Shown piece by piece: positions 1 through 64,000 of a stretch of DNA of 64,000 nt. The notes below the pieces were generated by a model, which saw nothing but the letters and a program-made list of their open reading frames with translations, had not been told where the DNA came from and searched no databases. Origin of the DNA: Collinsella phocaeensis (GTDB lineage Bacteria > Actinomycetota > Coriobacteriia > Coriobacteriales > Coriobacteriaceae); NCBI RefSeq assembly GCF_900119895.1, contig NZ_FQLR01000004.1, positions 434,001 through 498,000 of the forward strand. The letters run 5' to 3'. Both the position numbers and the translations under genes were made by a program. How positions within the stretch are numbered: position 1 is the first letter of the stretch; each line of letters opens with the position of its first letter.

Positions 1-552
1 TGCGAGCAGCTGATCCACGGCTTCGACATCGACGAGCGCACCATGGATCTCATGGCCGAGCAGGGAACCTTCTTCACGCCCACGATCGCCTTTTTGCCCA
101 CCTGGTACGCCACCTATCCGCCGGTCTACGTGCCCGAGCTGCATGACAAGTACGAGGGCACCCTCGTCGAGAAGGAGCTCCAGCGCAACTACGACTGCCT
201 GCGCGAGGCCAAGCGCCGCGGCGTCGTGATGACGATCGGCTCCGATTCCTTCTCCTTCGTCACCCCGTACGGCACCTGCACCATCGAGGAGATGTACGAG
301 TTCGTGGGCAAGATCGGCTTCACCCCGGTCGAGACCGTCGCCTGCGCTACCCTCAACGGTGCCAAGATGGCGCATGTGGACAACGTGACCGGCTCGCTCG
401 AGGCTGGCAAGTGCGCCGACCTGCTGGTGGTGAACGGCGACGTCGCTGCCGACATCCACACGCTGAACGTCGACAACATGGACGTCATCATGAAGGACGG
501 CTGGATCGTGGAGGCCGGTACCTTCGGAGAGGCCAACCGCTATTCGGCATAG
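1..552 (+). CDS. Metal-dependent amidohydrolase, C-terminal part (gene starts before the window)
   Basis: The reading frame is open from the first base, so the N-terminal half with the first metal-binding HxH motif lies outside the window. The visible 183 residues match the end of imidazolonepropionase-like amidohydrolases. The segment TIGSDSFSFVTPYG carries the late Asp that normally binds metal or activates water. The tail GSLEAGKCADLLVVNGDV is the typical closing beta-sandwich segment of this superfamily. The enzyme is probably cytoplasmic and hydrolyses a C-N or ring amide bond; the substrate cannot be told. A GC-rich hairpin follows 12 bases after the stop. The gene looks intact and unrelated to the polysaccharide locus downstream. 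Confidence 0.85.
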   Translation, partial: CEQLIHGFDIDERTMDLMAEQGTFFTPTIAFLPTWYATYPPVYVPELHDKYEGTLVEKELQRNYDCLREAKRRGVVMTIGSDSFSFVTPYGTCTIEEMYEFVGKIGFTPVETVACATLNGAKMAHVDNVTGSLEAGKCADLLVVNGDVAADIHTLNVDNMDVIMKDGWIVEAGTFGEANRYSA

Positions 553-564
553 GGACTTCTGTGG

Positions 565-600
565 CGGCCCCTCGTTCCCGGCGGCGGGGGCGAGGGGCCG
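565..600 (+). terminator. GC-rich hairpin after the amidohydrolase gene
   Basis: Arms CGGCCCCTCG (565-574) and CGAGGGGCCG (591-600) pair perfectly over 10 bp around a 16-base loop, 12 bases past the stop codon. The following bases contain only a short T-poor tract, so termination is plausible but not textbook. Confidence 0.5.
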
Positions 601-729
601 GCGCTTCGTTCGCGGCGGCCGTGCGTCAAAATGAGAGTCGGATCCACAGTATTTCACGTTATCTCCTGGATGGCTCCGATGTGCCCGATTTGTGTTTGTT
701 GGCAACAGGCCGCAACGTGAATATTTCGT

Positions 730-739
730 GGGGGGGGGG
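730..739. repeat. Homopolymer run of ten G
   Basis: Ten consecutive G residues lie in the leader upstream of the polysaccharide operon. Runs of this length are prone to slipped-strand changes. No gene is seen across it, so any effect would be on transcription rather than reading frame. Confidence 0.7.
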
Positions 740-850
740 CGGCTCAAAAGAAGCAATTGCAGCGTAGACGCGGTGGACACGTAGCGCCTTACCTGCGGAA
801 ACCAATTGCTTACAATCTTTACCGCCCTTGCCTTCGAGCGGATGCAAAGC

Positions 851-886
851 ACAGTGTTACACTGTTTTGACACGCCATGGCGTGTC
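851..886. promoter_or_regulatory. Two adjacent palindromes overlapping a TTGACA box
   Basis: ACAGTGT-T-ACACTGT (851-865) is a 7-bp inverted repeat with one central base. GACACGCCATGGCGTGTC (869-886) is a perfect 18-bp palindrome. A consensus -35 hexamer TTGACA (867-872) lies across the junction; no good -10 is seen at 17 bases. This resembles a promoter covered by regulator operators. Confidence 0.45.
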
Positions 887-912
887 CGTCCGTGTATCAA
901 AACGATATCCCG

Positions 913-920
913 GGCGGTAG
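913..920 (+). promoter_or_regulatory. ops-like element GGCGGTAG
   Basis: The octamer GGCGGTAG equals the conserved first eight bases of the ops pause element that recruits RfaH in Gammaproteobacteria. Here it lies about 300 bases ahead of a gene for a NusG paralog. The remaining ops bases do not match, and use of ops by Actinomycetota is not established to my knowledge. Confidence 0.35.
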
Positions 921-1225
921 AAATATCCGATGGACGGGCAATCGTCGCCGAGCGCGCGTTGGTTATTCCTTCGGAGGATGAATAGGCAGGCGAATTCGCC
1001 CCTGCGGGGTGGATGGTCGATGGTGCCGGTTGAAGTCGTTCGCGGCAGCGGGGCACGCGCAAGCGTGCGGTGCGGCGGCGTCCGACGGTCACCAGGAGAC
1101 GGCCGAGCGAAGAGGCGTCGTGGCGAAGCTGTGCCGCGATGCCCGCTTGCCCGTTGACCCTTCGATACGAACTACCAAGGCACAAGCGCTCTGCAGCGAG
1201 AACCCGCACGACCGACCGGGGCCGC

Positions 1226-1765
1226 ATGCAGGCAGGCGAGACCACAGGACAGCTGAGCATGTACGTGCTGCACGTGCCCGGCGGACGCGAGCGAACCGCG
1301 CGCGACCTGATCGTCAAGCTGCTGGGAGAGCTCGTGGAGGAGTGCTTCGTCCCCGTGGGCGAGGTGATGCGCCGCGAGGGTGGCGCGTGGGTCCGCACCG
1401 AGCAGCTGCTGTTCCCGGGCTACGTGTTCGTGACCACGGGAGCCATCGACCGCCTGGCGCGCAGGCTGCGCGAGCTGCCGTTCTACGCGCGCGTGATCGG
1501 CGGGGACGCCGAGCGGTTCGTGCCGCTCACGGTGGAGGAGGTCGCCTGGCTGACGGCCCTCACCAACGTGGAGACGCACGTGGTGGAGATGTCGCGCGGC
1601 GTGATCGAGGGTGATCGTGTGGTGGTGTGGAGCGGTCCGCTCCGCGGGCACGAGGGTGACATCCGCAAGATCGACCGCCACAAGCGCGTGGCGTACCTGG
1701 ATATGGAGATGTTCGGCCGCACCAAGACCATCAAGGTGGGCCTGGAGATCGTAAGCAAGAAGTAG
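1226..1765 (+). CDS. NusG-family specialised transcription antiterminator (LoaP/RfaH/UpxY-like)
   Basis: The 179-residue product has an N-terminal NGN domain starting MYVLHVPGGRERTARDL, with the typical LLFPGYVFV segment near residue 65. A C-terminal KOW motif GDRVVVWSGPLRGHEGDI follows at about residues 130-147. It is therefore a NusG paralog that binds RNA polymerase and should suppress pausing and termination. As the first gene of the polysaccharide operon it is expected to act on that operon, as LoaP and UpxY do. The start at 1226 is chosen because the NGN core begins soon after. The ATG at 1259, with AGGA 11 bases upstream, is an equally serious alternative. A longer upstream extension from 1070 has no family support. 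It lies 24 bases before the sugar transferase gene and was probably co-transcribed with it. Confidence 0.85.
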   Translation: MQAGETTGQLSMYVLHVPGGRERTARDLIVKLLGELVEECFVPVGEVMRREGGAWVRTEQLLFPGYVFVTTGAIDRLARRLRELPFYARVIGGDAERFVPLTVEEVAWLTALTNVETHVVEMSRGVIEGDRVVVWSGPLRGHEGDIRKIDRHKRVAYLDMEMFGRTKTIKVGLEIVSKK

Positions 1766-1789
1766 GGATCGAGCGTCGGGGGATAGACG

Positions 1790-2620
1790 TTGGAGAACGT
1801 ACTCGAGAACAACGAAATAGGGGATGGTCCGGTGAGCGGGGAGGCCGTTGCGGCCAGTGCCGTCGCTGTGCCTGTCGAGCCCGCCGCGGTGCCCGCGAGC
1901 GACGCGCCGGTCTCCGGCACGCGCGAGAAGGTGGCAGAGGGCGGGGCGCGCCGGGCGCGCCTGGGCTCCATGCGCGAGCTCGCGGAGTGGGACCGCGGCC
2001 GCATAGGCTACCGCTTCGTGAAGAGGGCCTTCGACATAGCGTTCTCCGCGTGCGTGATCGCCGTGGCGATCGTGCCGTCCGCCGTGCTCTGCGCGGCCAT
2101 CGCCATCGAGAGCCCGGGATGCCCGCTGTACCGCCAGAGACGCGTGGGGCGCATCGGCGCGGACGGCAGGCCGCGCGAGTTCACCATGTGGAAGTTCCGC
2201 AGCATGGTGAAGGGCGCCGACAGGATGAAGGACGCCCTGCTGGCCGAGAACGAGGTCGAGGGGCCCATGTTCAAGATGAAAGACGACCCGCGCGTCACGC
2301 GCATCGGCCGCTTCATCCGCAGGCACTCCATCGACGAGTTCCCGCAGTTCCTGAACGTCCTCGTCGGCGACATGTCCGTGGTGGGCCCGCGCCCGCCGCT
2401 GCCGCGCGAGGTCGCGCAGTACGACGAGTGGGCCATGCAGCGCCTGGCCGTGAAGCCGGGCCTCACCGGCCCCTGGCAGGTGGGCGGCCGCTCGGACGTG
2501 GACTTCGACGACATGGTGCGGCTGGACCTGGGCTACATCGCGCGCCGGTCGGTCGCCATGGACCTCAAGATCATCCTCCAGACGATCGCGGTCGTCTTCA
2601 CCGGAAAGGGGGCGGCGTAG
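1790..2620 (+). CDS. Undecaprenyl-phosphate sugar phosphotransferase (bacterial sugar transferase family)
   Basis: This 276-residue monotopic phosphoglycosyl transferase transfers a sugar phosphate from a nucleotide sugar to undecaprenyl phosphate, the first membrane step of polysaccharide synthesis. A 70-residue Ala/Val-rich N-terminal segment precedes KRAFDIAFSACVIAVAIV, the membrane re-entrant helix. Then come YRQRRVGRIG, the FTMWKFRSM motif, and HSIDEFPQFLNVLVGDMSVV, whose Asp-Glu pair is the catalytic dyad of the family. VGPRPPLPREV follows. The start is TTG at 1790, weakly supported by the GGGGGA stretch upstream. It has only the C-terminal WbaP/WcaJ-type catalytic domain, without the four-helix N-terminal domain of large forms. 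The nucleotide sugar used cannot be read from sequence. Confidence 0.93.
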   Translation: MENVLENNEIGDGPVSGEAVAASAVAVPVEPAAVPASDAPVSGTREKVAEGGARRARLGSMRELAEWDRGRIGYRFVKRAFDIAFSACVIAVAIVPSAVLCAAIAIESPGCPLYRQRRVGRIGADGRPREFTMWKFRSMVKGADRMKDALLAENEVEGPMFKMKDDPRVTRIGRFIRRHSIDEFPQFLNVLVGDMSVVGPRPPLPREVAQYDEWAMQRLAVKPGLTGPWQVGGRSDVDFDDMVRLDLGYIARRSVAMDLKIILQTIAVVFTGKGAA

Positions 2621-2621
2621 G

Positions 2622-3737
2622 ATGGCTGAACCTATTCGAGTTGCCCACGTGATGGGAAAGATGGTCGGCGGCGGCGTCGAGCAGGTGGTCATGAACTACT
2701 ATCGCCACATTGACAGGTCGAAGGTACAGTTCGATTTCCTGGTCGATGCCGACTCGACGCTTGTTCCGACGGAAGAGATCGAGTCGTTTGGCGGGCGTGT
2801 TTTCGTTGTGCCGCCGTACCAGAACGTTCTTGAATATCAACAGGCGTTGAAGTTTCTTTTTCGAGTTCAGGGCTGGGAGATTGTTCATAGCCACATTAAT
2901 GCGCTCAGCGTATTTCCCCTTCATGCCGCCAAGAAGGCGGGAGTACCGGTCCGCATCGCCCACAGCCATTCCACGAGTGGTAAGGGCGAGTATGCCAAGA
3001 ACGCGCTGAAGGCGGTGCTGAGGACCCAGTCGAACCGCTATCCCACGCAACGGTTCGCGTGTAGCGAATTAGCGGGTAAGTGGCTTTTCGGCGTGGGAGC
3101 CGACTTCGAGGTTATCCACAATGCGGTTGACCTAAGCCGCTTCATCTTTGACGTGAGCACACGAGCCGAGGCGCGGGCTGAGCTGGGCCTCGTCGGCGAC
3201 CAGTTTGCCATTGGTCATGTTGGCAGATTCACGGCTCAGAAGAACCATCGTTTTCTCATCGAGGTGTTCTCGGAAGTGGTAAAGCGTCGTCCTGACGCTG
3301 TGCTTCTTCTCGTGGGCACCGGCGAAGCCGAGGCTCTCGCGGAGAGCTGGGCTGCCGAACGCATGGTTGCGGACAAGGTGAGGTTCCTCGGTCAGCGGGC
3401 GGATGTCGAGAAGCTATACCAGGCTTTCGATGCGTTCGCGCTGCCCAGCCTCTACGAGGGCCTGGGCCTCGTCGGCGTCGAGGCACAGGTAGCGGGTTTG
3501 CCGTGTTTCCTATCGGACGCCATTACCCGTGAGGTTGATGTCACTGGCACCAGCCGTTTCCTGCCCATAGACGACCCTAGGGTGTGGGCGGATGTCATCT
3601 GCGGAACCGGGCAAAGAACGAACGAAGAGCGTGCATCCTTCCGGGCTTCCGCGTTTGCCGATTATGACATTAAGAGCCAGGGCGAACGACTTACCAAAAG
3701 GTACCTAGAGCTTTCTAAAGGGGTGAAAGGGCAATGA
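2622..3737 (+). CDS. Glycosyltransferase, GT4 type
   Basis: A 371-residue cytoplasmic retaining glycosyltransferase with a GT-B fold. The N-terminal motif MGKMVGGGVEQVVMNYYRHI is typical of EpsF/CapM-like enzymes of capsule loci. The C-terminal donor domain has GHVGRFTAQKNHRFLIEVF and the EGLGLVGVEAQVAGLP segment, with the Glu that contacts the donor nucleotide. It probably adds the second or a later sugar to the lipid-linked repeat unit. It begins one base after the sugar transferase stop and overlaps the next gene by 4 bp, so translation is likely coupled. From about 2680 onwards the DNA is clearly less GC-rich than the two genes before it, marking the start of the exchangeable cassette. 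Confidence 0.9.
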   Translation: MAEPIRVAHVMGKMVGGGVEQVVMNYYRHIDRSKVQFDFLVDADSTLVPTEEIESFGGRVFVVPPYQNVLEYQQALKFLFRVQGWEIVHSHINALSVFPLHAAKKAGVPVRIAHSHSTSGKGEYAKNALKAVLRTQSNRYPTQRFACSELAGKWLFGVGADFEVIHNAVDLSRFIFDVSTRAEARAELGLVGDQFAIGHVGRFTAQKNHRFLIEVFSEVVKRRPDAVLLLVGTGEAEALAESWAAERMVADKVRFLGQRADVEKLYQAFDAFALPSLYEGLGLVGVEAQVAGLPCFLSDAITREVDVTGTSRFLPIDDPRVWADVICGTGQRTNEERASFRASAFADYDIKSQGERLTKRYLELSKGVKGQ

Positions 3738-4960
3738 GCCGAAGAGTCAAGAACGTTATCGTCGTTGATGATACTGCTGACAACCTCGGCGGTACTGCGC
3801 AGATTGCCTATGTGACTGCTGCTGTTCTGCGTGATCGTGGCTACAATGTCGTTTATTATGCCGGTTGCGGGCCTATTCATGAGCGCCTTGCGGGCTTTCG
3901 CGTAGTCGTTGCACATGAGAGGCCTTTTCTTGATGCCCCAAATAAGGTGAATGCGGCTTTGGAGGGCATTCACAGCTCCAAATCATATGAAAAGCTTCGT
4001 GGTCTTCTCGCAGAGTTTGATTCCATGGATACCGTGGTTCATATCCACTCTTGGACCCATGCACTGTCGTCTTCCATCTTTGATGCGATTGCGGACGAGG
4101 GCTTCAAGTCAGTTGTTACGCTACACGATTACTTTCTGATGTGTCCCAATGGAGGATTTTACGATTACCAAAAGAACGAGATATGTCACCTTGAGCCGTG
4201 TTCGCGTGCTTGCGTACTTAGAAACTGTGACAAGCGTAGCTATGCGCAAAAACTGTATAGGCTATGGCGCATTGCAAGGCAGACCAAATCCATCGGACGC
4301 GCTAAGCCGACGCTGTGCTACCTTTCCGATTTCACCTACGACATTTTGCGGGGAAATCCGTTTGACGATGGCAAGCCTGTCTACTTGCCCAATCCTATCG
4401 CGGTAGAAGATGGTGTTTGCCTTGGGAATCCACGCAAGAAGACTGGTTACCTTTTTGTGGGGCGTCTTGATAAAGAAAAGAATCCCGAGCTTTTTTGCAG
4501 GGCGCTCGCAAGGCTTGGGTTGCGGGGGACGATTTGCGGCGATGGCCCAGAGCTGGAGCGCCTGAAATCCGAATACCCAAACTTGGAGTTTAAGGGATGG
4601 TGCGACAAGAGAGAGCTTTCTGAACAGTTCTTTGCCAGTAGGGCACTGGTCATGACCTCGTCCTGTTACGAGGCGTCGCCTTTGGTGTGCCTTGAGGCGA
4701 TGTTCGCATCGGGGATCCCCTCGGTTGTTCCGGATACATGCGGGGCAACTGCCTATATCAAAAACCGTGAAAACGGATTGTGGTTCAGGAGCGGAGACGT
4801 CGATTCGCTATGCGAGTCCTTGTCTCAAATTGAAGATCAAGTCTTCTATGAGCGCATGTGCCGAAACATAGCCGCCGATATCGACGCACTGCGTAGCGAC
4901 CGTAGCTATGCGACGTATGCCAGTCGCATCATCAGTTTATATGAGGAACAAAATGTATAG
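3734..4960 (+). CDS. Glycosyltransferase, GT4 type
   Basis: A 408-residue group-1 glycosyltransferase. The N-terminal Rossmann half has DDTADNLGGTAQIAYVTAA and VVTLHDYFLMCPNGGFYDY. A Cys-containing insert follows near residues 150-170 (C-x4-C-x3-C-x3-C pattern), as seen in several GT4 proteins that carry a structural cysteine cluster. The donor-binding half has GYLFVGRLDKEKNPELF and SCYEASPLVCLEAMFASGIPSV. It should extend the repeat unit on the cytoplasmic face. The start overlaps the previous stop as ATGA. The next start lies inside its last codons, an 8-bp overlap. Confidence 0.9.
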   Translation: MSRRVKNVIVVDDTADNLGGTAQIAYVTAAVLRDRGYNVVYYAGCGPIHERLAGFRVVVAHERPFLDAPNKVNAALEGIHSSKSYEKLRGLLAEFDSMDTVVHIHSWTHALSSSIFDAIADEGFKSVVTLHDYFLMCPNGGFYDYQKNEICHLEPCSRACVLRNCDKRSYAQKLYRLWRIARQTKSIGRAKPTLCYLSDFTYDILRGNPFDDGKPVYLPNPIAVEDGVCLGNPRKKTGYLFVGRLDKEKNPELFCRALARLGLRGTICGDGPELERLKSEYPNLEFKGWCDKRELSEQFFASRALVMTSSCYEASPLVCLEAMFASGIPSVVPDTCGATAYIKNRENGLWFRSGDVDSLCESLSQIEDQVFYERMCRNIAADIDALRSDRSYATYASRIISLYEEQNV

Positions 4961-6074
4961 AAAAGTAGTCTATATCGTTAAGTCAGACTTGGCGTACTAT
5001 CCTCCGTGCCTATCTCAGATTCAGATGATTAGTGACTTGGGAATTGACATCGAGGTCTGGTATGGGTCGAGTAAACAGACCGCCATAGACATCATGTCCG
5101 AAAAGGGCATCCCGTTCATCGAGCTTGTTGACCTTCGCGGAAAGTATTCTGGAAAATTGGATGTTGTCTCCAATTGGCTGGCATTTCGATCCGCGGTAGT
5201 CAAAAGGCTTCACCAGCTGGATAAGGAATCGACGTTGCTCTGGTTTGGCACTGCTGAATCGGTCATGCCTCTTGAGGGCGCTCTCTCGGGCTTTCATTAT
5301 GTTGTTTCTGCTCTCGAGCTTTATGACGACCTGCCTATGAAAAAGGCGCTGCTTGGCCCGTTGTGCAGAAGGGCCGTCGCTTGCACGGCGTGCGAAACAG
5401 CAAGGGCATATATCATGAAAAGCTGGTGGGACCTCGAGTCCCTGCCATATGTCTTCCCAAACAAGCCATACGGTATGGCACTCCGTCGTGAACTTCCCCT
5501 GTCTTGTGACGTCACGAGAAGGATCATTGATGAGCTTGGCGGGAGCGATTTCGTTATCTATCAGGGTATTCTTCAAAACGAAGAATCGGTGGCTGAGATT
5601 GCGAGAGCGCTTAAGTTGCTCGGCGGTCATTATCCACTTGTGCTCATGGGGATCGACCGAAATGGGATGGCCCCGCGCATCAAGAAGGTTTACGAGGGCA
5701 CCCGCTATTATGAGAGCATTCCCGCGCCTAAGCATTTGGAGATAACCAGCAGGGCTAGATTTGGCGTTGTATTTTATGATGGTGCCAACCTCAATAAGGC
5801 ATTTTGTGCGCCAAACAAGATATATGAATATTCATCCTTCGGCATGCCTATGCTTGCGAACGATATCCCCGGATTGACGAACACTGTGGGGGCATGGGGA
5901 TGTGCAGAATGCGTGAAGATGGAGTCCAACTCTATCGCCGATGCCCTTACAAAAATGGATGCAGATTACGACGCATATGCGAAAGCGGCAACCGCATTTT
6001 TTGAGCATACCGATAATCTTTCCACAATGAGGCACATGCTTGCAGACTTGGGGGTCATGCGGCATGGGCATTAG
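4953..6074 (+). CDS. Glycosyltransferase-like protein of the polysaccharide locus
   Basis: The 373-residue product reads MYRKVVYIVKSDLAYYPPC at its start. It has GT-B features, including VIYQGILQNEESVAEIARAL in the donor domain and the NKAFCAPNKIYEYSSFGMPML segment, where the E of IYEY corresponds to the usual donor-contacting acidic residue. It resembles GT4 enzymes of O-antigen loci but is more divergent than its two neighbours. The ATG at 4953 is preferred because AGGA lies 10 bases upstream and translation would be coupled to the preceding gene. An in-frame ATG at 4908 exists but lies deep inside that gene. Confidence 0.8.
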   Translation: MYRKVVYIVKSDLAYYPPCLSQIQMISDLGIDIEVWYGSSKQTAIDIMSEKGIPFIELVDLRGKYSGKLDVVSNWLAFRSAVVKRLHQLDKESTLLWFGTAESVMPLEGALSGFHYVVSALELYDDLPMKKALLGPLCRRAVACTACETARAYIMKSWWDLESLPYVFPNKPYGMALRRELPLSCDVTRRIIDELGGSDFVIYQGILQNEESVAEIARALKLLGGHYPLVLMGIDRNGMAPRIKKVYEGTRYYESIPAPKHLEITSRARFGVVFYDGANLNKAFCAPNKIYEYSSFGMPMLANDIPGLTNTVGAWGCAECVKMESNSIADALTKMDADYDAYAKAATAFFEHTDNLSTMRHMLADLGVMRHGH

Positions 6075-6237
6075 TGGGAGCGTCAAACCATCGGCTGGCT
6101 GCACCACTATGGCTGGGCGTATGGATGGTGGACCTCTCTATTCATCCAATGAGTTCCTGATCAATCCTGCTTGGCCTGAAGGGTCGCTACTTCTCATTGG
6201 GTTTTTGCTTGCATTTTTGTTCACACCGAACAAATAG
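6064..6237 (+). CDS. Possible small membrane protein or remnant
   Basis: This short frame (57 residues) overlaps the end of the glycosyltransferase and ends with a hydrophobic stretch, EGSLLLIGFLLAFLF, that could be one membrane helix. No family is recognised and the ribosome site is poor. The other forward frame in this 200-base gap also contains a tryptophan-rich peptide, so the gap may hold debris of a lost gene. It is listed only because it fills the space between two operon genes. Confidence 0.2.
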   Translation: MGISGSVKPSAGCTTMAGRMDGGPLYSSNEFLINPAWPEGSLLLIGFLLAFLFTPNK

Positions 6238-6275
6238 CCAAAGAACAGGCCTGCTTCGAGAGGAAGTTTCAAGAT

Positions 6276-7604
6276 ATGGCTCTGATGCGTATCGTCATTG
6301 ATTGGGTGCTGATTCTAATGTCCTCATATCTGGCAATCAGGGCAGTGGATAGGCTTTTGACTGGACGCAACACTTCGTTGGGAAATTATGTCATCGCGGT
6401 TACTTGGCTTTTTTGCGTACTGCCAATACTATTTGACTATCTGATCGGCTTGCCAAAATATAGAACAATTTACTGGTATGCGCCATTCGTTGAAGCGATG
6501 GCAAATGATGATGTGTCGATAGTCTATGACGGTTTGATTCTTTCTTCGATAATAGCTATTCATTTCTATTGCGTTTCTCATTTTCGCAAAGAGGATCGTA
6601 CCGCAGCACTTAAATGGTCAACTTCATTAGGCGAATGCAATCCGTTGTTGTGTCTGGGGATGCTGCTCCCCCTTGTCCACGTTGTCTTTAGCGGGTTACT
6701 ACCTTATTTAAAAATATATGGTGACCCTGCCACTCGCGGCATGCCGGAGGGGTCAAGCGTTGCGGTGAATGCGTTTCTTTTGATTGGGCTTATTTCTGCA
6801 GCAATATGGTTTTTTGGGAGGTCAAAAAGAACCGGCATTCACATCATGACGTTTATTGTTTATAGCGGGGCATTGGCATGGATTTCCGGTAAACGATTCA
6901 TGATTGCTCTGATGTTGATGGTCTATCTATTCTTTATGCTTAGTGTCGAAGTGTCCGAAGCTAATAGAAGGAAGATTAGGCTATTGATACCCATGGGGCT
7001 GCTGTGCCTCGCTGCATTTTCTGCGTTCTATCTAATTGGTATCCGACCACTTTCCGACACGAGCTTTGACAGCGTTTATGAAATGCTTCGAGTCGATTTT
7101 GGTCGTGATGACGTCACGAAATACGTGATCCATCACGAGCTTTTTCTCGGAGATCATATTTTGCAGTTCCCCGGTCAAAGTTTCCTATCGACCTTCCTTG
7201 TCTTTGTTCCCCGTTTCCTATGGGCGGCTAAGCCCTATCAACATTTTCAGTATCTGACATCTTCAATCCTCAACCTTCCTATTCCTCTCCTTCCAGCGGG
7301 CACGACGCCTAGTTGGTGGGAGATGTGTATCGCGAATTTTTCGTATTTAGGATTGATAGCCGCTCCATTGTTGTTGGTTGGTTTTATTGCGCTTGCTGAT
7401 AAGGCAAAAGCTGTATCTATTCGCGGAACACTTCTGATTCTTTTGGTTGCTCTGCTAACACAAAGTGTCGACGCCTATATTTCTCTAATCATTTTGTTGT
7501 TTATACAGCAAGGTTTCGCTCTCTTTATTTCTAGGAGGAAACCCCATGAGCAAATCACAGAAAGAGCTTACCGTGCAAAGAGGGCGTGGGACTATGGCCG
7601 TTGA
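6276..7604 (+). CDS. Wzy-like O-antigen/capsule repeat-unit polymerase
   Basis: A 442-residue, strongly hydrophobic protein with about ten or more predicted membrane helices. They are spread from VIDWVLILMSSYLAI at the start to YISLIILLFIQQGFALF at the end. A large hydrophilic loop lies around residues 270-350 (DFGRDDVTKYVIHH to FQYLTSS). This layout, the location and the poor sequence conservation are those of Wzy polymerases, which join lipid-linked repeat units at the outer membrane face. AGGAAG lies 9 bases before the ATG. The C-terminal end overlaps the next gene by 59 bases. Oligosaccharide ligase is the main alternative, less likely because no other polymerase is present. Confidence 0.75.
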   Translation: MALMRIVIDWVLILMSSYLAIRAVDRLLTGRNTSLGNYVIAVTWLFCVLPILFDYLIGLPKYRTIYWYAPFVEAMANDDVSIVYDGLILSSIIAIHFYCVSHFRKEDRTAALKWSTSLGECNPLLCLGMLLPLVHVVFSGLLPYLKIYGDPATRGMPEGSSVAVNAFLLIGLISAAIWFFGRSKRTGIHIMTFIVYSGALAWISGKRFMIALMLMVYLFFMLSVEVSEANRRKIRLLIPMGLLCLAAFSAFYLIGIRPLSDTSFDSVYEMLRVDFGRDDVTKYVIHHELFLGDHILQFPGQSFLSTFLVFVPRFLWAAKPYQHFQYLTSSILNLPIPLLPAGTTPSWWEMCIANFSYLGLIAAPLLLVGFIALADKAKAVSIRGTLLILLVALLTQSVDAYISLIILLFIQQGFALFISRRKPHEQITERAYRAKRAWDYGR

Positions 7605-8727
7605 TAAAGGAATCTACTGCACGGGCTGTGGTGCTTGCGAAAGAGCCTGTCCTGTTGGCTGCATCGAAATGGCTGTGGACTCTGAAGGTTTTTCCTTTCC
7701 ACGGATAGACAAAACGACGTGCATTGATTGTGGCAAGTGTGAGAAAGCCTGCCCGTTAAACAACAATACTCTCCAGCGTTCCAAGAATGCCTATTGCTAC
7801 ACTGCGAAAACCAGCTCAATCCTGTCTACAAGTGCCTCTGGTGGAGCGTTTAGCTCGATCGCTCGCGCTTTTGTAAGTGACGGCGGTGCTGTTATCGCCG
7901 TATCCGACGATGTTCAGAAGGGCTCTTCTTTTGAACTTGTGTCGACAGGGGAAGAATTGAGTTCTTTCGCTGGGTCCAAGTATTATCAGTGCGATTTAAA
8001 ATCGAGTGATTTCGTAAAGATAGAAAGCGCCTTGAAGCAGGGGGTGTGCGTGCTGTTCTGCGGCACGCCCTGTCAGGTGCTTGCTGTCAAGAATGCAGTT
8101 CCGAAACGTCTCCAACACGGTCTTTATTTAATTGACATCATTTGCCAAGGGGTTCCTTCAAGGACATCAATTGATGCCTATCGCCGTGAAGTTGAAAAGC
8201 GGAAGGGTTCAAAACTTCTTCAGCATGTCTTTAGGGCAAAAGTTAAGGGTGAAGAGGGCCACTATGTATCTCGACTTTCCTTTGCTGATGGGGACCGCTG
8301 CGATCAGGTAGGAGGAGATAACCTCTTCACCCGGGCATTTATGTATCAAGTTTCGTTGCGGGAAAGCTGCTACCAGTGTCCTTTTGCGAGGCAGGAAAGA
8401 GCGGGCGACCTGACTCTAGGGGACTATTGGTCGGAATCGCTTGAAGAGGGTTATGTGCGCGGCTCGACTTCCCTGATTTTAGAAAACACAAAAAAGGGGG
8501 CGGAGTTGCTGGGACAGCTCGGGAGTCTGGGCCGCATTCAGAAAGTTCCGCTTGAGGCTGCAACTGCAGACAACATTCCCCTTCATCATCCGGTGAGCAG
8601 GCCGTTTGCAAGGTCATTCTTTTATCCGCTCATGCGTAAGATCGGGTTCATGAGGGCGTCGAAACTTTGTTGTTGGCGATATTCATTGAAGCATGCAGTG
8701 AGGCGATGTGTTGGAAGTAGGGGGTAA
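7546..8727 (+). CDS. FrhB-like Coenzyme F420 hydrogenase/dehydrogenase beta-subunit family protein, polysaccharide-locus type
   Basis: The 393-residue product starts with two 4Fe-4S ferredoxin motifs: Cys25, 28, 31, 35 (CTGCGACERACP) and Cys59, 62, 65, 69 (CIDCGKCEKACP). The F420 hydrogenase beta-subunit N and C domains follow. A later segment, ASGGAFSSIARAF, and the FCGTPCQVLAVK motif near residue 175 are typical. Proteins of this family occur in surface polysaccharide loci, often beside a pyruvyl transferase, and probably do not use F420 there. Their reaction is unknown; reduction or oxidation of a sugar intermediate is an inference. AGGAGG stands 7 bases before the ATG at 7546, supporting this start inside the polymerase gene. 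Confidence 0.85.
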   Translation: MSKSQKELTVQRGRGTMAVDKGIYCTGCGACERACPVGCIEMAVDSEGFSFPRIDKTTCIDCGKCEKACPLNNNTLQRSKNAYCYTAKTSSILSTSASGGAFSSIARAFVSDGGAVIAVSDDVQKGSSFELVSTGEELSSFAGSKYYQCDLKSSDFVKIESALKQGVCVLFCGTPCQVLAVKNAVPKRLQHGLYLIDIICQGVPSRTSIDAYRREVEKRKGSKLLQHVFRAKVKGEEGHYVSRLSFADGDRCDQVGGDNLFTRAFMYQVSLRESCYQCPFARQERAGDLTLGDYWSESLEEGYVRGSTSLILENTKKGAELLGQLGSLGRIQKVPLEAATADNIPLHHPVSRPFARSFFYPLMRKIGFMRASKLCCWRYSLKHAVRRCVGSRG

Positions 8728-8730
8728 GCC

Positions 8731-9843
8731 ATGAAGATCGGCATTATCACGTATCACTTTGCAAGGAATTACGGCGCTATTCTGCAATGTTATGCTTTGC
8801 AGACAAAATTGTTGTCCATGGGCCATGATGTCTGGGTGCTTAACTACAAGAGCGAACGGCAGGAGAAGAACAACTCACTGCACCATAAGCGCGATGGTAT
8901 TGTTGCAAATCTGGCCGTGAACGCGGCATTACTTCCTTTCGAGGCAGCTCGAAAGACGAAGGAGCGGCGTTTTGCTCAATATGAAAATAGCGAGCTTCGC
9001 CTTACTCCAAGGTTTAGGAGTGTGGGCGAGATGCAGGATTATGTGAACTCAGAAGGGTTTGACCTGCTCATCAGCGGAAGCGACCAAGTTTTTAATCCCA
9101 AGATTGCCGATTTCGATTGCGCCTTTCTTTTCCCTTTCGAGACATCCGCACGAAAGGGCAGCTTTGCTGCAAGCTTGGGGAGCGCAACAGAGGAGGACCT
9201 TGGCTGTCATGCAGAAAAGCTACGAGAGTTCGACGTGCTAAGCGTGCGAGAAAAAACTGATGCCCCCACTGTTCAACTTGTTTGCGGGCGATCGCCGCAT
9301 GTGGTCGATGATCCTGTTTTTCTGCTTGACTCAAGCACTTGGGCTGCTGCATCGGGAATTGAAATGCGTGATGATGGCTATGTGCTCGGCTATTTCATCA
9401 ATAAGGAGATGTCGAAACGCTACCTTGAGCTCATCGAGCTTGTTGCGAAAAAACTGGGGCTTCCGTTTAAAGTCCTGAATGTTCGATATGGCATTGATTC
9501 ATTTAGACCGCAGATGATTACCGATGCGGGGCCTGAGGAGTTTTTGGACTGCTTTTCCCGCGCCTCCTTTGTATGCACCGATTCGTTTCACGGGACGGCA
9601 TTCTCTTTGATTTTTAATAAGAGGTTTATTTCGTTTGAGCCCAAAGCCAAGTCCCATGATTGGCGCAAGCGCGATTTGTTGGAGAAGACTGGGGAAACCA
9701 TGCGTAGCGTGGTTATAGACAATGGCGATGCTCGTGCGGATGTGGAAAGGCTGTGCGCCTGTCCGCCGCCTGATGCCATGGAGGGTCTCGGCACTATTCG
9801 AGAAAGGCAAATTGCGTTCCTAGACATGATGCTGGGGGAGTAA
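8731..9843 (+). CDS. Polysaccharide pyruvyl transferase family protein
   Basis: The 370-residue protein begins MKIGIITYHFARNYGAILQ, typical of the WcaK/CsaB family that moves pyruvate from phosphoenolpyruvate onto a sugar to form a ketal. The middle carries LLISGSDQVFNPKI, and the C-terminal half has SFVCTDSFHGTAFSLIFNKRF, the most conserved block, with the Asp-Ser-x-His segment. It lies three bases after the FrhB-like gene, and these two families recur together in gut bacterial loci. The product would give the repeat unit a negatively charged pyruvyl group. Some members of this family may instead transfer other groups, so the exact donor is not proven. Confidence 0.88.
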   Translation: MKIGIITYHFARNYGAILQCYALQTKLLSMGHDVWVLNYKSERQEKNNSLHHKRDGIVANLAVNAALLPFEAARKTKERRFAQYENSELRLTPRFRSVGEMQDYVNSEGFDLLISGSDQVFNPKIADFDCAFLFPFETSARKGSFAASLGSATEEDLGCHAEKLREFDVLSVREKTDAPTVQLVCGRSPHVVDDPVFLLDSSTWAAASGIEMRDDGYVLGYFINKEMSKRYLELIELVAKKLGLPFKVLNVRYGIDSFRPQMITDAGPEEFLDCFSRASFVCTDSFHGTAFSLIFNKRFISFEPKAKSHDWRKRDLLEKTGETMRSVVIDNGDARADVERLCACPPPDAMEGLGTIRERQIAFLDMMLGE

Positions 9844-11136
9844 GTGCATATTAGAGAAAAAAAGCTGCTTGAGAATGCCGGTTGGTTGCTTGCGTTGCAG
9901 GCAGTCAATATCCTGCTACCTTTTGTTACTGTGCCTTACGTGACCAGGGTTTTCGGTACTGATGGCTATGGCGTGTTTTCAATTGCCCTCAATTGGGTTA
10001 CGTATTTCCAGCTGGTTATTGAATATGGCTTCAACTTAAGCGCGACAAAGAAGGTCGTAGGAACCAAGAATGTCACGGAGCTCAATCGGCTTGTCTCGGC
10101 TGTCGTCTTTGCTCGCATGGGTCTTGTCGGTGTCTGCTTTCTCATCGTCTTGGTGCTGGGCGCAACTTCTGCTGCAACGGGCGATCAACTTGCATGTATG
10201 TTGGTGTTGTTTTCGATGCTTGTAGGCATTGCGATTCAGCTGAACTGGCTGTTTCAAGGGCTTCAGGACATGAAGGTGATTACAATTGCCACTGCAGCCG
10301 CGAGAAGCCTTTCGGTTCTCTTGGTGTTTCTGCTTATCAAGTATCCCAATCAGTTGATGCTCTATTCCCTTCTTTATTCCATCACGTTTTTGCTCTCAGG
10401 TTTGATTACTCATATATTTGCACGGAAGCGCTATGGCGTTCGGATTGGGCTACCGTCGCTGCGACAGATACTGGAAGAGATGCGAGACGGCATGCCGATT
10501 TTCCTCTCATCTGCTGCGGGGAAGCTGATTGGCAATGTCGGCATAACGGTGCTTGGCAGTTATAGTACAAGTGCGATTGTCGGTTCCTATGCTGCCATAC
10601 TGAAGATTCCCCAAATGGTAAGTCTTATGTTCACGCCAATCGGCCAGGCTCTTTATCCGCGCATCAATGAAGAGTGCATCAAATCTAGGCGCGGAGCTGC
10701 GAAATTGGTGGTTAGGTTCGGCTTGCCAACGGTCGTTCTGTTTGGTTTGGGTCTTTTTGGTATTGCTGTTTTACGGGTCCCTTTGGTAAGTCTGTTGTTT
10801 GGCGAAGAATATCTTCTGTGTGCGGATACGCTTATCCCGCTTGCAATGTGGGTCTTGCTGGGAATCGTGAACAATTTTATAGGTGTTCAACTCTTGATTC
10901 CTTTTGGACGCCAATCCATCTACAGCGCTCTTATGATTGCTGATTCGATTCTGTCGTTGGCACTTAATTTCTTATTAGGTTATTCATTTGGAGCTATGGG
11001 AGTGGCATCTGCGATTGCTATTTCGGAAGCCGCTTTAACTATGGCGCTAATCCTGTCGCTTCTTATTGTCGTCGGGCCCTCACGGTTAAAGGCGGTGGCT
11101 CCTAGCATGCGCATTGGTTGTAACGGAAGGGAATAG
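9844..11136 (+). CDS. Wzx-type polysaccharide flippase (MOP superfamily)
   Basis: A 430-residue integral membrane protein with about 12 to 14 predicted helices. The N-terminal block [28 protein letters not shown] is the hallmark of RfbX/Wzx transporters. It should flip undecaprenyl-linked repeat units to the outer face of the membrane, where the Wzy-like protein polymerises them. GTG is taken as start because it follows the previous stop directly and GGGGGAG provides a ribosome site. A cluster of basic residues occurs at the C terminus. The AT-richer composition of the cassette ends at its stop codon. Confidence 0.92.
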
Positions 11137-11139
11137 CTA

Positions 11140-12234
11140 ATGAAGAAAGTCATGCTTGTCTTCGGCACGCGTCCGGAGGCCATCAAGATGTGCCCGCTCG
11201 TCAACGAGATCAAGTCCCGTCCGGGCGAGTTCGAGACGACCGTCTGCGTGACGGGCCAGCACCGCGAGATGCTCGAGCAGGTGCTGCGGGTGTTCGACGT
11301 CGTGCCCGACCACGACCTGGCGATCATGAAGCCGGGCCAGACCCTGTTCGACGTGACCTGCGACGTGCTGCTCAGGCTCAAGGCGGTCCTCGAGGCGGAG
11401 CGCCCCGACGTGGTCCTCGTCCACGGCGACACCACGACGAGCTTCGCCGCCGCGCTGGCGTGCTTCTACCTGCAGATCCCGGTCGGCCACGTCGAGGCGG
11501 GCCTGCGCACGCGCGACATCTACAGCCCCTGGCCGGAGGAGTTCAACCGACAGGCGGTCGACATCGTCTCCGGGTACTACTTCGCGCCCACCGAGGCGAG
11601 CAGGCGGAACCTGCTGGACGAGGGGAAGCCCACCGACCGCATCTGGGTCACCGGCAACACGGGGATCGACGCGCTCGCCACCACGGTGCGCGAGGGCTAC
11701 GCGCACCCGGAGCTGGAGTGGGCCCGCGGCAGCCGCCTCATCCTGGTCACCGCGCATCGCCGCGAGAACCTGGGCGAGCCCATGCACCGCATGTTCCGCG
11801 CCATCCGCCGCGTGATGGAGGAGCACCCCGACACCAAGGCGATCTACCCCATCCACATGAACCCCCTGGTGCGCAAGGCCGCCCACGAGGAGCTCGACGG
11901 CTTCGACCGCCTGCGCATCGTCGAGCCGCTCGAGGTCCTGGACTTCCACAACTTCATGGCTGCCTCGCATCTCATCCTCACCGACTCCGGCGGCATCCAG
12001 GAGGAGGCGCCCGGGCTCGGCAAGCCGGTGCTCGTGATGCGCGACACCACCGAGCGCCCCGAGGGCGTCGAGGCGGGGACCCTCAAGCTCGTGGGCACCG
12101 ACGAGGACGTGATCTGCCGCGAGTTCAGCCGCCTGCTCTCCGATGCGGACGAGTACGCGCGCATGTCCCGCGCATCGAACCCTTACGGCGACGGGCACGC
12201 GAGCGAGCGGATCGCGGACGTACTTGCGGGGTAA
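11140..12234 (+). CDS. wecB: UDP-N-acetylglucosamine 2-epimerase (non-hydrolysing)
   Basis: The 364-residue enzyme interconverts UDP-GlcNAc and UDP-ManNAc in the cytoplasm. It opens with [18 protein letters not shown], then TGQHREML near residue 40. [16 protein letters not shown] and GHVEAGLRT follow, and later [12 protein letters not shown] and [12 protein letters not shown], which hold the conserved His, Arg and Glu residues of the GT-B-like active site. Length fits the family exactly. Its GC content jumps far above that of the preceding genes, so it belongs to the conserved end of the locus. A decayed nucleotide-sugar dehydrogenase gene follows, so UDP-ManNAc may once have been oxidised further here. 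Confidence 0.95.
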
Positions 12235-12271
12235 GCCGGGCAGATCTGCATGGATTCCTAATTGATGTAAT

Positions 12272-12298
12272 GGGGCTGCGACTTGGGATTGCAGCCTC
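12272..12298 (+). terminator. Hairpin after wecB
   Basis: GGGGCTGC (12272-12279) pairs with GCAGCCTC (12291-12298), eight pairs including one G-T, followed by TAATTT. It is a plausible weak terminator of the polysaccharide operon. Confidence 0.45.
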
Positions 12299-12390
12299 TA
12301 ATTTATATCGGGGTGCAGTTCTGCGGCCAATTACTGTTCGGTTGGTGCTGCAGAGGCTTCCGTCAACTTTTGCGGCCGTGTCAATCGACC

Positions 12391-12706
12391 GCGTGATGTC
12401 ATTGGTGTACGCCGGCGAGCCCATGCCGGTGGTCGGCGTCTACCGCCTCACCATGAAGAGCAACTTCGACAACTTCCGCGCGAGCTCCATCCAAGGGATC
12501 ATGAAGCGCGTGAAGGCCAAGAGCATTCCCGTCATGATGCCCCGAGGCCCACACTGGCCGCGTCCGACTTCTTCGGTTCCGAGGTCACGCACGATCTCGA
12601 GGCGCTTAAGGCGCGCTGCGGCGTGATCGTGGTCAACCGCTGGAGCGACGACCTCGTCAACGTCGCAGACAAGGTGTACACGAGGGACCTGTTCAAGCGG
12701 GACTAG
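12391..12706 (+). pseudogene. ugd: Decayed UDP-glucose 6-dehydrogenase gene, C-terminal part, frameshifted
   Basis: Only about the last 105 codons of a UDP-glucose/ManNAc-type dehydrogenase remain. One frame reads [19 protein letters not shown] and [11 protein letters not shown], a highly conserved Ugd block. Near 12545 the match moves to another frame and continues as [19 protein letters not shown], then VVNRWSDDLVNVADKVY and TRDLFKRD before a TAG at 12704. The catalytic Cys region and the N-terminal Rossmann domain are missing. Position after wecB suggests the ancestral locus ended in a complete ugd or wecC gene. A second fragment of the same block lies at 17519. Confidence 0.85.
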
Positions 12707-12937
12707 GTTTTCCCATGTCGCCTGGTTTTCAGCCCTCGACGGCTTCGGCCGCCAGGGGCTCTCTTGATTTAGGGCTTTGGTGAGTAATGCCCCGGTCAGG
12801 TCGCGGTTGGCAAGCAGATCGGGCCCCTCGCTGCCAGAAGGGGCAGCCCTGCTTCACCCTCGCGGGTATCGACGAGCGCGGTCTGCTGAGTCGCGATATC
12901 GAGGCTGTTGGCAAGCGCGGTTGTTGGGTACTGTACA

Positions 12938-12961
12938 TAGTTAGCACCTCCATTCTAACTA
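12938..12961 (-). promoter_or_regulatory. Inverted repeat over a minus-strand ribosome site
   Basis: TAGTTAG (12938-12944) and CTAACTA (12955-12961) flank ten bases that hold GGAGGTG on the minus strand just before an ATG. The layout mimics the autoregulatory operator of the toxin-antitoxin pair at 20421, which supports the idea of an antitoxin remnant here. Confidence 0.3.
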
Positions 12962-13000
12962 GGTGCAGTACTTACGATTGTTATTGATGGCTCCCGCTCA

Positions 13001-13062
13001 ATATCCGGATCCGTATCCGAATTCCGAGGCGTATATCTGAGTTCTGATATAGGTCCGGATAT
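13001..13062. promoter_or_regulatory. Nested palindromes upstream of the P-loop NTPase gene
   Basis: Outer arms ATATCCGGA (13001-13009) and TCCGGATAT (13054-13062) are perfect inverted repeats. Inside lie the overlapping palindromes ATCCGGAT and CGGATCCG and an ATATC/GATAT pair at 13033-13050. A TATAAA (13070-13075) follows. The array sits about 95 bases before the gene start, so a regulator-binding region is likely. Confidence 0.4.
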
Positions 13063-13156
13063 GGTTCGATATAAATGGATGAGGTCAACCGGTCTTTCAT
13101 TAGATTTAAAATGGGCAGAGTCTATTCAGAATCCGAAAGAACGGGATAAATAGACC

Positions 13157-16100
13157 ATGATAAAGTCAGCAAACACCGCAGAGAAAAAGATTCAAAACAG
13201 CAGCGCTGGCCGCCTGATGCAGCTGTGTCCACAATACGTTGAAACTCAACATTCAATGCATGTTGAGCTGTTGGAACATGCGGTATATCAAGACGGACTT
13301 TCGAATGTGGCTCTTGCCGGACCTTATGGCAGCGGCAAGAGCAGCATTTTGAGTCGATTTAGGGAGCAGCATCCGGACAAGTGCATTTCCATCGGGCTTT
13401 CGACCCTTGCGCCTAAGAGGGTTGATGAAAGAACACAAGACACGGCTCAGGGGGAAGATGCAGGCGGATTTGGTTGCAAGCGCGATCAGGACGGCCTGAC
13501 AAATGAGCTGGAAAGGGAGATTGTAAGGCAGCTCTTATATCAGGGCGATCCGTCTAAAACGCCGAAGTCTCGATTCAACCGAATACACCCAACGCCGAAA
13601 TCCCGACAAATGATTATGTCTTTACTAGTTTCTTTGGCGGTCGTGATCGCAGCGATCTTGGTGGTCTACTGTGCTGATAACACTACGGACAAGTTATCGG
13701 TGTGGATCTCCCTTGTGAAGAGCCACTATATTTTGGTTATCACGCCTGCCCTATTGGCTCTGTGCCTGTCTGCCATCATATATAGATTCATTGTCCCCAA
13801 GTGGAGCCGCATTACGATCGGTGGGCTATCTGCGATGGGTGCGACGATCAAGCTAGAGGAGGGATCGTTTTCCTATTTCGATCAATACCTCGATGAGATC
13901 CTCTATTTTTTCGAGGCCAATGAATACGATACGGTGATATTTGAAGATCTTGATCGGTTCGACAACCCTTTAATATTCGAACATCTTAGGGAGTTGAATC
14001 TGCTTCTGAATAACGCCGACGGCATAAAGAAGAAGGGGAATGAGAAGAAAATACATTTTATATACGCCTTAAGAGACAGCGTTTTCGAACCCGATTCATT
14101 TGAAGCAACTGGCGAGTACAGCTCTTCTGAGTCGAAAGGGGGAACGGTCCCTGGAAGCGGAAGGGTCAAGTTCTTTGACGAAGTTATTCCTCTCATGCCG
14201 TTCCTTTCGGATTTGAGCGCCTATGACCATATGAAGGCGATTTTCAAAGCGGAACTCAAATTAATAAAGGATGAAGAGGAGAGGGAGAAATTTGACCGCT
14301 GTCTCAGAACCGCCGCTCCCAGCCTTGTCGATATGAGGTTAATCAAAGCCATACGAAACGAATACTTGGTTTTATTCGACCAGATGGGTCCGCATACGCG
14401 CCGAGGGGTAAATCTCGGATTGCGCGAAAGCGCGATTCTGGCCATGACCATATTCAAAAACATTCACCCACGGGAATTTGAAAATGCTCGCGTTGGCGAC
14501 GGATGGCTAAATAAGGTATATGAAGCGTATTTCAGCGCCGTTGAGGCTAAAGTGTCAGCACTAAAAGAAGAGCTGGCATGGTGCAAGAGTTCGGAGCTGG
14601 CAGACAAGACATTAAGCGAGAGGGCGTTGGAACTTGGAGAAAGATTGAACCACGCGCTCTCCAAGCTATACGGTGGACATCCAACTTTGAAAATGCAATC
14701 AAACTCCTATAGCAGCCAGGAGCTGAAGGCTGTTGAGTTCTGGGAAGTATTCATTTCCTTGCCTGATGACGGAGAAATTGCCGTTAGCGAGTACAGGAGA
14801 GGATACCAACTGGACGGGGGCTTTTCGAAGAACCAACTCATCTTCCTTATGAATCTGAAGAGCGAAGACCTTGCTCTTTTCAAAGCTGCTTCTAATCCAG
14901 GGAGCAGAGAGAAAGAGTTGCGGGAAGAAATTGATGCTCTGCTGGGCGCTGATTATCCAGATGTAAAAGGGCTGACTTGGCTTCGAAACAAAGGAGACAG
15001 TCAAGTCGAACGTACCTTTGAAGAGGTGGTACTGAGAGACGCACCTGACCCATTGGCGGCGCAGCTGATTTTGAATGGTTTTATCGGTAAAGATTACCGT
15101 CTCTATACCGCGCTGTTTCCCGATGAGGGACGGGCGTCGGTGATCAATTTCATCACGAACCATGTTAATCACAACAGAACGGCGATTGACTTTCCTCTTG
15201 ATGATGGTGATTGCGCCGAGCTTATCAAGAGGCTTGGAGTCGACCAGTACGAAAACGCATGCACGTTCAATTGTGACCTATTAGGTTATCTGGTTGTTCA
15301 TGAGCAGGATTTTGCCAAGCTGATGGTAAGGTCTGCATGCAAATCAATGGACGGACAAGGAAAGAAGCTCCTCGTGAGGTTCATTGAAGAGAAGGATGAA
15401 GAGTATTGGCTTAACAACACGGTACTTGGCACCATGTCGGCCGAGCTCGACAACATCATACCGTTGATAATCGACGGCGTTGTTCCCAGCGAACTACGCC
15501 TAAAAGCTATGTTCTTTGCTCTGGGATCCCTAAATGAGGAAAAGACCTACTCGGTCGAGGGCTTCTCATGTTGGCTTGGATCGAAATGGGAGACCTTGCT
15601 TCTCGATGAGACGCTGATGGCGCCTGGGGCTTTCCATAAAGCGCTTTTGGTTTTCGAAGATTCAGGTTTCGAAGCGCCGATATTGTCGAATGTCGATGAT
15701 CTATTCGTTCAAGAGATTGTCGAGCGCGGTCTATTCGTTATCACTCGCGACAATCTAATGATCGCGACAAATGCATCCTCGGTGCTTCCGCTTGAACGCT
15801 TGTTCAGTCTGCATCGATCTGTATTCGCTAGGATTGTTCGCAACTCGGGCGCGCTTAACGAGTATCTCTCATGTTTGGAAACGGGGGAATTCGCGTTCTC
15901 GTCGTTTGAGCATGAGCCCTTCGTCATCTGCGTTGGCCTAGCCGGTTCTGACGAATCTTTGCTGGGAATGTTGATAGGGCTTTGTAGCAAAGACATGGTC
16001 ATTGACGACGTGTACGACTTGGCGAACGAGCTATTTGACGAGAGCGTTCTTTCGCAGGGGGTCCGGTTGCTTGACCTTCTTGTTGAACACGGTCACATCG

Positions 16101-17041
16101 CGCCGTCCTCGTACAATATCTCTTGCATAATGAGCGCCGCAAAGGACGCAGGGGGTTCGTCAGAGGTTGAACATGCGGTTGACGCCCTGCTTGCGAATCA
16201 GGCTTTTGAGGTCAAAGGTGAACTTGTCGGTGGGGTTGGAGCTAACGAACTGGCCCGTGCAATAATTCTCTGCAACGAGCTTAATGATGAAGAGGCAGAG
16301 AGTCGCATTGTGGCCCTGTTCGACGGATATTGCGATGGGCTTCCGTTTGCAGTAAACGATATTTCGCTTGATTCGTATTGCCGCAAAGAGCTGCTTGTCA
16401 GTTTGCTGGAATCCGGCGTCGTTGAAGCGTCCGTGGATGTATACAGGAGACTGCGTGATGCTGGATGGGAGTTGAGGGAACGGTGCCTTGTTCAGCTGCT
16501 GCGTGAAGAGGAGCCCATCAGGGCCGCTGATCTCTTCCCTAGTGATGTCGTTTACATTATGAGGAGCAAGAAGCTTCAAAAAACGGCGCTGTGCACCCTT
16601 ATCATTGATGACCCTGAAGGGGCTTTGGATGCGTGTGCGGCCATGGCAAATGATTATGCGGACGCCGCAGTTGCGTTGTCTCGACTGAGTTGCATGCCGC
16701 CAGAAGGCGTGTTGGAATCCGCGCTGGACGAGAGCTCTACTTGGGAGCACTTGGAACCCTGGCTAAGGCTGGAGATTCCCCTGTCATACAAGATTGATGC
16801 TGTGGCGCTTTGCGCTTCGGGCCTTACGAGCACTCAACTAGAGGGGGCGTTGAGAGAGCTTGGGGGACAGTACGCCAAGATATGCGATAGAAAGACCAGG
16901 TCCATAAGACTTCCTCTCACCGATAGCAATTACAAGATTGCAGCTTCTGCAGCTAAGCTGCTAAAAATTGTTTCTTCGAAGTCGGCCAACGAGGATAAGG
17001 GCATTCGAATATACAAGCGCACTTCCATGTTAGACGGTTAA
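13157..17041 (+). CDS. Large membrane-linked P-loop NTPase, KAP/YobI-like; candidate phage-exclusion protein
   Basis: The 1294-residue protein has a Walker A motif GPYGSGKSS at residues 55-63. Two predicted membrane helices follow at about 153-173 (MSLLVSLAVVIAAILVVYCA) and 190-213. Walker B, TVIFEDLDRFDNPLIFEHL, comes at about 259-277. Membrane segments inserted between Walker A and Walker B define the KAP NTPases (Kidins220, PifA), and the sequence around the motifs resembles YobI-type proteins. The remaining 1000 or so residues look helical, with repeated charged Leu-rich stretches and no recognised enzyme domain. PifA excludes phage T7, so a defence role is inferred but not shown. The gene is less GC-rich than its surroundings and sits alone between two ugd fragments, which indicates transfer. 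The ribosome site is weak. Confidence 0.75.
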   Translation: MIKSANTAEKKIQNSSAGRLMQLCPQYVETQHSMHVELLEHAVYQDGLSNVALAGPYGSGKSSILSRFREQHPDKCISIGLSTLAPKRVDERTQDTAQGEDAGGFGCKRDQDGLTNELEREIVRQLLYQGDPSKTPKSRFNRIHPTPKSRQMIMSLLVSLAVVIAAILVVYCADNTTDKLSVWISLVKSHYILVITPALLALCLSAIIYRFIVPKWSRITIGGLSAMGATIKLEEGSFSYFDQYLDEILYFFEANEYDTVIFEDLDRFDNPLIFEHLRELNLLLNNADGIKKKGNEKKIHFIYALRDSVFEPDSFEATGEYSSSESKGGTVPGSGRVKFFDEVIPLMPFLSDLSAYDHMKAIFKAELKLIKDEEEREKFDRCLRTAAPSLVDMRLIKAIRNEYLVLFDQMGPHTRRGVNLGLRESAILAMTIFKNIHPREFENARVGDGWLNKVYEAYFSAVEAKVSALKEELAWCKSSELADKTLSERALELGERLNHALSKLYGGHPTLKMQSNSYSSQELKAVEFWEVFISLPDDGEIAVSEYRRGYQLDGGFSKNQLIFLMNLKSEDLALFKAASNPGSREKELREEIDALLGADYPDVKGLTWLRNKGDSQVERTFEEVVLRDAPDPLAAQLILNGFIGKDYRLYTALFPDEGRASVINFITNHVNHNRTAIDFPLDDGDCAELIKRLGVDQYENACTFNCDLLGYLVVHEQDFAKLMVRSACKSMDGQGKKLLVRFIEEKDEEYWLNNTVLGTMSAELDNIIPLIIDGVVPSELRLKAMFFALGSLNEEKTYSVEGFSCWLGSKWETLLLDETLMAPGAFHKALLVFEDSGFEAPILSNVDDLFVQEIVERGLFVITRDNLMIATNASSVLPLERLFSLHRSVFARIVRNSGALNEYLSCLETGEFAFSSFEHEPFVICVGLAGSDESLLGMLIGLCSKDMVIDDVYDLANELFDESVLSQGVRLLDLLVEHGHIAPSSYNISCIMSAAKDAGGSSEVEHAVDALLANQAFEVKGELVGGVGANELARAIILCNELNDEEAESRIVALFDGYCDGLPFAVNDISLDSYCRKELLVSLLESGVVEASVDVYRRLRDAGWELRERCLVQLLREEEPIRAADLFPSDVVYIMRSKKLQKTALCTLIIDDPEGALDACAAMANDYADAAVALSRLSCMPPEGVLESALDESSTWEHLEPWLRLEIPLSYKIDAVALCASGLTSTQLEGALRELGGQYAKICDRKTRSIRLPLTDSNYKIAASAAKLLKIVSSKSANEDKGIRIYKRTSMLDG

Positions 17042-17362
17042 ACAAAGTGCGGGTGAGTTCGGATGCTTGCCGCCTCTTTCAGTGATAGTTGCCTGCGTGG
17101 AGAGGGGTGTTCATTTCTTCGTGCAGGCGGCGCTCTCGGCTATAGCCAGTGCGTCGGAGGCCAATTCGGGTATGGTGGTTGATGCCCCGGCTTATCCACG
17201 AGCATCGATCAGTCCGGATTGAGTAGTACGCTCAAATAGTACCGCTGTTCCGTTTGCTGAGTACCGACGTTCCGCACATCCGGTACCACCTCTCCCACAA
17301 TAACCTTCTCTACAGAGGGCGCCGCCATCCGGGCGGTCCCGACGACGGAAAGGAGGCCTGCC
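17042..17362. other. Gene-free stretch after the NTPase gene
   Basis: No gene, clear terminator or RNA is seen in these 321 bases. GGAAAGGAGG at 17348-17357 serves as a ribosome site for the following IS21-like remnant. Confidence 0.5.
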
Positions 17363-17518
17363 ATGGCCACCAAGAAGGCGATCATGGTGCAGCTGCTCAA
17401 AAAGGGGGGGGGGGTGAGCTGGAACGACGCGGCGCGCTCACTGCGGTGCAGCAAGGCGACGGTCGCGAAGTGCGCCGCGAAGATGCGCGAGGAAGGCATC
17501 GATGCTAGCTACTTACCC
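17363..17518 (+). pseudogene. IS21-type istA transposase, N-terminal fragment
   Basis: About 50 codons starting MATKKAIMVQLLKKGGGVSW continue with NDAARSLRCSKATVAKCAAK, the N-terminal helix-turn-helix of IS21-family IstA proteins. The catalytic domain and the partner istB are absent. An 11-base run of G at 17404-17414 interrupts the start of the helix-turn-helix. After REEGIDA the frame runs directly into a fragment of ugd, so the element is a truncated relic, joined by a deletion or rearrangement. Confidence 0.5.
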
Positions 17519-17620
17519 ATGTCGGTGATCGACGTCTACCACATTAGTGTGAAGAGCAGCTCCGATAGCTTCCGGTTGAGCTCTATCCAGGGAATCATGA
17601 AGTGCATGAAGGCCGAGGGC
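17519..17620 (+). pseudogene. ugd: Second ugd fragment, same C-terminal block
   Basis: The peptide VIDVYHISVKSSSDSFRLSS followed by IQGIMKCMKAEG aligns with the block [30 protein letters not shown] of the fragment at 12391. It is fused in frame to the istA remnant and loses similarity after about residue 35. It is more diverged than the first fragment, so it probably comes from a different ugd allele rather than from recent duplication. Confidence 0.7.
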
Positions 17621-17806
17621 TTTTGCTGCTTGCCGGGTATTTCCCCTTTGATGTTTAACATAGACGCACAATCGGATGGTGTCGGCGTTTCGCGGGGGCG
17701 GCCTGCGTACTTTGCGGCGGATACATAGAACTGAACCCATTCACATCTACTCAACTGATGATTAGAATGATTAGATTTGACTAGGTATGAATAGAAGGAT
17801 GGGAAT

Positions 17807-20282
<2,476 letters not shown>

Positions 20283-20420
20283 CCCGCCCGCAAGCCTTCC
20301 CTGCACATAGCGCAACGGTGAGCCCCGTGCACTCGCTGCCCGACGTCGGGCCCGCAGTGCACGAGGTTTTTGCTTGCTGGGCGTTCGCTCAACCTCGGGA
20401 CGTCTGGCACAATCTCGATC

Positions 20421-20458
20421 TCCTCATACTGTGGTACGATATAGCCACAGTATGAGGA
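20421..20458. promoter_or_regulatory. Perfect 14-bp inverted repeat, operator of the toxin-antitoxin pair
   Basis: TCCTCATACTGTGG (20421-20434) and CCACAGTATGAGGA (20445-20458) pair perfectly around ten bases. The spacer holds TACGAT, a likely -10 box, and the right arm overlaps the ribosome site GAGGAGG. Repressor binding would thus block both transcription and, as RNA, translation initiation. Confidence 0.7.
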
Positions 20459-20465
20459 GGCAGCT

Positions 20466-20735
20466 ATGGCGCTCTGCGTTCCCGTCCGCGATATGAAGGA
20501 CACCGCTAAGTTTCTCTCGGTTGTCGAGGGATCCAAGGATCCCGTGACGGTGACGCGCAATGGGCGTGACGCCCTGATCGTCATGACGCCGGAGGCCTAT
20601 GACGGTCTCAAAAGCGAGCTAGCTCACGAGCGTCTTATGCGTCGATTGGACCGCGCGGAGCTCGAATTCGATTCCGGTGAGTGCTTCGATGGCGGCACGT
20701 TCCTGGATGCGCTGTTGGATCGTTACGATGCTTAA
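20466..20735 (+). CDS. Type II antitoxin, Phd/YefM family
   Basis: The 89-residue protein has the Phd/YefM N-terminal DNA-binding fold: VPVRDMKDTAKFLSVVEGS, then DPVTVTRNGRDALIVMTPEA. A charged C-terminal tail follows, expected to wrap the toxin. Antitoxins of this kind bind the operator of their own promoter, here the inverted repeat directly upstream. GAGGAGG is placed 6 bases before the ATG. The stop overlaps the toxin start by 8 bp, so the two are translationally coupled. YefM-YoeB and Phd-ParE/RelE are the usual pairings. Confidence 0.85.
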   Translation: MALCVPVRDMKDTAKFLSVVEGSKDPVTVTRNGRDALIVMTPEAYDGLKSELAHERLMRRLDRAELEFDSGECFDGGTFLDALLDRYDA

Positions 20736-21036
20736 GCTTGTCGTCTCGAAGGGCGCTGCGATGGAGTTACGCGGCATCGCCCAGTACCTTGAAGACGAGC
20801 CCGCCTCTCCGGGCGCGGCGCGTTCTTTTATCCAGGAATTCAAACATCAGGCCGAGCTCGCTTGCTCGTTTCCTCGCTCGCATCCGCTATGCGTTCATTC
20901 CGAGCTCGCGCAGAGGGGCTACCGTTCGTTTCGGGTGGGCAGGTATGTCGCAATCTATTCCGTCGCAGATGAATTCCTCAAGGTCCTCCATGTATTCCAC
21001 CGGTCGCAGGATTATGTCCGCGATGTTTTGGAGTAA
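20728..21036 (+). CDS. Type II toxin, RelE/ParE family
   Basis: A 102-residue protein starting MLKLVVSKGAAMELRGIAQY. It has the pattern of ParE/RelE toxins: an N-terminal beta strand, two helices (LEDEPASPGAARSFIQEFKH), then PLCVHSELAQRGYRSFRVGR, YVAIYSV and FLKVLHVFHRSQDYVRDVL. The Arg-rich strand and the late HRSQDY segment fit ParE-like members. The ATG at 20728 is preferred over an upstream in-frame ATG at 20677 because the product then has the family length and overlaps the antitoxin as usual. ParE would target gyrase and RelE mRNA; sequence alone does not decide. Confidence 0.82.
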   Translation: MLKLVVSKGAAMELRGIAQYLEDEPASPGAARSFIQEFKHQAELACSFPRSHPLCVHSELAQRGYRSFRVGRYVAIYSVADEFLKVLHVFHRSQDYVRDVLE

Positions 21037-21289
21037 TGCGCTTGCCTTGGGCATGCTGTAAGTCGAGGACGTTCTTTGAGTGCGGAAGGGGAAGTGGCGG
21101 GACTTTTTTGGATCGTGGCGAGTCTCCGCCCGCCCGCTCTTCAGCTTGCGCACTTGTATGGTAGCGGGTGCGCACCGGCGCGTGGATCACCGGCTTGATG
21201 ATGCTGCAAGAGATTGTGGGCACACGCCTGCCATCGCGTTGAAACGGGGTGCTGCCGCGCCGTCACCATCCCATTCCAAGCATCTGCCC

Positions 21290-21685
21290 TTACAGGATGT
21301 CCGCATAGCGCTCGGCTATGTTGTTGTTCATGCGCTCGAACTCGGGGATGTATTGGTCAATGATGGTTGCGACCAGCCGCTCGGCAAGCTCGGCGTCGTA
21401 GATGTGGGCCGTGTCGTTTCGATCGCGCAGCATGTGCAACCAGATCTCCTCGTCCATCCAATCATAGTAGGCGTATGCTGCCTTGATAATCTCTCGAGGA
21501 GAGCCGGTCGCAGCGACGCGGTCGCCTTCGTATTTCATGAGCTCTTTTAAGAGCTTCCATCCGAGTTCGAATTGCAGGGAAAACTTGGCGATGATGCCTC
21601 CTCGCACGAACTCGTTCTCCAAATCCTGGTCCTTTGATCGTCTGAGGGTCTCGAGTGCGGAGGAGTAGCTATCGAACTTCTTCAT
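21290..21685 (-). CDS. hepT: HepT-like HEPN-domain toxin / nucleotidyltransferase substrate-binding protein
   Basis: The 131-residue helical protein resembles the HI0074/HepT family. It contains LQFELGWKLLKELMKYEG and the HEPN active-site pattern R-x4-H-x-Y in LRDRNDTAHIYD near residue 90. In studied HepT toxins this motif cuts RNA and its Tyr is adenylylated by the partner. It overlaps the upstream nucleotidyltransferase gene by 17 bases, so the two are made together. In HI0074-type members without RNase activity the protein is only a substrate-binding subunit; here the intact motif favours a toxin. Confidence 0.8.
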   Translation of the reverse strand: MKKFDSYSSALETLRRSKDQDLENEFVRGGIIAKFSLQFELGWKLLKELMKYEGDRVAATGSPREIIKAAYAYYDWMDEEIWLHMLRDRNDTAHIYDAELAERLVATIIDQYIPEFERMNNNIAERYADIL

Positions 21686-21959
21686 ACAGCACCTTCCCGT
21701 CCTTCAGCACCTCTTCGAGCAGCTCGTGCGATGAGCTCTCGTCCATGTTGACGACATCTAGCTGGAGCAGTGACCACAATTCGTTGTCGAGGCGATCTTC
21801 GAGGTGCGGAAAGTCCGGACAGCCCCATACGGCAAGGTCGATATCGCTCTTCTCTTCCGCGGTCCCGCGGGCGCGGGAACCGAAGAGCATGACGCGCACT
21901 GCGCGCTCTTCCGCACATATCTCGCGTATCTGATTGTAGACGTGCTCCATGTTTCGCAT
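21669..21959 (-). CDS. mntA: MntA-like minimal nucleotidyltransferase, antitoxin partner
   Basis: The 96-residue protein carries the nucleotidyltransferase motif G-S-x10-D-x-D exactly, as MLFGSRARGTAEEKSDIDLAV at residues 24-44. A third acidic residue appears in LLQLDVVNMDE. MntA proteins adenylylate HepT and so block it. It is the first gene of the minus-strand pair. In the Shewanella pair hepT comes first, so the order is reversed here. The start at 21959 is followed by MRNMEHVYNQ; a start two codons later is also possible. Confidence 0.82.
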   Translation of the reverse strand: MRNMEHVYNQIREICAEERAVRVMLFGSRARGTAEEKSDIDLAVWGCPDFPHLEDRLDNELWSLLQLDVVNMDESSSHELLEEVLKDGKVLYEEVR

Positions 21960-22330
21960 ACGCCCTCATCTGCCGTGCGTTTCTCGACGCCCATCATACT
22001 CCATTGTCTGGTTTCGGGCAGAGCCGAAAGAGCTTAGCGCCCGAGGGGACGATTGCCCATTACAGTTTGAGTCGTCCGCGAGGGCGGCCCTTTCCTTCAA
22101 TCCCGTATCCATAGACGAGATGCGGGGATACGATTGGGCCGTTCCGATGGTCGCCGACCGACCGCCCCGGATGGCCGTCTGCCCCTGCCCCGACCGATCG
22201 CCGAGGGCCCGGGGGGGGTGCGGCGGCGGGGAAACGACTGATAGAGATGTGCCGGGCGCGTGACGCCACGGCCGGGTAATGTGGGTGTCGCTTCCGCCGC
22301 CTCCGGCCGGCTCAAGGGAGAGGATACACC
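21960..22330 (+). ncRNA. Structured upstream region of the IS110 element, candidate bridge RNA
   Basis: IS110 elements encode a bridge RNA in their non-coding end, upstream of the transposase in the IS110 subgroup. Here a strong imperfect hairpin spans 22085-22141. CGGCCC pairs with GGGCCG, CAAT with ATTG and CGTATCC with GGATACG around a 14-base loop. A GC-rich stretch with further complementarity and a run of eight G (22211-22218) follows. The exact RNA ends and guide loops cannot be set from one copy; the RNA would lie within the later part of this interval. No gene is seen here. Confidence 0.4.
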
Positions 22331-23557
22331 ATGGGCGCAGCGAAGAAGCACGGGCCGGCGGCCTACCTGGGGATCGACGTCGGCAAGAGCAGGCACAGCG
22401 CCTGCGCGCTCGACGCCGCCGGCGGGGTCGTCTTCAGGGCCGACCTCGACAACAGGCCGGACGCGATAGACCGGCCGCCGGAGCGCGCCGGGGACGCCGC
22501 GCTGGTCGTCGTCGACCAGAAGCGCAACATCGGCGCGCTCGTCCTGGCCAGGGCGCACGCGCTGGGGCGCAGGTGCGCCTACCTGCCCGGCTACGCCGAG
22601 AAGCGGGCGCGCGACATGATGCCCGGCATCGCCAAGACCGACGCGATCGACGCCGAGGTCATCGCCCGCACCGCCATGGGCATGCCGCAGGCGCTCAGGC
22701 CGATCGCCGCGGAGGACGCCGCCGCCAGGTCGCTGAGGGCGCTGTCGTCGCAGCGCGAGTACGCCGTCGCGTCCAGGACCAGGGCGAAGAACAGGTTCCG
22801 CGCCGTCCTGCTCGAGGCCGGCCCGGAGCTGGAGCGCGCCGTGGACCCGTCGTCGCCGTGGCAGATGGCGGTGCTCTCCGAGCTCGGCGGCGCGCCCGGC
22901 TGCTCGGCCGCCGGATGGGGCGCGTTCGCCGACGCCGCGCGGCGCGCGGGCGCGCCGGCCGCGAGGGCCAGGGAGTTCTGGGAGGCGCTCGACGCGTCGG
23001 CGGGGTCCGGGAGGGGCGCCGGCGCGGGAGAGGACGTCTCGGTGCGCATGCTGGCGCGCGAGATATCCGCGCTGGACTCCGACGTCGCCGAGCTCGACGG
23101 GCTCATAGGAGAGGCGCTGGCCGGCGACGAGGTCTACGAGAGCCTGCTCACGATACCCGGCATAGGGCCGAAGACCGCCGCGGCGCTGGTCACCGCGGTC
23201 GACATCTCGCTGTTCGGGAGCCACCACGAGCTCGCGAGCTACTGCGGGGTGGCGCCCGCCGACAGCAGGTCCGGCACCAGCGTGAGGTCGACCTCCCCGC
23301 AGCGCGGCGGCAACAAGCAGCTCAAGAACCTCCTGATATTCAGCTGCAACTCCCTCGTCGGCACGGACAACAGGTTCGGAAGGTACTACGACGAGTGCAG
23401 GGCGAGGGGGATGAGGCACAACAAGGCGCTGAAGGCCGTCGCGAGGAAGAGGATGAAGGTCGTCTACGCGGTCATGTGGGACGCGGTCCCGTACGAGCCC
23501 CGTCGGTAGCGCTCAGGGACAACCTAGTCGGAGGAGAGGGCGCCTGCGCGCGTCCCG
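22060..23557 (+). mobile_element. IS110-family insertion sequence, ends approximate
   Basis: The transposase gene at 22331 and a structured non-coding region before it mark an IS110-type element. These elements lack terminal inverted repeats, so the ends given are only outer guesses. The left end lies somewhere after the MntA-like gene start. The right end lies in the 48 bases before the DUF2442 gene. Confidence 0.5.
22331..23509 (+). CDS. IS110-family transposase (DEDD recombinase)
   Basis: The 392-residue protein has the RuvC-like N-terminal domain starting AAYLGIDVGKSRHSACALD, with its first catalytic Asp. The KTDAIDAEVIARTAMGMPQA segment near residue 98 supplies later DEDD acids. A helical linker follows. 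The C-terminal Tnp_20 domain includes LTIPGIGPKTAAALVTAVD and the YCGVAPADSRSGTS block, which holds the conserved Ser. It directs bridge-RNA-guided recombination in studied members. The gene is complete and in frame, so the element may be active. GGGAGAGGA lies before the ATG at 22331. Confidence 0.93.
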   Translation: MGAAKKHGPAAYLGIDVGKSRHSACALDAAGGVVFRADLDNRPDAIDRPPERAGDAALVVVDQKRNIGALVLARAHALGRRCAYLPGYAEKRARDMMPGIAKTDAIDAEVIARTAMGMPQALRPIAAEDAAARSLRALSSQREYAVASRTRAKNRFRAVLLEAGPELERAVDPSSPWQMAVLSELGGAPGCSAAGWGAFADAARRAGAPAARAREFWEALDASAGSGRGAGAGEDVSVRMLAREISALDSDVAELDGLIGEALAGDEVYESLLTIPGIGPKTAAALVTAVDISLFGSHHELASYCGVAPADSRSGTSVRSTSPQRGGNKQLKNLLIFSCNSLVGTDNRFGRYYDECRARGMRHNKALKAVARKRMKVVYAVMWDAVPYEPRR

Positions 23558-23839
23558 ATGCGTTATGCTGAAATCGAGCGGTCCCCGCCGCTTGACAAAA
23601 CCATAGAGACACGTTACGTTGGCGATCACATCTTTCTCATTATGTTCTCGACGGGTGAGACCCGTCTGTTCGATGCGTCCTGCCTTCCGTCCCTTCCGGC
23701 GTTCAAACCGCTAGCAGACGAAGCCGTGCTTCGTGAATTCGGGATCGACCATGGCGTCTTGACGTGGTGTGACGGGGAAATCGATATCGCGCCGGAAGCG
23801 TTATACGAACGAAGCTTCGAATGCCAGCGTATTGCATAG
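23558..23839 (+). CDS. DUF2442 domain protein
   Basis: A 93-residue protein with LFDASCLPSLPAFKPLADEA and GVLTWCDGEIDIAPEALYE, the pattern of DUF2442. The family often sits beside a DUF4160 protein in pairs suspected to be toxin-antitoxin modules; no DUF4160 gene is present here, and the IS110 element lies directly upstream. The original partner or promoter may have been displaced by that insertion. The start at ATG 23558 lacks a strong ribosome site, so an upstream part of the gene could be lost. Confidence 0.7.
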   Translation: MRYAEIERSPPLDKTIETRYVGDHIFLIMFSTGETRLFDASCLPSLPAFKPLADEAVLREFGIDHGVLTWCDGEIDIAPEALYERSFECQRIA

Positions 23840-24087
23840 GGTGTTCTGCCGGCTCGGCCTGCCGGCGTGCTTCTCGCGTGGCGCTGTCTGTCTGGCGGGC
23901 GGCGGCGTTTTGCGCGGGGATTCGACGGTGGCGCCTCTGCACGCGGCTTTCGAGTCAAAACGGCAGCGCCGCCACCCGTTGGGAGACGGCGCTGTCGAGC
24001 GGCTGCAGGTTGCACCCTGCCGACGGGGCGCTCGGGGTGCGGGTCCCGCGGTTGCGCCGCGCATTGCCCGCGCAAGCTTCGGGCGTC
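23840..24087. other. Gap between the DUF2442 gene and the PTS operon end
   Basis: About 250 GC-rich bases between convergent genes. No gene and no clear terminator with a T-run were found; several short GC palindromes are present. Confidence 0.4.
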
Positions 24088-24480
24088 CTACATCTCGAAG
24101 CTCGTAAGCGCCCCGCGCGCTGCGGCGACGGCACCCGCCACGAGCGCGTCTACGTTTTCCGACTCCTTGGCCGGGAACATGAGCTCCATGAGCACGGGGA
24201 AGTTCGTGCCCGTCACGAGGCGCACCTCGGGATGCTTCATTCGCGTGAGCACCGATGCCTTGAACGGTGACCCGCCCTGCACATCCGTGCAGATGACGGT
24301 GGGGGCGCCTGCGTTTTCCGCCACGAGTCCCTCCATGCGTTCGCACAGCTCGTCGAAGCTGTCCCCCTCGCGGAAGTCCAGGGAGCGCACGCGGCTGTCG
24401 TCGCCGCATAACAGGGTCAGTGCTCCGTGGAACCCTGTGCCGAAGCCTCCGTGCCCGCACAGCACGAGTCTAGCGTCCAT
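24088..24480 (-). CDS. PTS mannose-family EIIA component
   Basis: The 130-residue cytoplasmic protein accepts phosphate from HPr and passes it to EIIB. The early segment LVLCGHGGFGTGFHGAL has the His of the mannose-type IIA active site at residue 10. CTDVQGGSPFKASVLTRM near 80 and LVTGTNFPVLMELMF complete the family pattern. It overlaps the BtpA-family gene by 11 bases and is the last gene of the minus-strand operon, well separated from IIB, IIC and IID, which lie upstream. Confidence 0.93.
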   Translation of the reverse strand: MDARLVLCGHGGFGTGFHGALTLLCGDDSRVRSLDFREGDSFDELCERMEGLVAENAGAPTVICTDVQGGSPFKASVLTRMKHPEVRLVTGTNFPVLMELMFPAKESENVDALVAGAVAAARGALTSFEM

Positions 24481-25282
24481 CCTTCCTCCTTTCGGTGCGC
24501 AGCTCGCGCACCTGGTCCATGAAGATCCGCGCGCGTTCCGGGTTGATGGGGTTTCTCATGTTGCCGTCCTTCACCCAGGTGCCTACGGAGACCCCGTCGT
24601 ATTCGGAGAGTATTTCCTTGATGTTCTCGCCGGTTGAGCCGCTACTCAAGAAGATGGGGATTTCCGATCCCAGCCGTGCGCGCACGGCGCGCACGAGCTC
24701 CATGCTCTCAGTGAGTGAGCGTCCTCCTACGAAAAGGCCGTCGGCGAACGCGTTCATCACGGTGTCCCAGGCGTTATCCACCACGGATTTGCCGCACAGC
24801 TGTTCGTAGTGCACCTCCTGCACATCGGCGAAGACGGGCATGCGCGAGCCCAGGCGCTTTTTGAGCGCGAGCACGTCGATGCATTGCGCTTGCAGAAGAC
24901 CGGCGTAGCCCACTTCCACGGAGGTGTAGGTGTGCTCGACGCGTATGAAATCGCTTTCCGCCGCCTCGGCCACGGCCAGCGATGACTCGCCGTCCCAGTT
25001 GACGAGGATGCCCTGTATCAGATCGGGGCACGCCCTGCGCAGCTCGAGGGCGATGCGCGTCATGAAGGCGGTCGTCTCGACGTTGGCGTGCTGGCGCACG
25101 GGCGCGTCGTTGCGGTTCTGGATGATGTAGCCGTCGAAGCCGTTCTCGGCGAGCATCTTGGCCTCGGCGACCGCGCGCTCCACGATCTCGTCGAGCCCCA
25201 TGCCGTCGTTCAGGTAGGTTCCGGGCAGCGGCTCGGGCTGGATCATGGCGAGCGCGACCGGGTATCGATCTCTGCTCAGCAT
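24470..25282 (-). CDS. BtpA/SgcQ-family TIM-barrel protein
   Basis: A 270-residue protein with YPVALAMIQPEPLPGTYLND at its start, AKMLAENGFDGYIIQNRNDA near residue 50, and repeated strand motifs such as IQGILVNWDGESSLAVAEA and FLSSGSTGENIKEILSEYDG. These match the BtpA family, which includes SgcQ of an E. coli PTS cluster and cyanobacterial BtpA. The reaction of the family is unsettled. The start at 25282 overlaps the preceding stop as TGATG, and GGAGAGGAG lies just upstream. An upstream extension of the frame to 25498 only overlays the previous gene. Its place between IIA and an isomerase-like gene suggests action on the phosphorylated sugar. Confidence 0.88.
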   Translation of the reverse strand: MLSRDRYPVALAMIQPEPLPGTYLNDGMGLDEIVERAVAEAKMLAENGFDGYIIQNRNDAPVRQHANVETTAFMTRIALELRRACPDLIQGILVNWDGESSLAVAEAAESDFIRVEHTYTSVEVGYAGLLQAQCIDVLALKKRLGSRMPVFADVQEVHYEQLCGKSVVDNAWDTVMNAFADGLFVGGRSLTESMELVRAVRARLGSEIPIFLSSGSTGENIKEILSEYDGVSVGTWVKDGNMRNPINPERARIFMDQVRELRTERRKDGR

Positions 25283-26250
25283 CAGATCTCCTCTCCAAGC
25301 GCGCGCCCGTACTCGAGCGCGAGGGGGAACAGCCCTGCGGGCGGGATGACGCCCCGCTCGCAGATCACGGCTTCGATCAGGTTCCCCGGGATGGACACGA
25401 GCTTGATTCCCTTGCAGTCCACGAGCTCGGCGAGCTCCGGCGCGATGGCGTCGCCCAGGCGCCGGCGGTAGTCGAACTCCATGGGACGCAGCCGACACGT
25501 GCCGCGAACGGCGCGCAAGTCGAGTTTAAGCAGCGGCGTCAGCACGTAGAGCGGCTTGTTCAGATGGCGGCAGAGCACCGCGAGGATGTCTGAGCCGATG
25601 GTGTTGAACGTGGTCCCGTCCGCATAGACCGTCTCGGCGCCGATGAACGCGGCGTCGCAGGTCCTCAGTTCGTCGAGCATGCAGGTATCGGGGATGAAGC
25701 GGACGTGCCTGCCTTGGGCGGTTGCGCCCTTCAGGAACGGCACCCCGCCGTTGAGGGCGCGGCTCTCGGGGATGCTCACTTCCACTTCGGGCGGCAGCGC
25801 CCGTATGAATGCGTCCACGGTCGACGAGTAGTCGAAGCACATGACGCGGGAGAACGTCGCACATGTATTCACGGCGAATCCTACGAGCCGGCGTACCGCC
25901 GCGGCGTTGCTTCCCTGGAAGGCGTCGATGTCTTCCAGCAGGATGCGCTCGAATTCTCCGGCGTCGGTCACGTCGTCGGTAAACGCCCGAACCGTCATGA
26001 GGCCAAGGGCGTTGTAGATGGCGCGCGAATTCTGCCCGCGCGTTCCTCTGTAGTACTCAACGAGCGCGCCCACGCGTTCACGGAGGACTTCCAGGTCCTC
26101 CCGCCCGTCGTGCTCGACGAGGCTCTTCATCATGCGCTGCATGAGGCCGATCTGGGCGTTGGCGCCCAGCACGCGGCTTTGGTCGATATCGTCGAAGAGC
26201 TCCGCGGCGTCCTCTGCGAGCAGCGCGCGGATCTCGGTCTTGTCTCTCAT
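25282..26250 (-). CDS. eIF2B/MtnA-like sugar-phosphate isomerase family protein
   Basis: The 322-residue product belongs to the IF-2B alpha/beta/delta-related family. A helical N-terminal half holds RGTRGQNSRAIYNALGLMTV. The Rossmann-like C-terminal half has SRVMCFDYSSTVDAFIRALP and VSIPESRALNGGVPFLKG. Then come LRTCDAAFIGAETVYADGTT and NTIGSDILAVLCRHLNKPL, the typical GADxxxxDG..NKxGT region in altered form. Bacterial members isomerise methylthioribose-1-phosphate or ribose-1,5-bisphosphate. Here Ala-Glu replaces the usual Ala-Asp of that motif, so specificity may differ. The gene overlaps the upstream amidohydrolase by 4 bp and is part of the PTS operon. Confidence 0.85.
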   Translation of the reverse strand: MRDKTEIRALLAEDAAELFDDIDQSRVLGANAQIGLMQRMMKSLVEHDGREDLEVLRERVGALVEYYRGTRGQNSRAIYNALGLMTVRAFTDDVTDAGEFERILLEDIDAFQGSNAAAVRRLVGFAVNTCATFSRVMCFDYSSTVDAFIRALPPEVEVSIPESRALNGGVPFLKGATAQGRHVRFIPDTCMLDELRTCDAAFIGAETVYADGTTFNTIGSDILAVLCRHLNKPLYVLTPLLKLDLRAVRGTCRLRPMEFDYRRRLGDAIAPELAELVDCKGIKLVSIPGNLIEAVICERGVIPPAGLFPLALEYGRALGEEI

Positions 26251-26975
26251 AGTCCCAACAGCTCCTTCGCGTTGAGGTGGCGATGGCGCTCCACGAACCC
26301 CTCGTCAAGGTCCAGCAGGTCGAATGCGTGCAGCGAGCAGTGCGTGGACTTGTGGGGGTAGTGCGTGCCAAAGAGGATTTTGCGGTGGTCGATGGCCGCG
26401 AGCGCGCGCCGGATGATCGGGAACTCGTAGAGGCAGCTCGTCTCCACGTAGATGTTGTCGTGCTCCGGAACCATCTTGATGCAGCCGTACCCGAAGTCCG
26501 TGGTGCCCATGTGCAGCATCACGAAAGGCAGTCGCGGGAAGCGCTGCGCGAAGAGGGCCCATTGGGCGGGCATGGAGCGCGGGCCCCAGCCGGTGAAGCA
26601 GTTGACGACGAGGCCGTGCTCCTGCGCGAGCTCGAGGATGGGGTCGAGCCAGGGGCGCTGCGTTTCCGGGTAGTAGCTATGCTCCGCGCCGTCGAGTTCG
26701 ATGGCGCGGAATGCCCCCGAGGCGACGACGCGCTCCATCTCCTCATAGCAGTCTCGCGCACGGGGGTTGATGACCGCCGCGCCGATCAGGCGGTCCGGAT
26801 GCGCTTCGACCGCGCGCTGGACGGCTTCGTTTTGCTCGCGGATCGAGTAGCCGTCCAGCGCGGAGATCATGCGCACGTCGATGCCGTTGGCGTCCATGTC
26901 CTCCAGGCAGTCCCCAACCAGATAGCGGTCCTTCCCCCGGTCCCAGGGGAGGTGCGCATGATAGTCGATGACCAT
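26247..26975 (-). CDS. Amidohydrolase family 2 (metal-dependent TIM barrel)
   Basis: The 242-residue enzyme starts with VIDYHAHLPWDRGKDRYLVG, where H-x-H is the first metal site. VNCFTGWGPRSMPAQWALFA and FVMLHMGTTDFGYGCIKMVP supply later ligands. The motif IDHRKILFGTHYPHKSTHCS near residue 215 has His where related proteins have Asp (FGTDYP), an unusual change at a metal or catalytic position. Members are hydrolases, lactonases or decarboxylases. In this operon a lactonase or deacetylase step in sugar breakdown is an inference. It overlaps the isomerase-like gene by ATGA. It is distantly related to the other amidohydrolase of the operon. Confidence 0.85.
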   Translation of the reverse strand: MVIDYHAHLPWDRGKDRYLVGDCLEDMDANGIDVRMISALDGYSIREQNEAVQRAVEAHPDRLIGAAVINPRARDCYEEMERVVASGAFRAIELDGAEHSYYPETQRPWLDPILELAQEHGLVVNCFTGWGPRSMPAQWALFAQRFPRLPFVMLHMGTTDFGYGCIKMVPEHDNIYVETSCLYEFPIIRRALAAIDHRKILFGTHYPHKSTHCSLHAFDLLDLDEGFVERHRHLNAKELLGL

Positions 26976-26991
26976 GTTCGCTCCTTATGCG

Positions 26992-27846
26992 TTAAGCCAG
27001 GATACCGGCCATGCTGCCCAGCACGCCCACGATCATGACGGCGAACATGAGTGGCACGGGGTTGACCTTCTTCTTGTCGATGAGCCAGAAGCACAGCAGC
27101 GTGAGCGCGAGCGGAAGCATGCTCGGCATCATGCCGTCGAGCGTCTCCTGCAGCGAGACCACGGTCTCGCCGGCGGAGTAGGACAGGGCGAGGTTCATGG
27201 CCACGAGGTTGGAGACGAAGCCGCCGATGACCACGCACGCCGCGATGGAAGCGTACTTGGTGAGCTTTTGGAGTAGTCCGCTGCTCTGGATCTTGGCCAC
27301 GAGACTCACGCCCTGCTTGTAGCCGTACATGATGCCCAGGTAGCGCAGCGCCTGGCCCACGCCGGCCATGACGAGTACGAAGAGGATGGCGCCCATCGGG
27401 CTCGTGTAGCCGCTCGCCGTGATGAGCGAGACGGCGAGGCCCGCCATGATCGGGCGAAGGGTGCCGTGGTAGAGCGAGTCGCCGATGCCCGCGAAGGGTC
27501 CCATGAGCGCCGACTTGATGGCGCCGATGGAGGCAGGGTCGATGTCGTGCTTCAGGGCGTGCTCCTCTTCCATGGCGGCAGTGATACCGAGGATGAGGTG
27601 CGAGAGGCGCGCCTCGGTGAGGAAGAGCTCGGTGTGGCGGCGGTAGGCCTCGACCTTCTCCTCCTCGTTGTCGTAGACCTTCTCGATGACGGGGATCAGG
27701 GAGAAGACGGTGCCCGGGGCCTCCTGTTTCTCGTAGTTGAAGCCGGAGACGAAGGCCTGCGAGTAAATGTAGAGCTTCAAAAGGTCGCGCTTGCTCAGCC
27801 GATGCAGGGTGTCGGGGGATTGAGCGGCGTTAGCGGTCTCAGACAT
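26992..27846 (-). CDS. PTS mannose-family EIID component
   Basis: The 284-residue membrane component begins with a hydrophilic segment, then LSKRDLLKLYIYSQAFVSGF. It has the family block LILGITAAMEEEHALKHDID followed by SALMGPFAGIGDSLYHGTLR, and several helices near the C terminus (SMLPLALTLLCFWLIDKKK). With IIC it forms the translocation channel for the sugar. It lies between IIC and the second amidohydrolase gene and reads in the same direction. Confidence 0.94.
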   Translation of the reverse strand: MSETANAAQSPDTLHRLSKRDLLKLYIYSQAFVSGFNYEKQEAPGTVFSLIPVIEKVYDNEEEKVEAYRRHTELFLTEARLSHLILGITAAMEEEHALKHDIDPASIGAIKSALMGPFAGIGDSLYHGTLRPIMAGLAVSLITASGYTSPMGAILFVLVMAGVGQALRYLGIMYGYKQGVSLVAKIQSSGLLQKLTKYASIAACVVIGGFVSNLVAMNLALSYSAGETVVSLQETLDGMMPSMLPLALTLLCFWLIDKKKVNPVPLMFAVMIVGVLGSMAGILA

Positions 27847-27892
27847 GGGTATGCCCTTCTTTCGGAGATTCCTTTGGAGTGCGTGCTATGGG

Positions 27893-28654
27893 TCAGCTCA
27901 GGGCCGCCTGCTCCTCGCGATCACGGTCGGCGTAGAAGGCGGCGGCAACGCAGATGACGGCGAGCATGGTGATGCCGATGTTGCCGATACCCAGGTAGCT
28001 GGCGAAGAAGAAGCCGATCAGGAAGAAGTACCACATCTTGGAGAAGTTGATCGATTTCATCAGCAAGGAAAGACCCACGGCGCCAATCATGTTACCGCCG
28101 ACGGCGAGGCCCGTTATAATCGATTGGGGGATCGCGTTGATAATGCCCTGCACCAGATCCGCTCCGAAGTAGACTGCCAAGAACACCGGGAGAGCGAAGA
28201 GGACAAGGTTGAACACGTTCGGGAGCACGAGGCAGTTCATCGTGATCCCCTTGAGGTCATGACGTTCGACGGCGGCTTCGAGGCGGTGCCCCGTCCAGAC
28301 GCATAAAACCATATTGCGGAAGTACATGCCCATCTGGGCGATGACGGCGAGCGGGAGCGCCGTGGCGAGTGCGACCTCGGTGGAGTTCGCGATGCAGGCG
28401 AAGGCCGTCGCGATGATGGTGGAGAAGGTCTCCTCGGGAGGCAGCGCGGTGCCCACGAAGACCTGTCCCAGGAACATGAGCTCGACGATGCAGCCCACCT
28501 GCAGGCCGATTTCAAAGTTGCCCATGATGAGGCCCACGATCGGGCCGATCACCACGGGGCGGTAGGTGAAGAGCTGGGTGCAGTACTTGTCGAAGAACAT
28601 AAGCCAGGTGACGAGTGTCAGCACCAGCGACTGAACGAGCAGTCCGGAATCCAT
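27893..28654 (-). CDS. PTS mannose-family EIIC component
   Basis: A 253-residue integral membrane protein with about seven or eight helices. Characteristic segments are FTYRPVVIGPIVGLIMGNF and CIVELMFLGQVFVGTALPPE near the N terminus, and GLAVGGNMIGAVGLSLLMKS further on. It recognises and carries the sugar together with IID. The gene is 12 bases after the IIB stop and 46 bases ahead of IID. Confidence 0.93.
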   Translation of the reverse strand: MDSGLLVQSLVLTLVTWLMFFDKYCTQLFTYRPVVIGPIVGLIMGNFEIGLQVGCIVELMFLGQVFVGTALPPEETFSTIIATAFACIANSTEVALATALPLAVIAQMGMYFRNMVLCVWTGHRLEAAVERHDLKGITMNCLVLPNVFNLVLFALPVFLAVYFGADLVQGIINAIPQSIITGLAVGGNMIGAVGLSLLMKSINFSKMWYFFLIGFFFASYLGIGNIGITMLAVICVAAAFYADRDREEQAALS

Positions 28655-28666
28655 GATTTCCCCTTC

Positions 28667-29161
28667 CTAGAGCGAGTTTTTCTTCAGCAACTCATCGACG
28701 TCGATGGGCTTGTCTGCCGGAACGGCGCGGATCTCGAGTTCGATTCCCCCTTCCATCAGCTTTCGCAGATACGACACGTCGTCCGGTTCCACGTAGACGA
28801 AGGCCAGCAGGCGCTTGCGTCCTACTTCGGAACGAGAGTTGGAGATGTTGCCCACGTTGATGCTCTTCGGGCAGAAGCCGTGCTGGACGAGCTCGTAGGC
28901 TGATTTGGGATTGCGAACGATGAGCAGCGCGTTTTGGTCGCTTTCGTCCGTGGAGAGCAGCTTGGCGGCGTCTGCAATCGTGAGGATATCGAGGGTGATG
29001 CCGCCCGGAACGGTGAGCTTGAGCAGCATCTGCTGCGTGGGATCGGCGGCCGCGCGGTCGTCGGCGACGATGATCTTCTTGGCCGCGGAGTCCGCGATCC
29101 ACTGAGTGACGATCTGGCCGTGAATGAGGCGGTCATCGATGCGGAAGTTGGTGACGTTCAT
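28667..29161 (-). CDS. PTS mannose-family EIIB component
   Basis: The 164-residue cytoplasmic protein starts MNVTNFRIDDRLIHGQIVTQ, where His14 is the phosphorylated residue of the family. KIIVADDRAAADPTQQMLLK and ILTIADAAKLLSTDESDQNA follow, with the LMEGGIELEIRAVPADKPI tail. It takes phosphate from IIA and gives it to the incoming sugar. The start at 29161 is fixed by GGAAAGGAG just upstream; a longer frame reaching 29446 overlaps the preceding gene without family support. Confidence 0.94.
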   Translation of the reverse strand: MNVTNFRIDDRLIHGQIVTQWIADSAAKKIIVADDRAAADPTQQMLLKLTVPGGITLDILTIADAAKLLSTDESDQNALLIVRNPKSAYELVQHGFCPKSINVGNISNSRSEVGRKRLLAFVYVEPDDVSYLRKLMEGGIELEIRAVPADKPIDVDELLKKNSL

Positions 29162-29175
29162 GGGTTTCTCCTTTC

Positions 29176-29913
29176 CTATGCGGCGGCGCCGTTCCAGATG
29201 CGCTCCGCGTTGCTGTGCAGGACATCTTCGAGCTGCCGGTCGGATAGGCCCAGCTCGAAGATCTTGTCCACCTCGATATTGGTGGGCTTGTAGGGCCAGT
29301 CGGTGCCGAAGAGCACGCGTTCGCTGCCGAGGGTTCGGACCGCCTCGCGCAGGATGTCCATCTCCTCGTTGGCGCTCGTCTCGACTGAGAAATTGGGGAT
29401 GTCGCGAATGAGCTCGATGCAGGTGGTGCCGAACTCGCGTCCGCATGCGTGCGTGAATACGAAGTCGGTTTCGGGGTGCTTTCGGGCGAAGCGGGTCCAG
29501 ATATACGGGGTGCAGAGCGGTGACGCGCCGCCGTGTATCTGTATGTGGACGCCGTAGTGCGCAATCGCGTCGACGACGCTTTCGAGCTGCGGGCAGTTCT
29601 CGACGCTGTAGCCGTGCTTCCAGCTCATGAACTTGACGCCCCGCATGCCCAGGTCGCCGAGCGTGCGGTCGATCTCGTCGAATGCGCCGGGGTCTTTGGG
29701 GTCGATGTCGGCGTAGCCCACGACGAAATCGGGGAATTCGCGCATGGCCGCTGCGACGACGTCGTTGTTCTCGCGCATGCTGTTCTGCGAGAGCGAAACG
29801 ATGCCCACGCGTTCGATGCCGTAGGCACCGAGTTGCTCGACCATCTGCGCGGCGCTGTTGTCGTCACCGCTGCGCGTCTTGCCGAGGTGGGAATGGAAGT
29901 CGTATTTCTTCAC
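29176..29913 (-). CDS. Amidohydrolase family 2 (metal-dependent TIM barrel)
   Basis: The 245-residue protein begins MKKYDFHSHLGKTRSGDD, with the metal-binding H-x-H. It continues with GVKFMSWKHGYSVENCPQLE, holding a probable Lys ligand, and GVHIQIHGGASPLCTPYIW. DFVFTHACGREFGTTCIELI follows, and then RVLFGTDWPYKPTNIEVDK with the canonical Asp. All expected ligands of the superfamily are present, unlike the paralog at 26247. It directly follows the regulator gene (adjacent stop and start) and precedes IIB. Substrate unknown; a phosphorylated lactone or N-acyl sugar would fit the operon. Confidence 0.88.
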   Translation of the reverse strand: MKKYDFHSHLGKTRSGDDNSAAQMVEQLGAYGIERVGIVSLSQNSMRENNDVVAAAMREFPDFVVGYADIDPKDPGAFDEIDRTLGDLGMRGVKFMSWKHGYSVENCPQLESVVDAIAHYGVHIQIHGGASPLCTPYIWTRFARKHPETDFVFTHACGREFGTTCIELIRDIPNFSVETSANEEMDILREAVRTLGSERVLFGTDWPYKPTNIEVDKIFELGLSDRQLEDVLHSNAERIWNGAAA

Positions 29914-30668
29914 CTATTTACCTCCCGTTACGTTCACGATGTGGACGGAGTACTTGTACTGGTCGCCGCGGTAGGAGTTCTCGGAGAACTCTACGGGCCT
30001 CATGCGCGCATCGTAGGTGACGCGCTCTTTGTAGACCACGGCGCACGACTGCTCGTCGATGAAGAGGTAGCGACGCAGCTCGCTTGACGCCAGGCGTGCC
30101 TCCACGGTCTCGTCGGCGCTGCCGAGCACGATCCCCTTTTCTTCGAGGAAGGAATAGAGGCTCGTGTCCTCTCCGAAATCTTCCTGCGTCACTTCAAAGC
30201 CCAGGTCGGCACGGATATATGATTTGTGCAGGGCAACGATGCGGCCGTTGAGGAGGCGCAAGCGAATGAGGGCGAAGACCTCGTCGCTCGCGAGGATGTC
30301 GAGCTTCTCGGCGACGTGCACGCCGGCGAGGACGCGCTCAAGGCCAGGATGATGGAACTCGGGCGGTCGCCGCGCGACAGGGTGTCACCCGAGAAGGAGT
30401 TGAATACCGTGAGCGGACGCTCGAGCCGCATGCGGAGCACGAGGCTGCCCTTACCCTTGCGCTTCTCGATATAGCCGTCGTTCTCCAGATCCGCCAGGGC
30501 GCGGCGGATGGTGATGCGGGAGACGCCGAACTCCTGGATCATGTCGCTCTCGCTAGGCAGAATGCTGCCCACTGCATAGACGCCATCTATGATGCGCTCC
30601 TTGAGGACGCTGTAGAGCTGGTAGTAAAGCGGTGCTTCGGATGCCTTGGTGATGGGGCTGCCCTCCAT
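29914..30668 (-). pseudogene. GntR/UTRA-family regulator of the PTS operon, frameshifted
   Basis: The N-terminal 110 or so residues form a GntR winged helix: PLYYQLYSVLKERIIDGVYA, ILPSESDMIQEFGVSRITIR and RALADLENDGYIEKRKGKGS. The C-terminal UTRA ligand domain (AEKLDILASDEVFALIRLRL to EFSENSYRGDQYKYSVHIV) continues in a different frame. The switch lies near 30340, where RPSSIIL should lead into ERVLAGVHVAEKL; one missing base would restore the join. Either the regulator is inactive or a sequencing error is present. As first gene of the operon it would be a sugar-phosphate-responsive repressor of the operon and perhaps of the divergent transporter. Confidence 0.85.
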
Positions 30669-30765
30669 GCCTGTCCTCCTTGTTCTTCTCGTCTCAGCTT
30701 GTTATGACATATTTATAAATCTTACTCCACCTATTATAATATCATTCAGTCGGCGAAAGGATGAT
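30669..30765. promoter_or_regulatory. Divergent promoter region of the PTS operon and the MFS gene
   Basis: The 97 bases between divergent genes are AT-rich. A perfect TATAAT lies at 30735-30740 for the plus strand, without a good -35. The AT-rich segment GTTATGACATATTTATAAAT at 30701-30720 is a candidate GntR/UTRA operator. Confidence 0.5.
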
Positions 30766-31935
30766 ATGAGCCAGTCAGCGTTTCTTGTGGCGGTCGTGAG
30801 CCTTCAGAACCTCGGGTTCAACCTCGTGCATCCCGTCACCCCCGCATTTATCGCCGCGACGGGTATGCAGGATTGGATTTTCGGCGTCTCGTACGCGGCG
30901 ATGGCACTCACGAGCTTCCTCTTCTCGAAGGGGGCGGGGGAGCTCTGCATGCGCTTCGAGAGCCGCTACGTCTTTGCCGTGGGGTGTATGGGCTATGCCG
31001 CCGCGCAGCTCATGTTCCTTGCTTCCACGAGCGAGGTCCAGGTTATTGCCTGGAGGCTGTTCAGCGGGTTTTTCGTTGCCATGATCAACGTATCTTCGCT
31101 GGTTTATCTTGTACGCATGTCTGCCGGCGACAAGCGGGCGCGTAGCCTGATTCATCTTGCGACCGCCACGGCGGTGACCACGGCCCTCGGTTATACGGTT
31201 GGCGGCATCGTCGGCAACGAGAGCTATGCGCGCGCGTTTCTCGCTCAGTTCGCAGCGCTCGCCGTGGCGGGCCTGTTGTTGGCTCTGTTGGGGGGAGACT
31301 GCGGGACGGAGCGCGTGGGTATACGGAGACTTTTGCGCGACGGCAATCCGCTGCGCTTGGGTTCGGCGGATTTCCGGGTGCGGCGGCGCATTGTCGCGTA
31401 TCTCGCCGTGGTGCTGATTTCCATGAGCGCGCTGACTGTCTACGAGCAATCGCTTAACTACTACCTCAAGGACATCCTTGATTTCTCGCCGGCGGATATC
31501 GGTTGCCTTAAAGGCGCGATCGGCGCGGTGACGCTCGTCTCCAACCAGGTGTTCGCGCTTCGGCTCATGCGCCGAGCTCGGTTGCTTCGCCACATCGGCG
31601 TGGTGTTCGCCCTGGCTTCCTTCGTGAACCTGCTGTTCGCGGCAGTCGGGGGCGGCCCTGCGTTCACGGCGCTCAATCTTGTGTTCACCGTGTTCAACGC
31701 TATGCATCTGCCCATGGTCCAAGAGCTCGTGACGTCTGCCGATGAGGCTCATCAGGATGAGCTGGTTAGTCTTTATAACGAGATGCGCTCGGTGGGTTGG
31801 GTCGTGGGCGGCCTCGTCGCAGGCCTTGCGTACGCAGTGTGGCCGCCGTTGCCCTTTGCGATTACGGTCGTGCTGTTCGCAGGCCTTGCGGGGCTTTGCC
31901 TCTATGGGGACCGGCTACAGCGAGTGTACCAATAG
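30766..31935 (+). CDS. Major facilitator superfamily transporter
   Basis: A 389-residue protein with about twelve predicted membrane helices. Typical features are the N-terminal helix MSQSAFLVAVVSLQNLGFN, the segment FLFSKGAGELCMRFESRYV in the position of the MFS loop 2-3, and the central basic loop around residues 180-210 (RRLLRDGNPLRLG). The start at 30766 is chosen because GGCGAAAGGA precedes it and the longer frame reaches into the promoter region. Divergent transcription from the PTS operon suggests it exports or imports a related compound, such as a non-phosphorylated product. The substrate is unknown. Confidence 0.85.
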   Translation: MSQSAFLVAVVSLQNLGFNLVHPVTPAFIAATGMQDWIFGVSYAAMALTSFLFSKGAGELCMRFESRYVFAVGCMGYAAAQLMFLASTSEVQVIAWRLFSGFFVAMINVSSLVYLVRMSAGDKRARSLIHLATATAVTTALGYTVGGIVGNESYARAFLAQFAALAVAGLLLALLGGDCGTERVGIRRLLRDGNPLRLGSADFRVRRRIVAYLAVVLISMSALTVYEQSLNYYLKDILDFSPADIGCLKGAIGAVTLVSNQVFALRLMRRARLLRHIGVVFALASFVNLLFAAVGGGPAFTALNLVFTVFNAMHLPMVQELVTSADEAHQDELVSLYNEMRSVGWVVGGLVAGLAYAVWPPLPFAITVVLFAGLAGLCLYGDRLQRVYQ

Positions 31936-32087
31936 GGGGTGGGGCGCACCGTAACCGGAAGCCCGGCCGCCCCGTCCCTTCACCCATCGTCCGCTCCGCT
32001 AAGATTGAAGGCATATCGCGCCCGTCGCGGCTGTCGGCCCCCGGCGGCATTTCGGCTTCGGGCGCACGCCGACCGAAAGGACCCCTC

Positions 32088-32597
32088 ATGCCGCGCATCG
32101 CACAGAAGGTCCTCGCCACAGCCGTTCTCGTTGCCGCATGTATGCTGGCAGGATGCTCGGGCGGCATGCCCGAGCTCGACCATGCCGCCAAGGTGGGAAG
32201 CATGACGGCCATGGTTCCGAGCTCCTATGCGGAGGACGCCATCGAGGACGACGCCACCTACACCGACCCGCACGACCCGGAACGCTATATCTCGATCGTC
32301 TTCGACGGCGACTCCGACGAGTCCGTCGAGCAGATCGAGGAGCGCGAGCTGTTCCTGTGGTCCTTCGAGTTTGATGGGGGCGACGGTGAGCTCGAGCCGG
32401 ACGTGATCGATTTCGGCGAGCTCGACGGCCGCGAGTACGAGGCGGTCCGGGCCACGTGCGACGACGAGCCCGCGGCGATCGGCGACGAGACCCTGCGCTT
32501 CGTCTTCATCTCCGCCCCTGAGGGGGTCTACACGGTGACGATCGTGGACGACGACGTGGACATCGCCGATTTCATTGGGGCGCTTTCCTTCGAGTAG
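32088..32597 (+). CDS. Secreted lipoprotein of unknown function
   Basis: The 169-residue product has a type II signal peptide, KVLATAVLVAACMLAGCSGG, with a lipobox LAGC whose Cys is at residue 23. The mature part is very acidic and rich in Asp and Glu, with a predicted alternating strand pattern (YISIVFDGDSDESVEQIEER, REYEAVRATCDDEPAAIG, GVYTVTIVDDDVDIADFIG). No family is recognised. GACCGAAAGGA stands before the ATG at 32088. The gene is alone between the MFS gene and a broken transporter gene on the other strand. Confidence 0.8.
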   Translation: MPRIAQKVLATAVLVAACMLAGCSGGMPELDHAAKVGSMTAMVPSSYAEDAIEDDATYTDPHDPERYISIVFDGDSDESVEQIEERELFLWSFEFDGGDGELEPDVIDFGELDGREYEAVRATCDDEPAAIGDETLRFVFISAPEGVYTVTIVDDDVDIADFIGALSFE

Positions 32598-32664
32598 ATA
32601 CGTGCACGGGGTCGCTTCGGCGCGCGGGCGAATGCTCTCTCGCCGCCGTGCTCGCTGACGGCGC

Positions 32665-34266
32665 CTACCGCGTGAGGTAGCGTTCGACCGTCTCGCGCCC
32701 GAAGCCGCTGATGCGGTAGGAGGTCTCCAGTTCACCGCGCTCGCCGATGCGGTGTCCCGCCTCATCGAGCAGGCCGTTTTCCCGGGCCGTGGCGAGTGCC
32801 TCCTCCATGCCGCGTGGGGCCAGCTGCCTGCGGCCCGCGTACACGTTCGAGAGAGCCGCCGCCACGTCGCGCGCGGCGTGGTCCGCGCCGTCCATGAAGT
32901 GCAGCATGATCGCGTAGTACAGGGGGATGCGCCGCGCGCCCGACCGCCCGTCGGGCTCGGGGTGCGCGGGCATCGCGCCCGGGTGCTCGCCGTGCTGTTC
33001 TTTCTTGCCGCGCGATGCGTGTCTGCTCAGCGATGGGCCCTTGGCGCGCGTGTATCCTGCGCCGTCCGGCGCTCCGTCGTCCCCGGGTTGCGTACCGGTG
33101 TCCGCTTGTTCTGCCGTACGTGCGAATCTCTCGTCTGCGTCCGATTCCGGACGGGCTTTTGCCCCGTCTTCCGCCGCATCGGCCCGCTCGCGGGGCTTCG
33201 CGGCGATAACGAAGATCCCGGCGACCATGACGGCGGCTCCCGCCCATTGCGCGGCGGACAGCGGGGGATAGCTCGCGCTCATGCCGCCGATCCCCAGCAC
33301 TCTCATGATGATCCAGATGAAGATCGGTCCCCAGAAGGCATACGTGCTGTTGCACGCCATGCCGAGTGCCGTGCCGCACATCGAGTTGCCCTTGTACCAC
33401 AGCGCGTAGGCCGGCATCGCGAACAGGCCGGAGAGCGCGAAGATCCCGAGCACCGGACTGGCGAGCGCCGCCCCGAGCAGCTGCGGCGCCCCCGCGGGGT
33501 CCTGCGAGAGCGCCATGAGCGCGGGGAACACCACGGCGAGTCCGAGGGTCCCGGCGGCGACCTGTCGGATGACGATGCCGACGCGGTGGTCGATGAGCGT
33601 GGTGCCGAACCCGGCGACGCAGCCCTCGAACCCCCATCCGAAGGCCGCGAGCAGCGCGAACACGCAGGCGGTGAGGGCGTCTGGCCCCATGGAGGCAAAG
33701 CTCGCCCCGCCGATGATCGCGCCGGCCGCCAGACACACGGCGATGCCCGCCAGCGCATGGACCTCAAGGCGTTGGCGGAAGAGGATGCGTCCCAGGACTG
33801 TCCTGATCGTGCAGTTGAGGGCCGCGATAGGGATGATGACGCCGGGATTTCCGGCGGCCGCCGCGCCGTTGAGCGCGATGACGTAGCAGATGGTGGCAAA
33901 GGGGCCGCCGATGACGGCGCAAAGCGCCATCACGAGGCCGGGTCTGCTGCGCAAGGTCGCCCAGAGGTCGCCGAGCTGCCCCTCGCGGGCGCAGACCAGA
34001 AGCGCCCAGGCGCCGCTGAGCAGGTCGTTGAGCCCGGCGGCGAGCGCGGGGAGGGCGAACGTGACGGCGAAGGCGCCGAGCGCTGCCCGCCCGTCGCCCT
34101 ATGGCACCCCGGAGAGCTATGCGCCCCATACCCCCTGCGTCTGCGCGAGGGAGAGCAGCGCGGTGTACAGCCCGTAGCAGGCGCCCGACATCAGGGCGAA
34201 GGCGATGCCGCGCGCGGCGAAGCGTCGGCGGCGTCGGGAGATCGATGTTGCGAGGGCGGGATCCAT
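32665..34266 (-). pseudogene. DMT/EamA-type transporter with a C-terminal extra domain, broken by two amber codons
   Basis: The gene starts at 34266 (MDPALATSISRRRRRFAARG, then IAFALMSGACYGLYTALLSL). In-frame TAG codons at 34119-34117 and 34101-34099 interrupt it after QTQGVWGA and LSGVP. The same frame then continues through eight or more helices (FALPALAAGLNDLLSGAWAL, LVMALCAVIGGPFATICYVI, ALGMACNSTYAFWGPIFIWI). A charged linker of about 90 residues follows, and a small C-terminal domain ending GFGRETVERYLTR that looks like a winged helix. Without the stops it would be a 533-residue DMT transporter. A shorter product from a downstream start (MRSRPGLVMAL at 33954) could lack two helices. Confidence 0.75.
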
Positions 34267-34777
34267 GGCCGGCCTTTCTGATCTGCGCGGAATGCGCCCA
34301 CTGCCATGCGGGTGCCGCGGGATAACCATACCTCAGGCCGATGCGGGTCGGGACCTGCTGCAAAATACCGGATTTATGGGCCTCGATTTGGTCATCTAAA
34401 TAACAGACCCCTATTTTGGAGAGACGGTCCTGGGTAAATGGCCGCGAATCGGATCGCAGAATTTCTTGGGCCAAGAAATCCGTCATATTGCAGCAACGGG
34501 ATGACGGCGAGTGCGTGGAGTGACCGCGGTCGAGCGGGGGATGCCGGCGAGCGCGGCCTGCGCTCACCCAAGCCAGCGCGCGGGGCCGTGCCGCCTCGCT
34601 GGGCGCCGGAGCGTGGGCGCAGTCGACGGCAGGCGGGGTGCAATGTGTTTGAGATTCCGCTAAGGTCTGCTGCCTTCCGACTGGCACGGGTCTGCGTCCG
34701 TCGTGTGGAGGGTCCGTGCTCCCGGTGTGCGCCCGCGCCGCCATGGGTACCCTGACGACTTACCGAAAGGGGTCAGT
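34267..34777. other. Intergenic stretch with an inverted-repeat element
   Basis: No gene is seen in this 511-base gap between the broken transporter gene and the VanZ-family gene. Its AT-richer middle, 34356-34495, is an inverted-repeat element listed separately. The rest is GC-rich and contains the VanZ ribosome site CGAAAGGGG. Confidence 0.5.
34356..34495. repeat. Imperfect inverted-repeat (MITE-like) element
   Basis: The left arm TGCTGCAAAATACCGGATTT (34356-34375) and the complement of the right arm, TGCTGCAATATGACGGATTT (34476-34495), differ at three of 20 positions. Inside, ATTTCTTGG-G-CCAAGAAAT (34461-34479) is a 9-bp palindrome. The 140-base unit has much lower GC than its surroundings and no gene. 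A short non-autonomous element or structured RNA is likely. Confidence 0.55.
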
Positions 34778-35371
34778 ATGAAATCAGGAGCCGTCGCGCG
34801 CCGCATCGTGTTCGCCGTCGCCGTCTCGGCCGCCGTCGTGGGGGCAGTGGCGATCTTTCGCCTCACCGAGCAGGTCCCCGGCGCCACCTCGCACCTGTCC
34901 GCTCGCGCGCAGAGCATCATGACGGACCCGGCCGGCAATCTCGTTCTGGGTGGGACGAAGACGAGCGTCGCGGCGAACCTCGTCCTCGCCCTGCCCGAGG
35001 GCCTGCGCGGTCTTGCCGTGCAGGCGCTTGAGTTCGCCTCGATCCGAAAATGGGCGCATACGGTGCAGTTCTTCGCCTTGGGCGGAGTGGTGTGCGCGGC
35101 GCTCGCCGCCTGGTGGGGGCGTCCCCGCTCTCTGGCGGCGCGCTCGGCTATCGCGCTCGCCGTGTGCGCCTCCTGCTCGCTGTTCGACCAGACGCATAAG
35201 CTGTTCGTTCCCGGGCGCGAGTTCGATGCCGGCGACCTGCTGTTCGATGCCGCGGGCTACCTGACGGCATGGCTGCTGGTGTTCGGCGTCGCGGCCCTGG
35301 CGGGGCGCTTTTGCTCGATGTCCGCGGCGCGTCGCGCGGGCTCGGGGCCGATCGGCGCGCACGCGGCGTAG
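34778..35371 (+). CDS. VanZ-family membrane protein
   Basis: The 197-residue protein has four predicted helices. The first is VARRIVFAVAVSAAVVGAVA. It is followed by an outer loop with SHLSARAQSIMTDPAGNLVLGG, then KWAHTVQFFALGGVVCAALA, a family hallmark. DQTHKLFVPGREFDAGDLLF carries the conserved acidic block. VanZ-like proteins influence glycopeptide or lipopeptide tolerance in some cases, but most have no known role. The ATG at 34778 follows CGAAAGGGG. Confidence 0.85.
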   Translation: MKSGAVARRIVFAVAVSAAVVGAVAIFRLTEQVPGATSHLSARAQSIMTDPAGNLVLGGTKTSVAANLVLALPEGLRGLAVQALEFASIRKWAHTVQFFALGGVVCAALAAWWGRPRSLAARSAIALAVCASCSLFDQTHKLFVPGREFDAGDLLFDAAGYLTAWLLVFGVAALAGRFCSMSAARRAGSGPIGAHAA

Positions 35372-35472
35372 CTTCGGAGGGCAGGCGGATGCCCGGCAGT
35401 CGTTCGGGCACCGCGTCGCCGCGCGTGCGCCCTGCCGGCGGTCCCACCGCGTCGCGCGGGGCCGCCTTGCGC

Positions 35473-36189
35473 CTACAGCACGAAGGCGGCGGCGACCGCG
35501 ACGATCAGGGCGGGGAGCATGTTGGCGACGCGGAACTTCGTCCCCCAGATGAGGTTGACGCCCACGCAGAAGATCAGGATCGACCCAACGGCGGAGAGGT
35601 TGGCGACGGCGCCCGCCGTCATGATGGGCTGAAGCAGGCGCGCGAGCAGGGTGATGGCGCCCTGGAACACGAGGACGGGGATGGCGGAGAAGATGCACCC
35701 GCGGCCCATGGAGGCCGTCATCGTGCAGGTGAGCAGCGCGTCGATGGCGCCCTTGAGCGCAAGCGTGCTCCAGTCGCCGGCGATGCCGTCCTGGATCGCG
35801 CCCACGATGGACATGGCGCCTATGGCGACGGTGAGCGAGGCGGTCACGAAGGCGTCGACGAACTTGGGGTCTTCGCTGCTGCTCGTGGCGTACTTGAGCC
35901 ATTCGCCGAAGCGGCCGATCTGGCGGTCCGGGTCGAGGGCCTCACCGATGAGTGACCCGATGGCGAGCGAGAGCACCACGAGGGCCGTGCCGCCGCCGAC
36001 GAGCTTACCGCCGTCGATGGAGAGCATGCCGCCCATGGCGCCCGAGATGCCCGCGAACAGGATGCCCGCGGCGGTCGCCTTGAGCAGCGAGTCTTGGATG
36101 CGCGGGGTGAAGAACCGACCGAACGCGGTGCCGATGAGCCCTCCGGCGAGGATGAGCGCGACGTTGACGACGGTTCCGAGTCCAACCAT
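35473..36189 (-). CDS. DUF554 family membrane protein
   Basis: A 238-residue protein with about seven helices. The start MVGLGTVVNVALILAGGLIG and the segments AAGILFAGISGAMGGMLSID, LVVLSLAIGSLIGEALDPDR and DAFVTASLTVAIGAMSIVGA are typical for DUF554 (YdfK-like) proteins. Their function is unknown; a transport role is suspected. GAGGAGG lies 8 bases before the ATG at 36189, so a longer frame reaching 36450 is rejected. Confidence 0.9.
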   Translation of the reverse strand: MVGLGTVVNVALILAGGLIGTAFGRFFTPRIQDSLLKATAAGILFAGISGAMGGMLSIDGGKLVGGGTALVVLSLAIGSLIGEALDPDRQIGRFGEWLKYATSSSEDPKFVDAFVTASLTVAIGAMSIVGAIQDGIAGDWSTLALKGAIDALLTCTMTASMGRGCIFSAIPVLVFQGAITLLARLLQPIMTAGAVANLSAVGSILIFCVGVNLIWGTKFRVANMLPALIVAVAAAFVL

Positions 36190-36320
36190 GGACAGGTCCT
36201 CCTCATGCAGAGAACGATACCCCATCCATCGTGGCGCGCTTGCGCAGGCGGCGCAAGGCCGCTCCGGCGGGCGCGGCGCATCTGAACGGGGGACGCCTGC
36301 GGGCTGCATCCCGGCCGCGC

Positions 36321-36770
36321 CTAGTCGAGCGAGCCCAGCAGGCCTTCGCAGCCGGCGACCACGTCGCGGTAGGTGGCGTCGAAGTCCCCGGTGTACCACG
36401 GGTCGGCCACGTCGCGCGGGCTGTCGGTGAAGTCGAGCAGGCGGACGCACTTGCCGTCTGGGTCATCGCCCAAGATGCGGCGCAGCCCGCGGGCGTTCTC
36501 GGCGTCCATGTAGACGATCAGGTCCCAGGCGCCGTACTCGTCCCGCTCGATCTGGCGCGCGCGGTGCGGCAGCACGGGCACGCCCGCCTCGCGCAGCTTG
36601 TTCACGGTGCCTCGGTGCGGCGGGTTGCCGATCTCCTCGCGCGAGGTCGCGGCGGAGTCGATGACGAACTCGTCGGCGCGCCCCGCGCGGTCGACCATGT
36701 CCTGGAACACGAACTGGGCCATGGTCGAGCGACAGATGTTGCCGTGGCAGACGAAGAGGACGCGGTGCAT
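36321..36770 (-). CDS. Low-molecular-weight protein-tyrosine phosphatase
   Basis: The 149-residue enzyme has the P-loop signature C-x5-R in MHRVLFVCHGNICRSTMAQF, with Cys8 as nucleophile and Arg14 binding phosphate. The general acid lies in DVADPWYTGDFDATYRDV near residue 120. It removes phosphate from tyrosine or, as in some bacteria, arginine residues. In many species such enzymes partner a tyrosine kinase controlling polysaccharide export; no kinase is near. AAAGGAGCCGCCC precedes the start at 36770. Confidence 0.94.
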   Translation of the reverse strand: MHRVLFVCHGNICRSTMAQFVFQDMVDRAGRADEFVIDSAATSREEIGNPPHRGTVNKLREAGVPVLPHRARQIERDEYGAWDLIVYMDAENARGLRRILGDDPDGKCVRLLDFTDSPRDVADPWYTGDFDATYRDVVAGCEGLLGSLD

Positions 36771-36853
36771 GGGCGGCTCCTTTCGGTTGGGGCTCCGCGG
36801 GCGCGCGCCGGCGCCGACGCGGGGACGGGTGCTGGCAACAGGATTGCACAAGA

Positions 36854-36883
36854 AAGCGCCCTGCGCGATAGGGCAGGGCGCTT
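36854..36883 (-). terminator. Terminator of the OPT transporter gene
   Basis: Arms AAGCGCCCTGC and GCAGGGCGCTT pair perfectly over 11 bp. On the minus strand the hairpin is followed by TCTTGT, so with the last arm bases the tract is TTTCTTGT. It stands 176 bases after the OPT stop and just ahead of the phosphatase gene. Confidence 0.7.
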
Positions 36884-37059
36884 AGGCGAACGCGTAAACC
36901 CGCGTCGAGGACCCGATCTGGCGCAAAGCGGCGGGTCCGACCGCATCCGGTTCGGGCCCGTCCGCTTTCGGCTCGGGGCGGGCGCGGCCCGGGGAGGCGC
37001 GCCGGGCTGGGGGAGGCGCGCCGGGACGCGGCCGGGAGCGCCCCCGGTGCGTGCGGTCC

Positions 37060-38766
37060 CTAGCCCGCGAGGCCCATCGCCACGGAGGCGAGCGCGATGA
37101 TCACGCCCACGATGGACTCGCCGCCGAGCACGCCGGACGCGACGATGATGCCGCGCTCCTCGTGCGTGGTCTCCGCTTCGGTGCCGTGCGGCGCGTCTGA
37201 AGCGGTCGAGCCCAGCTTCTGCGCCTTCGCCGCGCCGACCCGGTCGTACACCGCTTTGGCGAGCGCGCCGAGCGCTGCGGTGAGGGACATGTAGAAGGGC
37301 AGGTAGACGCCGAGTCCGAGCATCATGGACGGCAGCCCGGCGCAATGCAGGAGGATGCCGGCGGCGAGGCCCGCCAGGAAGGCGGGGACGCTGGGGATGC
37401 CCGAGACCATGGTGGCGACCACGCTGGCCTGCGCGGCCACGAAGGTCTGCCCGGGGCCGAAGGCGCCGGTGCCGTACGCCTGCACGAGCACGAGCATCAC
37501 CGCGACGGACACGAGGCAGCCGAGCAGCGCGCCCGCGGCCTGCCCGCGCCAGAGCGCGCGCGGGTCGGTGCCGATGATGGCGCCGGTCTTGAAGTCGCTC
37601 ATCACGTCGCCGGCGAGGCCGCACGCGATGGCGATGACGCATGCCACGAAGAACAGCTTGACCTGGTCGGATTCGCCGAGGGCCGCCACGACGAGCAGCA
37701 CGATGAGGCCGAAGATCTCCATGGGGTCGATGCCGGTCTGGCCCACGGACTGCGCGCTCATGATGGTCGTCACGAAGGAGAGCGCCACCACGACGGCGCA
37801 CACGGCGGGGGAGAGTCCGATGCCGAAGCAAGCGAGCAGCGCCGCGGCGGCGGTGAGCAGGCCGAGAGCGCCCGCGTCGACGCGGCCCATGCGCGCGCCG
37901 CCCTCGGCCACGCCGCCCTCGCGCCCGGCGCGCGCCCGGCGCAGCATGCCGGCGGCCTTGGGCGGGATGTCGCGCACGATGACGCCCAGCCCCGAGCCCA
38001 TCATGAGGCCCATGCCCAGGCTCGAGACGATGCCCTGGGCGCCCGCGACGTCCCATAGGCCCGCGGCGGTGCCGCCCACGATGATGCCGAAGTTGCCCAG
38101 CACGGCGCCCGCGAACCAGAAGGCCACGGCCGCCCCGCCCACCAGAAAGCCCACGGAGAGCAGCATGGGCGAGTTGTAGACGGCGAAGCTCACGCCCGGG
38201 ATGGGCAGGGCGGCGAGCATGGTGGGCACGACGCCCAGCACGTCGCGCGCCACGCACCAGGCGCCGGCGAGGCCCATCGAGCCGAACAGCGCGCGGCCGG
38301 TCGCCCCGCCCGCGCGGCTCGCCTGCAGCGTCTTGGCCGCGGCGGTGCCGATGGGGTACTCCAGGTCGGACTCCTCCACGAAGCGCCGGCGGATGAGGGC
38401 CGTGCACACGAGGCCGAGCAGCGTGCCGGCGAGCGCGGCGGCGAGCAGCTCGGCCGGGCTCACCTCGTCGGCGAGCCCGAGCATCCAGATGCCGGGCACG
38501 GTGAACGCGATGCCGCCGGCGACCATGGAGCCCGCAGACATGATGACCTGGGTGATATTTGCTTCGTTGAGGCTCGTGCGGCCGAGCGCGCGCAGCAGCA
38601 CGAGGGCCGTGATGGAGGTGAAGATGGTGGGCCACGGCAGGGCTCCCATCTTGAGGGCCGTGTACATGGACGAGGCCGTGATGACGACGCAGCCGAGGCA
38701 GCCGATGACGATGCCGGCGCAGCTCAGCTGCCCGCGCTCCTCGGCGCGGAAGGGTGCATGCTTCAT
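37060..38766 (-). CDS. OPT-family oligopeptide transporter
   Basis: The 568-residue protein has about fourteen predicted helices. The first region has IVIGCLGCVVITASSMYTAL and KMGALPWPTIFTSITALVLL. Later come NEANITQVIMSAGSMVAGGI, a hallmark of the bacterial OPT group, and FMSLTAALGALAKAV towards the end. OPT carriers import small peptides or metal chelates with protons. It stands alone, convergent with no neighbour, with its own terminator and a promoter region shared with coaX at 38767-38880. Confidence 0.9.
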   Translation of the reverse strand: MKHAPFRAEERGQLSCAGIVIGCLGCVVITASSMYTALKMGALPWPTIFTSITALVLLRALGRTSLNEANITQVIMSAGSMVAGGIAFTVPGIWMLGLADEVSPAELLAAALAGTLLGLVCTALIRRRFVEESDLEYPIGTAAAKTLQASRAGGATGRALFGSMGLAGAWCVARDVLGVVPTMLAALPIPGVSFAVYNSPMLLSVGFLVGGAAVAFWFAGAVLGNFGIIVGGTAAGLWDVAGAQGIVSSLGMGLMMGSGLGVIVRDIPPKAAGMLRRARAGREGGVAEGGARMGRVDAGALGLLTAAAALLACFGIGLSPAVCAVVVALSFVTTIMSAQSVGQTGIDPMEIFGLIVLLVVAALGESDQVKLFFVACVIAIACGLAGDVMSDFKTGAIIGTDPRALWRGQAAGALLGCLVSVAVMLVLVQAYGTGAFGPGQTFVAAQASVVATMVSGIPSVPAFLAGLAAGILLHCAGLPSMMLGLGVYLPFYMSLTAALGALAKAVYDRVGAAKAQKLGSTASDAPHGTEAETTHEERGIIVASGVLGGESIVGVIIALASVAMGLAG

Positions 38767-38880
38767 GCGGTTCTCCTTCGTATATCCGCTCCCCCTCGAT
38801 GGGGAGTCGGGTTACGACAACAGGACCGGTATAGTATAGGCGCACAAGGCCTTCGGCGGATGCTCGAGGAAAGGAAGAAC
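38767..38880. promoter_or_regulatory. Divergent promoter region between the OPT gene and coaX
   Basis: The 114 bases between divergent starts contain TATAGT at 38830-38835 for the plus strand. Ribosome sites are GGAGAA before the OPT start and GGAAAGGA before coaX. The -35 boxes are not clear. Confidence 0.4.
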
Positions 38881-39723
38881 ATGGGCGAAGCAGCAGCGGC
38901 GGCGATCACGGCACCGCGCGGCCCCGGGGAGCCCGGGGCGGACGGCGCGGCGCGCACCCCGGACCTTCTGGCGGTCGACCTCGGTAACACCGCGACGCGC
39001 CTCGGGGCGTTCGCGGGCGAGGAGCTGCTGGGCACCTGGGACCTCACCACGCCGGACCGCATCACGGCCGACGAGGCGTGCGCCCAGATCTCCGGCGCGC
39101 TGGCGATGATGGACGTGGGCACCCCGTCGTCGTCCATCCTCGCCAGCGTGGTGCCCCAGCTCACCGATGCGTGGCGTTCCGCCCTGGCGCGAGCGTGCCC
39201 GTCCCGGCCGCTCGTGGTGGGGCCTGGCCTCAAGACCGGCCTGCGCATGCGCTACGACGACCCGGCCGAGGTCGGGGCGGACCGCGTGGCCGATGCGCTT
39301 GCTGCCCGCATCTCGTATGGGGCCCCCGTCGTGGTGGTGGACCTGGGCACGACGACCAACATCGAGGTCGTGGACGCGTCGGGCTCCTTCGCCGGCGGCG
39401 TGATCGCGCCAGGCGTCGCCCTCGGGGCGCGCTCGCTCGCCCAGGCGGCCGCGCGCCTGCCCGTCATCGAGCTCGCCGCCCCGCCGTGCGTGATCGGGCG
39501 CAGCACGCGCGCGGCGATGCAGTCCGGTGTGGTGCTGGGCGAGGTGGCCCGGATCGACGGGCTGCTCGACGCGGTGATGGGGGAGCTCGGGGCGCAGGCA
39601 CCCATCGTGGTCACGGGCGACGGCGCGTCCGAGATGGCGGCGCTCATCTCCCACGAGGCGGCGGTGGACGAGACGCTCACCCTGCGCGGGCTCATGCGCA
39701 TCTGGAGGACGAACCGCCGCTAG
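38881..39723 (+). CDS. coaX: Type III pantothenate kinase
   Basis: The 280-residue enzyme phosphorylates pantothenate, the first step of coenzyme A synthesis. After a 30-residue Ala/Gly-rich leader it reads LLAVDLGNTATRLGAFAGEE, where Asp and the LGN motif bind phosphate. It has PEVGADRVADAL-like DPAEVGADRVADALAARI near residue 125 and VVDLGTTTNIEVVDASGSF, the second ASKHA phosphate loop. GGVIAPGVALGARSLAQAAA and MQSGVVLGEVARIDGLLDAV complete the match. The poorly conserved N-terminal leader could mean a later true start, but GGAAAGGA supports 38881. Confidence 0.95.
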   Translation: MGEAAAAAITAPRGPGEPGADGAARTPDLLAVDLGNTATRLGAFAGEELLGTWDLTTPDRITADEACAQISGALAMMDVGTPSSSILASVVPQLTDAWRSALARACPSRPLVVGPGLKTGLRMRYDDPAEVGADRVADALAARISYGAPVVVVDLGTTTNIEVVDASGSFAGGVIAPGVALGARSLAQAAARLPVIELAAPPCVIGRSTRAAMQSGVVLGEVARIDGLLDAVMGELGAQAPIVVTGDGASEMAALISHEAAVDETLTLRGLMRIWRTNRR

Positions 39724-39951
39724 GGCCCGGGACTGCGGCTGCGGACGGATGCCCGTCGGAACCGCCGCCGGCTGCGGGAGGCCGCCGGGCCGGAGCGCAC
39801 CCCGCCTCGCGCGCCGACCGCCCCGGCTCCCGCCGTGCGCCGGGCGGACGCGCGCTGTGCTTGCGCTGTCTTTCCGGGCCGCCGGCGCGACGCGCGCCCG
39901 TCGGGCTGCGTATACTGGCGGCAACGGATACCCGCGTATCAGGAGGAACCC

Positions 39952-40500
39952 ATGGATGCCCGTCAGATCTCCCGAATCGGCCTCGTCGTCGCCCTGCTCG
40001 CCGTCTCGGCGTGGGTGACCGTCCCGTTCGGCCCCGTTCCCTTCACGCTGCAGACGATGGCGCTCGCGCTCGTGCCCGCGGTGCTCGACCGCAAGGGCGC
40101 TCTCGCCGCCGTCGCGGCCTACCTGCTGCTCGGCGGCATCGGCCTGCCCGTCTTCTCCGGCTTCGGTGGCGGCGTGGGCGTGCTCGCCGGCCCGACCGGC
40201 GGGTTCCTGTGGGGCTTCCTGGCCGGTATGGCGGCGGCCTGCACGCTGCTGCGCGTCCTGCCCGAGACGATGCCGCGCCCCGCGCGCGTGCTCGTCGCCG
40301 ACGTGGTGATGCTGCTCATCGCGTATGCGTGCGGCACCGTGCAGCTCATGGCCGTCGCGTCTCTCGAGCTCATCCCGGCGCTCGCCATGGCGGTCTTCCC
40401 GTTCATCGTCCCCGACGCCGTCAAGCTCGCGGTCGGGTCGCGCGCGGGCTGCGTCGTCGCCCGCGCCGAGGAGCGCCGCGCGGGAGGGGCTGCGGCCTAA
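39952..40500 (+). CDS. bioY: BioY, substrate-binding component of a biotin ECF transporter
   Basis: A 182-residue membrane protein with six predicted helices. RIGLVVALLAVSAWVTVPFG and PVPFTLQTMALALVPAVLDR hold the BioY signature, followed by AYLLLGGIGLPVFSGFGGGV and GPTGGFLWGFLAGMAAACT. It binds biotin and works with an energising module (EcfA, EcfT) that is not in this window. AGGAGG is 6 bases before the ATG at 39952. The C-terminal tail is basic (RAGCVVARAEERR). Confidence 0.94.
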   Translation: MDARQISRIGLVVALLAVSAWVTVPFGPVPFTLQTMALALVPAVLDRKGALAAVAAYLLLGGIGLPVFSGFGGGVGVLAGPTGGFLWGFLAGMAAACTLLRVLPETMPRPARVLVADVVMLLIAYACGTVQLMAVASLELIPALAMAVFPFIVPDAVKLAVGSRAGCVVARAEERRAGGAAA

Positions 40501-40572
40501 GGGGGCGTGCGACGTCTGCCGCGGTCACCGAGGGGAATCGCGCGATATCCCGGCCTGACAGGTGAACGTTAT

Positions 40573-40617
40573 ATGCGAACGGGCCCGGCTTCGAGAGGAA
40601 GCCGGGCCCGTTCGCAT
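40573..40617. terminator. Bidirectional terminator hairpin between bioY and the helical-repeat genes
   Basis: The arms ATGCGAACGGGCCCGGCTT (40573-40591) and AAGCCGGGCCCGTTCGCAT (40599-40617) pair perfectly over 19 bp with a 7-base loop. It separates converging genes. A T-run is missing on both strands. Confidence 0.65.
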
Positions 40618-40757
40618 GGTTCTCGATGCTCGCCGTCTGGAGGCATCGCGGCCATGGGGCCGGGGAGCGATCGGCGTGCGTGCGGCCATGGGGGCGGGGA
40701 CGGCTGCCCGGCCCCGGGGGTCGCGCGGGTCGCGTCGGATGGCCCCGAAGCCTCGCT

Positions 40758-41858
40758 CTAGAAGCCGTAGCGCGCGGCAAAGCGCTCCGAGGCGTCCGCG
40801 ACGCCCTCGACCGAGGCGGCCCAGTCCGCGAAGTCCGGCGTGTCGGCCAGGATGCCGTCGGCCTCCCAAACCGCCTGGTGGGTGAGCTCCCAGGCCTCGC
40901 GCACCGGCGGGCGCACGGGGAGGTAGGGCTCGAGGAACGTGGGGTTGAGCAGGAAGAACGCGGCGCCCTCGCAGCGGGCGACCAGGTCGCGCAGCGCGCG
41001 CCGGGCGTTCTTGCGCCGCCCGAGCTTGTACAGCAGGATGGTGCGTCCGAGCAGGTACCAGGGGGAGTCCTCGAGGGGCGCCGGGCGCCCTTCGGCCGTC
41101 TCCGCCGGCCGGTCGTCGCCGGTCGCCCCGCCCGCGTCCGCGTCCGCCGGCGCGGCGCTCCGCCGCTCGTCGTCGTTCGCCAGCTCGAAGAAGCCGCGCT
41201 CGTCCTCGAGGCGCGCGAGCGCGAGCAGCAGGATGCCGCGCCCGCGCTCCCAGAAGCCGTCGGCGCGCATGAGGCGCTGGGCGTAGGCGGCCGCGGCGCG
41301 GTAGCGCGCGCTCGCCAGGCAGAGCTGCGCGATGGCCTCGACCGTGTGCAGCCAGCCCACGGCGACGGGGTTCGCCCGGATCTTCTCGGCCGCGCTCCCG
41401 GCGCCGTCGTCGGGCCAGATGCGCGGCGCGTCGGCGTCGAAGCCGTCGACGGTCGCGGCGAGGTGCTCGCGGGCCTCGCGCTCGAGCGCCATGAGGTCGG
41501 CGAGGCAGGCGTCCACGGGCACGTCGGCGAGCAGGATGTCGGTCAGGCGCGCGTCGATGCACATGCGGTCGTGCGCCCCGATGCGGGCCAGCTCCGCGCG
41601 CGCGGCGTCGAACAGCTCGTTGCGCTGCCGGTCGAACTCGTCGTCCGGCAGGTCCTGCATGCGCCAGAGCGCGTCGAGCAGCTGGTCGCGCACCTCCCAG
41701 TAGGAGAGCAGCGCGCGGGCGTGGTCGTCCGTCGCGTACTTGGCGGGGTCGCGGCGGATCTCCTCGCGCAGCAGCCTGAGGCCGCCGGGCGTGAGCTGCT
41801 CGTGCGAGGCGAGGTAGGCGTGCTCGAGGTATGCGGGAACGTAGACGGAGGGCTCCAT
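40758..41858 (-). CDS. Helical-repeat (TPR-like) protein of unknown function
   Basis: The 366-residue product begins MEPSVYVPAYLEHAYLASHE. It is rich in Ala, Arg and Leu, with helix pairs resembling tetratricopeptide repeats (SARYRAAAAYAQRLMRADGF, YLLGRTILLYKLGRRKNARR). No signal peptide or membrane segment is seen, so it is probably cytoplasmic. A spacer of about 40 residues in the middle (APADADAGGATGDDRPAETA) is disordered and variable. The start overlaps the stop of the upstream gene as TGATG. The two neighbours share length and helical character but little clear identity. No family is recognised. Confidence 0.7.
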   Translation of the reverse strand: MEPSVYVPAYLEHAYLASHEQLTPGGLRLLREEIRRDPAKYATDDHARALLSYWEVRDQLLDALWRMQDLPDDEFDRQRNELFDAARAELARIGAHDRMCIDARLTDILLADVPVDACLADLMALEREAREHLAATVDGFDADAPRIWPDDGAGSAAEKIRANPVAVGWLHTVEAIAQLCLASARYRAAAAYAQRLMRADGFWERGRGILLLALARLEDERGFFELANDDERRSAAPADADAGGATGDDRPAETAEGRPAPLEDSPWYLLGRTILLYKLGRRKNARRALRDLVARCEGAAFFLLNPTFLEPYLPVRPPVREAWELTHQAVWEADGILADTPDFADWAASVEGVADASERFAARYGF

Positions 41859-42955
41859 CAGGCACCACCTTCCTCGCCGCCGGCGATCGGCGGCATCGGG
41901 GTCTGGGCGAGCTCGGCGGGCAGCGCGCCGCGTACCAGCTCGTGCGTGGCGACCCATACGGCGAAGCCGGCGTTGTCCGGCGTCCCGAGACCCTCCTGGA
42001 GCAACGGGGTGCACTCGCTCACGGCGAGCACGAGCTCGTCGAGGCTGCCGGGCTCCACGCGGGGGCGGCAGAAGAGCGCCTCGGGGAACTCGGCCTGGAA
42101 GTGCAGGGCGGCCGCGCCCTCGCGGTAGACGGAGAGCAGCTGGCGGAGCCAGTCGGTGGCGACCTCGTAGTCGCAGGAGCGGTAGGCGCCGCTCATGAGG
42201 GCGAGGATGCTCCAGGCGTCGTCGGGGTGCTCGGCGTCGCAGCCGACGGACAGCTTCCGACCCTGCATCCAGGCGGGAAGGAACCGGTAAGCGGCCTCGT
42301 GGCGCCGGCGCCAGGCGAAGATCTCGGCGGGGCCGGCCTCGAGCTTGCCGAGCGCCAGCATGCCGCTGTGGCGGACGCCCACGGCGTCGGTGGGCGCGAG
42401 GGCGAGGCAGGTCTCGGCGGTCTCGAGGGCGAGGCGGTATCGGCCGGCGATGACGGCCTGGGCGGCGGTGGCGGCGAGCCAGCGCAGGTAGGGGCGCTGC
42501 GCGAGGTCGTCGCAGAACTCGCGGTCGTATTCGTCGCGCTCGGCCTCGACGGTCGCGGCGAGCGCGGCCTCGACGCGCGGGGCGTGCTCGAGCAGGTACT
42601 CGACGTAGGCGTCGTTGCTCGCGGCCTGCAGCGCGACGAGCATGCGCCGCGCGTCCCAGTTCGCCTCGTCCAGCGATGCCGCCTCGGACAGGAGTCCCTC
42701 GGCGCGCGCCTCGAGCTCCTGGATGTGGGCCTCGTCCTGCATGAAGGGGACCTGGTAGTCGAGCAGCTCGGCGGCCTGCGCCGTGAGGTGGAAGGAGCGG
42801 TCGCGGTCCGTGCGGACGAGCTGCGAGGCGTCCGTGCGGTACGCCTCGGCGCACGACCGGATGAAGTCGACGTCGCGCACGGGGTCCTTGCCCTCGCGGC
42901 GCAGCGCCTCCAGGATCAGGCGCAGACTGTCTTCCTCGACGGGGTCGAAGGCCAC
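41858..42955 (-). CDS. Helical-repeat (TPR-like) protein of unknown function, partner gene
   Basis: A 365-residue soluble helical protein. The clearest repeat-like pair is YLRWLAATAAQAVIAGRYRL followed by ALETAETCLALAPTDAVGVR, a good TPR consensus with small residues at helix crossings. The C-terminal half has RREHEAAYRFLP-like AWRRRHEAAYRFLPAWMQGR and DDAWSILALMSGAYRSCDYE. It is translationally coupled to the gene at 40758, so the two proteins may bind each other. GAAAAGAGGA precedes the ATG. No enzyme motif is visible and the function is unknown. Confidence 0.7.
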   Translation of the reverse strand: MAFDPVEEDSLRLILEALRREGKDPVRDVDFIRSCAEAYRTDASQLVRTDRDRSFHLTAQAAELLDYQVPFMQDEAHIQELEARAEGLLSEAASLDEANWDARRMLVALQAASNDAYVEYLLEHAPRVEAALAATVEAERDEYDREFCDDLAQRPYLRWLAATAAQAVIAGRYRLALETAETCLALAPTDAVGVRHSGMLALGKLEAGPAEIFAWRRRHEAAYRFLPAWMQGRKLSVGCDAEHPDDAWSILALMSGAYRSCDYEVATDWLRQLLSVYREGAAALHFQAEFPEALFCRPRVEPGSLDELVLAVSECTPLLQEGLGTPDNAGFAVWVATHELVRGALPAELAQTPMPPIAGGEEGGA

Positions 42956-43660
42956 GGCGGGTTCCTCTTTTCTGTAGGTGCGGGCGGCGGGGCCGCGCGT
43001 GCGCGCGCCATCGCTGCCAGCGGGTCGTTATCGGTAAACCCACAGTGTAGCAGGCGGGGCGCGGGGTCGATGGCTGCCGAGCCGTTTGGAAGGATATGAC
43101 CACGATTGCCGGAGGCGCGCGCCGGTCGCTCGCCGCGCGCCGCGCGCGCCTGGTCGCGATCGGGCTTCGCCGAGTGCACAGCGCCGGGCGAGGGGCCCGC
43201 GCCGAGTCTCGGCTCGCGGCGCCCGGTTGCCGCGTCGTCGCGCCGCCGTGCCGCCTGGTTGCGTCGACGTCCCGCCAACGCGATGCATCGCCGTGCCGCC
43301 TGGTTGCCGTGTTGCCGGCGCACCTTGCCGCCGCGCCGCGCCCTGCGCCCGGGCGCGTGCTGCCCCGCTGGTCGCGGCAAAGCGCCCGCGGGGTGCGGTT
43401 TCGGCCAGGTGGTCCTCTGGTACATACCACATTCGAGGTGTGCCGGCTTCGACTTTCCGCTCACCGCCCGAAGTCAAACGTCCGCAGGGTAACTGTGACT
43501 AAAACGTTTTAGGTGGGTAAAATGATGTCGGTTCGTGCCTAGGCGCGGACAACCGCCGCTGAGAAGACCAGTGACGGCCGCTTCGGTCCAAACGGGGCCG
43601 CTCGTGTGCCCCGTGCGTCAGAGCAAGTCAGAGAGAGGCTTGCCGATTGGGAGGCAACAT
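42956..43660. other. Long GC-rich intergenic stretch with the alcohol dehydrogenase promoter
   Basis: No gene can be supported in these 705 bases. A short imperfect duplication, GCCGTGCCGCCTGGTTG, occurs at about 43245 and 43290. The last 170 bases are AT-richer and hold the operator palindrome and a promoter of the downstream gene. The ribosome site is GGGAGG at 43649-43654. Confidence 0.5.
43494..43523 (+). promoter_or_regulatory. Promoter with a LacI-type operator palindrome
   Basis: CTAAAACGTTTTAG (43499-43512) is a perfect 14-bp palindrome with the central CG and AAAACGTTTT core typical of LacI/GalR-family operators. It lies between TGTGAC (43494-43499) and TAAAAT (43518-43523), which would serve as -35 and -10 with an 18-base spacer. 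A repressor bound here would block the promoter. Confidence 0.6.
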
Positions 43661-44875
43661 ATGGGACGTTTTACCAACCCGCGCGACCTGTACTTCGGTG
43701 AGGGTGCCCGTCACGAGGTCAAGAACCTCAAGGGCTCCAAGGCGATGATCGTCACCGGCGGCGGCTCCATGCGCCGCGGCGGCTTCCTGCAGGACGTCGA
43801 GGCCGACCTCAAGGAGGCGGGTTTCGAGGTCGAGATCTTCGAGGGCGTCGAGTCCGACCCGTCCGTCGAGACGGTCATGAAGGGCGCCAAGGCCATGGAG
43901 GCCTTCCAGCCCGATTGGATCATCGGCATCGGCGGCGGCTCGCCCATCGACGCTGCCAAGGCCATGTGGCTGTTCTACGAGTATCCCGAGGAGACCTTCG
44001 AGCAGGCCGTCGTGCCCTTCTCCTTCCCGGAGCTCCGCACCAAGGCCCACTTCTGCGCCATCGCCTCGACCTCCGGCACCGCGACCGAGGTCACCGCGTT
44101 CTCCGTCATCACGGATTACGAGAAGGGCATCAAGTACCCGCTGGCCGACTTCAACATCACCCCTGACGTCGCCATCGTCGACCCCGAGCTCACCTACACC
44201 ATGCCGGCCAAGCTCTGCGCCCACACCGGTATGGACGCGCTGACCCACGCCATCGAGGCCTACGTCTCCACCGCCGGCTCCATGTACACCGACGGCAACG
44301 CGCTGCACGCCATCCGCGAGATCGTCGAGTGGCTGCCCAAGTCCTATCAGGGCGACCATGAGGCCCGCGCCCACATGCACGACGCCCAGTGCATCGCCGG
44401 CATCGCCTTCTCGAGCGGCCTGCTCGGCATCGTCCACTCCATGGCCCACAAGACCGGTGCCGCCTTCTCCGGCGACCACATCATCCACGGTTGCGCCAAC
44501 GCCATGTACCTCGGCAAGGTCATCCAGTTCAACGCCAAGGACGAGCGCGCCCGCAGCCGCTACGCCTTCATCGCCAAGGACGTCCTGCACCTCGAGGGCG
44601 AGACCGAGGACGAGCTCGTGGCCGCGCTCGTGCAGAAGATCCGCGACCTCAACGACGCGCTCGACATCCCGCAGGGCATCAAGAACTACGGCAAGGGCGG
44701 CGTGAAGGCCGACGAGTCCATCATCGACGCCGACGAGTTCCAGGCCAAGAAGGCCGATGTTGCCGCTAACGCCATCCTCGACGCCTGCACGGGCTCCAAC
44801 CCGCGCCAGCCGTCCCAGGAGGAGATGGAGAAGCTGCTCGACTGCGTCTACAACGACACCCCGGTCACGTTCTAA
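43661..44875 (+). CDS. Iron-containing (type III) alcohol dehydrogenase
   Basis: The 404-residue cytoplasmic enzyme reduces an aldehyde or ketone with NAD(P)H. The N-terminal half has SKAMIVTGGGSMRRGGFLQD and WIIGIGGGSPIDAAKAMW, the nucleotide-binding GGGSxxDxAK motif. The metal site is built from VDPELTYTMPAK (Asp), GMDALTHAIEAYVST (His) and IVHSMAHKTGAAFSGDHIIH, which supplies two His in the canonical spacing. All ligands are present. It resembles butanol or 1,3-propanediol dehydrogenases of fermenters. GGGAGG lies 6 bases before the ATG. A strong terminator follows and a LacI-type operator precedes it, so it is a single regulated gene. Confidence 0.93.
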   Translation: MGRFTNPRDLYFGEGARHEVKNLKGSKAMIVTGGGSMRRGGFLQDVEADLKEAGFEVEIFEGVESDPSVETVMKGAKAMEAFQPDWIIGIGGGSPIDAAKAMWLFYEYPEETFEQAVVPFSFPELRTKAHFCAIASTSGTATEVTAFSVITDYEKGIKYPLADFNITPDVAIVDPELTYTMPAKLCAHTGMDALTHAIEAYVSTAGSMYTDGNALHAIREIVEWLPKSYQGDHEARAHMHDAQCIAGIAFSSGLLGIVHSMAHKTGAAFSGDHIIHGCANAMYLGKVIQFNAKDERARSRYAFIAKDVLHLEGETEDELVAALVQKIRDLNDALDIPQGIKNYGKGGVKADESIIDADEFQAKKADVAANAILDACTGSNPRQPSQEEMEKLLDCVYNDTPVTF

Positions 44876-44913
44876 GATTCGGACAGCATGCGCGCGATCG
44901 CCTCGCGCGCCGC

Positions 44914-44951
44914 ACGGCCCGGCAACCCCAGCGGTTGCCGGGCCGTTTTTG
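44914..44951 (+). terminator. Strong intrinsic terminator after the alcohol dehydrogenase gene
   Basis: CGGCCCGGCAACC (44915-44927) pairs perfectly with GGTTGCCGGGCCG (44933-44945) around a 5-base loop, followed by TTTTTG. It is the clearest rho-independent terminator of the window. Confidence 0.92.
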
Positions 44952-45370
44952 TGCGCCATTGCAAGGTCGGTGCCCCTCGGAGCGCTGTTTTCGGATCCGG
45001 AGCGGGCCTGCCGGGGCTCTCACCCCCGAAGTGAGTGGAATTTCTCCGACCGCTGATATACACTCCACCTTAGTAAAGTGCTCAACAGGCGATATAGGGT
45101 CGAGAACGGGTCATTAGGGGAGAGCTCGGAACGTGGTCGGGAAAAATCCACTCACTTCGGGGGTGAGAGGGTGGAGCAACCCCTCTCCAAGGAACGGCAT
45201 CCATCCCAGAGGCGGCGCTCCATCCTCATGCCTGCCGTTCGCAGGGAAACCGCTACCGTTCAGCTATATGAAACAAAACAGATAGCAATTAGAGCGGTAG
45301 AGTGCCTTGCAGAATAGAGCCCCGCTGCGCCGCGGCGACGGGCGATCGCCTTCGAACAGGGGAGACCTTC
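44952..45370. other. Intergenic stretch with an inverted-repeat element
   Basis: No gene is seen. The stretch holds the 153-base inverted-repeat element (45017-45169) and, after it, about 200 bases with AT-rich sequence near 45260-45300 that probably contains the promoter of the following flavoprotein gene. AGGGGAGA is its ribosome site. Confidence 0.5.
45017..45169. repeat. Inverted-repeat (MITE-like) element
   Basis: The left arm at 45017-45039 begins CTCTCACCCCCGAAGTGAGT. Its complement occurs exactly at 45147-45169, 23 bases identical, and the match continues imperfectly inward for about 12 bases (TTTCTCCGACC against TTTTCCCGACC). The inner 85 bases have no gene. The arms are too long for a terminator and the size fits a short non-autonomous element or structured RNA. 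Confidence 0.6.
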
Positions 45371-46699
45371 ATGAGGACCGTCATCATCGGAGCCAACCAC
45401 GCCGGCATCGCCGTCGCCAACACGCTGCTGGACAACTACACCGACCAGCAGGTCGTCATGATCGACCGCAACAGCAACCTGAGCTACCTCGGTTGCGGCA
45501 CCGCGCTGTGGGTCGGCCGCCAGATCGATTCGTACGAGAACCTGTTCTACACCTCCGCCGAGGCGTTCGAGGCCAAGGGCGCCGAGGTGCACATGGAGAC
45601 TTCTGTCGACCGCGTCGACTACGAGGGCAAGCGCGTCTTCTGCACCACGCTTTCGGGCGAGTCTTTCGAGGTTGCCTACGACAAGCTCGTGCTCGCGTGC
45701 GGCTCGCTGCCCATCTCGCCCAAGATCCCTGGTGCCGACCTGGACAACATCAGCTTCCTTAAGCTCTTCCAGCAGGGCCAGGACGTCGATCGCATGCTCG
45801 GCGACGATTCGTGCCGCCGCGTCGTCGTCGTGGGCGCGGGCTACATCGGCGTCGAGATCGCCGAGGCTGCACGCCGCCGCGGCAAGGAGGTCCTGCTCTT
45901 CGACGTCGCGCCCAGCTCGCTGTCGAGCTACTACGACGACTGGTTCTGCGCCGATATGGACGAGCGCCTGCGCGAGGGCGGCATCGAGCTGCACTTCGGC
46001 GAGCGCGCCGTCGCGTACCTGGGCGAGGGCAAGGTCGAGGCCATCCAGACCGATGCGGGCGAGTACCCGGTCGACGTCGTGGTCAACGCGATCGGCTTCG
46101 TTCCCAACACCGCGCTCGGCGAGGGGCATCTCGAGCTCGGCGCCGGCCGCGCCTTCCGCGTGGACGAGCACCAGCGCACGAGCGATCCGGACGTGTACGC
46201 CGTGGGCGACTGCGCGACCATCTACTCCAACGCGCTGCGCGCGGAGACCTACATCGCGCTGGCCACCAACGCCGTGCGCTCCGGTATCGTGGCGGGCCAC
46301 AACATCGCCGGCGCCGAGCTGGCCGCGATCGGCGTGCAGGGCGCCAACGGCATCTCCGTCTTCGGCCTCAACATGGTGAGCTGCGGCCTTTCGGTGAAGG
46401 CGGCGGGGCGCGCCGGCATCGAGGTCGAGTGGACCGACTTCGAGGACCTGCAGCGCCCCGGCTTCATGCGCGAGAACGCCACCGTCAAGATCCGCATCGT
46501 CTACGAGCGCGACAGCCGCCGCATCGTGGGCGCCCAGCTCGCCTCCACCGAGGATATCTCCATGGGTATCCACATGTTCTCGCTGGCCGTGCAGGAGGGC
46601 GTGACGATCGACAAGCTCAAGCTGCTCGACGTCTTCTTCCTGCCGCACTTCAATCAGCCCTACAACTACATCACCATGGCGGCGCTCGGCGCCAAGTAG
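45371..46699 (+). CDS. NADH oxidase / CoA-disulfide reductase-like flavoprotein
   Basis: The 442-residue enzyme has an N-terminal FAD motif MRTVIIGANHAGIAVANTLL and the redox-active Cys in SYLGCGTALWVG at residue 42. The NAD-binding motif VVVVGAGYIGVEIAEAARRR follows near residue 155. AVGDCATIYSNALRAETYIA is the second FAD contact, and the C-terminal dimerisation domain ends YNYITMAALGAK. The single Cys42 fits water-forming NADH oxidases (Nox-2) and CoA-disulfide reductases. Nox would remove oxygen and regenerate NAD in an anaerobe. The ATG at 45371 gives the canonical N terminus; a frame extension upstream to 45302 has no motif. Confidence 0.93.
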   Translation: MRTVIIGANHAGIAVANTLLDNYTDQQVVMIDRNSNLSYLGCGTALWVGRQIDSYENLFYTSAEAFEAKGAEVHMETSVDRVDYEGKRVFCTTLSGESFEVAYDKLVLACGSLPISPKIPGADLDNISFLKLFQQGQDVDRMLGDDSCRRVVVVGAGYIGVEIAEAARRRGKEVLLFDVAPSSLSSYYDDWFCADMDERLREGGIELHFGERAVAYLGEGKVEAIQTDAGEYPVDVVVNAIGFVPNTALGEGHLELGAGRAFRVDEHQRTSDPDVYAVGDCATIYSNALRAETYIALATNAVRSGIVAGHNIAGAELAAIGVQGANGISVFGLNMVSCGLSVKAAGRAGIEVEWTDFEDLQRPGFMRENATVKIRIVYERDSRRIVGAQLASTEDISMGIHMFSLAVQEGVTIDKLKLLDVFFLPHFNQPYNYITMAALGAK

Positions 46700-46740
46700 T
46701 CCGGCGGCGCGCTGCGCGCCGGTTTGAACGCGTGATCGAG

Positions 46741-46775
46741 GCGGGGTCGGCTGCATGCCGGCCCCGCTTTCATTT
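46741..46775 (+). terminator. Terminator after the flavoprotein gene
   Basis: GCGGGGTCGGC (46741-46751) pairs with GCCGGCCCCGC (46757-46767), with one G-T pair and a 5-base loop, followed by TTTCATTT. Confidence 0.8.
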
Positions 46776-46796
46776 GAGCGGACGTGCGGCGCCCTC

Positions 46797-46865
46797 GCCA
46801 AAAGGGACGTACCCTAATGGCACGGCTAAACGTTCAGCGCGCCGTTAGGGCCTGTCCCTTTTGGC
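46797..46865. repeat. 69-base hairpin repeat
   Basis: GCCAAAAGGGAC (46797-46808) pairs exactly with GTCCCTTTTGGC (46854-46865). Inside, CCCTAA pairs with TTAGGG and GGC with GCC. The structure is near complete as RNA and palindromic as DNA, with no T-run. It lies after a proper terminator, so a REP- or MITE-like element or a small structured RNA is more likely than another terminator. Confidence 0.6.
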
Positions 46866-47025
46866 ACGCCGCGGCATGGGCCGCGTCTGTGTTTCCAATG
46901 CATAAATAGACCATCAGATACTGACGAATCCTAATATACGAGTGCTATTGTTCAACCCGTTATGAAAGAACAGGGAGAGAGCATGCATGCCATCGTCGTG
47001 CATGCCGGTCGGGAGATGGTCGAAT
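46866..47025 (+). promoter_or_regulatory. Promoter region of the arginine operon
   Basis: The 160 bases before argC are AT-rich. TAATAT at 46932-46937 could be a -10 box. ATGCATAAATA near 46910 is loosely like half an ArgR box, but no full operator is clear. GGGAG precedes the argC ATG. Confidence 0.35.
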
Positions 47026-48093
47026 ATGGCGTACAGGGTCGGCGTCGTCGGGGCCGCGGGCTATGCGGGCGCGGAGCTGGTGCGCCTGCTTCTCGCGCAT
47101 CCGGACTTCGAGCTGGTCGCGGTGACCTCCAACGCCGATGCGGGCCAGCCGCTCTCGGCGGTGTACCCGGCGTTCGCCGGCGTGACCGGCCTGGCGTTCA
47201 CCGCGCACGACGATCCCGCGCTCGCGACCTGCGACGCGGTGTTCCTCGCCGTTCCGCATACCGCCGCGCTCGCCGTCGTGCCCGGCCTGCTCGCCGCGGG
47301 CGTCACGGTGATCGACCTGTCCGCCGATTACCGTCTGTCGGACCCCGCGGTCTACGAGGCGTGGTACAACGCGCCGCACACCTCGCCCGAGCTTTTGAGG
47401 ACCCGCGCATTCGGTCTGCCCGAGCTGTTCTCCGAGGGCATCGCCGCTGCCGCCGCACGCCGTCGTGCCGGCGAGGCGGTCCTGGTGGCGTGCGCCGGCT
47501 GCTATCCCACGGCGACCTCCCTCGGTGCCGCCCCCGCCTTGCGGATGGGATGGTGCCGCGACGACGCCCCGATCGTCGTCGACGCGGTCTCCGGCGTCAC
47601 CGGCGCGGGCAAGGGCGCCAACGCGCGCACGCATTTCTGCTCGGCCGATGAGAACCTGGAGGCCTACGGCGTGTGCCGCCACCGCCATACGCCCGAGATC
47701 GAGCAGATCCTCGATGCCGAAGGCCGGGTGGTGTTCACCCCGCACCTCGCCCCGCTCAAGCGCGGCCTGCTCTCGACCGTCACGCTTCAGCTTGCAGACG
47801 ATGCCCGCTCGCTCTCGGATGCCGAGGCGGTCGAGGCGTATCGTGCCTTCTTCGCGGGCCGCGACTTCGTGCGCGTGCTCGATGCCGGCCAGATGCCCCG
47901 CACGGCGTCGGTGGTGGGGACGTGCGCCTGCCAGCTGGGGCTTGCCGTCGACGCGCGCGTCGGCGTGCTGGTGGTGACATCCGCGATCGACAACCTGTGC
48001 AAGGGCGCCGCCGGCCAGGCGGTCCAGTGCGCGAACATCGTGTTCGGCCTGGAGGAGCGACGAGGTCTTCCGCTCGTCGCCATGCCGGTCTAG
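47026..48093 (+). CDS. argC: N-acetyl-gamma-glutamyl-phosphate reductase
   Basis: The 355-residue enzyme reduces N-acetylglutamyl phosphate with NADPH, the third step of arginine synthesis. It begins YRVGVVGAAGYAGAELVRLL, the nucleotide-binding motif. The catalytic Cys lies in LVACAGCYPTATSLGAAPAL near residue 155, and the HRHTPEIEQIL segment supplies the conserved His. GRVVFTPHLAPLKRGLLSTV and NLCKGAAGQAVQCANIVFGL complete the pattern. The ATG at 47026 follows GGGAGATGG; a longer frame from 46987 has no support. It is the first gene of argC-argJ-argB-argD. Confidence 0.96.
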   Translation: MAYRVGVVGAAGYAGAELVRLLLAHPDFELVAVTSNADAGQPLSAVYPAFAGVTGLAFTAHDDPALATCDAVFLAVPHTAALAVVPGLLAAGVTVIDLSADYRLSDPAVYEAWYNAPHTSPELLRTRAFGLPELFSEGIAAAAARRRAGEAVLVACAGCYPTATSLGAAPALRMGWCRDDAPIVVDAVSGVTGAGKGANARTHFCSADENLEAYGVCRHRHTPEIEQILDAEGRVVFTPHLAPLKRGLLSTVTLQLADDARSLSDAEAVEAYRAFFAGRDFVRVLDAGQMPRTASVVGTCACQLGLAVDARVGVLVVTSAIDNLCKGAAGQAVQCANIVFGLEERRGLPLVAMPV

Positions 48094-48291
48094 GGTGCGC
48101 CCGCCCGAACGTCTGGGCGCTCAATCGGATGGTTGATGGGCCTGCCCCGTCGCTGCGCACGCGGCGGCGGGGCGCCTCATATCGCGGACGCCGCGTATCG
48201 CGCGAGCCGAACCAGCTCGCCTGCGCCGGGCGCCGTGCTCAGGCATCCGCCGCATTCCATGCACACACTTTACGCAGAGAGGGAGATTCCC

Positions 48292-49557
48292 ATGGATAGC
48301 AACGAGTTCGATTCGAAACTGCGCGCCGTTCCCGACGGAGGCGTCACGAGTGCGGCCGGGTTCATCGCGGCGGGCGTCCATGCGGGTTTCCGCAAGAATC
48401 CCGAGCGCGGCGACTTCGCCCTCGTCTTGGCCGAGCGTCCCGTTGCGGCGGCGGGGACCTTCACCACCAACCGGTTCTGTGCCGCGCCGGTGACGGTCTC
48501 GCACGCGCACCTCGGCGGCACGGGCTTCGGCCGCGTGCAGGCGGTCGCGATCAACTCGGGCAACGCCAACGCGGCGACGGGGGAGCCGGGACTGGCGGTC
48601 GCGCACGAGACCTGCGAGATCGTGTCGCAGGTGCTGGGCTGTACGGCCGAAGAGGTGCTCGTGGCGTCCACGGGCGTCATCGGCGTGCCGCTCGGCATCG
48701 AGTGCTTCGAGGCGGGCGTGTCCGCAGCTGTCGAGACGGCCAGTGCCGCCGGCGCCCACGACGCCGCCCGCGCGATCATGACCACCGACACCCGGCCCAA
48801 GGAGTGCGCGGTCCGCTACGAGAGCTCCGCCGCCGCATATGCGGGGCGCACGTTCACCGTGGGCGGCATGTGCAAGGGGTCGGGCATGATCATGCCCAAC
48901 ATGGCCACGATGATCGCGGTCGTGACCACCGACGCGCCCGTCGCGCCCGCGGCGCTGCACGCCGCGCTCTCCGACGCGGTCGCGCACACGTTCAACAAGG
49001 TCACGGTGGACTCGGACACCTCGACCAACGACACCTGCGTGTTGCTCGCCTCGGGCGACGCCGCGCCCGGCGCCGAACCCATCGAGCAGGGGAGCGCGGC
49101 GTTCCACGAGCTTTCCGCCGCGGTGCGCGCGGTGTGCGAGACGCTCGCCCGCGGGATCGCCGCCGACGGCGAGGGGGCCTCGCGCCTGATCACGGTGCGG
49201 GTCGCAGGTGCCGCGACGGATGCGGACGCCGACGCCGCCGCTCGCGCCGTGGCGAACTCCCCGCTGGTGAAGACGGCGGTCGCGGGACGTGACTGCAACT
49301 GGGGCCGCGTCGCCGCGGCGCTGGGCAAGTGCGGCGTGCCGTTCGACCAGGAGCGCGTGTCCATCGACATCATGGGCATGCCGGTGTGCCGCGACGGCCT
49401 CGCCGTCGCCTTCGACGAGGCCGAGGCCCTGCGGCGCTTCGAGGCGCCCGAGATCGCGATCGATGTCGACCTGGGTGCCGGCGAGGCCTCCACGACGGTT
49501 TGGACCTGCGATTTCACGCACGACTACATCTCGATCAACGCGGACTACCGCTCGTAG
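48292..49557 (+). CDS. argJ: Bifunctional ornithine acetyltransferase / N-acetylglutamate synthase
   Basis: The 421-residue precursor is cut by itself into alpha and beta chains at Ala-Thr in GMIMPNMATMIAVVTTDA, where Thr becomes the nucleophile. GTFTTNRFCAAPVTVSHAHL, INSGNANAATGEPGLAVAHE and ASTGVIGVPL precede it. KVTVDSDTSTNDTCVLLASG and VKTAVAGRDCNWGRVAAALG follow. It recycles the acetyl group from N-acetylornithine to glutamate. The presence of ArgJ explains the absence of argE in the operon. GAGAGGGAGA lies before the ATG at 48292. It is separated from argC by 198 bases without a gene. Confidence 0.96.
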   Translation: MDSNEFDSKLRAVPDGGVTSAAGFIAAGVHAGFRKNPERGDFALVLAERPVAAAGTFTTNRFCAAPVTVSHAHLGGTGFGRVQAVAINSGNANAATGEPGLAVAHETCEIVSQVLGCTAEEVLVASTGVIGVPLGIECFEAGVSAAVETASAAGAHDAARAIMTTDTRPKECAVRYESSAAAYAGRTFTVGGMCKGSGMIMPNMATMIAVVTTDAPVAPAALHAALSDAVAHTFNKVTVDSDTSTNDTCVLLASGDAAPGAEPIEQGSAAFHELSAAVRAVCETLARGIAADGEGASRLITVRVAGAATDADADAAARAVANSPLVKTAVAGRDCNWGRVAAALGKCGVPFDQERVSIDIMGMPVCRDGLAVAFDEAEALRRFEAPEIAIDVDLGAGEASTTVWTCDFTHDYISINADYRS

Positions 49558-49606
49558 GCACGCCCGCATCCATCTTCCGCATCCGTATACGAAGGAGCCG
49601 CTACCC

Positions 49607-50560
49607 ATGAAGTACGCACGCGACTGCAAACCGTCGCTCTCCAACGAGCAGACCGCCCAGCTTCTGTTCGAGGCGCTGCCGTGGATCAAGAACCTCACCG
49701 GCAAGACCGTCGTCATCAAGTACGGCGGCGCGGCGATGGTGGACGAGCGCCTGCGCGCCGACGTCATGGGCGATATCGTGCTGCTCAAGATCATGGGCAT
49801 GAAGCCGGTCATCGTGCACGGCGGCGGCAAGGACATCAACGCCGCGCTCAAGCGGTACGACATCCCCGTGGAATTTCGCCGCGGCCAGCGCGTGACGTCC
49901 GAGGACGCGATGGAGGTCGTGCGCCAGGTGCTCGTGGGCAAGGTCAACGAGCAGCTCGTCTCCGCCGTCAACCGTCACGGCAACCTCGCCGTGGGCGTCT
50001 CGGGCGCCGATGCGGGCACCATCGTCGCGCGCCAGATGGCGCCCGAGCTCGGCCGCGTGGGCAGCATCGAGCGCATCAACGCCGACTTCCTCATCAGCCT
50101 GATCGACAACGACTACATCCCCGTGGTCGCGACGGTGGGCGTGGGCGAGGACGGCGGGTTCTACAACATCAACGCCGACGTGGCCGCCGGGCACATCGCC
50201 GCCGCGCTCGGTGCCCACAAGGTGATCTTCCTCACCGACGTCGACGGCCTGTACGAGGACTTCTCCGATAAGGACTCGCTCATCTCCAACCTCACGATGG
50301 AGGAGGTGCAGGGCATGCTCGACGGCGGCGCGATCGATTCCGGCATGATCCCCAAGCTGCAGAGCTGCATCACGGCGCTCGCCGGCGGCGTGTTCCGCGC
50401 GCACATCATCAACGGCACGACGCCGCACTCGATGCTGCTCGAGCTTTTGACCGATACCGGCGTGGGCACCGTGATCCACTCGTCTCAGACCTCCTACGAC
50501 CTCGACCGCCATCCCCATCCGCTCGATGCGTTCGCCGCGCGCCTCGCGGAGAACATCTAG
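49607..50560 (+). CDS. argB: Acetylglutamate kinase
   Basis: The 317-residue kinase phosphorylates N-acetylglutamate. TGKTVVIKYGGAAMVDERLR holds the phosphate-binding Lys and Gly-Gly. PVIVHGGGKDINAALKRYDI binds the substrate. YNINADVAAGHIAAALGAHK and LTDVDGLYEDFSDKDSLISN follow, with GGMIPK-like DSGMIPKLQSCITALAGGV. The N-terminal 30 residues (YARDCKPSLSNEQTAQLLFE) form the extra helix found in arginine-inhibited hexameric enzymes, so feedback control by arginine is likely. GAAGGAG precedes the ATG. Confidence 0.96.
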   Translation: MKYARDCKPSLSNEQTAQLLFEALPWIKNLTGKTVVIKYGGAAMVDERLRADVMGDIVLLKIMGMKPVIVHGGGKDINAALKRYDIPVEFRRGQRVTSEDAMEVVRQVLVGKVNEQLVSAVNRHGNLAVGVSGADAGTIVARQMAPELGRVGSIERINADFLISLIDNDYIPVVATVGVGEDGGFYNINADVAAGHIAAALGAHKVIFLTDVDGLYEDFSDKDSLISNLTMEEVQGMLDGGAIDSGMIPKLQSCITALAGGVFRAHIINGTTPHSMLLELLTDTGVGTVIHSSQTSYDLDRHPHPLDAFAARLAENI

Positions 50561-50601
50561 CGCCGCAGCCTTACGACCCCTATCGACCGAAAGGACCTCC
50601 C

Positions 50602-51885
50602 ATGTCCCTTGACCAGCAGAAGCACCTCGAGTCAACCTACGTCATGCACACCTTCGGGCGCTCGGGCGTCGAGTTCGTCGGCGGGCGCGGCATGACGCTC
50701 GCGGGCGACGACGGCCGCGAGTACCTCGACTTCCTTGCAGGCATCGGCGTGTGCTGCCTGGGCCACGGGCACCCGGCGGTCGTGGGCGCGGTGCGCGATC
50801 AGGCCGAGCGCCTGATGCACGTGTCCAACTACTTCTACATCGAGCATCGCGGCCAGGTCGCGGCGCTGCTCTCCAAGCTCGCCAACGGCGACATGGCGGG
50901 TGCGGCAGCGATCGTGTCGGCGCTGGACGCCGGCGACGCGGACGCGTTGGCGGCGGCCACGGCGCCCGTCGAGGGCGAGCAGGTGTGGGAGACGTTCTTC
51001 GCGAATTCCGGCGCCGAGGCGAACGAGGGCTCGATGAAGCTCGCGCGCCTGTACGCCAAGCGCGCCGGCAACGGGGGCAACACCATCGTCTGCCTGCGTG
51101 GCGGCTTCCACGGCCGCACGCTCGAGACGATCGCCGCCACCATGCAGGACTGGCTGCAGGACAGCTTCCGGCCCCTGCCCGGCGGCTTCGTCGCCTGCGC
51201 GCCCAACGACGTGGACGAGCTGCGCTCGATCTTCGACACCTTGGGAGGCGAGGTCTGCGCCGTGATGCTCGAGCCCATTCAGGGCGAAAGCGGCGTGCAT
51301 CCGTTGACGCGGGAGTTCATGGAGGCCGCGCGCGACCTCGCGCACGCGCACGGGGCGCTGCTCATCGCCGACGAGGTGCAGACGGGCGTCTTCCGCAGCG
51401 GCATGCCGTTCGCGTTCCAGACGTACGGCGTGGAGCCGGACATCATGAGCTTGGCGAAGGGCATCGCGGGCGGCGTGCCGGCGGGCGCCTGCGTGGCGAA
51501 GCGGGAGGTCGCCGACGTGTTTCGCCCGGGCGACCACGGCTCGACCTTCGGTGGGAGCTGCCTGGCCGTCGCGGCGGCGGAGGCGGTGCTCGCCGAGCTC
51601 GTGCGCGGGCGCTACGACGAGCGCGCGGCGGAGGTCGGCGCGTATCTCTCGGGGCGCCTGGCGGGCATCGGGGCGGTGACGGAGGTGCGCGGAAGCGGAC
51701 TCATGGTGGGGTGCGACATCGCCGAGGACGCGGGAGACGCGCACGACGTGGTCGCCGCCATGCTCGACGCGGGCTTCGTGATCAACGCGACCGGCGCTCG
51801 CACGCTGCGGTTCCTGCCTCCGCTGATCTGCGGCAAGGACGACGTCGACGCGTTGGTCGAGGCCCTGGGGCGCGTGCTCGCGTAG
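50602..51885 (+). CDS. argD: Acetylornithine aminotransferase
   Basis: A 427-residue PLP enzyme of fold type I, class III. Motifs are FVGGRGMTLAGDDGREYLDF and LAGIGVCCLGHGHPAVVGAV near the N terminus, FFANSGAEANEGSMKLARLY, then ADEVQTGVFRSGMPFAFQTY with the PLP-binding Asp, and MSLAKGIAGGVPAGACVAKR with the Schiff-base Lys. An unusual insert of about 30 residues, GAAAIVSALDAGDADALAAA, lies before FFANSG and is not found in standard ArgD. It makes N-acetylornithine from the semialdehyde. GAAAGGACC precedes the start. It is the last gene of the operon here; argF, argG and argH are outside the window. Confidence 0.95.
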   Translation: MSLDQQKHLESTYVMHTFGRSGVEFVGGRGMTLAGDDGREYLDFLAGIGVCCLGHGHPAVVGAVRDQAERLMHVSNYFYIEHRGQVAALLSKLANGDMAGAAAIVSALDAGDADALAAATAPVEGEQVWETFFANSGAEANEGSMKLARLYAKRAGNGGNTIVCLRGGFHGRTLETIAATMQDWLQDSFRPLPGGFVACAPNDVDELRSIFDTLGGEVCAVMLEPIQGESGVHPLTREFMEAARDLAHAHGALLIADEVQTGVFRSGMPFAFQTYGVEPDIMSLAKGIAGGVPAGACVAKREVADVFRPGDHGSTFGGSCLAVAAAEAVLAELVRGRYDERAAEVGAYLSGRLAGIGAVTEVRGSGLMVGCDIAEDAGDAHDVVAAMLDAGFVINATGARTLRFLPPLICGKDDVDALVEALGRVLA

Positions 51886-51991
51886 CGCGGCGCGCTCGGC
51901 GGCGTGCCGCCCGAGGCGCCCGGGGCGGACGCGGCGTCACGGGAATTTCCTGTAGCGCAGGAGGGCGGTTTTGGGTATCCTAGATACCTAC

Positions 51992-52067
51992 GGGCGATTG
52001 GCGCAACGGTTAGCGCAGGTGCTTTACACGCACAAGGCTGGGGGTTCGAATCCCTCATCGCCCACCA
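51992..52067 (+). tRNA. tRNA-Val (anticodon TAC)
   Basis: GGGCGAT at 51992 pairs with ATCGCCC near the 3' end as the acceptor stem. The D arm is GCGC...GCGC, the anticodon loop TTTACAC carries TAC, and the T arm is GGGGGTTCGAATCCCTC. CCA is encoded at 52065-52067. The anticodon stem has one mismatch at its top pair. A terminator hairpin follows. Confidence 0.95.
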
Positions 52068-52430
52068 TAGGTCGCGAACGGCTCCGGGAACGGGGCCGTT
52101 TTCGTTGAGGGGCGCGGACGGGGATTCGAACCCGGAAGGGCGCGGAGCCGAGCCGGGCGGCGTGAGCCGCCCGCCGGCGCAGCGCGCGAGGGCCCGGCAG
52201 GGCCCGAAGCGGGACGGGGCGGCGCGAGCCGCCCCGCGAATCCCTCATCGCCCACCATAGGTCGCGAACGGCTCCGGGAACGGGGCCGTTTTCGTTGAGG
52301 GGCGCGGACGGGGATTCGAACCCGGAAGGGCGCGGAGCCGAGCCGGGCGGCGCGAGCCGCCCCGCGAATCCCTCATCGCCCACCATAGGTCGCGAACGGC
52401 TCCGGGAACGGGGCCGTTTTCGTTGAGAGC
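52048..52430 (+). repeat. Three tandem copies of the tRNA-Val 3' end plus terminator
   Basis: The last 20 bases of the tRNA (GAATCCCTCATCGCCCACCA) recur at 52238 and 52366, each followed by the same terminator. The first two are also followed by a segment with GGATTCGAACCC, which reads as a T arm on the opposite strand. The periods are 190 and 128 bases; the first spacer carries 62 additional bases. The later copies lack the 5' part of a tRNA. They look like attachment-site remnants or unequal tandem duplications. Confidence 0.85.
52077..52103 (+). terminator. Terminator after tRNA-Val
   Basis: AACGGCTCCG (52077-52086) pairs with CGGGGCCGTT (52091-52100), one G-T pair, followed by TTCG. The same hairpin recurs downstream with each repeated copy. 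Confidence 0.75.
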
Positions 52431-52813
52431 GCCGGGCCCCAAGGAGCTCGACCCTTTGGGGCACGGCTGATATCACGCCAAGGGATGCGTCGCTTTTGCG
52501 GGAGCGGGCGCCGTCCGTCTTTGGTGGCATTCCGACACATCGGTTGTCTTGGACGTGGCACAGGATGACGTCTAGTCGGTATCGATGCGCGCGCACGCGA
52601 CCATGCATGCGCGCGGAGGGCTCTGTATTTTGCCGAACGGGCGTCGTCTGCGCCGAATAACGTCCGCGAATCGGGCTCATAGGGCTCCGTAAGGCCCTTT
52701 TGCGACATAAAACAAACCCACTTAGATGCCGACTCGGCGGCGTTTGGTGTCACCCTCGTGCGTTCGTATAAAATAGAAACACCCTGTTTGAGTGCCGAGG
52801 CTGACTGGCGTGC
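52431..52813. other. Gene-free AT-richer stretch before the IS element
   Basis: No gene was found. A hairpin CCCCAA/TTTGGGG lies near 52437-52461. TATAAAAT at about 52767 could be a promoter -10, pointing towards the IS insertion site. The composition is unlike both flanks and may be remains of an integrated element next to the tRNA. Confidence 0.35.
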
Positions 52814-52821
52814 ATAGAATC

Positions 52822-53948
52822 GGCTGTGTTAACCCTTTTTGGAGGTCCTGGCCACCCTGACGGCGACCCTCGCCTCGACGGCGTACTCCTCGCGGAACAG
52901 CGCGCGCCGCGTCGTCCGGTACCTGCCGACGGCGAGGATGGAGAGCAGCGCCGACGTCGCCGCGCGGCTGCCGCCGGCCCCGCGGTAGCTCGCCTGCCGG
53001 CAGAACCACCACATGTACCTCTGCATGCGCCTCGACGCGACGCCCCGGAACCTCGCGATGAAGTGCTTGAGCGCGGAGTGCACCGCGTTCAGGGCGTTGA
53101 GGGCGTGTTCGCCGGAGTAGGAGCGCGCCACCTCGAGACCGAGCGCCCCCGCCGCCGTGCCGAGGCTCGAGGACATCTCGCACGCCACCCTCGTCCCGCG
53201 GTGCGCGAGCCGCGCCAGCCGGCCGCGCGCGTCGGCGGCGACGGTCGCGGACGAGGATACCAGCACGTCGGCGCTCCCGTCCGACCCGACCACCGTGAGC
53301 AGCGTGTCGCGCTCGCGGGCGCCGCCCCCGCGGCGGCGCGGCGCCCTCCAGGGCTCGAAGCCGGGGTTGCGCGAATGGTTCCCGGAGAAGCTCTCGGGCG
53401 GGAACGCCTCGTCGGCCTCGACGGCGTCCTCGGGGCCGGTCGTGAACACGGTGACCTCCCCCCTGAGCGCCTCGCACGCCCTCACGCGCATGAACCACGC
53501 GGTCTTGGGGCTGACCCCGCACTCCTCGGCGCACTCGCGCAGCGTGAGGCGGGCGCAGAAGCACCTCGCGAAGGCCGCCCAGGCCTCCGCGGGCAGGTGG
53601 GAGCGCGAGAGCACCCCGCCCGTGTCGAGCGTGAAGCTGCGCGCGCAGCCGCGGCGCAGCCAGCGCTGCCTGGCCGCGGCGGGCGATCCGCTCGCACCCG
53701 CGGCGCGGGCAGCGCCGGGGGCCGCCGAGGCGCGAGCGCTCGCGCAGGAACGCGCCCTCGGCCTCCCTGACCTCGACTTTGTATAAAAGCTCGGCCCTCT
53801 CGGCCGGTTTGAGCGCGAGGACCTCCCCGATCAGCGCGTCGAGCCCGCCCCTCATGGCCGCACCCCCTCCTGTCAAGGACTTCTACCTGCGGGTCCATCC
53901 TCGCGCCCCGCGCGGACAGAAGCACCTCCAAAAAGGGTTAACACAGCC
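52822..53948 (-). mobile_element. IS1595-family insertion sequence with intact ends
   Basis: The element is 1127 bases long. Its perfect 25-base terminal inverted repeats at 52822-52846 and 53924-53948 begin GGCTGTGTTAACCC. It is flanked by an 8-base direct repeat ATAGAATC (52814-52821 and 53949-53956), the target duplication length of IS1595. Restoring the target gives the palindrome AGAATC-GTG-GATTCT across the insertion site. The intact ends and exact duplication mean the insertion is recent. Confidence 0.93.
52829..53855 (-). pseudogene. IS1595 (ISXO2-like) transposase, frameshifted
   Basis: The N-terminal part starts at 53855 (MRGGLDALIGEVLALKPAE) with GGAGGGGG upstream. It carries the start of the zinc ribbon as RRCPRRGCERIARRG. 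Near 53675 the match changes frame to QRWLRRGCARSFTLDTGGVL and continues through SRSHLPAEAWAAFARCF and VEADEAFPPESFSGNHS. It ends with VRVARTSKKG within the left terminal repeat. The DDE-type catalytic region is complete in the second frame. The single shift would inactivate the protein unless ribosomal frameshifting or a sequencing error is involved. Confidence 0.85.
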
Positions 53949-54248
53949 ATAGAATCGTGGATTCTGGTCTCAAATCTGAATATGGGAGTTGTCTCGCGCT
54001 TCGCCTCACCCGACGAGGCGGAAAGTGTGCGCCGGCACGCCGTCGACGGCCTGCGAGTGACGAGGCGCGGTCGTTTTCGATGCCGGCGCGAGGGTGCCGG
54101 CATCGCCGATGCATGCCGAAAGGCGCGCGCTCTTTCGACGCGCGTGTCCGCTACCGTGCCGGCGATCCGCCGGCCTTGCGAAAGTGACGTATTCGCCCCG
54201 ACCTGAGATACTAGAAGGATGGTTGTTCGTACGCGAAGAGGAGCGCGC

Positions 54249-57200
54249 ATGGCGCAGCAAGAGTTCATCGAGGCGTTGCAGGCAGAGGCGGCGCTGGCGA
54301 GCACGTTTTCGCGCGCCCGCCAGATCGCCCGCACCGGCGGCGTGCTGTCCTGCGAGGCGGACACGGGCGCGACGGGCGGCGTGGCGTGCGTGAGCGGGCT
54401 CGTGAAGGGATCCCAGGGGGCCCGCTACCGTGCGCGCGTCGAGCTCGACCTGGCCGACCCCGAGGTGATCGACTACTCCTGCAGCTGCCCGGCGGCGCAG
54501 CGCTACGACGGGATGTGCAAGCACGCCGTCGCGCTCGCGCTGCGCTACCTGGCGGGGGAGGGGCTCGCCGACCCCGATATGCCCGTCGCGGGGCGCGATG
54601 CCGATCGCATCGATTCCCGCCCGGGCGCCCCTGGCCCTCGCCGTGCGGCGACCCGGCCCACGAGCGCCCCCGTCGTGCAGCTTCTCGACACCATGAAGCG
54701 CAGGCGCGTGAACGGCGTCGCGGCGTCGCGGCGCGTCGCGCTGCCCGGTCGCTCCGCGTCCGTCCCCGTCGGCCCGATCTCGTTCGAGGTTACGGTGGGG
54801 CGCCGCCCGGGGTTCGGCTCCTCGGCGCCCGAACCCTGGGGCATCCGGTTGCGCGCTGTGAGCGGGAAGGCGTCCTACCTCGTCCGCGACCTCGGCGCCG
54901 TGCTCGAGGCGTGGCGCGTCGGCGCGCCGTTCGGGTACGGGGCCAAGCTCTCGGCCGTGCACGTCCCCGCGTCGTTCGAGCCGCACGCCGCCGCGCTGCT
55001 CGAGGTCCTTTCCGCCCTCAAGCGCCCCGCGCCCGGCGCGCCCCGTCAGGCGTCCGCGTCTCCGCACGGACCCGTCGGCACGGTTCCGCTCTCGTCTGCC
55101 GAGCTCTGCGCCGTGCTCGACGCCCTCCAGGGCTCGTGCATCCGCTACGAGGCGCTGGGCCCCGGAGCCGGCCGCGTGGAGACGGAACTCGAGGTCGTCG
55201 AGGGCGCGCCCGCCCCGACCGCACGCATCTCCGCCGTACAGGACGGTTACGACCTGGAGTTCGGCCCCTTCGACATGGTCTGGGCCGCCTCGACCGCATA
55301 TGTGCTGGGCGCGCGGCTCGCCGGCCGCATCGATGCCGGGCGTGCCCGGGCGCTCGAGGGCTTCCGCGCGCTGTGGGAGCCGGGCGCCCCGCTGCATATC
55401 GCCGCGGCTAGCTCTGCGGATCTCGCCCGCATCCTCGTGCCCGAGCTGCGCGGCGCCTTCGAGCTCGAGGTGCCCGCGGAGCTCGAGCGCGAGGTCCCGA
55501 GCGCACGGTTCACCTTCACCGTGGCGGAAGACGACGGGGACGTCGTGTGCCGCGCGCAGGTCGCCTACGGCGAGCACGTCTACGACCTCTTCGCCGACGC
55601 CGACGCGCGCCCCCTGCCCGCCACCCCCGCTTGGGCAGCGGCGTTTCCCGCGGGCCGCGCGCCCGCCCCGCGCTCGGTGCTGGCGCCGGAGCGCCAGGAG
55701 CGCGACGACGTCGCCGAGTGCCGCGCGGCGCAGGTGGTCGAGGAGTTCTTCCCCGACGGCTACCCGCAGCCGAAGTTCTCCTGGGACGACGACGAGCGCC
55801 TCTACCGCCTGCTCACGGAGGGGCTGCGCGAGCTGCGCGCCCTGGGCGAGGTGCTGCTGAGCGAGCGGCTGCGCGGCGCGGTCGCCCGTCCGGCACCGAA
55901 GCTTTCCGTCCGCGCGACCGTGCGCAGCGGCCTGCTCGACGTCGAGCTCGGGGCGAGCGGGATGAAGCCGGACGAGCTCGTCGCGTACCTGGCGTCGTAT
56001 CGCCGCCGCCAGCGCTTCGTCCGGCTCACCGACGGCGAGATCGTGCGCATCGACGACTCCGCGCGCGAGGCGGAGGCCCTGGGCGAGGCGCTCGGCGTGC
56101 GCGCCGCCGACCTGGTCGAGGGCGTGCACGGCCTGCCGCTGTCGCGCGCGGTGCTCGTCGACGCCCTCCTCGACCGGATGGAGATGGCCTCCGACCGGCG
56201 CGACGAGGGCTTCCGCGACCTCGTCGCCTCGTTCGACGCCCTGTCCGAGGCCGATTTCTCCGCGCCCGCGTCGCTCAGGGCAGACCTGCGCGCCTACCAG
56301 CTCGACGGCTTCCGCTGGCTCGGCGCGCTCGAGCGCATGGGGTGCGGCGGCATCCTCGCCGACGACATGGGCCTGGGCAAGACGCTGCAGATGATCGCGC
56401 ATATCCTCGCGTGCCGCGAGGCGGGGGAGGAGGGGCCCACGCTGGTGGTGTGCCCCGCGTCGCTCGTGTACAACTGGATGGCCGAGCTCGGGCGCTTCGC
56501 CCCGTCGCTGCGCGCTGTCGCGCTCACGGGCGCGGCGCCCGCGCGCGCCGCCGCCATAGCGCGCAGCGCGGAGGCCGACGTGCTCGTCACCTCCTACGAC
56601 CTCATGAAGCGCGACATCGAGGAGCTCTGCCGCCAGGACCTGCGGCGCGTGGTGCTCGACGAGGCGCAGTACATCAAGAACCCCGGTACGCAGGCGGCCC
56701 GCGCGGCGAAGCTGCTGCCGGCGCCCGCCCGCTTCGCGCTCACGGGCACGCCCGTGGAGAACCGCCTCTCGGACCTGTGGAGCATCTTCGATTTCCTGAT
56801 GCCCGGCCTGCTGGGCGGCCGGGACGCCTTCGCCAAGCGCTATCAGGGCCCGGTGGAGGCGGGGGAGGAGGGCGCCGCCGCGCGCCTGCGGCGCATCACG
56901 GGGCCGTTCATCCTGCGGCGCCTGAAGGCGGACGTGCTGGCGGACCTGCCCGAGAAGAGCGAGAGCGTCGTCATGGCGCACATGTCCGGCGAGCAGGAGC
57001 GGCTGTACCGCGCATGCGAGGAGCGGCTCGCGCTCCAAGTCGCGCACGAGGCGCCCGCGGAGTTCGGGCGCAAGAAACTGCAGGTGCTGGCCGAGCTCAC
57101 CAAGCTGCGCCAGATCTGCTGCGATCCGCGCCTCGCCTACGAGGACTACGATGGGGGCAGCGCGAAGCTCGAGACGTGCCTCGAGCTCGTGCGCACCGCG

Positions 57201-57677
57201 CTCGACGGCGGCCACCAGGTCCTCGTGTTCTCCCAGTTCGTGAGCATGCTGCAGATCGTCGGCGACCGGCTGGCCGCGGAGCGCGTCGGATTCGAGCGGC
57301 TCGACGGCTCCTGCTCGAAGGAGGCCCGGGCCGCCCTCGTCGAGCGGTTCCAGGCGGGGCGCACGCGCGTGCTGCTCGTGTCGCTCAAGGCCGGCGGCGT
57401 GGGCCTCAACCTCACGGCGGCCGACGTGGTGATCCACTACGACCCCTGGTGGAACGTCGCGGCGCAGGACCAGGCGACGGACCGCGCCCACCGTATCGGC
57501 CAGACGCGCGCGGTCAACGTGTTCAAGCTCATCGCCCAGGGTACGGTCGAGGAGCGCATCCTGGCGATGCAGGAGGGCAAGCGGGAGCTCGTCGAGAGCG
57601 TGATCGGGGGGTCCTCGCCCTCCGGCCTGCTCACCCGCGAGGACTTCCTGGCCCTGTTGGGCGAGGCGCGCGCATAG
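54249..57677 (+). CDS. SWIM zinc finger SNF2-family helicase
   Basis: The 1142-residue protein has a SWIM finger at about residues 75-90, YSCSCPAAQRYDGMCKHAVA, with CxC and CxH ligands. A long middle region follows. The SNF2 ATPase core starts near residue 680: YQLDGFRWLGALERMGCGGI and DDMGLGKTLQMIAHILACRE (Walker A about 706). VVLDEAQYIKNPGTQAARAA (DEAQ box about 803) and TGTPVENRLSDLWSIFDFL follow, and the last helicase motifs are VSLKAGGVGLNLTAADVVIH and DPWWNVAAQDQATDRAHRIG. It is a DNA translocase of the RapA/HepA-like group, common in Gram-positive chromosomes. AGAGGAG precedes the ATG at 54249. A convergent helicase gene follows, with a hairpin between. Confidence 0.93.
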   Translation: MAQQEFIEALQAEAALASTFSRARQIARTGGVLSCEADTGATGGVACVSGLVKGSQGARYRARVELDLADPEVIDYSCSCPAAQRYDGMCKHAVALALRYLAGEGLADPDMPVAGRDADRIDSRPGAPGPRRAATRPTSAPVVQLLDTMKRRRVNGVAASRRVALPGRSASVPVGPISFEVTVGRRPGFGSSAPEPWGIRLRAVSGKASYLVRDLGAVLEAWRVGAPFGYGAKLSAVHVPASFEPHAAALLEVLSALKRPAPGAPRQASASPHGPVGTVPLSSAELCAVLDALQGSCIRYEALGPGAGRVETELEVVEGAPAPTARISAVQDGYDLEFGPFDMVWAASTAYVLGARLAGRIDAGRARALEGFRALWEPGAPLHIAAASSADLARILVPELRGAFELEVPAELEREVPSARFTFTVAEDDGDVVCRAQVAYGEHVYDLFADADARPLPATPAWAAAFPAGRAPAPRSVLAPERQERDDVAECRAAQVVEEFFPDGYPQPKFSWDDDERLYRLLTEGLRELRALGEVLLSERLRGAVARPAPKLSVRATVRSGLLDVELGASGMKPDELVAYLASYRRRQRFVRLTDGEIVRIDDSAREAEALGEALGVRAADLVEGVHGLPLSRAVLVDALLDRMEMASDRRDEGFRDLVASFDALSEADFSAPASLRADLRAYQLDGFRWLGALERMGCGGILADDMGLGKTLQMIAHILACREAGEEGPTLVVCPASLVYNWMAELGRFAPSLRAVALTGAAPARAAAIARSAEADVLVTSYDLMKRDIEELCRQDLRRVVLDEAQYIKNPGTQAARAAKLLPAPARFALTGTPVENRLSDLWSIFDFLMPGLLGGRDAFAKRYQGPVEAGEEGAAARLRRITGPFILRRLKADVLADLPEKSESVVMAHMSGEQERLYRACEERLALQVAHEAPAEFGRKKLQVLAELTKLRQICCDPRLAYEDYDGGSAKLETCLELVRTALDGGHQVLVFSQFVSMLQIVGDRLAAERVGFERLDGSCSKEARAALVERFQAGRTRVLLVSLKAGGVGLNLTAADVVIHYDPWWNVAAQDQATDRAHRIGQTRAVNVFKLIAQGTVEERILAMQEGKRELVESVIGGSSPSGLLTREDFLALLGEARA

Positions 57678-57732
57678 CGTCCGGGCCTACACGCGGCCGG
57701 GCGGCAGGGGAGAGCGCCTCCCGCGCCGCCCC

Positions 57733-57767
57733 GCGCCGGCGCCGGGCCGTCGCATCGGCGCCGGCGC
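57733..57767. terminator. GC hairpin between two convergent helicase genes
   Basis: GCGCCGGCGCC (57733-57743) and GGCGCCGGCGC (57757-57767) pair perfectly around 13 bases. It probably terminates both genes, although T-runs are absent. Confidence 0.6.
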
Positions 57768-57780
57768 CCTGACTTGTTCG

Positions 57781-60447
57781 CTATTCCACGGCGAGCAGGT
57801 CCTCGATGAAGCCCACGCGGTAGTTCTTGAACACGGCCTCGGCGCCGTCCTGCGTCGCGTCCAGGTCGAGGTCGGCCATGATGCCGAAGTCGTGGTCGCC
57901 GTCCTCGTCCGCGAAGATCTGGTGCACGTGCCACACGTGCGCCGCCTTCTCGTCCGCCATATCGACGGTAAACATCGCCGCGGAGCGCGCGTCGGCGTCG
58001 AGCAGGATCTCCTCGTGCGCCTCGAGGTAGGCGTCGAGCGCCCGGCGCCAGCGCATCTCGTTCATGCCCCAATCGCCGTCGAGCTCGCCGAGCGCCTCGG
58101 CGTTCTCGGCGGCCGCGAGGCGCACGCGGCGCATGAGGGCGTTGCGCACGAGCAGCGTGAGGCCGCGGCGGTCGGCCACCACGGCGTCGGTCGCGGCGGG
58201 CGGCGCCGCGTCGAGCGCGGCCGGATCGCCCGCGGCTGCCCACTCGTCCACGAGGCTGGAGTCGACGGAGCGCACCACGAAGCCGAGCCACGAGATGATC
58301 TCGGCCAGCTGCTCGTTGCGCTTGTCCATGGGCACGGTGCGGTCGAGCGAGCGGTACGCCTCGGCGAGGTAGCGCAGCAGGATACCCTCCGAGCGCGCGA
58401 TGCCCAGGCGCTGGATGTAGCCCTTGAAATCCGATGCGGTCTCGAGCATGTCCCGCAGCACCGACTTCGGGCTCAGCTCGAAGTCCGAGGCCCAGGGGAC
58501 CTTCTCGCAGTAGGCGGCGAACGCGCCGGCGAGCAGCTCCTCGAGCGGCTTGGGGTAGGTGATCTCCCCGAGGCGCTCCATCCGCTCCTCGTAGTCCACG
58601 CCGTCGGCCTTCATCTCGGCGAGCGCGCGGTTGCGCTCGGCGCGCTCCTGGGCGCGCAGCACCTGCTTGGGGTCCTCGAGCGTCGCCTCCACCATGGAGA
58701 TGAGGTCCCAGGTGTAGGTCTCGCTCTCCGGGTCGAGCAGCTCGAGCGCCGCGAGCAGGAAGGGCGAGAGCGGCTGGTCGAGCGCGAAGTCCTCGGGCAG
58801 GTCCACGGTGAGCGCGTACGCGGGCGCGCCGTCCTCGCCGTCCTTGCATACGACGACCCCGGTGTCGATGAGGGTCGCGAAGATCTCGTCGGCACGCGCC
58901 GAGAGGGCGAGCTTCTCCTCTGGCGTCTGGAGGCTGCGCTCGATGAGCTCCTCGACATGCCCGCGCGCGTCCCCGCCCTGCTCCACGATGGAGAGCACCA
59001 TGGAGTGGGTGATGCGCAGACGCGGCCGCAGGGTCTCGGGCGCGGCGGCGATCAGGCGCTCGAAGGTGCCCTCGTTCCAGGTCACGAAGCCCTCGGGCGG
59101 CTTTTTCTTCTTGAGCTTGCGCAGCTTCTTGGGGTCGTCGCCCGCCTTGGCGACCAGCTTGGCGTTCTCGATCTCGTACTCGGGCGCCTCGGCGATCACC
59201 ATGCCCTCGGTGTCGAAGCCCGCGCGCCCGGCGCGCCCGGCGATCTGGTGGAACTCGCGTGCGCGGAGGCGGCGCATCTTGTAGCCGTCGTACTTGGTGA
59301 GCGCCGTGAGCACGACGGTGTGGATGGGCACGTTGATCCCGACGCCGAGCGTGTCGGTGCCGCAGATGACGGGCAGGAGGCCCTGCTGGGCGAGGCGCTC
59401 GACGAGCAGGCGGTAGCGCGGCAGCATGCCGGCGTGGTGCACGCCGACACCGCAGGCGAGCAGGCGCTTCAAGATCTTGCCGAACGCCGTGGTGAAGCGG
59501 GTCCCGCTCGACGCCTCCTTGATTCTCTCGCGTTGCTCCTTGTCGGCGATGCCGAAGTTGGCGAGCGACTGCGCCGTCGCCAGGGCGGCGTCCTGCGAGA
59601 AGTGGACGATGTAGAGCGGGGCCTCGCCGCGCCGCAGGGCGAGCTCGACGGTGCCCTCGAGCGAGGTGGTGACGTAGTCGTAGGCCAGGGGCACCGGGCG
59701 CGGGGCGTCGGCGACCACGTCGACGGCCGCGCCGGAGCGGGCGGTGAGCGCGTCGGCGATCTGGGTCACGTCTCCGAGCGTCGCGCTCATCAGCATGAAC
59801 TGGGCATGGGGGAGCGTGAGCAGCGGCACCTGCCACGCCCATCCGCGGTCGGGGTCGGCGAAGTAGTGGAACTCGTCCATCGCCACGCTGCCCACGTCGG
59901 AGTCCTCGCCCTCGCGCAGCGCCTGGTTGGCGAGGATCTCGGCGGTGCAGCAGATGACGGGCGCGGCGGTGTTGATATGGGTGTCGCCGGTGATCATCCC
60001 GACGTTGTCGCGGCCGAAGACCTCCACGAGGTCGAAGAACTTCTCGGAGACGAGCGCCTTGATGGGCGCGGTGTAGTAGGCGCGCTTCCCCTGGGCCATC
60101 GCCATGAACAGCATGCCGAGGGCGACGAGCGACTTGCCCGACCCGGTGGGCGTTCCCAGGATGACGTGATCGCCGGCGGCAAGGTCCATGAGGGCCTCTT
60201 CCTGGTGGTCCCACAGCTCGATGCCGCGCGCCTCGCACCAGCCGAGGAAGCGCTCGAACGCCTCGTCGGGCGAGAGCCAGGGCTCGGGCGCCGAGCCGTC
60301 CTCCGGTTCCCACCAGCAGGGGGAGAGCGCGCCGAGCGAGCCGAACTCGATGGAGCCCGTGCCCGCGGCAAACGAGCTGGACGATGGGGAGGCGGTCTGC
60401 GGTGCGCGTTCGGTCACGGGGCGTCCATTCTGCCGGGGTCTGTGCAT
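57781..60447 (-). CDS. Ski2-like DEAD/DEAH-box helicase with DUF3516
   Basis: The 888-residue protein has the DExH helicase core in its first half. Walker A is GTPTGSGKSLVALGMLFMA at residues 98-116 and the DEFH box MDEFHYFADPDRGWAWQV is at 190-207. The motif MLMSATLGD follows, then GTDTLGVGINVPIHTVVLTA and FHQIAGRAGRAGFDTEGMVI. The second half is DUF3516 (for example ISWLGFVVRSVDSSLVDEWA). It resembles Ski2/Mtr4-type RNA helicases found in Actinomycetota, so a role in RNA turnover is inferred. The first 25 residues are unconserved, and a later start is possible. Confidence 0.92.
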   Translation of the reverse strand: MHRPRQNGRPVTERAPQTASPSSSSFAAGTGSIEFGSLGALSPCWWEPEDGSAPEPWLSPDEAFERFLGWCEARGIELWDHQEEALMDLAAGDHVILGTPTGSGKSLVALGMLFMAMAQGKRAYYTAPIKALVSEKFFDLVEVFGRDNVGMITGDTHINTAAPVICCTAEILANQALREGEDSDVGSVAMDEFHYFADPDRGWAWQVPLLTLPHAQFMLMSATLGDVTQIADALTARSGAAVDVVADAPRPVPLAYDYVTTSLEGTVELALRRGEAPLYIVHFSQDAALATAQSLANFGIADKEQRERIKEASSGTRFTTAFGKILKRLLACGVGVHHAGMLPRYRLLVERLAQQGLLPVICGTDTLGVGINVPIHTVVLTALTKYDGYKMRRLRAREFHQIAGRAGRAGFDTEGMVIAEAPEYEIENAKLVAKAGDDPKKLRKLKKKKPPEGFVTWNEGTFERLIAAAPETLRPRLRITHSMVLSIVEQGGDARGHVEELIERSLQTPEEKLALSARADEIFATLIDTGVVVCKDGEDGAPAYALTVDLPEDFALDQPLSPFLLAALELLDPESETYTWDLISMVEATLEDPKQVLRAQERAERNRALAEMKADGVDYEERMERLGEITYPKPLEELLAGAFAAYCEKVPWASDFELSPKSVLRDMLETASDFKGYIQRLGIARSEGILLRYLAEAYRSLDRTVPMDKRNEQLAEIISWLGFVVRSVDSSLVDEWAAAGDPAALDAAPPAATDAVVADRRGLTLLVRNALMRRVRLAAAENAEALGELDGDWGMNEMRWRRALDAYLEAHEEILLDADARSAAMFTVDMADEKAAHVWHVHQIFADEDGDHDFGIMADLDLDATQDGAEAVFKNYRVGFIEDLLAVE

Positions 60448-60567
60448 ACGCCCACCAATGTAGCACGCCCGTGCGGACGCCGCGCGCTCGGGACCGATCC
60501 GCCGCGCGCGGCGCGGGGGCTATCCGGTCCGGGGACCTCCCCGGCGGTCGCGGGCGCGGGAGGGGGG

Positions 60568-61422
60568 TCAGCGCCCGGCGCGCTTCGCGCGCATCTCGGC
60601 GTTGCGGGCGCGGTTGCGGAAGTTGCGGATGGCGAAGTCCATGCCGTGCGGGATGTAGGTCCCCTCGTAGAGGTCCTCGGGGATGTAGTCGTACAGGCTG
60701 TCGAGCATGCGCTCGCGCCCCGCCTCGACCTGCTCGTCATAGGGCGCGCCCCCGAGCTCCGCACAGATGCCGTGGACGCGCGCGCCCTGCTCGGCGAGGC
60801 GCTCCTCGTACTCGCTCCAGGGGATGTCCGGGTGCTCGGCGCGCGTGTCGTTCGAGGTCCAGCGGGCGCGGTAGCCGGCGGCCTCGAACTGAGGGCGCGA
60901 GTAGTCGTAGAGCGGCTCGCTGTCGGTGCGCAGCGTGAGCGTACCGTCCGCCGCGAGCAGCGGGCGGAAGGAGAGCAGGTTGTCGACCGTGGTCAGCCGC
61001 TCGTGCGCCTCCCGCTTGCGGGGGTGCGGCGTGGGGAAGTTGAGCGTGATGGCGGAAAGCTCGCCCGCGGCGAACATGTGCGCCAGGCGCTCGCCGTTGC
61101 CGGGGACCACGAGCGCGTTGCGCACGCCGGACTCTACGATGCGCTGGGCGGCGTAGGCGATGCAGACCGGCTGCACGTCGACGCCGATGAACAGCACGTC
61201 GGGCTCGGCGAGCGCCGCCGCGACGAGGAAAGATCCCTTGCCGCATCCGAGGTCGAGGCGGACCTCCCGGAAGCGGTCGCCGCCGTCCGCCCCGAGCGGC
61301 CAGCAGGCCTCGGCCCAGCGCCCCGCGAAGGAGGCGGGCAGGTACTCGATGGCGTCGCGGTAGCGCTCGAGGCGCTCGTCGAGCACGAAGTTCTTGGGCG
61401 TGCGTGCGCGGGTGGATCCCAT
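60568..61422 (-). CDS. trmB: tRNA (guanine-N7)-methyltransferase
   Basis: The 284-residue enzyme methylates G46 of tRNA with S-adenosylmethionine. The SAM-binding loop is RLDLGCGKGSFLVAAALAEP near residue 75. FIGVDVQPVCIAYAAQRIVE follows, then the family signature ITLNFPTPHPRKREAHERLT near 155, where PTP replaces the usual PDP. LYDYSRPQFEAAGY and a Thr/Asp-rich end of the core come next. The last 60 residues (EDLYEGTYIPHGMDFAIRNF) extend the usual protein length. It is transcribed in the same direction as the helicase gene downstream. Confidence 0.9.
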   Translation of the reverse strand: MGSTRARTPKNFVLDERLERYRDAIEYLPASFAGRWAEACWPLGADGGDRFREVRLDLGCGKGSFLVAAALAEPDVLFIGVDVQPVCIAYAAQRIVESGVRNALVVPGNGERLAHMFAAGELSAITLNFPTPHPRKREAHERLTTVDNLLSFRPLLAADGTLTLRTDSEPLYDYSRPQFEAAGYRARWTSNDTRAEHPDIPWSEYEERLAEQGARVHGICAELGGAPYDEQVEAGRERMLDSLYDYIPEDLYEGTYIPHGMDFAIRNFRNRARNAEMRAKRAGR

Positions 61423-61664
61423 GGCGTCCTTCTCATCGGTCGTTCGCGGTCGTGCGGGGACGGCGTCGCATCCGGGGCCTCCGGCGGATTCGTCCGAGAG
61501 GGGATTGTAGGCGAAGGCGGCGCCTGCGGGGCGATATGCGCAGGAAGTGCATGGGTGCGCCGCTGGGAACGGAGGGCCGCAACGCCGCGCACCGCGGTCG
61601 CGCCGGCGTCACGAGGGGTGCGGGACCGCGCCCGCATCGCGGCGGCGCGTCTTCCGCCCTTGAC

Positions 61665-62543
61665 TCAGCTCGCGTGCCGCCGGAGCACGAGGTAGCGGTT
61701 GAGGTCGCCCGCGGGGCCGTCCGCGGACCAGCGCCCCGCCTCCTCGAACCCGAGGCCCGCCGCGAGCGCGGCGAGCCCGTCGACCTCCTCTTCGGTGAAG
61801 CTGTGGCAGTAGCGCAGGGGCGAGGGGTCGTCCTGCCAGCCCAAAAAGCCGTCCCCCGCCTCGAGCCGCAGCGCGGCGAGGGCGGGATCTTCCTCCCGCA
61901 GCGCCCCGGCCGCCGCGGCGCGCCGCGCGAGCCGCGGGTCGCGGAGGTACTGCCAGAAGGAGAGGGCGACGATGCCGCCGGGCGCTACGCGCCCGCAGAG
62001 CGCGGCCACGAGCGCGCGCCTGAGCGCGGATCCGGGGACGTGGTGCATGAAGCCGAAGCAGACGGCGAGGTCGCAGGGCGGGGCGCCTTCGAGCCCGGCT
62101 CCGCCTTCCGGGTCGGCGAGCAGCGCGTCCAGGACGTCGACGCAGCAGTAGTCGAGCTCGAGGCTGCCGGCGAGCCCGTCCAGGGCGCCCTGCGCGAGCG
62201 CGGGGCAGGAGTCGACGGCGTGCGCCGCGATGCGCTCGCCCGCGAAGGCCTGGGCGAGGAAGGCCTCGAACCGCAGGTTGCCGCAGGCGAGGTCCAGGAT
62301 GTCGCGATGGGCGCCCGTCGCGTCCGGGCGCCCCGTCGCACGGCCGTCGGCGCTGTCCTCGCCTGCCGCCCCGCCGCGCCCGGCGCCGCCGTCGCCCTTC
62401 CTCCATCCCGCGTCCTCGAGCAGGTCGGCGAGGCGGCACCAGCCGTCCCACCTCCGGGTGCGCGTCGCCGAGAACGAGGCGGCGTGCTTCGCGTAGAACC
62501 TGTTGTTGAGCTCGATGAGCGCTCGGATGTCGGCTGCGTCCAC
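61665..62543 (-). CDS. SAM-dependent class I methyltransferase
   Basis: A 292-residue soluble protein with the SAM motif DILDLACGNLRFEAFLAQAF near residue 90 and a motif IV segment DLAVCFGFMHHVPGSALRRA near 165. GGIVALSFWQYLRDPRLARR follows. An N-terminal helix region, IRALIELNNRFYAKHAASFS, resembles tRNA-methyltransferase-like proteins of the Trm9 type (NxFYxxxAxxFxxTR), so tRNA wobble modification is a reasonable guess, supported by the elp3-like gene opposite. GTG at 62543 is the start, with GAAAGGGG before it. An insert of about 25 residues (DSADGRATGRPDATGAHR) precedes the SAM motif. Confidence 0.82.
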   Translation of the reverse strand: MDAADIRALIELNNRFYAKHAASFSATRTRRWDGWCRLADLLEDAGWRKGDGGAGRGGAAGEDSADGRATGRPDATGAHRDILDLACGNLRFEAFLAQAFAGERIAAHAVDSCPALAQGALDGLAGSLELDYCCVDVLDALLADPEGGAGLEGAPPCDLAVCFGFMHHVPGSALRRALVAALCGRVAPGGIVALSFWQYLRDPRLARRAAAAGALREEDPALAALRLEAGDGFLGWQDDPSPLRYCHSFTEEEVDGLAALAAGLGFEEAGRWSADGPAGDLNRYLVLRRHAS

Positions 62544-62622
62544 AAGGCCCCTTTCGTATCTGTCCCGGTATCGATTGTAGGGGCGCACCCCGCCGCGCGC
62601 GCCGTGCGATACAATCACGGGC

Positions 62623-64000
62623 ATGGAAGACATCATCTTGCACATACTCGACGAGCTGCGCCGCGGCCGCGCGGTGGACGACCGCGCGCTCGTCCGGATC
62701 GTCAATACCCAGGCCAAGCGCGACGGCGCCGAGAAGCGCGCGTACGCGAAACGCCGGCTGCTGCCCTTCTACCAGCGCGTCCGCGCCGAGGAGCCCGAGC
62801 GCTGGGCGTCGTGGGGCGTCACGCCCGAGCTCGAGCGCCAGCTGGTCGCGGCGCTGCGCATGAAGCCGCGCCGCAGCGCCTCGGGCGTCGCCACCATCAC
62901 CGTCATCACCAAGCCCTGGCCGTGCGGCAGCGACTGCCTGTACTGCCCCAACGACGTGCGCATGCCCAAGAGCTACCTGCACGACGAGCCTGCGTGCGCC
63001 CGGGCCGAGCAGAACCGCTTCGACCCCTACCTGCAGGTGTCCGCTCGCCTCACCGCGCTCGCGCAGATGGGGCATGCCACGGACAAGATCGAGCTCATCG
63101 TGCTGGGCGGCACCTGGAGCGACTACCCGCGCGCCTACCAGGTCTGGTTCGTGTCCGAGCTGTTCCGCGCCCTCAACGACGGGGCGGTCTGCGGGGCGTC
63201 CGCGAACCCGCGCCTGTCCGCAGGGCCCGTCTCGGCGCCGGACCTCACGGCTGCCGCCGCGGGCCTGCCCGAGGCCGTCGCGCGCCGTCGGGCGCGCTAC
63301 GAGGCGTGCGGCATCTTCGCGGACGCCGCCGAGCTCGAGCGCACCGCCGCGCCCGTGCAGGCCGCCGTGGACGCCGGCGAGCTCAGCTACAACCGCGCCC
63401 ACGCCCGCCTGTACGGCGCGTCGAGCGCATGGCGCGCGGCGTCCGCTTGGCAGGAGGCCGACCTGGCCGAGCTCGAGCGCCTCCAGCGCGAGAACGAACG
63501 CGCCCGACACCGCGTCGTGGGCCTCGTGATCGAGACGCGCCCCGACGCCATCGACCCGTCATCCCTCGAGCTCATCCGCCGCCTCGGCTGCACCAAGGTG
63601 CAGATGGGCGTCCAGAGTACCGACCAGCGGATCCTCGACACCAACGGCCGCGGCATCGACACGGCCCGCATCGCGCGCGCCTTCGACCTGCTGCGCATCT
63701 TCGGCTTCAAGATCCACGCGCACGCGATGGCGAACCTCGTCGGCGCGACGCCCGAGGCGGACCGGCGCGACTACCTCCGCCTCGTCACCGACCGCGCCTA
63801 TCAGCCGGACGAGGTGAAGCTCTATCCATGCGCCCTCATCGCCAGCGCGCGGCTCGACGCCTACTTCGAGCGCGGGGAGTGGAGGCCCTACACCGAGGAG
63901 GAGCTGCTGGGGGTCCTCGTGGACGACGTGCTCGCCACGCCTGCGTTCTGCCGCATCTCGCGCATGATCCGCGACTTCTCCTCCGACGACATCAAGGCCG
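62623..64000 (+). CDS. Elp3-like radical SAM / GNAT tRNA-modifying enzyme, N-terminal part (runs past the window)
   Basis: The frame is open from ATG 62623 to the end of the window, 459 codons. The radical SAM cysteine motif C-x3-C-x2-C appears in PWPCGSDCLYCPNDVRMPKS near residue 107. It is followed by IELIVLGGTWSDYPRAYQVW, GLVIETRPDAID and CTKVQMGVQSTDQRILDTNG. FKIHAHAMANLVGATPEADR and ISRMIRDFSSDDIKA complete the core, all Elp3 signatures. Elp3 uses acetyl-CoA and SAM to modify wobble uridine of tRNA; the acetyltransferase half lies beyond the window. TACAAT at 62610-62615 is a possible -10. It is divergent from the methyltransferase gene. Confidence 0.92.
   Translation, partial: MEDIILHILDELRRGRAVDDRALVRIVNTQAKRDGAEKRAYAKRRLLPFYQRVRAEEPERWASWGVTPELERQLVAALRMKPRRSASGVATITVITKPWPCGSDCLYCPNDVRMPKSYLHDEPACARAEQNRFDPYLQVSARLTALAQMGHATDKIELIVLGGTWSDYPRAYQVWFVSELFRALNDGAVCGASANPRLSAGPVSAPDLTAAAAGLPEAVARRRARYEACGIFADAAELERTAAPVQAAVDAGELSYNRAHARLYGASSAWRAASAWQEADLAELERLQRENERARHRVVGLVIETRPDAIDPSSLELIRRLGCTKVQMGVQSTDQRILDTNGRGIDTARIARAFDLLRIFGFKIHAHAMANLVGATPEADRRDYLRLVTDRAYQPDEVKLYPCALIASARLDAYFERGEWRPYTEEELLGVLVDDVLATPAFCRISRMIRDFSSDDIKA

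Follow-up and report, generated by a model that had tools for sequence, protein, structure and literature searches.

Tmn (PADLOC PDLC02220) is a single-gene anti-phage transmembrane NTPase, reportedly described by Gao et al. in 2020. Experiments in E. coli found one gene sufficient to block phages (Yamashita et al. 2025, PMC11846954). The same work describes a phage protein that counters Tmn and reports that escape mutations map to the phage DNA-modification gene nmad5, although deletion of nmad5 gave no escape (PMC11846954). Two further proteins bear comparison. PifA of plasmid F, a protein of 741 aa, is reported to act through membrane depolarisation (PMC8594841). YobI of Bacillus subtilis, namesake of the Pfam family PF20693, belongs by Pfam to the same NTPase family as the protein studied here, a comparison made through the family model only. 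We compared with these systems a large gene in a 64,000-nucleotide stretch of Collinsella phocaeensis DNA, hereafter the window.

Anatomy of the protein

The gene is intact, and its parts are as follows (window coordinates and strand, with residues of the protein).

13157-17041, + strand: tmn-like gene, an ORF of 1294 aa with an ATG start and without internal stop
13262-14509, + strand: YobI-ATPase / AAA+-STAND-like NTPase domain, residues 36-451 (Pfam match, fold comparison)
13319-13345, + strand: Walker A, GPYGSGKSS, residues 55-63 (G60 and K61 invariant in 77/77 aligned sequences)
13598-13804, + strand: two transmembrane helices inserted in the NTPase, residues 148-173 and 179-216 (hydropathy, model helices)
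13931-13960, + strand: Walker B region, TVIFEDLDRF, residues 259-268 (E263, D264, D266 and R267 invariant, 77/77)
14162-14179, + strand: RxKFFD motif, residues 336-341 (K338, F339 and F340 invariant in 77/77)
14504-14671, + strand: long helix, a coiled-coil-like linker, residues 450-505 (structure model)
14672-16780, + strand: alpha-solenoid, residues 506-1208 (model; ARM-like; hhalign to the Tmn C-terminal half)
16781-17017, + strand: C-terminal helices and beta hairpin, residues 1209-1287 (model secondary structure)

R394 is also invariant among the 77 relatives. Against YobI-ATPase (PF20693) the protein scored E 5e-94 and 316 bits, compared with a curated cut-off of 27, and covered model positions 2-362 of 363, whereas KAP_NTPase (PF07693) gave no match at E 0.1; the original prediction of a YobI/KAP-type NTPase thus holds for YobI and not for KAP. 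Its placement of the protein in the family of PifA fails for the same reason, PifA itself matching PF07693 (E 3e-43). We also rejected PifA as the closest relative, a profile comparison with it having aligned 30 columns only, around Walker A. Both are P-loop NTPases with a known or likely anti-phage role, and both are loosely termed KAP, but PifA is only a remote cousin.

Kyte-Doolittle hydropathy gave exactly two strong hydrophobic segments between the Walker motifs, starting at about 149-159 and 184-198, in agreement with the model and with the two membrane helices that had been predicted there. Structure was modelled in two separate pieces, residues 1-1200 and 471-1294. The C-terminal part is predicted to be nearly all helical (mean pLDDT 84), as anticipated, but it comprises about 840 residues rather than about 1000, and the idea that it resembles no known domain gave way to its homology with Tmn, set out below. 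In the model the solenoid contains a small beta part close to its start, and the C-terminal end (1209-1287) looks winged-helix-like in its secondary structure. A fold search with the solenoid returned armadillo-like structures with a best Z of 7.3; since Z scores of about 7 are at the level of unrelated helical repeats, we assigned the solenoid to no family on this basis. The protein had no match in a sequence search of the PDB, and nothing meaningful was returned from PHROGs or NCBIfam.

Relation to Tmn

The PADLOC Tmn model matched the window protein at E 6.6e-49, aligning residues 9-547 with model positions 15-529 of 1273, and did not extend end to end as it does with the E. coli Tmn proteins. 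Homologs on E. coli plasmids, found by tblastn, scored 2057 and 2232 bits over the full length of this model, and one carries the annotation 'anti-phage transmembrane ATPase'. The remaining half was compared by hhalign between two profiles, one built from the C-terminal halves of 67 relatives (the window protein included, none of the Tmn clade) and the other from six Tmn-clade sequences. The profiles aligned collinearly over 695 columns (E 8e-25), compared with E 0.26-0.8 for controls in which the columns of the Tmn profile were reversed or shuffled, and each third matched the corresponding Tmn third in order (E 1e-13, 1e-5 and 7e-8). We conclude that the homology between the window protein and Tmn is full length, its C-terminal half being homologous to that of Tmn.

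A tree of 97 proteins, given a midpoint root only for display, places the window protein on a long branch of 1.5 changes per column within a large sister clade to that of the E. coli Tmn proteins. This clade holds 80 sequences, mainly actinobacterial with some from proteobacteria, and the split received 100% support (SH-aLRT). The protein falls outside the clade of the tested E. coli Tmn proteins, and we therefore call it 'Tmn-like' rather than Tmn in the narrow sense. Identity to its nearest relatives is only about 26%. Two relatives from Bifidobacterium (L087:2851-7128 and L095:8956-12696) also have long branches, and one of them, at 1425 aa, exceeds the rest.

The likeness to Tmn thus comprises a YobI-ATPase domain whose two transmembrane helices lie between the Walker motifs, a similar size (1273 aa in Tmn, 1294 aa here), a homologous C-terminal half, and a solitary gene with a patchy, mobile distribution. 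The differences are an identity of about 26% over the N-terminal 700 residues, membership of a separate, mainly actinobacterial clade and the partial reach of the standard model. We conclude that the window gene encodes a remote relative of Tmn along its entire length and most probably serves in phage defence, as a gene of an already known kind. The original prediction had regarded a single-gene system with a huge C-terminal domain as new; since Tmn, about 1273 aa from one gene, is already of this design, no new kind of system is at hand.

Distribution and genomic setting

YobI-ATPase was found in none of 44 congeners; across the order, 10 genomes out of 397 carried one, the window genome included; where the other members of the order could be placed in the tree, they lay outside the window protein's own clade. 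Such patchy occurrence is typical of a gene that spreads horizontally. The single sequence found nothing when genome and viral contigs were scanned with it, an alignment being needed; among 300 pattern matches in genome contigs, 282 encode relatives, and those read to full length had about 1200-1300 aa. Loci were fetched for the best 80 of the 282. No same-strand gene lies within 100 nt at 61 of 78 loci, which makes a solitary gene the norm.

The neighbours of homologs were tabulated for known defence genes, as had been proposed, and such genes were present. With neighbour genes called by a crude ORF caller, the test compared the seven nearest ORFs at each of 20 loci with the ORFs of control regions, each of 20 kb and taken from another part of the same contig. 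R subunits of type I restriction enzymes turned up at five of these loci (L029, L030, L033, L034 and L060) and at none of the 20 controls (one-sided Fisher p 0.024). At the loci 103 PADLOC families were matched, against 7 in the controls. Another 150 ORFs, drawn from the surroundings of different loci, hit 190 families, among them GajA, AriA and additional type I restriction proteins. Since several related models can hit a single protein, these totals exceed the number of separate genes. Relatives adjoin restriction-modification, Gabija and other defence genes, whereas the matched control regions do not.

At four loci (L030:2488-12609, L031:2456-12705, L033:2348-12618 and L084:5726-12645) the tmn-like gene is the last of an hsdM-hsdS-hsdR operon, and at four others (L039, L060, L062 and L090) a YgjP-like metallopeptidase gene stands between hsdM-hsdS-hsdR and the terminal tmn-like gene. 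Labels were assigned by Pfam for L030 and L060 only and by blastp to these for the others. Several loci have 4-nt overlaps, and a gene for an AAA/SMC-type protein lies downstream at L030. Timonella and Micrococcus are among the sources of such restriction-linked relatives. A precedent for this layout is PrrC, described as a nuclease silenced by a linked type I enzyme and freed by a phage anti-restriction factor (PMC2610378). By analogy, the actinobacterial Tmn-like clade could be functionally distinct and partly guard type I restriction enzymes, firing as PrrC does once restriction has been knocked out by a phage, with the window copy as a partner-free branch that senses something else; we consider this a long shot.

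The window gene itself belongs to a stretch of polysaccharide genes. On one side is a UDP-GlcNAc 2-epimerase (wecB-like) gene and on the other an AlbA_2/HATPase_c_4 gene, after which comes an rmlB-like gene. Three features flank it.

12420-12706, + strand: 3' remnant of ugd (UDP-glucose dehydrogenase) with a frame change (repeat; weak Pfam match; second part from translation)
12928-12971, no strand assigned: hairpin or operator-like inverted repeat, 0.19 kb upstream of the gene (z -3.95, 0/200 shuffles)
17516-17623, + strand: second ugd 3' remnant (similarity to the left remnant)

The ugd fragments expected on both sides are thus present: 12420-12527 and 17516-17623 share 78% identity across 108 bp (E 3e-21), and the left remnant gives a weak Pfam match to the C-terminal domain of Ugd (E 0.0045). 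Nested palindromes had also been proposed upstream; the repeat listed above is beyond chance, but the larger one at 13001-13062 is within it (z -1.16, 27/200 shuffles). No sigma-70 promoter was found upstream of the gene by consensus. Both intergenic flanks were searched in the genome and had no other copies except a 40-bp partial match, in which a piece of the left flank (12850-12889) recurs at 88% (G000:C1:683290-683329); there are therefore no recognisable insertion-sequence ends. The gene is richer in AT than its surroundings, as predicted, when its GC content of 49.3% is set against both intergenic flanks (55.9%) or the region at 24-64 kb (69%), but polysaccharide genes at 4-11 kb are just as low (48.6%). 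We therefore rejected low GC as a mark of the window gene alone.

No classical defence gene stands immediately beside the gene. Between it and its downstream neighbour, a short HTH_28/HTH_23 stretch (17363-17510) continues into the second ugd remnant and resembles the beginning of a disrupted transposase or regulator. The neighbour itself (17807-19099, same strand) encodes a Schlafen AlbA_2 / HATPase_c_4 / winged-helix protein, is preceded by a consensus sigma-70-like promoter (17740-17768) and has relatives scattered over 16 of the 44 congeners, the closest at 65% identity. Further downstream, a Phd/YefM-ParE toxin-antitoxin pair (20466-21036, + strand) adjoins a second pair made up of an MNT nucleotidyltransferase and an NTase_sub_bind (HEPN-like) partner (21290-21959, - strand); an IS110-type transposase gene (22331-23509) lies next to them.

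A conserved chromosomal location was considered and rejected: the surroundings of rmlB were compared with the window at six loci from five congeners and at a further copy within the genome itself, and around the gene only rmlB was common, with the sugar-transferase gene in one. Neither this nor a match to a housekeeping family, the two outcomes named beforehand as counting against a defence role, appeared.

Mode of action and alternative readings

Full-length homology to Tmn, the defence-gene context of relatives and patchy distribution together support the defence reading well, and the view of this solitary gene as a good anti-phage candidate stands. We consider a defence function highly probable. 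The account we favour, and think probable as a whole, is that the window protein is a divergent anti-phage protein of the Tmn kind, a single-polypeptide, membrane-anchored YobI-family NTPase acting as follows. The two helices would hold the NTPase at the inner face of the membrane, and the cytoplasmic alpha-solenoid, the likely sensor, would bind a phage-made molecule. Binding would release the NTPase, which may then bind ATP and oligomerise like its AAA+/STAND relatives. The oligomer could cluster the membrane hairpins and so perturb the membrane or otherwise stop phage growth, probably at the cell's cost. The membrane-effector part is the more tentative one, at somewhat less than an even chance, and depolarisation by PifA lends it weak support because PifA is no close relative.

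The fold of the NTPase core bears on this mechanism and on its strongest competitor. The closest structural match was Orc5, an Orc/Cdc6-type AAA+ protein (Z 14.7 over 242 residues); other matches include BrxC (Z 12.1), RdrA (Z 11.4), CED-4 (Z 11.2) and Avs4 (Z 10.6). With the latter four, STAND/AAA+ immune ATPases, the window protein shares the NTPase fold at fold level only, and it has the ATPase-plus-solenoid layout of STAND proteins; to our knowledge none of the four has a membrane hairpin inside the NTPase. The modelled core has a STAND/AAA+ fold in the sense of a generic AAA+ likeness, not of family membership. A Tmn-like NTPase might instead act without membrane damage, its solenoid binding phage DNA or a replication or modification complex at the membrane and its ATPase blocking this target directly, in the way of an Orc/Cdc6-like machine. 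The Orc5 match, the winged-helix-like look of the C-terminal end, the Tmn escape mutations in nmad5 and a plasmid relative annotated 'DNA-binding protein' are consistent with such a block, but likeness to Orc/Cdc6 is common to STAND ATPases generally, loss of nmad5 brought no escape, and the membrane hairpin is retained without obvious need. We regard this reading as rather unlikely.

That the protein is a selfish-element or plasmid maintenance or exclusion gene, aimed more at plasmids or competing elements than at phages, appears improbable. Homologs are indeed common on conjugative plasmids (477 of 629 plasmid records), and some occur in IMG/VR contigs; against this, the experiments on Tmn concern phages, and 50,697 phage records gave no match. 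A housekeeping or surface-polysaccharide role tied to the locus, suggested by the position between wecB-like and rmlB-like genes and the matching GC, is very improbable, given that all 44 congeners lack the gene although 32 carry the flanking rmlB-type gene, that relatives adjoin restriction-modification and other defence genes, and that remnants of ugd from a variable locus lie on both sides.

Through the window protein, a divergent protein of the Tmn kind, the range of a tested phage-defence protein grows to include a large clade of mainly actinobacterial sequences that current detection models cover only partly. The large C-terminal region is a predicted alpha-solenoid common to the whole Tmn kind, and the placement of tmn-like genes in restriction operons, seen in some members of the sister clade, offers a testable idea of what tmn-like proteins may sense.

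Follow-up and report, generated by a model that had tools for sequence, protein, structure and literature searches.

The operon and its genes

The window, a stretch of 64,000 nucleotides from Collinsella phocaeensis, contains an operon of nine genes, all on the minus strand, in the order GntR-AH1-EIIB-EIIC-EIID-AH2-eIF2B-like-BtpA-EIIA. The first gene encodes a GntR-family regulator (29914..30668) and is split into two open reading frames in different frames. It is followed by the Amidohydro_2 protein AH1 (29176..29913; PF04909) and by the EIIB (28667..29161; PF03830; site motif RIDDRLIHGQ), EIIC (27893..28654; PF03609) and EIID (26992..27846; PF03613) components of a mannose/sorbose-family PTS. 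The Amidohydro_2 paralogue AH2 (26247..26975; PF04909), the eIF2B-like protein of the IF-2B family (25282..26250; PF01008) and the BtpA/SgcQ family protein (24470..25282; PF03437 and TIGR00259) come next, the BtpA start overlapping the stop of the eIF2B-like gene. The last gene, encoding a mannose-family EIIA (24088..24480; PF03610), overlaps BtpA by 11 bases. The eight genes from AH1 to EIIA lie where the original prediction placed them.

The intergenic spacing ranges from -11 to 46 bases. The eight genes other than GntR are intact and have dN/dS values of 0.06-0.20 relative to an Olsenella locus (L032). The spacing and these values indicate that the row of genes is a real, selected unit and not a chance series of reading frames. 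A promoter and terminator scan gave nothing above chance. The mannose-type PTS is complete, as had been predicted: IIA, IIB, IIC and IID domains are all present, and the translations contain the LIHGQ motif of EIIB and the active-site His of EIIA. When compared with the curated NCBIfam mannose, sorbose, GalN and GalNAc models, all components score below the cut-offs.

The MFS transporter gene (30766..31935, plus strand; PF07690) is divergent from the operon. The regulator, also thought to be divergent, is instead co-directional with AH1 and directly abuts it. Aligned at the DNA level with its intact Olsenella counterpart, GntR has lost one base near 30345, which disrupts the reading frame. The intact regulator has Pfam GntR HTH and UTRA domains and would sense a phosphorylated intermediate. 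The MFS gene is loosely linked to the operon; a relative (33%) occupies the same divergent place in L091, and none was found at the remaining loci examined.

Distribution and conservation

The eIF2B-like and BtpA genes are adjacent and on the same strand in all 27 loci compared. All nine genes occur together in 19 of the 27, from Lachnospiraceae, Clostridium, Erysipelotrichia, Carnobacteriaceae and Coriobacteriia, and L057 makes one further complete set if we include its EIIA, which clustering alone detected. Contig ends cut three of the loci outside the 19. Whole genomes supplied further copies, of which L072, L092 and L093 are complete, while no adjacent EIIA was found in L091 and L094. Four Bacillaceae loci keep only the eIF2B-BtpA pair, and three of these have a PfkB kinase and ABC/ECF genes and no PTS. 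The PTS-less loci L036, L041, L043 and L073 carry PfkB kinase and ABC or ECF importer genes instead, suggesting that phosphorylation at or after import is the constant. Homologs in different, unrelated contexts had been expected to speak against a pathway. A second context does exist (Bacillaceae, L073), but it is a coherent one of import and phosphorylation and does not refute the pathway.

For the nine genes the distances show correlations of 0.81-0.97, which is consistent with their travelling together. The C. phocaeensis operon is closer to L072, from the Lachnospiraceae family set of genomes (BtpA 66%), than to the Collinsella operons of its own class (52%). The operon is conserved and probably mobile, and its carriers acquired it separately. 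It is scattered through gut and environmental Firmicutes and Actinobacteria in a broad but sparse distribution. No relative was found on viral contigs, and none of the eIF2B-like protein on plasmids. The recurrence across genomes that the original prediction took as support for a pathway is observed, and the literature searched on BtpA, sgc, dihydrouridine and pseudouridine catabolism and sugar ureides yielded no description of the gene set. The set is a conserved module to which that literature assigns no pathway.

The eIF2B-like protein

The closest fold to the model of the eIF2B-like protein (pLDDT 88) is ribose-1,5-bisphosphate isomerase, with a VIA Z of 31.8 and an rmsd of 2.4 over 309 residues. 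Residues D140, Y141, E206, N216 and K242 are invariant among the members aligned to eIF2B-alpha and PH0208. The catalytic Cys and Asp of ribose-1,5-bisphosphate isomerase and MtnA are absent from all 26 sequences, being replaced by Asp140 and Glu206. The HMMER and MAFFT registers differ by one residue at the Cys position (Tyr141 and Asp140, respectively), and the Cys is absent either way. In the model, a strand at 135-139 and a helix starting at 143 favour D140 as the probable counterpart of the lost Cys. The Ala-Glu predicted at the isomerase motif is present (GAE, residues 204-206), and is also found in human eIF2B-alpha (E198).

The side chains of Arg22, Arg65, Gln166 and Lys215 are ligands of the 1-phosphate in ribose-1,5-bisphosphate isomerase (PMC5789824). 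Arg65 alone is kept in the eIF2B-like family, the other three being replaced by Leu, Gly and Thr in all members. The 5-phosphate site of the isomerase (S137 and K240) and the human fructose-6-phosphate site (Y130, E198, N208 and K234) are each kept in 26 of 26 sequences and in six more. The other phosphate ligand of the eIF2B-alpha pocket, R132, is Ser in the family, so that four of the five pocket residues are kept. This pattern does not support the proposal, made from the isomerase family, of a sugar 1-phosphate substrate. Because three 1-phosphate ligands are lost and the 5-phosphate and eIF2B-alpha fructose-6-phosphate contacts are kept, the conserved residues make a 5- or 6-phosphate, as produced by the PTS, the likelier substrate. 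Apart from the methionine-salvage and R15P groups, eIF2B-like proteins of bacteria are not known to have an assigned reaction.

The amidohydrolases and BtpA

AH1 has the full metal and catalytic set D5, H7, H9, H127, H155 and D205 together with an invariant K94 (21 aligned copies and five more); the HxH motif, beta-5 His, beta-6 His and late Asp of an active metal site are all present. Among proteins of solved structure, gamma-resorcylate and 5-carboxyvanillate decarboxylases match it best. In AH2 two of these features are missing: among 22 aligned copies the beta-5 His is always Phe127, and position 205 is never Asp but H, M, N, S, K or T (His205 here). Since both residues are missing throughout the clade, AH2 is probably not a hydrolase. 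The His noted earlier in place of the late Asp is indeed there (FGTHYP), but the clade-wide loss means that it is no special swap. A lactone or N-acyl step, predicted for the amidohydrolases, remains compatible with AH1, which keeps the residues needed, and not with AH2, which is without them.

The BtpA protein was correctly recognized as a member of the BtpA/SgcQ family, scoring 157.4 bits against TIGR00259 (cut-off 153.4) and 157 against PF03437 (cut-off 30). Its model (pLDDT 86) is a predicted phosphate-binding TIM barrel. No specific reaction can be read from the fold, as many phosphate-binding TIM barrels are nearly tied, the best being 3-hexulose-6-phosphate synthase (Z 19.6). BtpA genes lie elsewhere beside FGGY kinase, SDR and sugar ABC genes, and in the Escherichia coli sgc operon beside an RPE-like epimerase. 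No assigned reaction for BtpA/SgcQ proteins was found in the literature. The sgc operon had no assigned function in a 2026 survey; it is induced on nitrogen-containing substrates, and no growth phenotype was seen on 190 carbon sources after its deletion (PMC13343008).

Neighbouring genes

In L072 a dihydropyrimidinase gene (TIGR02033, 466.6 bits against a cut-off of 393) overlaps the end gene of the operon. The eIF2B-BtpA pair of L073 has uridine phosphorylases and deoC on its flanks, and L036 has a ureidoglycolate-lyase-like gene, of which L041 and L043 have a clustered homologue. These neighbours of single relatives hint that the sugar bears nitrogen and resembles a nucleoside or ureide. An eIF2B-family relative in L095, of a different IF-2B subfamily (TIGR00511, 217 bits), is accompanied by PTS genes and a PsuG-type gene. 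The operons of L035 and L053 have split transketolase genes next to them, L053 also having RbsD/FucU and an iron alcohol dehydrogenase, and RpiB lies near L094. The C. phocaeensis operon has no nucleoside phosphorylase or PsuG/PsuK gene; such genes occur only beside the relatives L073 and L095. Elsewhere in the C. phocaeensis genome there are dihydropyrimidinase/dihydroorotase-like genes, with identities of 32% and 28%, that are unlinked to the operon. Glucose ureide is broken down by Clostridium innocuum (PMC9942572). It is a possible substrate lead; no tie between C. innocuum and the operon was found here.

Proposed pathway and alternatives

The operon may serve the catabolism of a nitrogen-bearing sugar of the amide, ureide or nucleoside type, a reading to which we give a probability of about 0.4. 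We infer the substrate class, the chemistry and the order of steps as follows. The PTS would import the compound and phosphorylate a terminal hydroxyl, giving a 5- or 6-phosphate. AH1, a metal-dependent amidohydrolase-fold enzyme, would hydrolyse or decarboxylate the non-sugar part, while AH2 might be a partner or binding subunit or perform metal-light chemistry. The eIF2B-like protein would bind the resulting sugar 5/6-phosphate in its eIF2B-alpha-type pocket and isomerise it by means of the D140/E206 pair in place of Cys/Asp. BtpA would act last, in an isomerase- or aldolase-type step leading to pentose-phosphate or glycolytic intermediates. It is doubtful, though conceivable, that the whole constitutes a route for N-sugars of the nucleoside or ureide type that is new in bacteria. 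In such a route an eIF2B-alpha-like enzyme with an Asp/Glu pair would act on sugar 5/6-phosphates and pass its product to BtpA, and AH1 would work together with the pseudo-hydrolase AH2.

The neighbours in L072, L073, L036/L041/L043 and L095 and the induction of sgc on nitrogen-containing substrates hint at nitrogen in the substrate. However, every such link comes from one locus or from a few Bacillaceae, and most operon copies, including that of C. phocaeensis, have no nitrogen or nucleoside neighbour. The subfamily of the L095 protein, the Ser at R132 and the lack of a phenotype of the sgc deletion also count against the nitrogen-bearing sugar. A plain sugar, sugar lactone or pentose is the next possibility, and a tenable one. 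Its PTS product would again be a 6- or 5-phosphate, with AH1 as lactonase or decarboxylase, the eIF2B-like protein as aldose-ketose isomerase and BtpA as aldolase or epimerase. The decarboxylases nearest to AH1 would fit such a route, as would the transketolase genes of L035 and L053, RpiB in L094, RbsD/FucU and the alcohol dehydrogenase of L053, and the sugar genes and epimerase found with BtpA elsewhere. The dihydropyrimidinase, uridine phosphorylase, ureidoglycolate-lyase-like and PsuG-type neighbours would be unexpected.

The chemistry first proposed, in which the isomerase uses a sugar 1-phosphate and each of the two amidohydrolases acts on a lactone or N-acyl group, is very improbable. 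The family does include methylthioribose-1-phosphate and ribose-1,5-bisphosphate isomerases, but Cys135 and three 1-phosphate ligands are replaced in all members, and AH2 is without two metal/catalytic residues in 22 of 22 copies. The eIF2B-like protein might instead be a sugar-phosphate sensor or scaffold controlling BtpA or AH1 and not an enzyme, as its missing Cys, its invariant pairing with BtpA and its pocket, similar to that of the sugar-phosphate-binding regulatory subunit eIF2B-alpha, would suggest. We consider this quite unlikely, because D140 and E206 are invariant at the position of the isomerase catalytic pair and the 5-phosphate and sugar ligands are retained. Decay of the operon in C. 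phocaeensis, with loss of its regulation or use, would be compatible with the nitrogen-bearing sugar reading for the relatives. The GntR deletion and a nearby IS110 element and toxin-antitoxin genes point that way. It is nevertheless unlikely, as the remaining eight genes are undamaged and have the dN/dS values given above, loss of GntR, if a repressor, would raise expression and not end it, and the frameshift may be an assembly error.

The cassette is predicted to import, phosphorylate and degrade a sugar-like compound using a bacterial cousin of human eIF2B together with a BtpA/SgcQ protein. Its compactness, wide though sparse occurrence, intact PTS and clear active-site residues make the BtpA and eIF2B-like questions testable in one pathway. 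If the N-sugar route is true, it would give the BtpA/SgcQ family its first assigned reaction. The pathway would also reveal what chemistry is possible for the eIF2B-alpha sugar-phosphate pocket in an enzyme.

Comparison with known systems

The operon shares with E. coli sgc (sgcXBCQAER, KpLE2) a PTS, a BtpA/SgcQ protein and a metal-dependent hydrolase-type protein. In sgc, however, SgcA/B/C and the RPE-like SgcE stand in place of the mannose-family PTS, eIF2B-like and amidohydrolase genes, and the BtpA proteins are just 25% identical. Of the sgc-type gene set (sgcA/B/C PTS, sgcX, RPE-like sgcE and sgcQ), the BtpA gene alone is common to both. The complete IIA, IIB, IIC and IID set is that of the mannose/sorbose/GalNAc-family PTS, although every component falls under every curated cut-off. 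AH1 has the full residue set of Amidohydro_2 proteins such as 3cjp and gamma-resorcylate decarboxylase, whereas the AH2 clade is without the beta-5 His and late Asp.

The eIF2B-like protein resembles ribose-1,5-bisphosphate isomerase (PH0208, Thermococcus R15Pi) in its fold and in its 5-phosphate and sugar ligands. It differs in having no Cys, in the change of Asp204 to Glu, in the loss of 1-phosphate ligands, and in its score of 45 against the isomerase profile (cut-off 314). Human eIF2B-alpha belongs to a translation factor complex, whereas the eIF2B-like gene is part of a metabolic operon; R132 is changed to Ser and Ala129 to Asp in the bacterial protein. The two nevertheless have in common Y130, E198, N208 and K234 of the fructose-6-phosphate pocket.

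Organization of the operon

The nine genes, encoding GntR, AH1, EIIB, EIIC, EIID, AH2, the eIF2B-like protein, BtpA and EIIA (AH1 and AH2 are Amidohydro_2 paralogues, EII the mannose-family PTS), run co-directionally on the minus strand from 30668 to 24088, with intergenic gaps of -11 to 46 bases. Pfam assigns the family of each gene, GntR being checked instead on the intact copy of Olsenella sp. An188 (L032). Relative to that copy, the window's GntR gene lacks one base near 30345 and is thereby split; the deletion is either true decay or an assembly error. The eight other genes have dN/dS values of 0.06-0.20 between the window and L032. The MFS gene (30766-31935) is divergent, in agreement with the original prediction. 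The regulator, also described there as divergent, has the same direction as the operon. The host genome, related to Olsenella and Collinsella, encodes PTS enzyme I, and the eIF2B-like gene is its sole member of the IF-2B family.

Roughly 0.6 kb beyond the operon's 3' end lies an IS110-family transposase gene (22331-23509), with a DUF2442 protein gene (23558-23839) in between. A HEPN/MNT-like pair (nucleotidyltransferase and substrate-binding proteins) and a gene for a ParE-type toxin, at 21290-21959 and 20758-21036, suggest a variable region.

Distribution

Scanning 84,980 species genomes yielded 27 loci. All nine families occur together in 19 of the 27 (L057 can be added if its EIIA, recognized by clustering only, is accepted), bearing out the proposal of a conserved catabolic module without an assigned pathway. 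Three loci (L033, L037, L054) are truncated at contig ends. Those of Bacillaceae (L036, L041, L043, L058) have, of the nine families, only the adjacent eIF2B-like and BtpA genes, or this pair and GntR. In L058 (Peribacillus loiseleuriae) a broken second pair (11291-12847) is situated beside the intact one.

The operon is rare. Within its own class it was found in 5 of 246 genomes, the present one counted, and in other sets in 1/249, 1/246, 2/391 and 5/296 genomes; in the Lachnospiraceae set 3 of 299 were positive, one of them (L073) having the pair only. These counts include each set's central genome. The set of 296 genomes yielded a sixth locus, L095, but it belongs to a different subfamily. 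In whole-genome sampling, L072, L092 and L093 have complete copies, and L091 and L094 have copies lacking an adjacent EIIA. Within the operons of L092 (11491-13086) and L093 (11527-13116), proteins of 529-531 residues with an EIIC-like start and an EIID match are apparently EIIC-EIID fusions.

Pairwise distances between copies, taken for each of the nine genes, correlate at 0.81-0.97. They group the window with Olsenella and L072, and the Collinsella/Enorma copies with Firmicutes, showing that this class acquired the operon at least twice.

The amidohydrolases and BtpA

AH1 retains the HxH motif, the beta-5 and beta-6 histidines and the late aspartate in all 21 aligned copies. AH2 retains HxH (the second histidine is tyrosine in L056) and the beta-6 histidine; its beta-5 histidine is replaced by phenylalanine and its late aspartate by His, Met, Asn, Ser, Lys or Thr. 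Such free variation suggests that the late position has no catalytic role left, and the predicted chemistry with two active hydrolases is unlikely. AH2 is nevertheless under purifying selection (dN/dS 0.14) and therefore does something.

BtpA is modelled as a TIM barrel (pLDDT 86). The closest folds among solved structures are phosphate-binding barrels, almost tied at Z 17.8-19.6: 3-hexulose-6-phosphate synthase, KDPGal aldolase, thiamine phosphate synthase and HisF. Residues invariant across distant BtpA proteins include R116, D183, G217 and K240. In other contexts BtpA neighbours kinases and sugar transporters. In a second cluster of L091 (843-2328 and 2558-3538), AH1-like and BtpA genes adjoin mannose-type PTS genes, with no eIF2B-like gene; this AH1-like protein keeps all metal residues, and a URO-D-family protein is also encoded. 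This is a further set to which no pathway is assigned.

Substrate class

The PTS is absent from L036, L041, L043 and L073. L036 has a ribokinase-like PfkB (310.7 versus 299.65 bits), a sugar ABC importer and a ureidoglycolate-lyase-like gene; L041 and L043 have ECF transporter genes and genes that cluster with the kinase and the lyase-like gene of L036; L073 has ECF transporter genes, PfkB, a SIS protein, two uridine phosphorylases and deoC. In L072, where the operon is of the window's type, a dihydropyrimidinase gene overlaps the last gene. PTS genes are joined with a PsuG-type gene in L095, perhaps for C-nucleoside uptake by the PTS; here (6604-11283) the PTS is of the beta-glucoside type, and its genes form a continuous series with those of an antiterminator, the PsuG-type protein and a protein resembling R15P isomerase (Ser-Tyr-Ser-Ser, GAD). 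In E. coli, nitrogen-containing substrates induce the sgc operon, to which the BtpA protein SgcQ belongs, but loss of this operon caused no growth defect (PMC13343008). Because of these neighbours and sgc induction combined, we favour a nitrogen-bearing sugar as the candidate substrate, but each link comes from one or a few loci. A plain pentose fits as well, given the transketolase, RbsD/FucU and RpiB genes neighbouring some loci, but the nitrogen-bearing sugar is somewhat ahead.

Comparison of the eIF2B-like protein with known structures

The best fold match of the eIF2B-like model (pLDDT 88) is ribose-1,5-bisphosphate isomerase (Z 31.8, rmsd 2.4 over 309 residues). Ligand roles were taken from PMC5789824 and PMC8187479, and the human eIF2B-alpha fragment aligned is identical to PDB 6caj_H. 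The isomerase's 5-phosphate ligands Ser137 and Lys240 are retained as S142 and K242, and its sugar ligand Asn214 as N216, whereas Asp204 and Cys135 become Glu206 and Asp140. Of the 1-phosphate ligands, Arg65 is retained as R71, but Arg22, Gln166 and Lys215 are replaced by Leu28, Gly168 and Thr217. In human eIF2B-alpha five side chains bind fructose-6-phosphate; four are present here (Y141, E206, N216, K242), and the fifth, R132, is S143. All the residues compared are invariant in the alignment of 26 members and in six more. The residues kept and lost argue for a sugar 5- or 6-phosphate as the likely ligand, the type of compound that either a PTS or a PfkB kinase supplies, and make the predicted sugar 1-phosphate chemistry unlikely. 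The novelty lies in the enzymes rather than in the PTS operon architecture.
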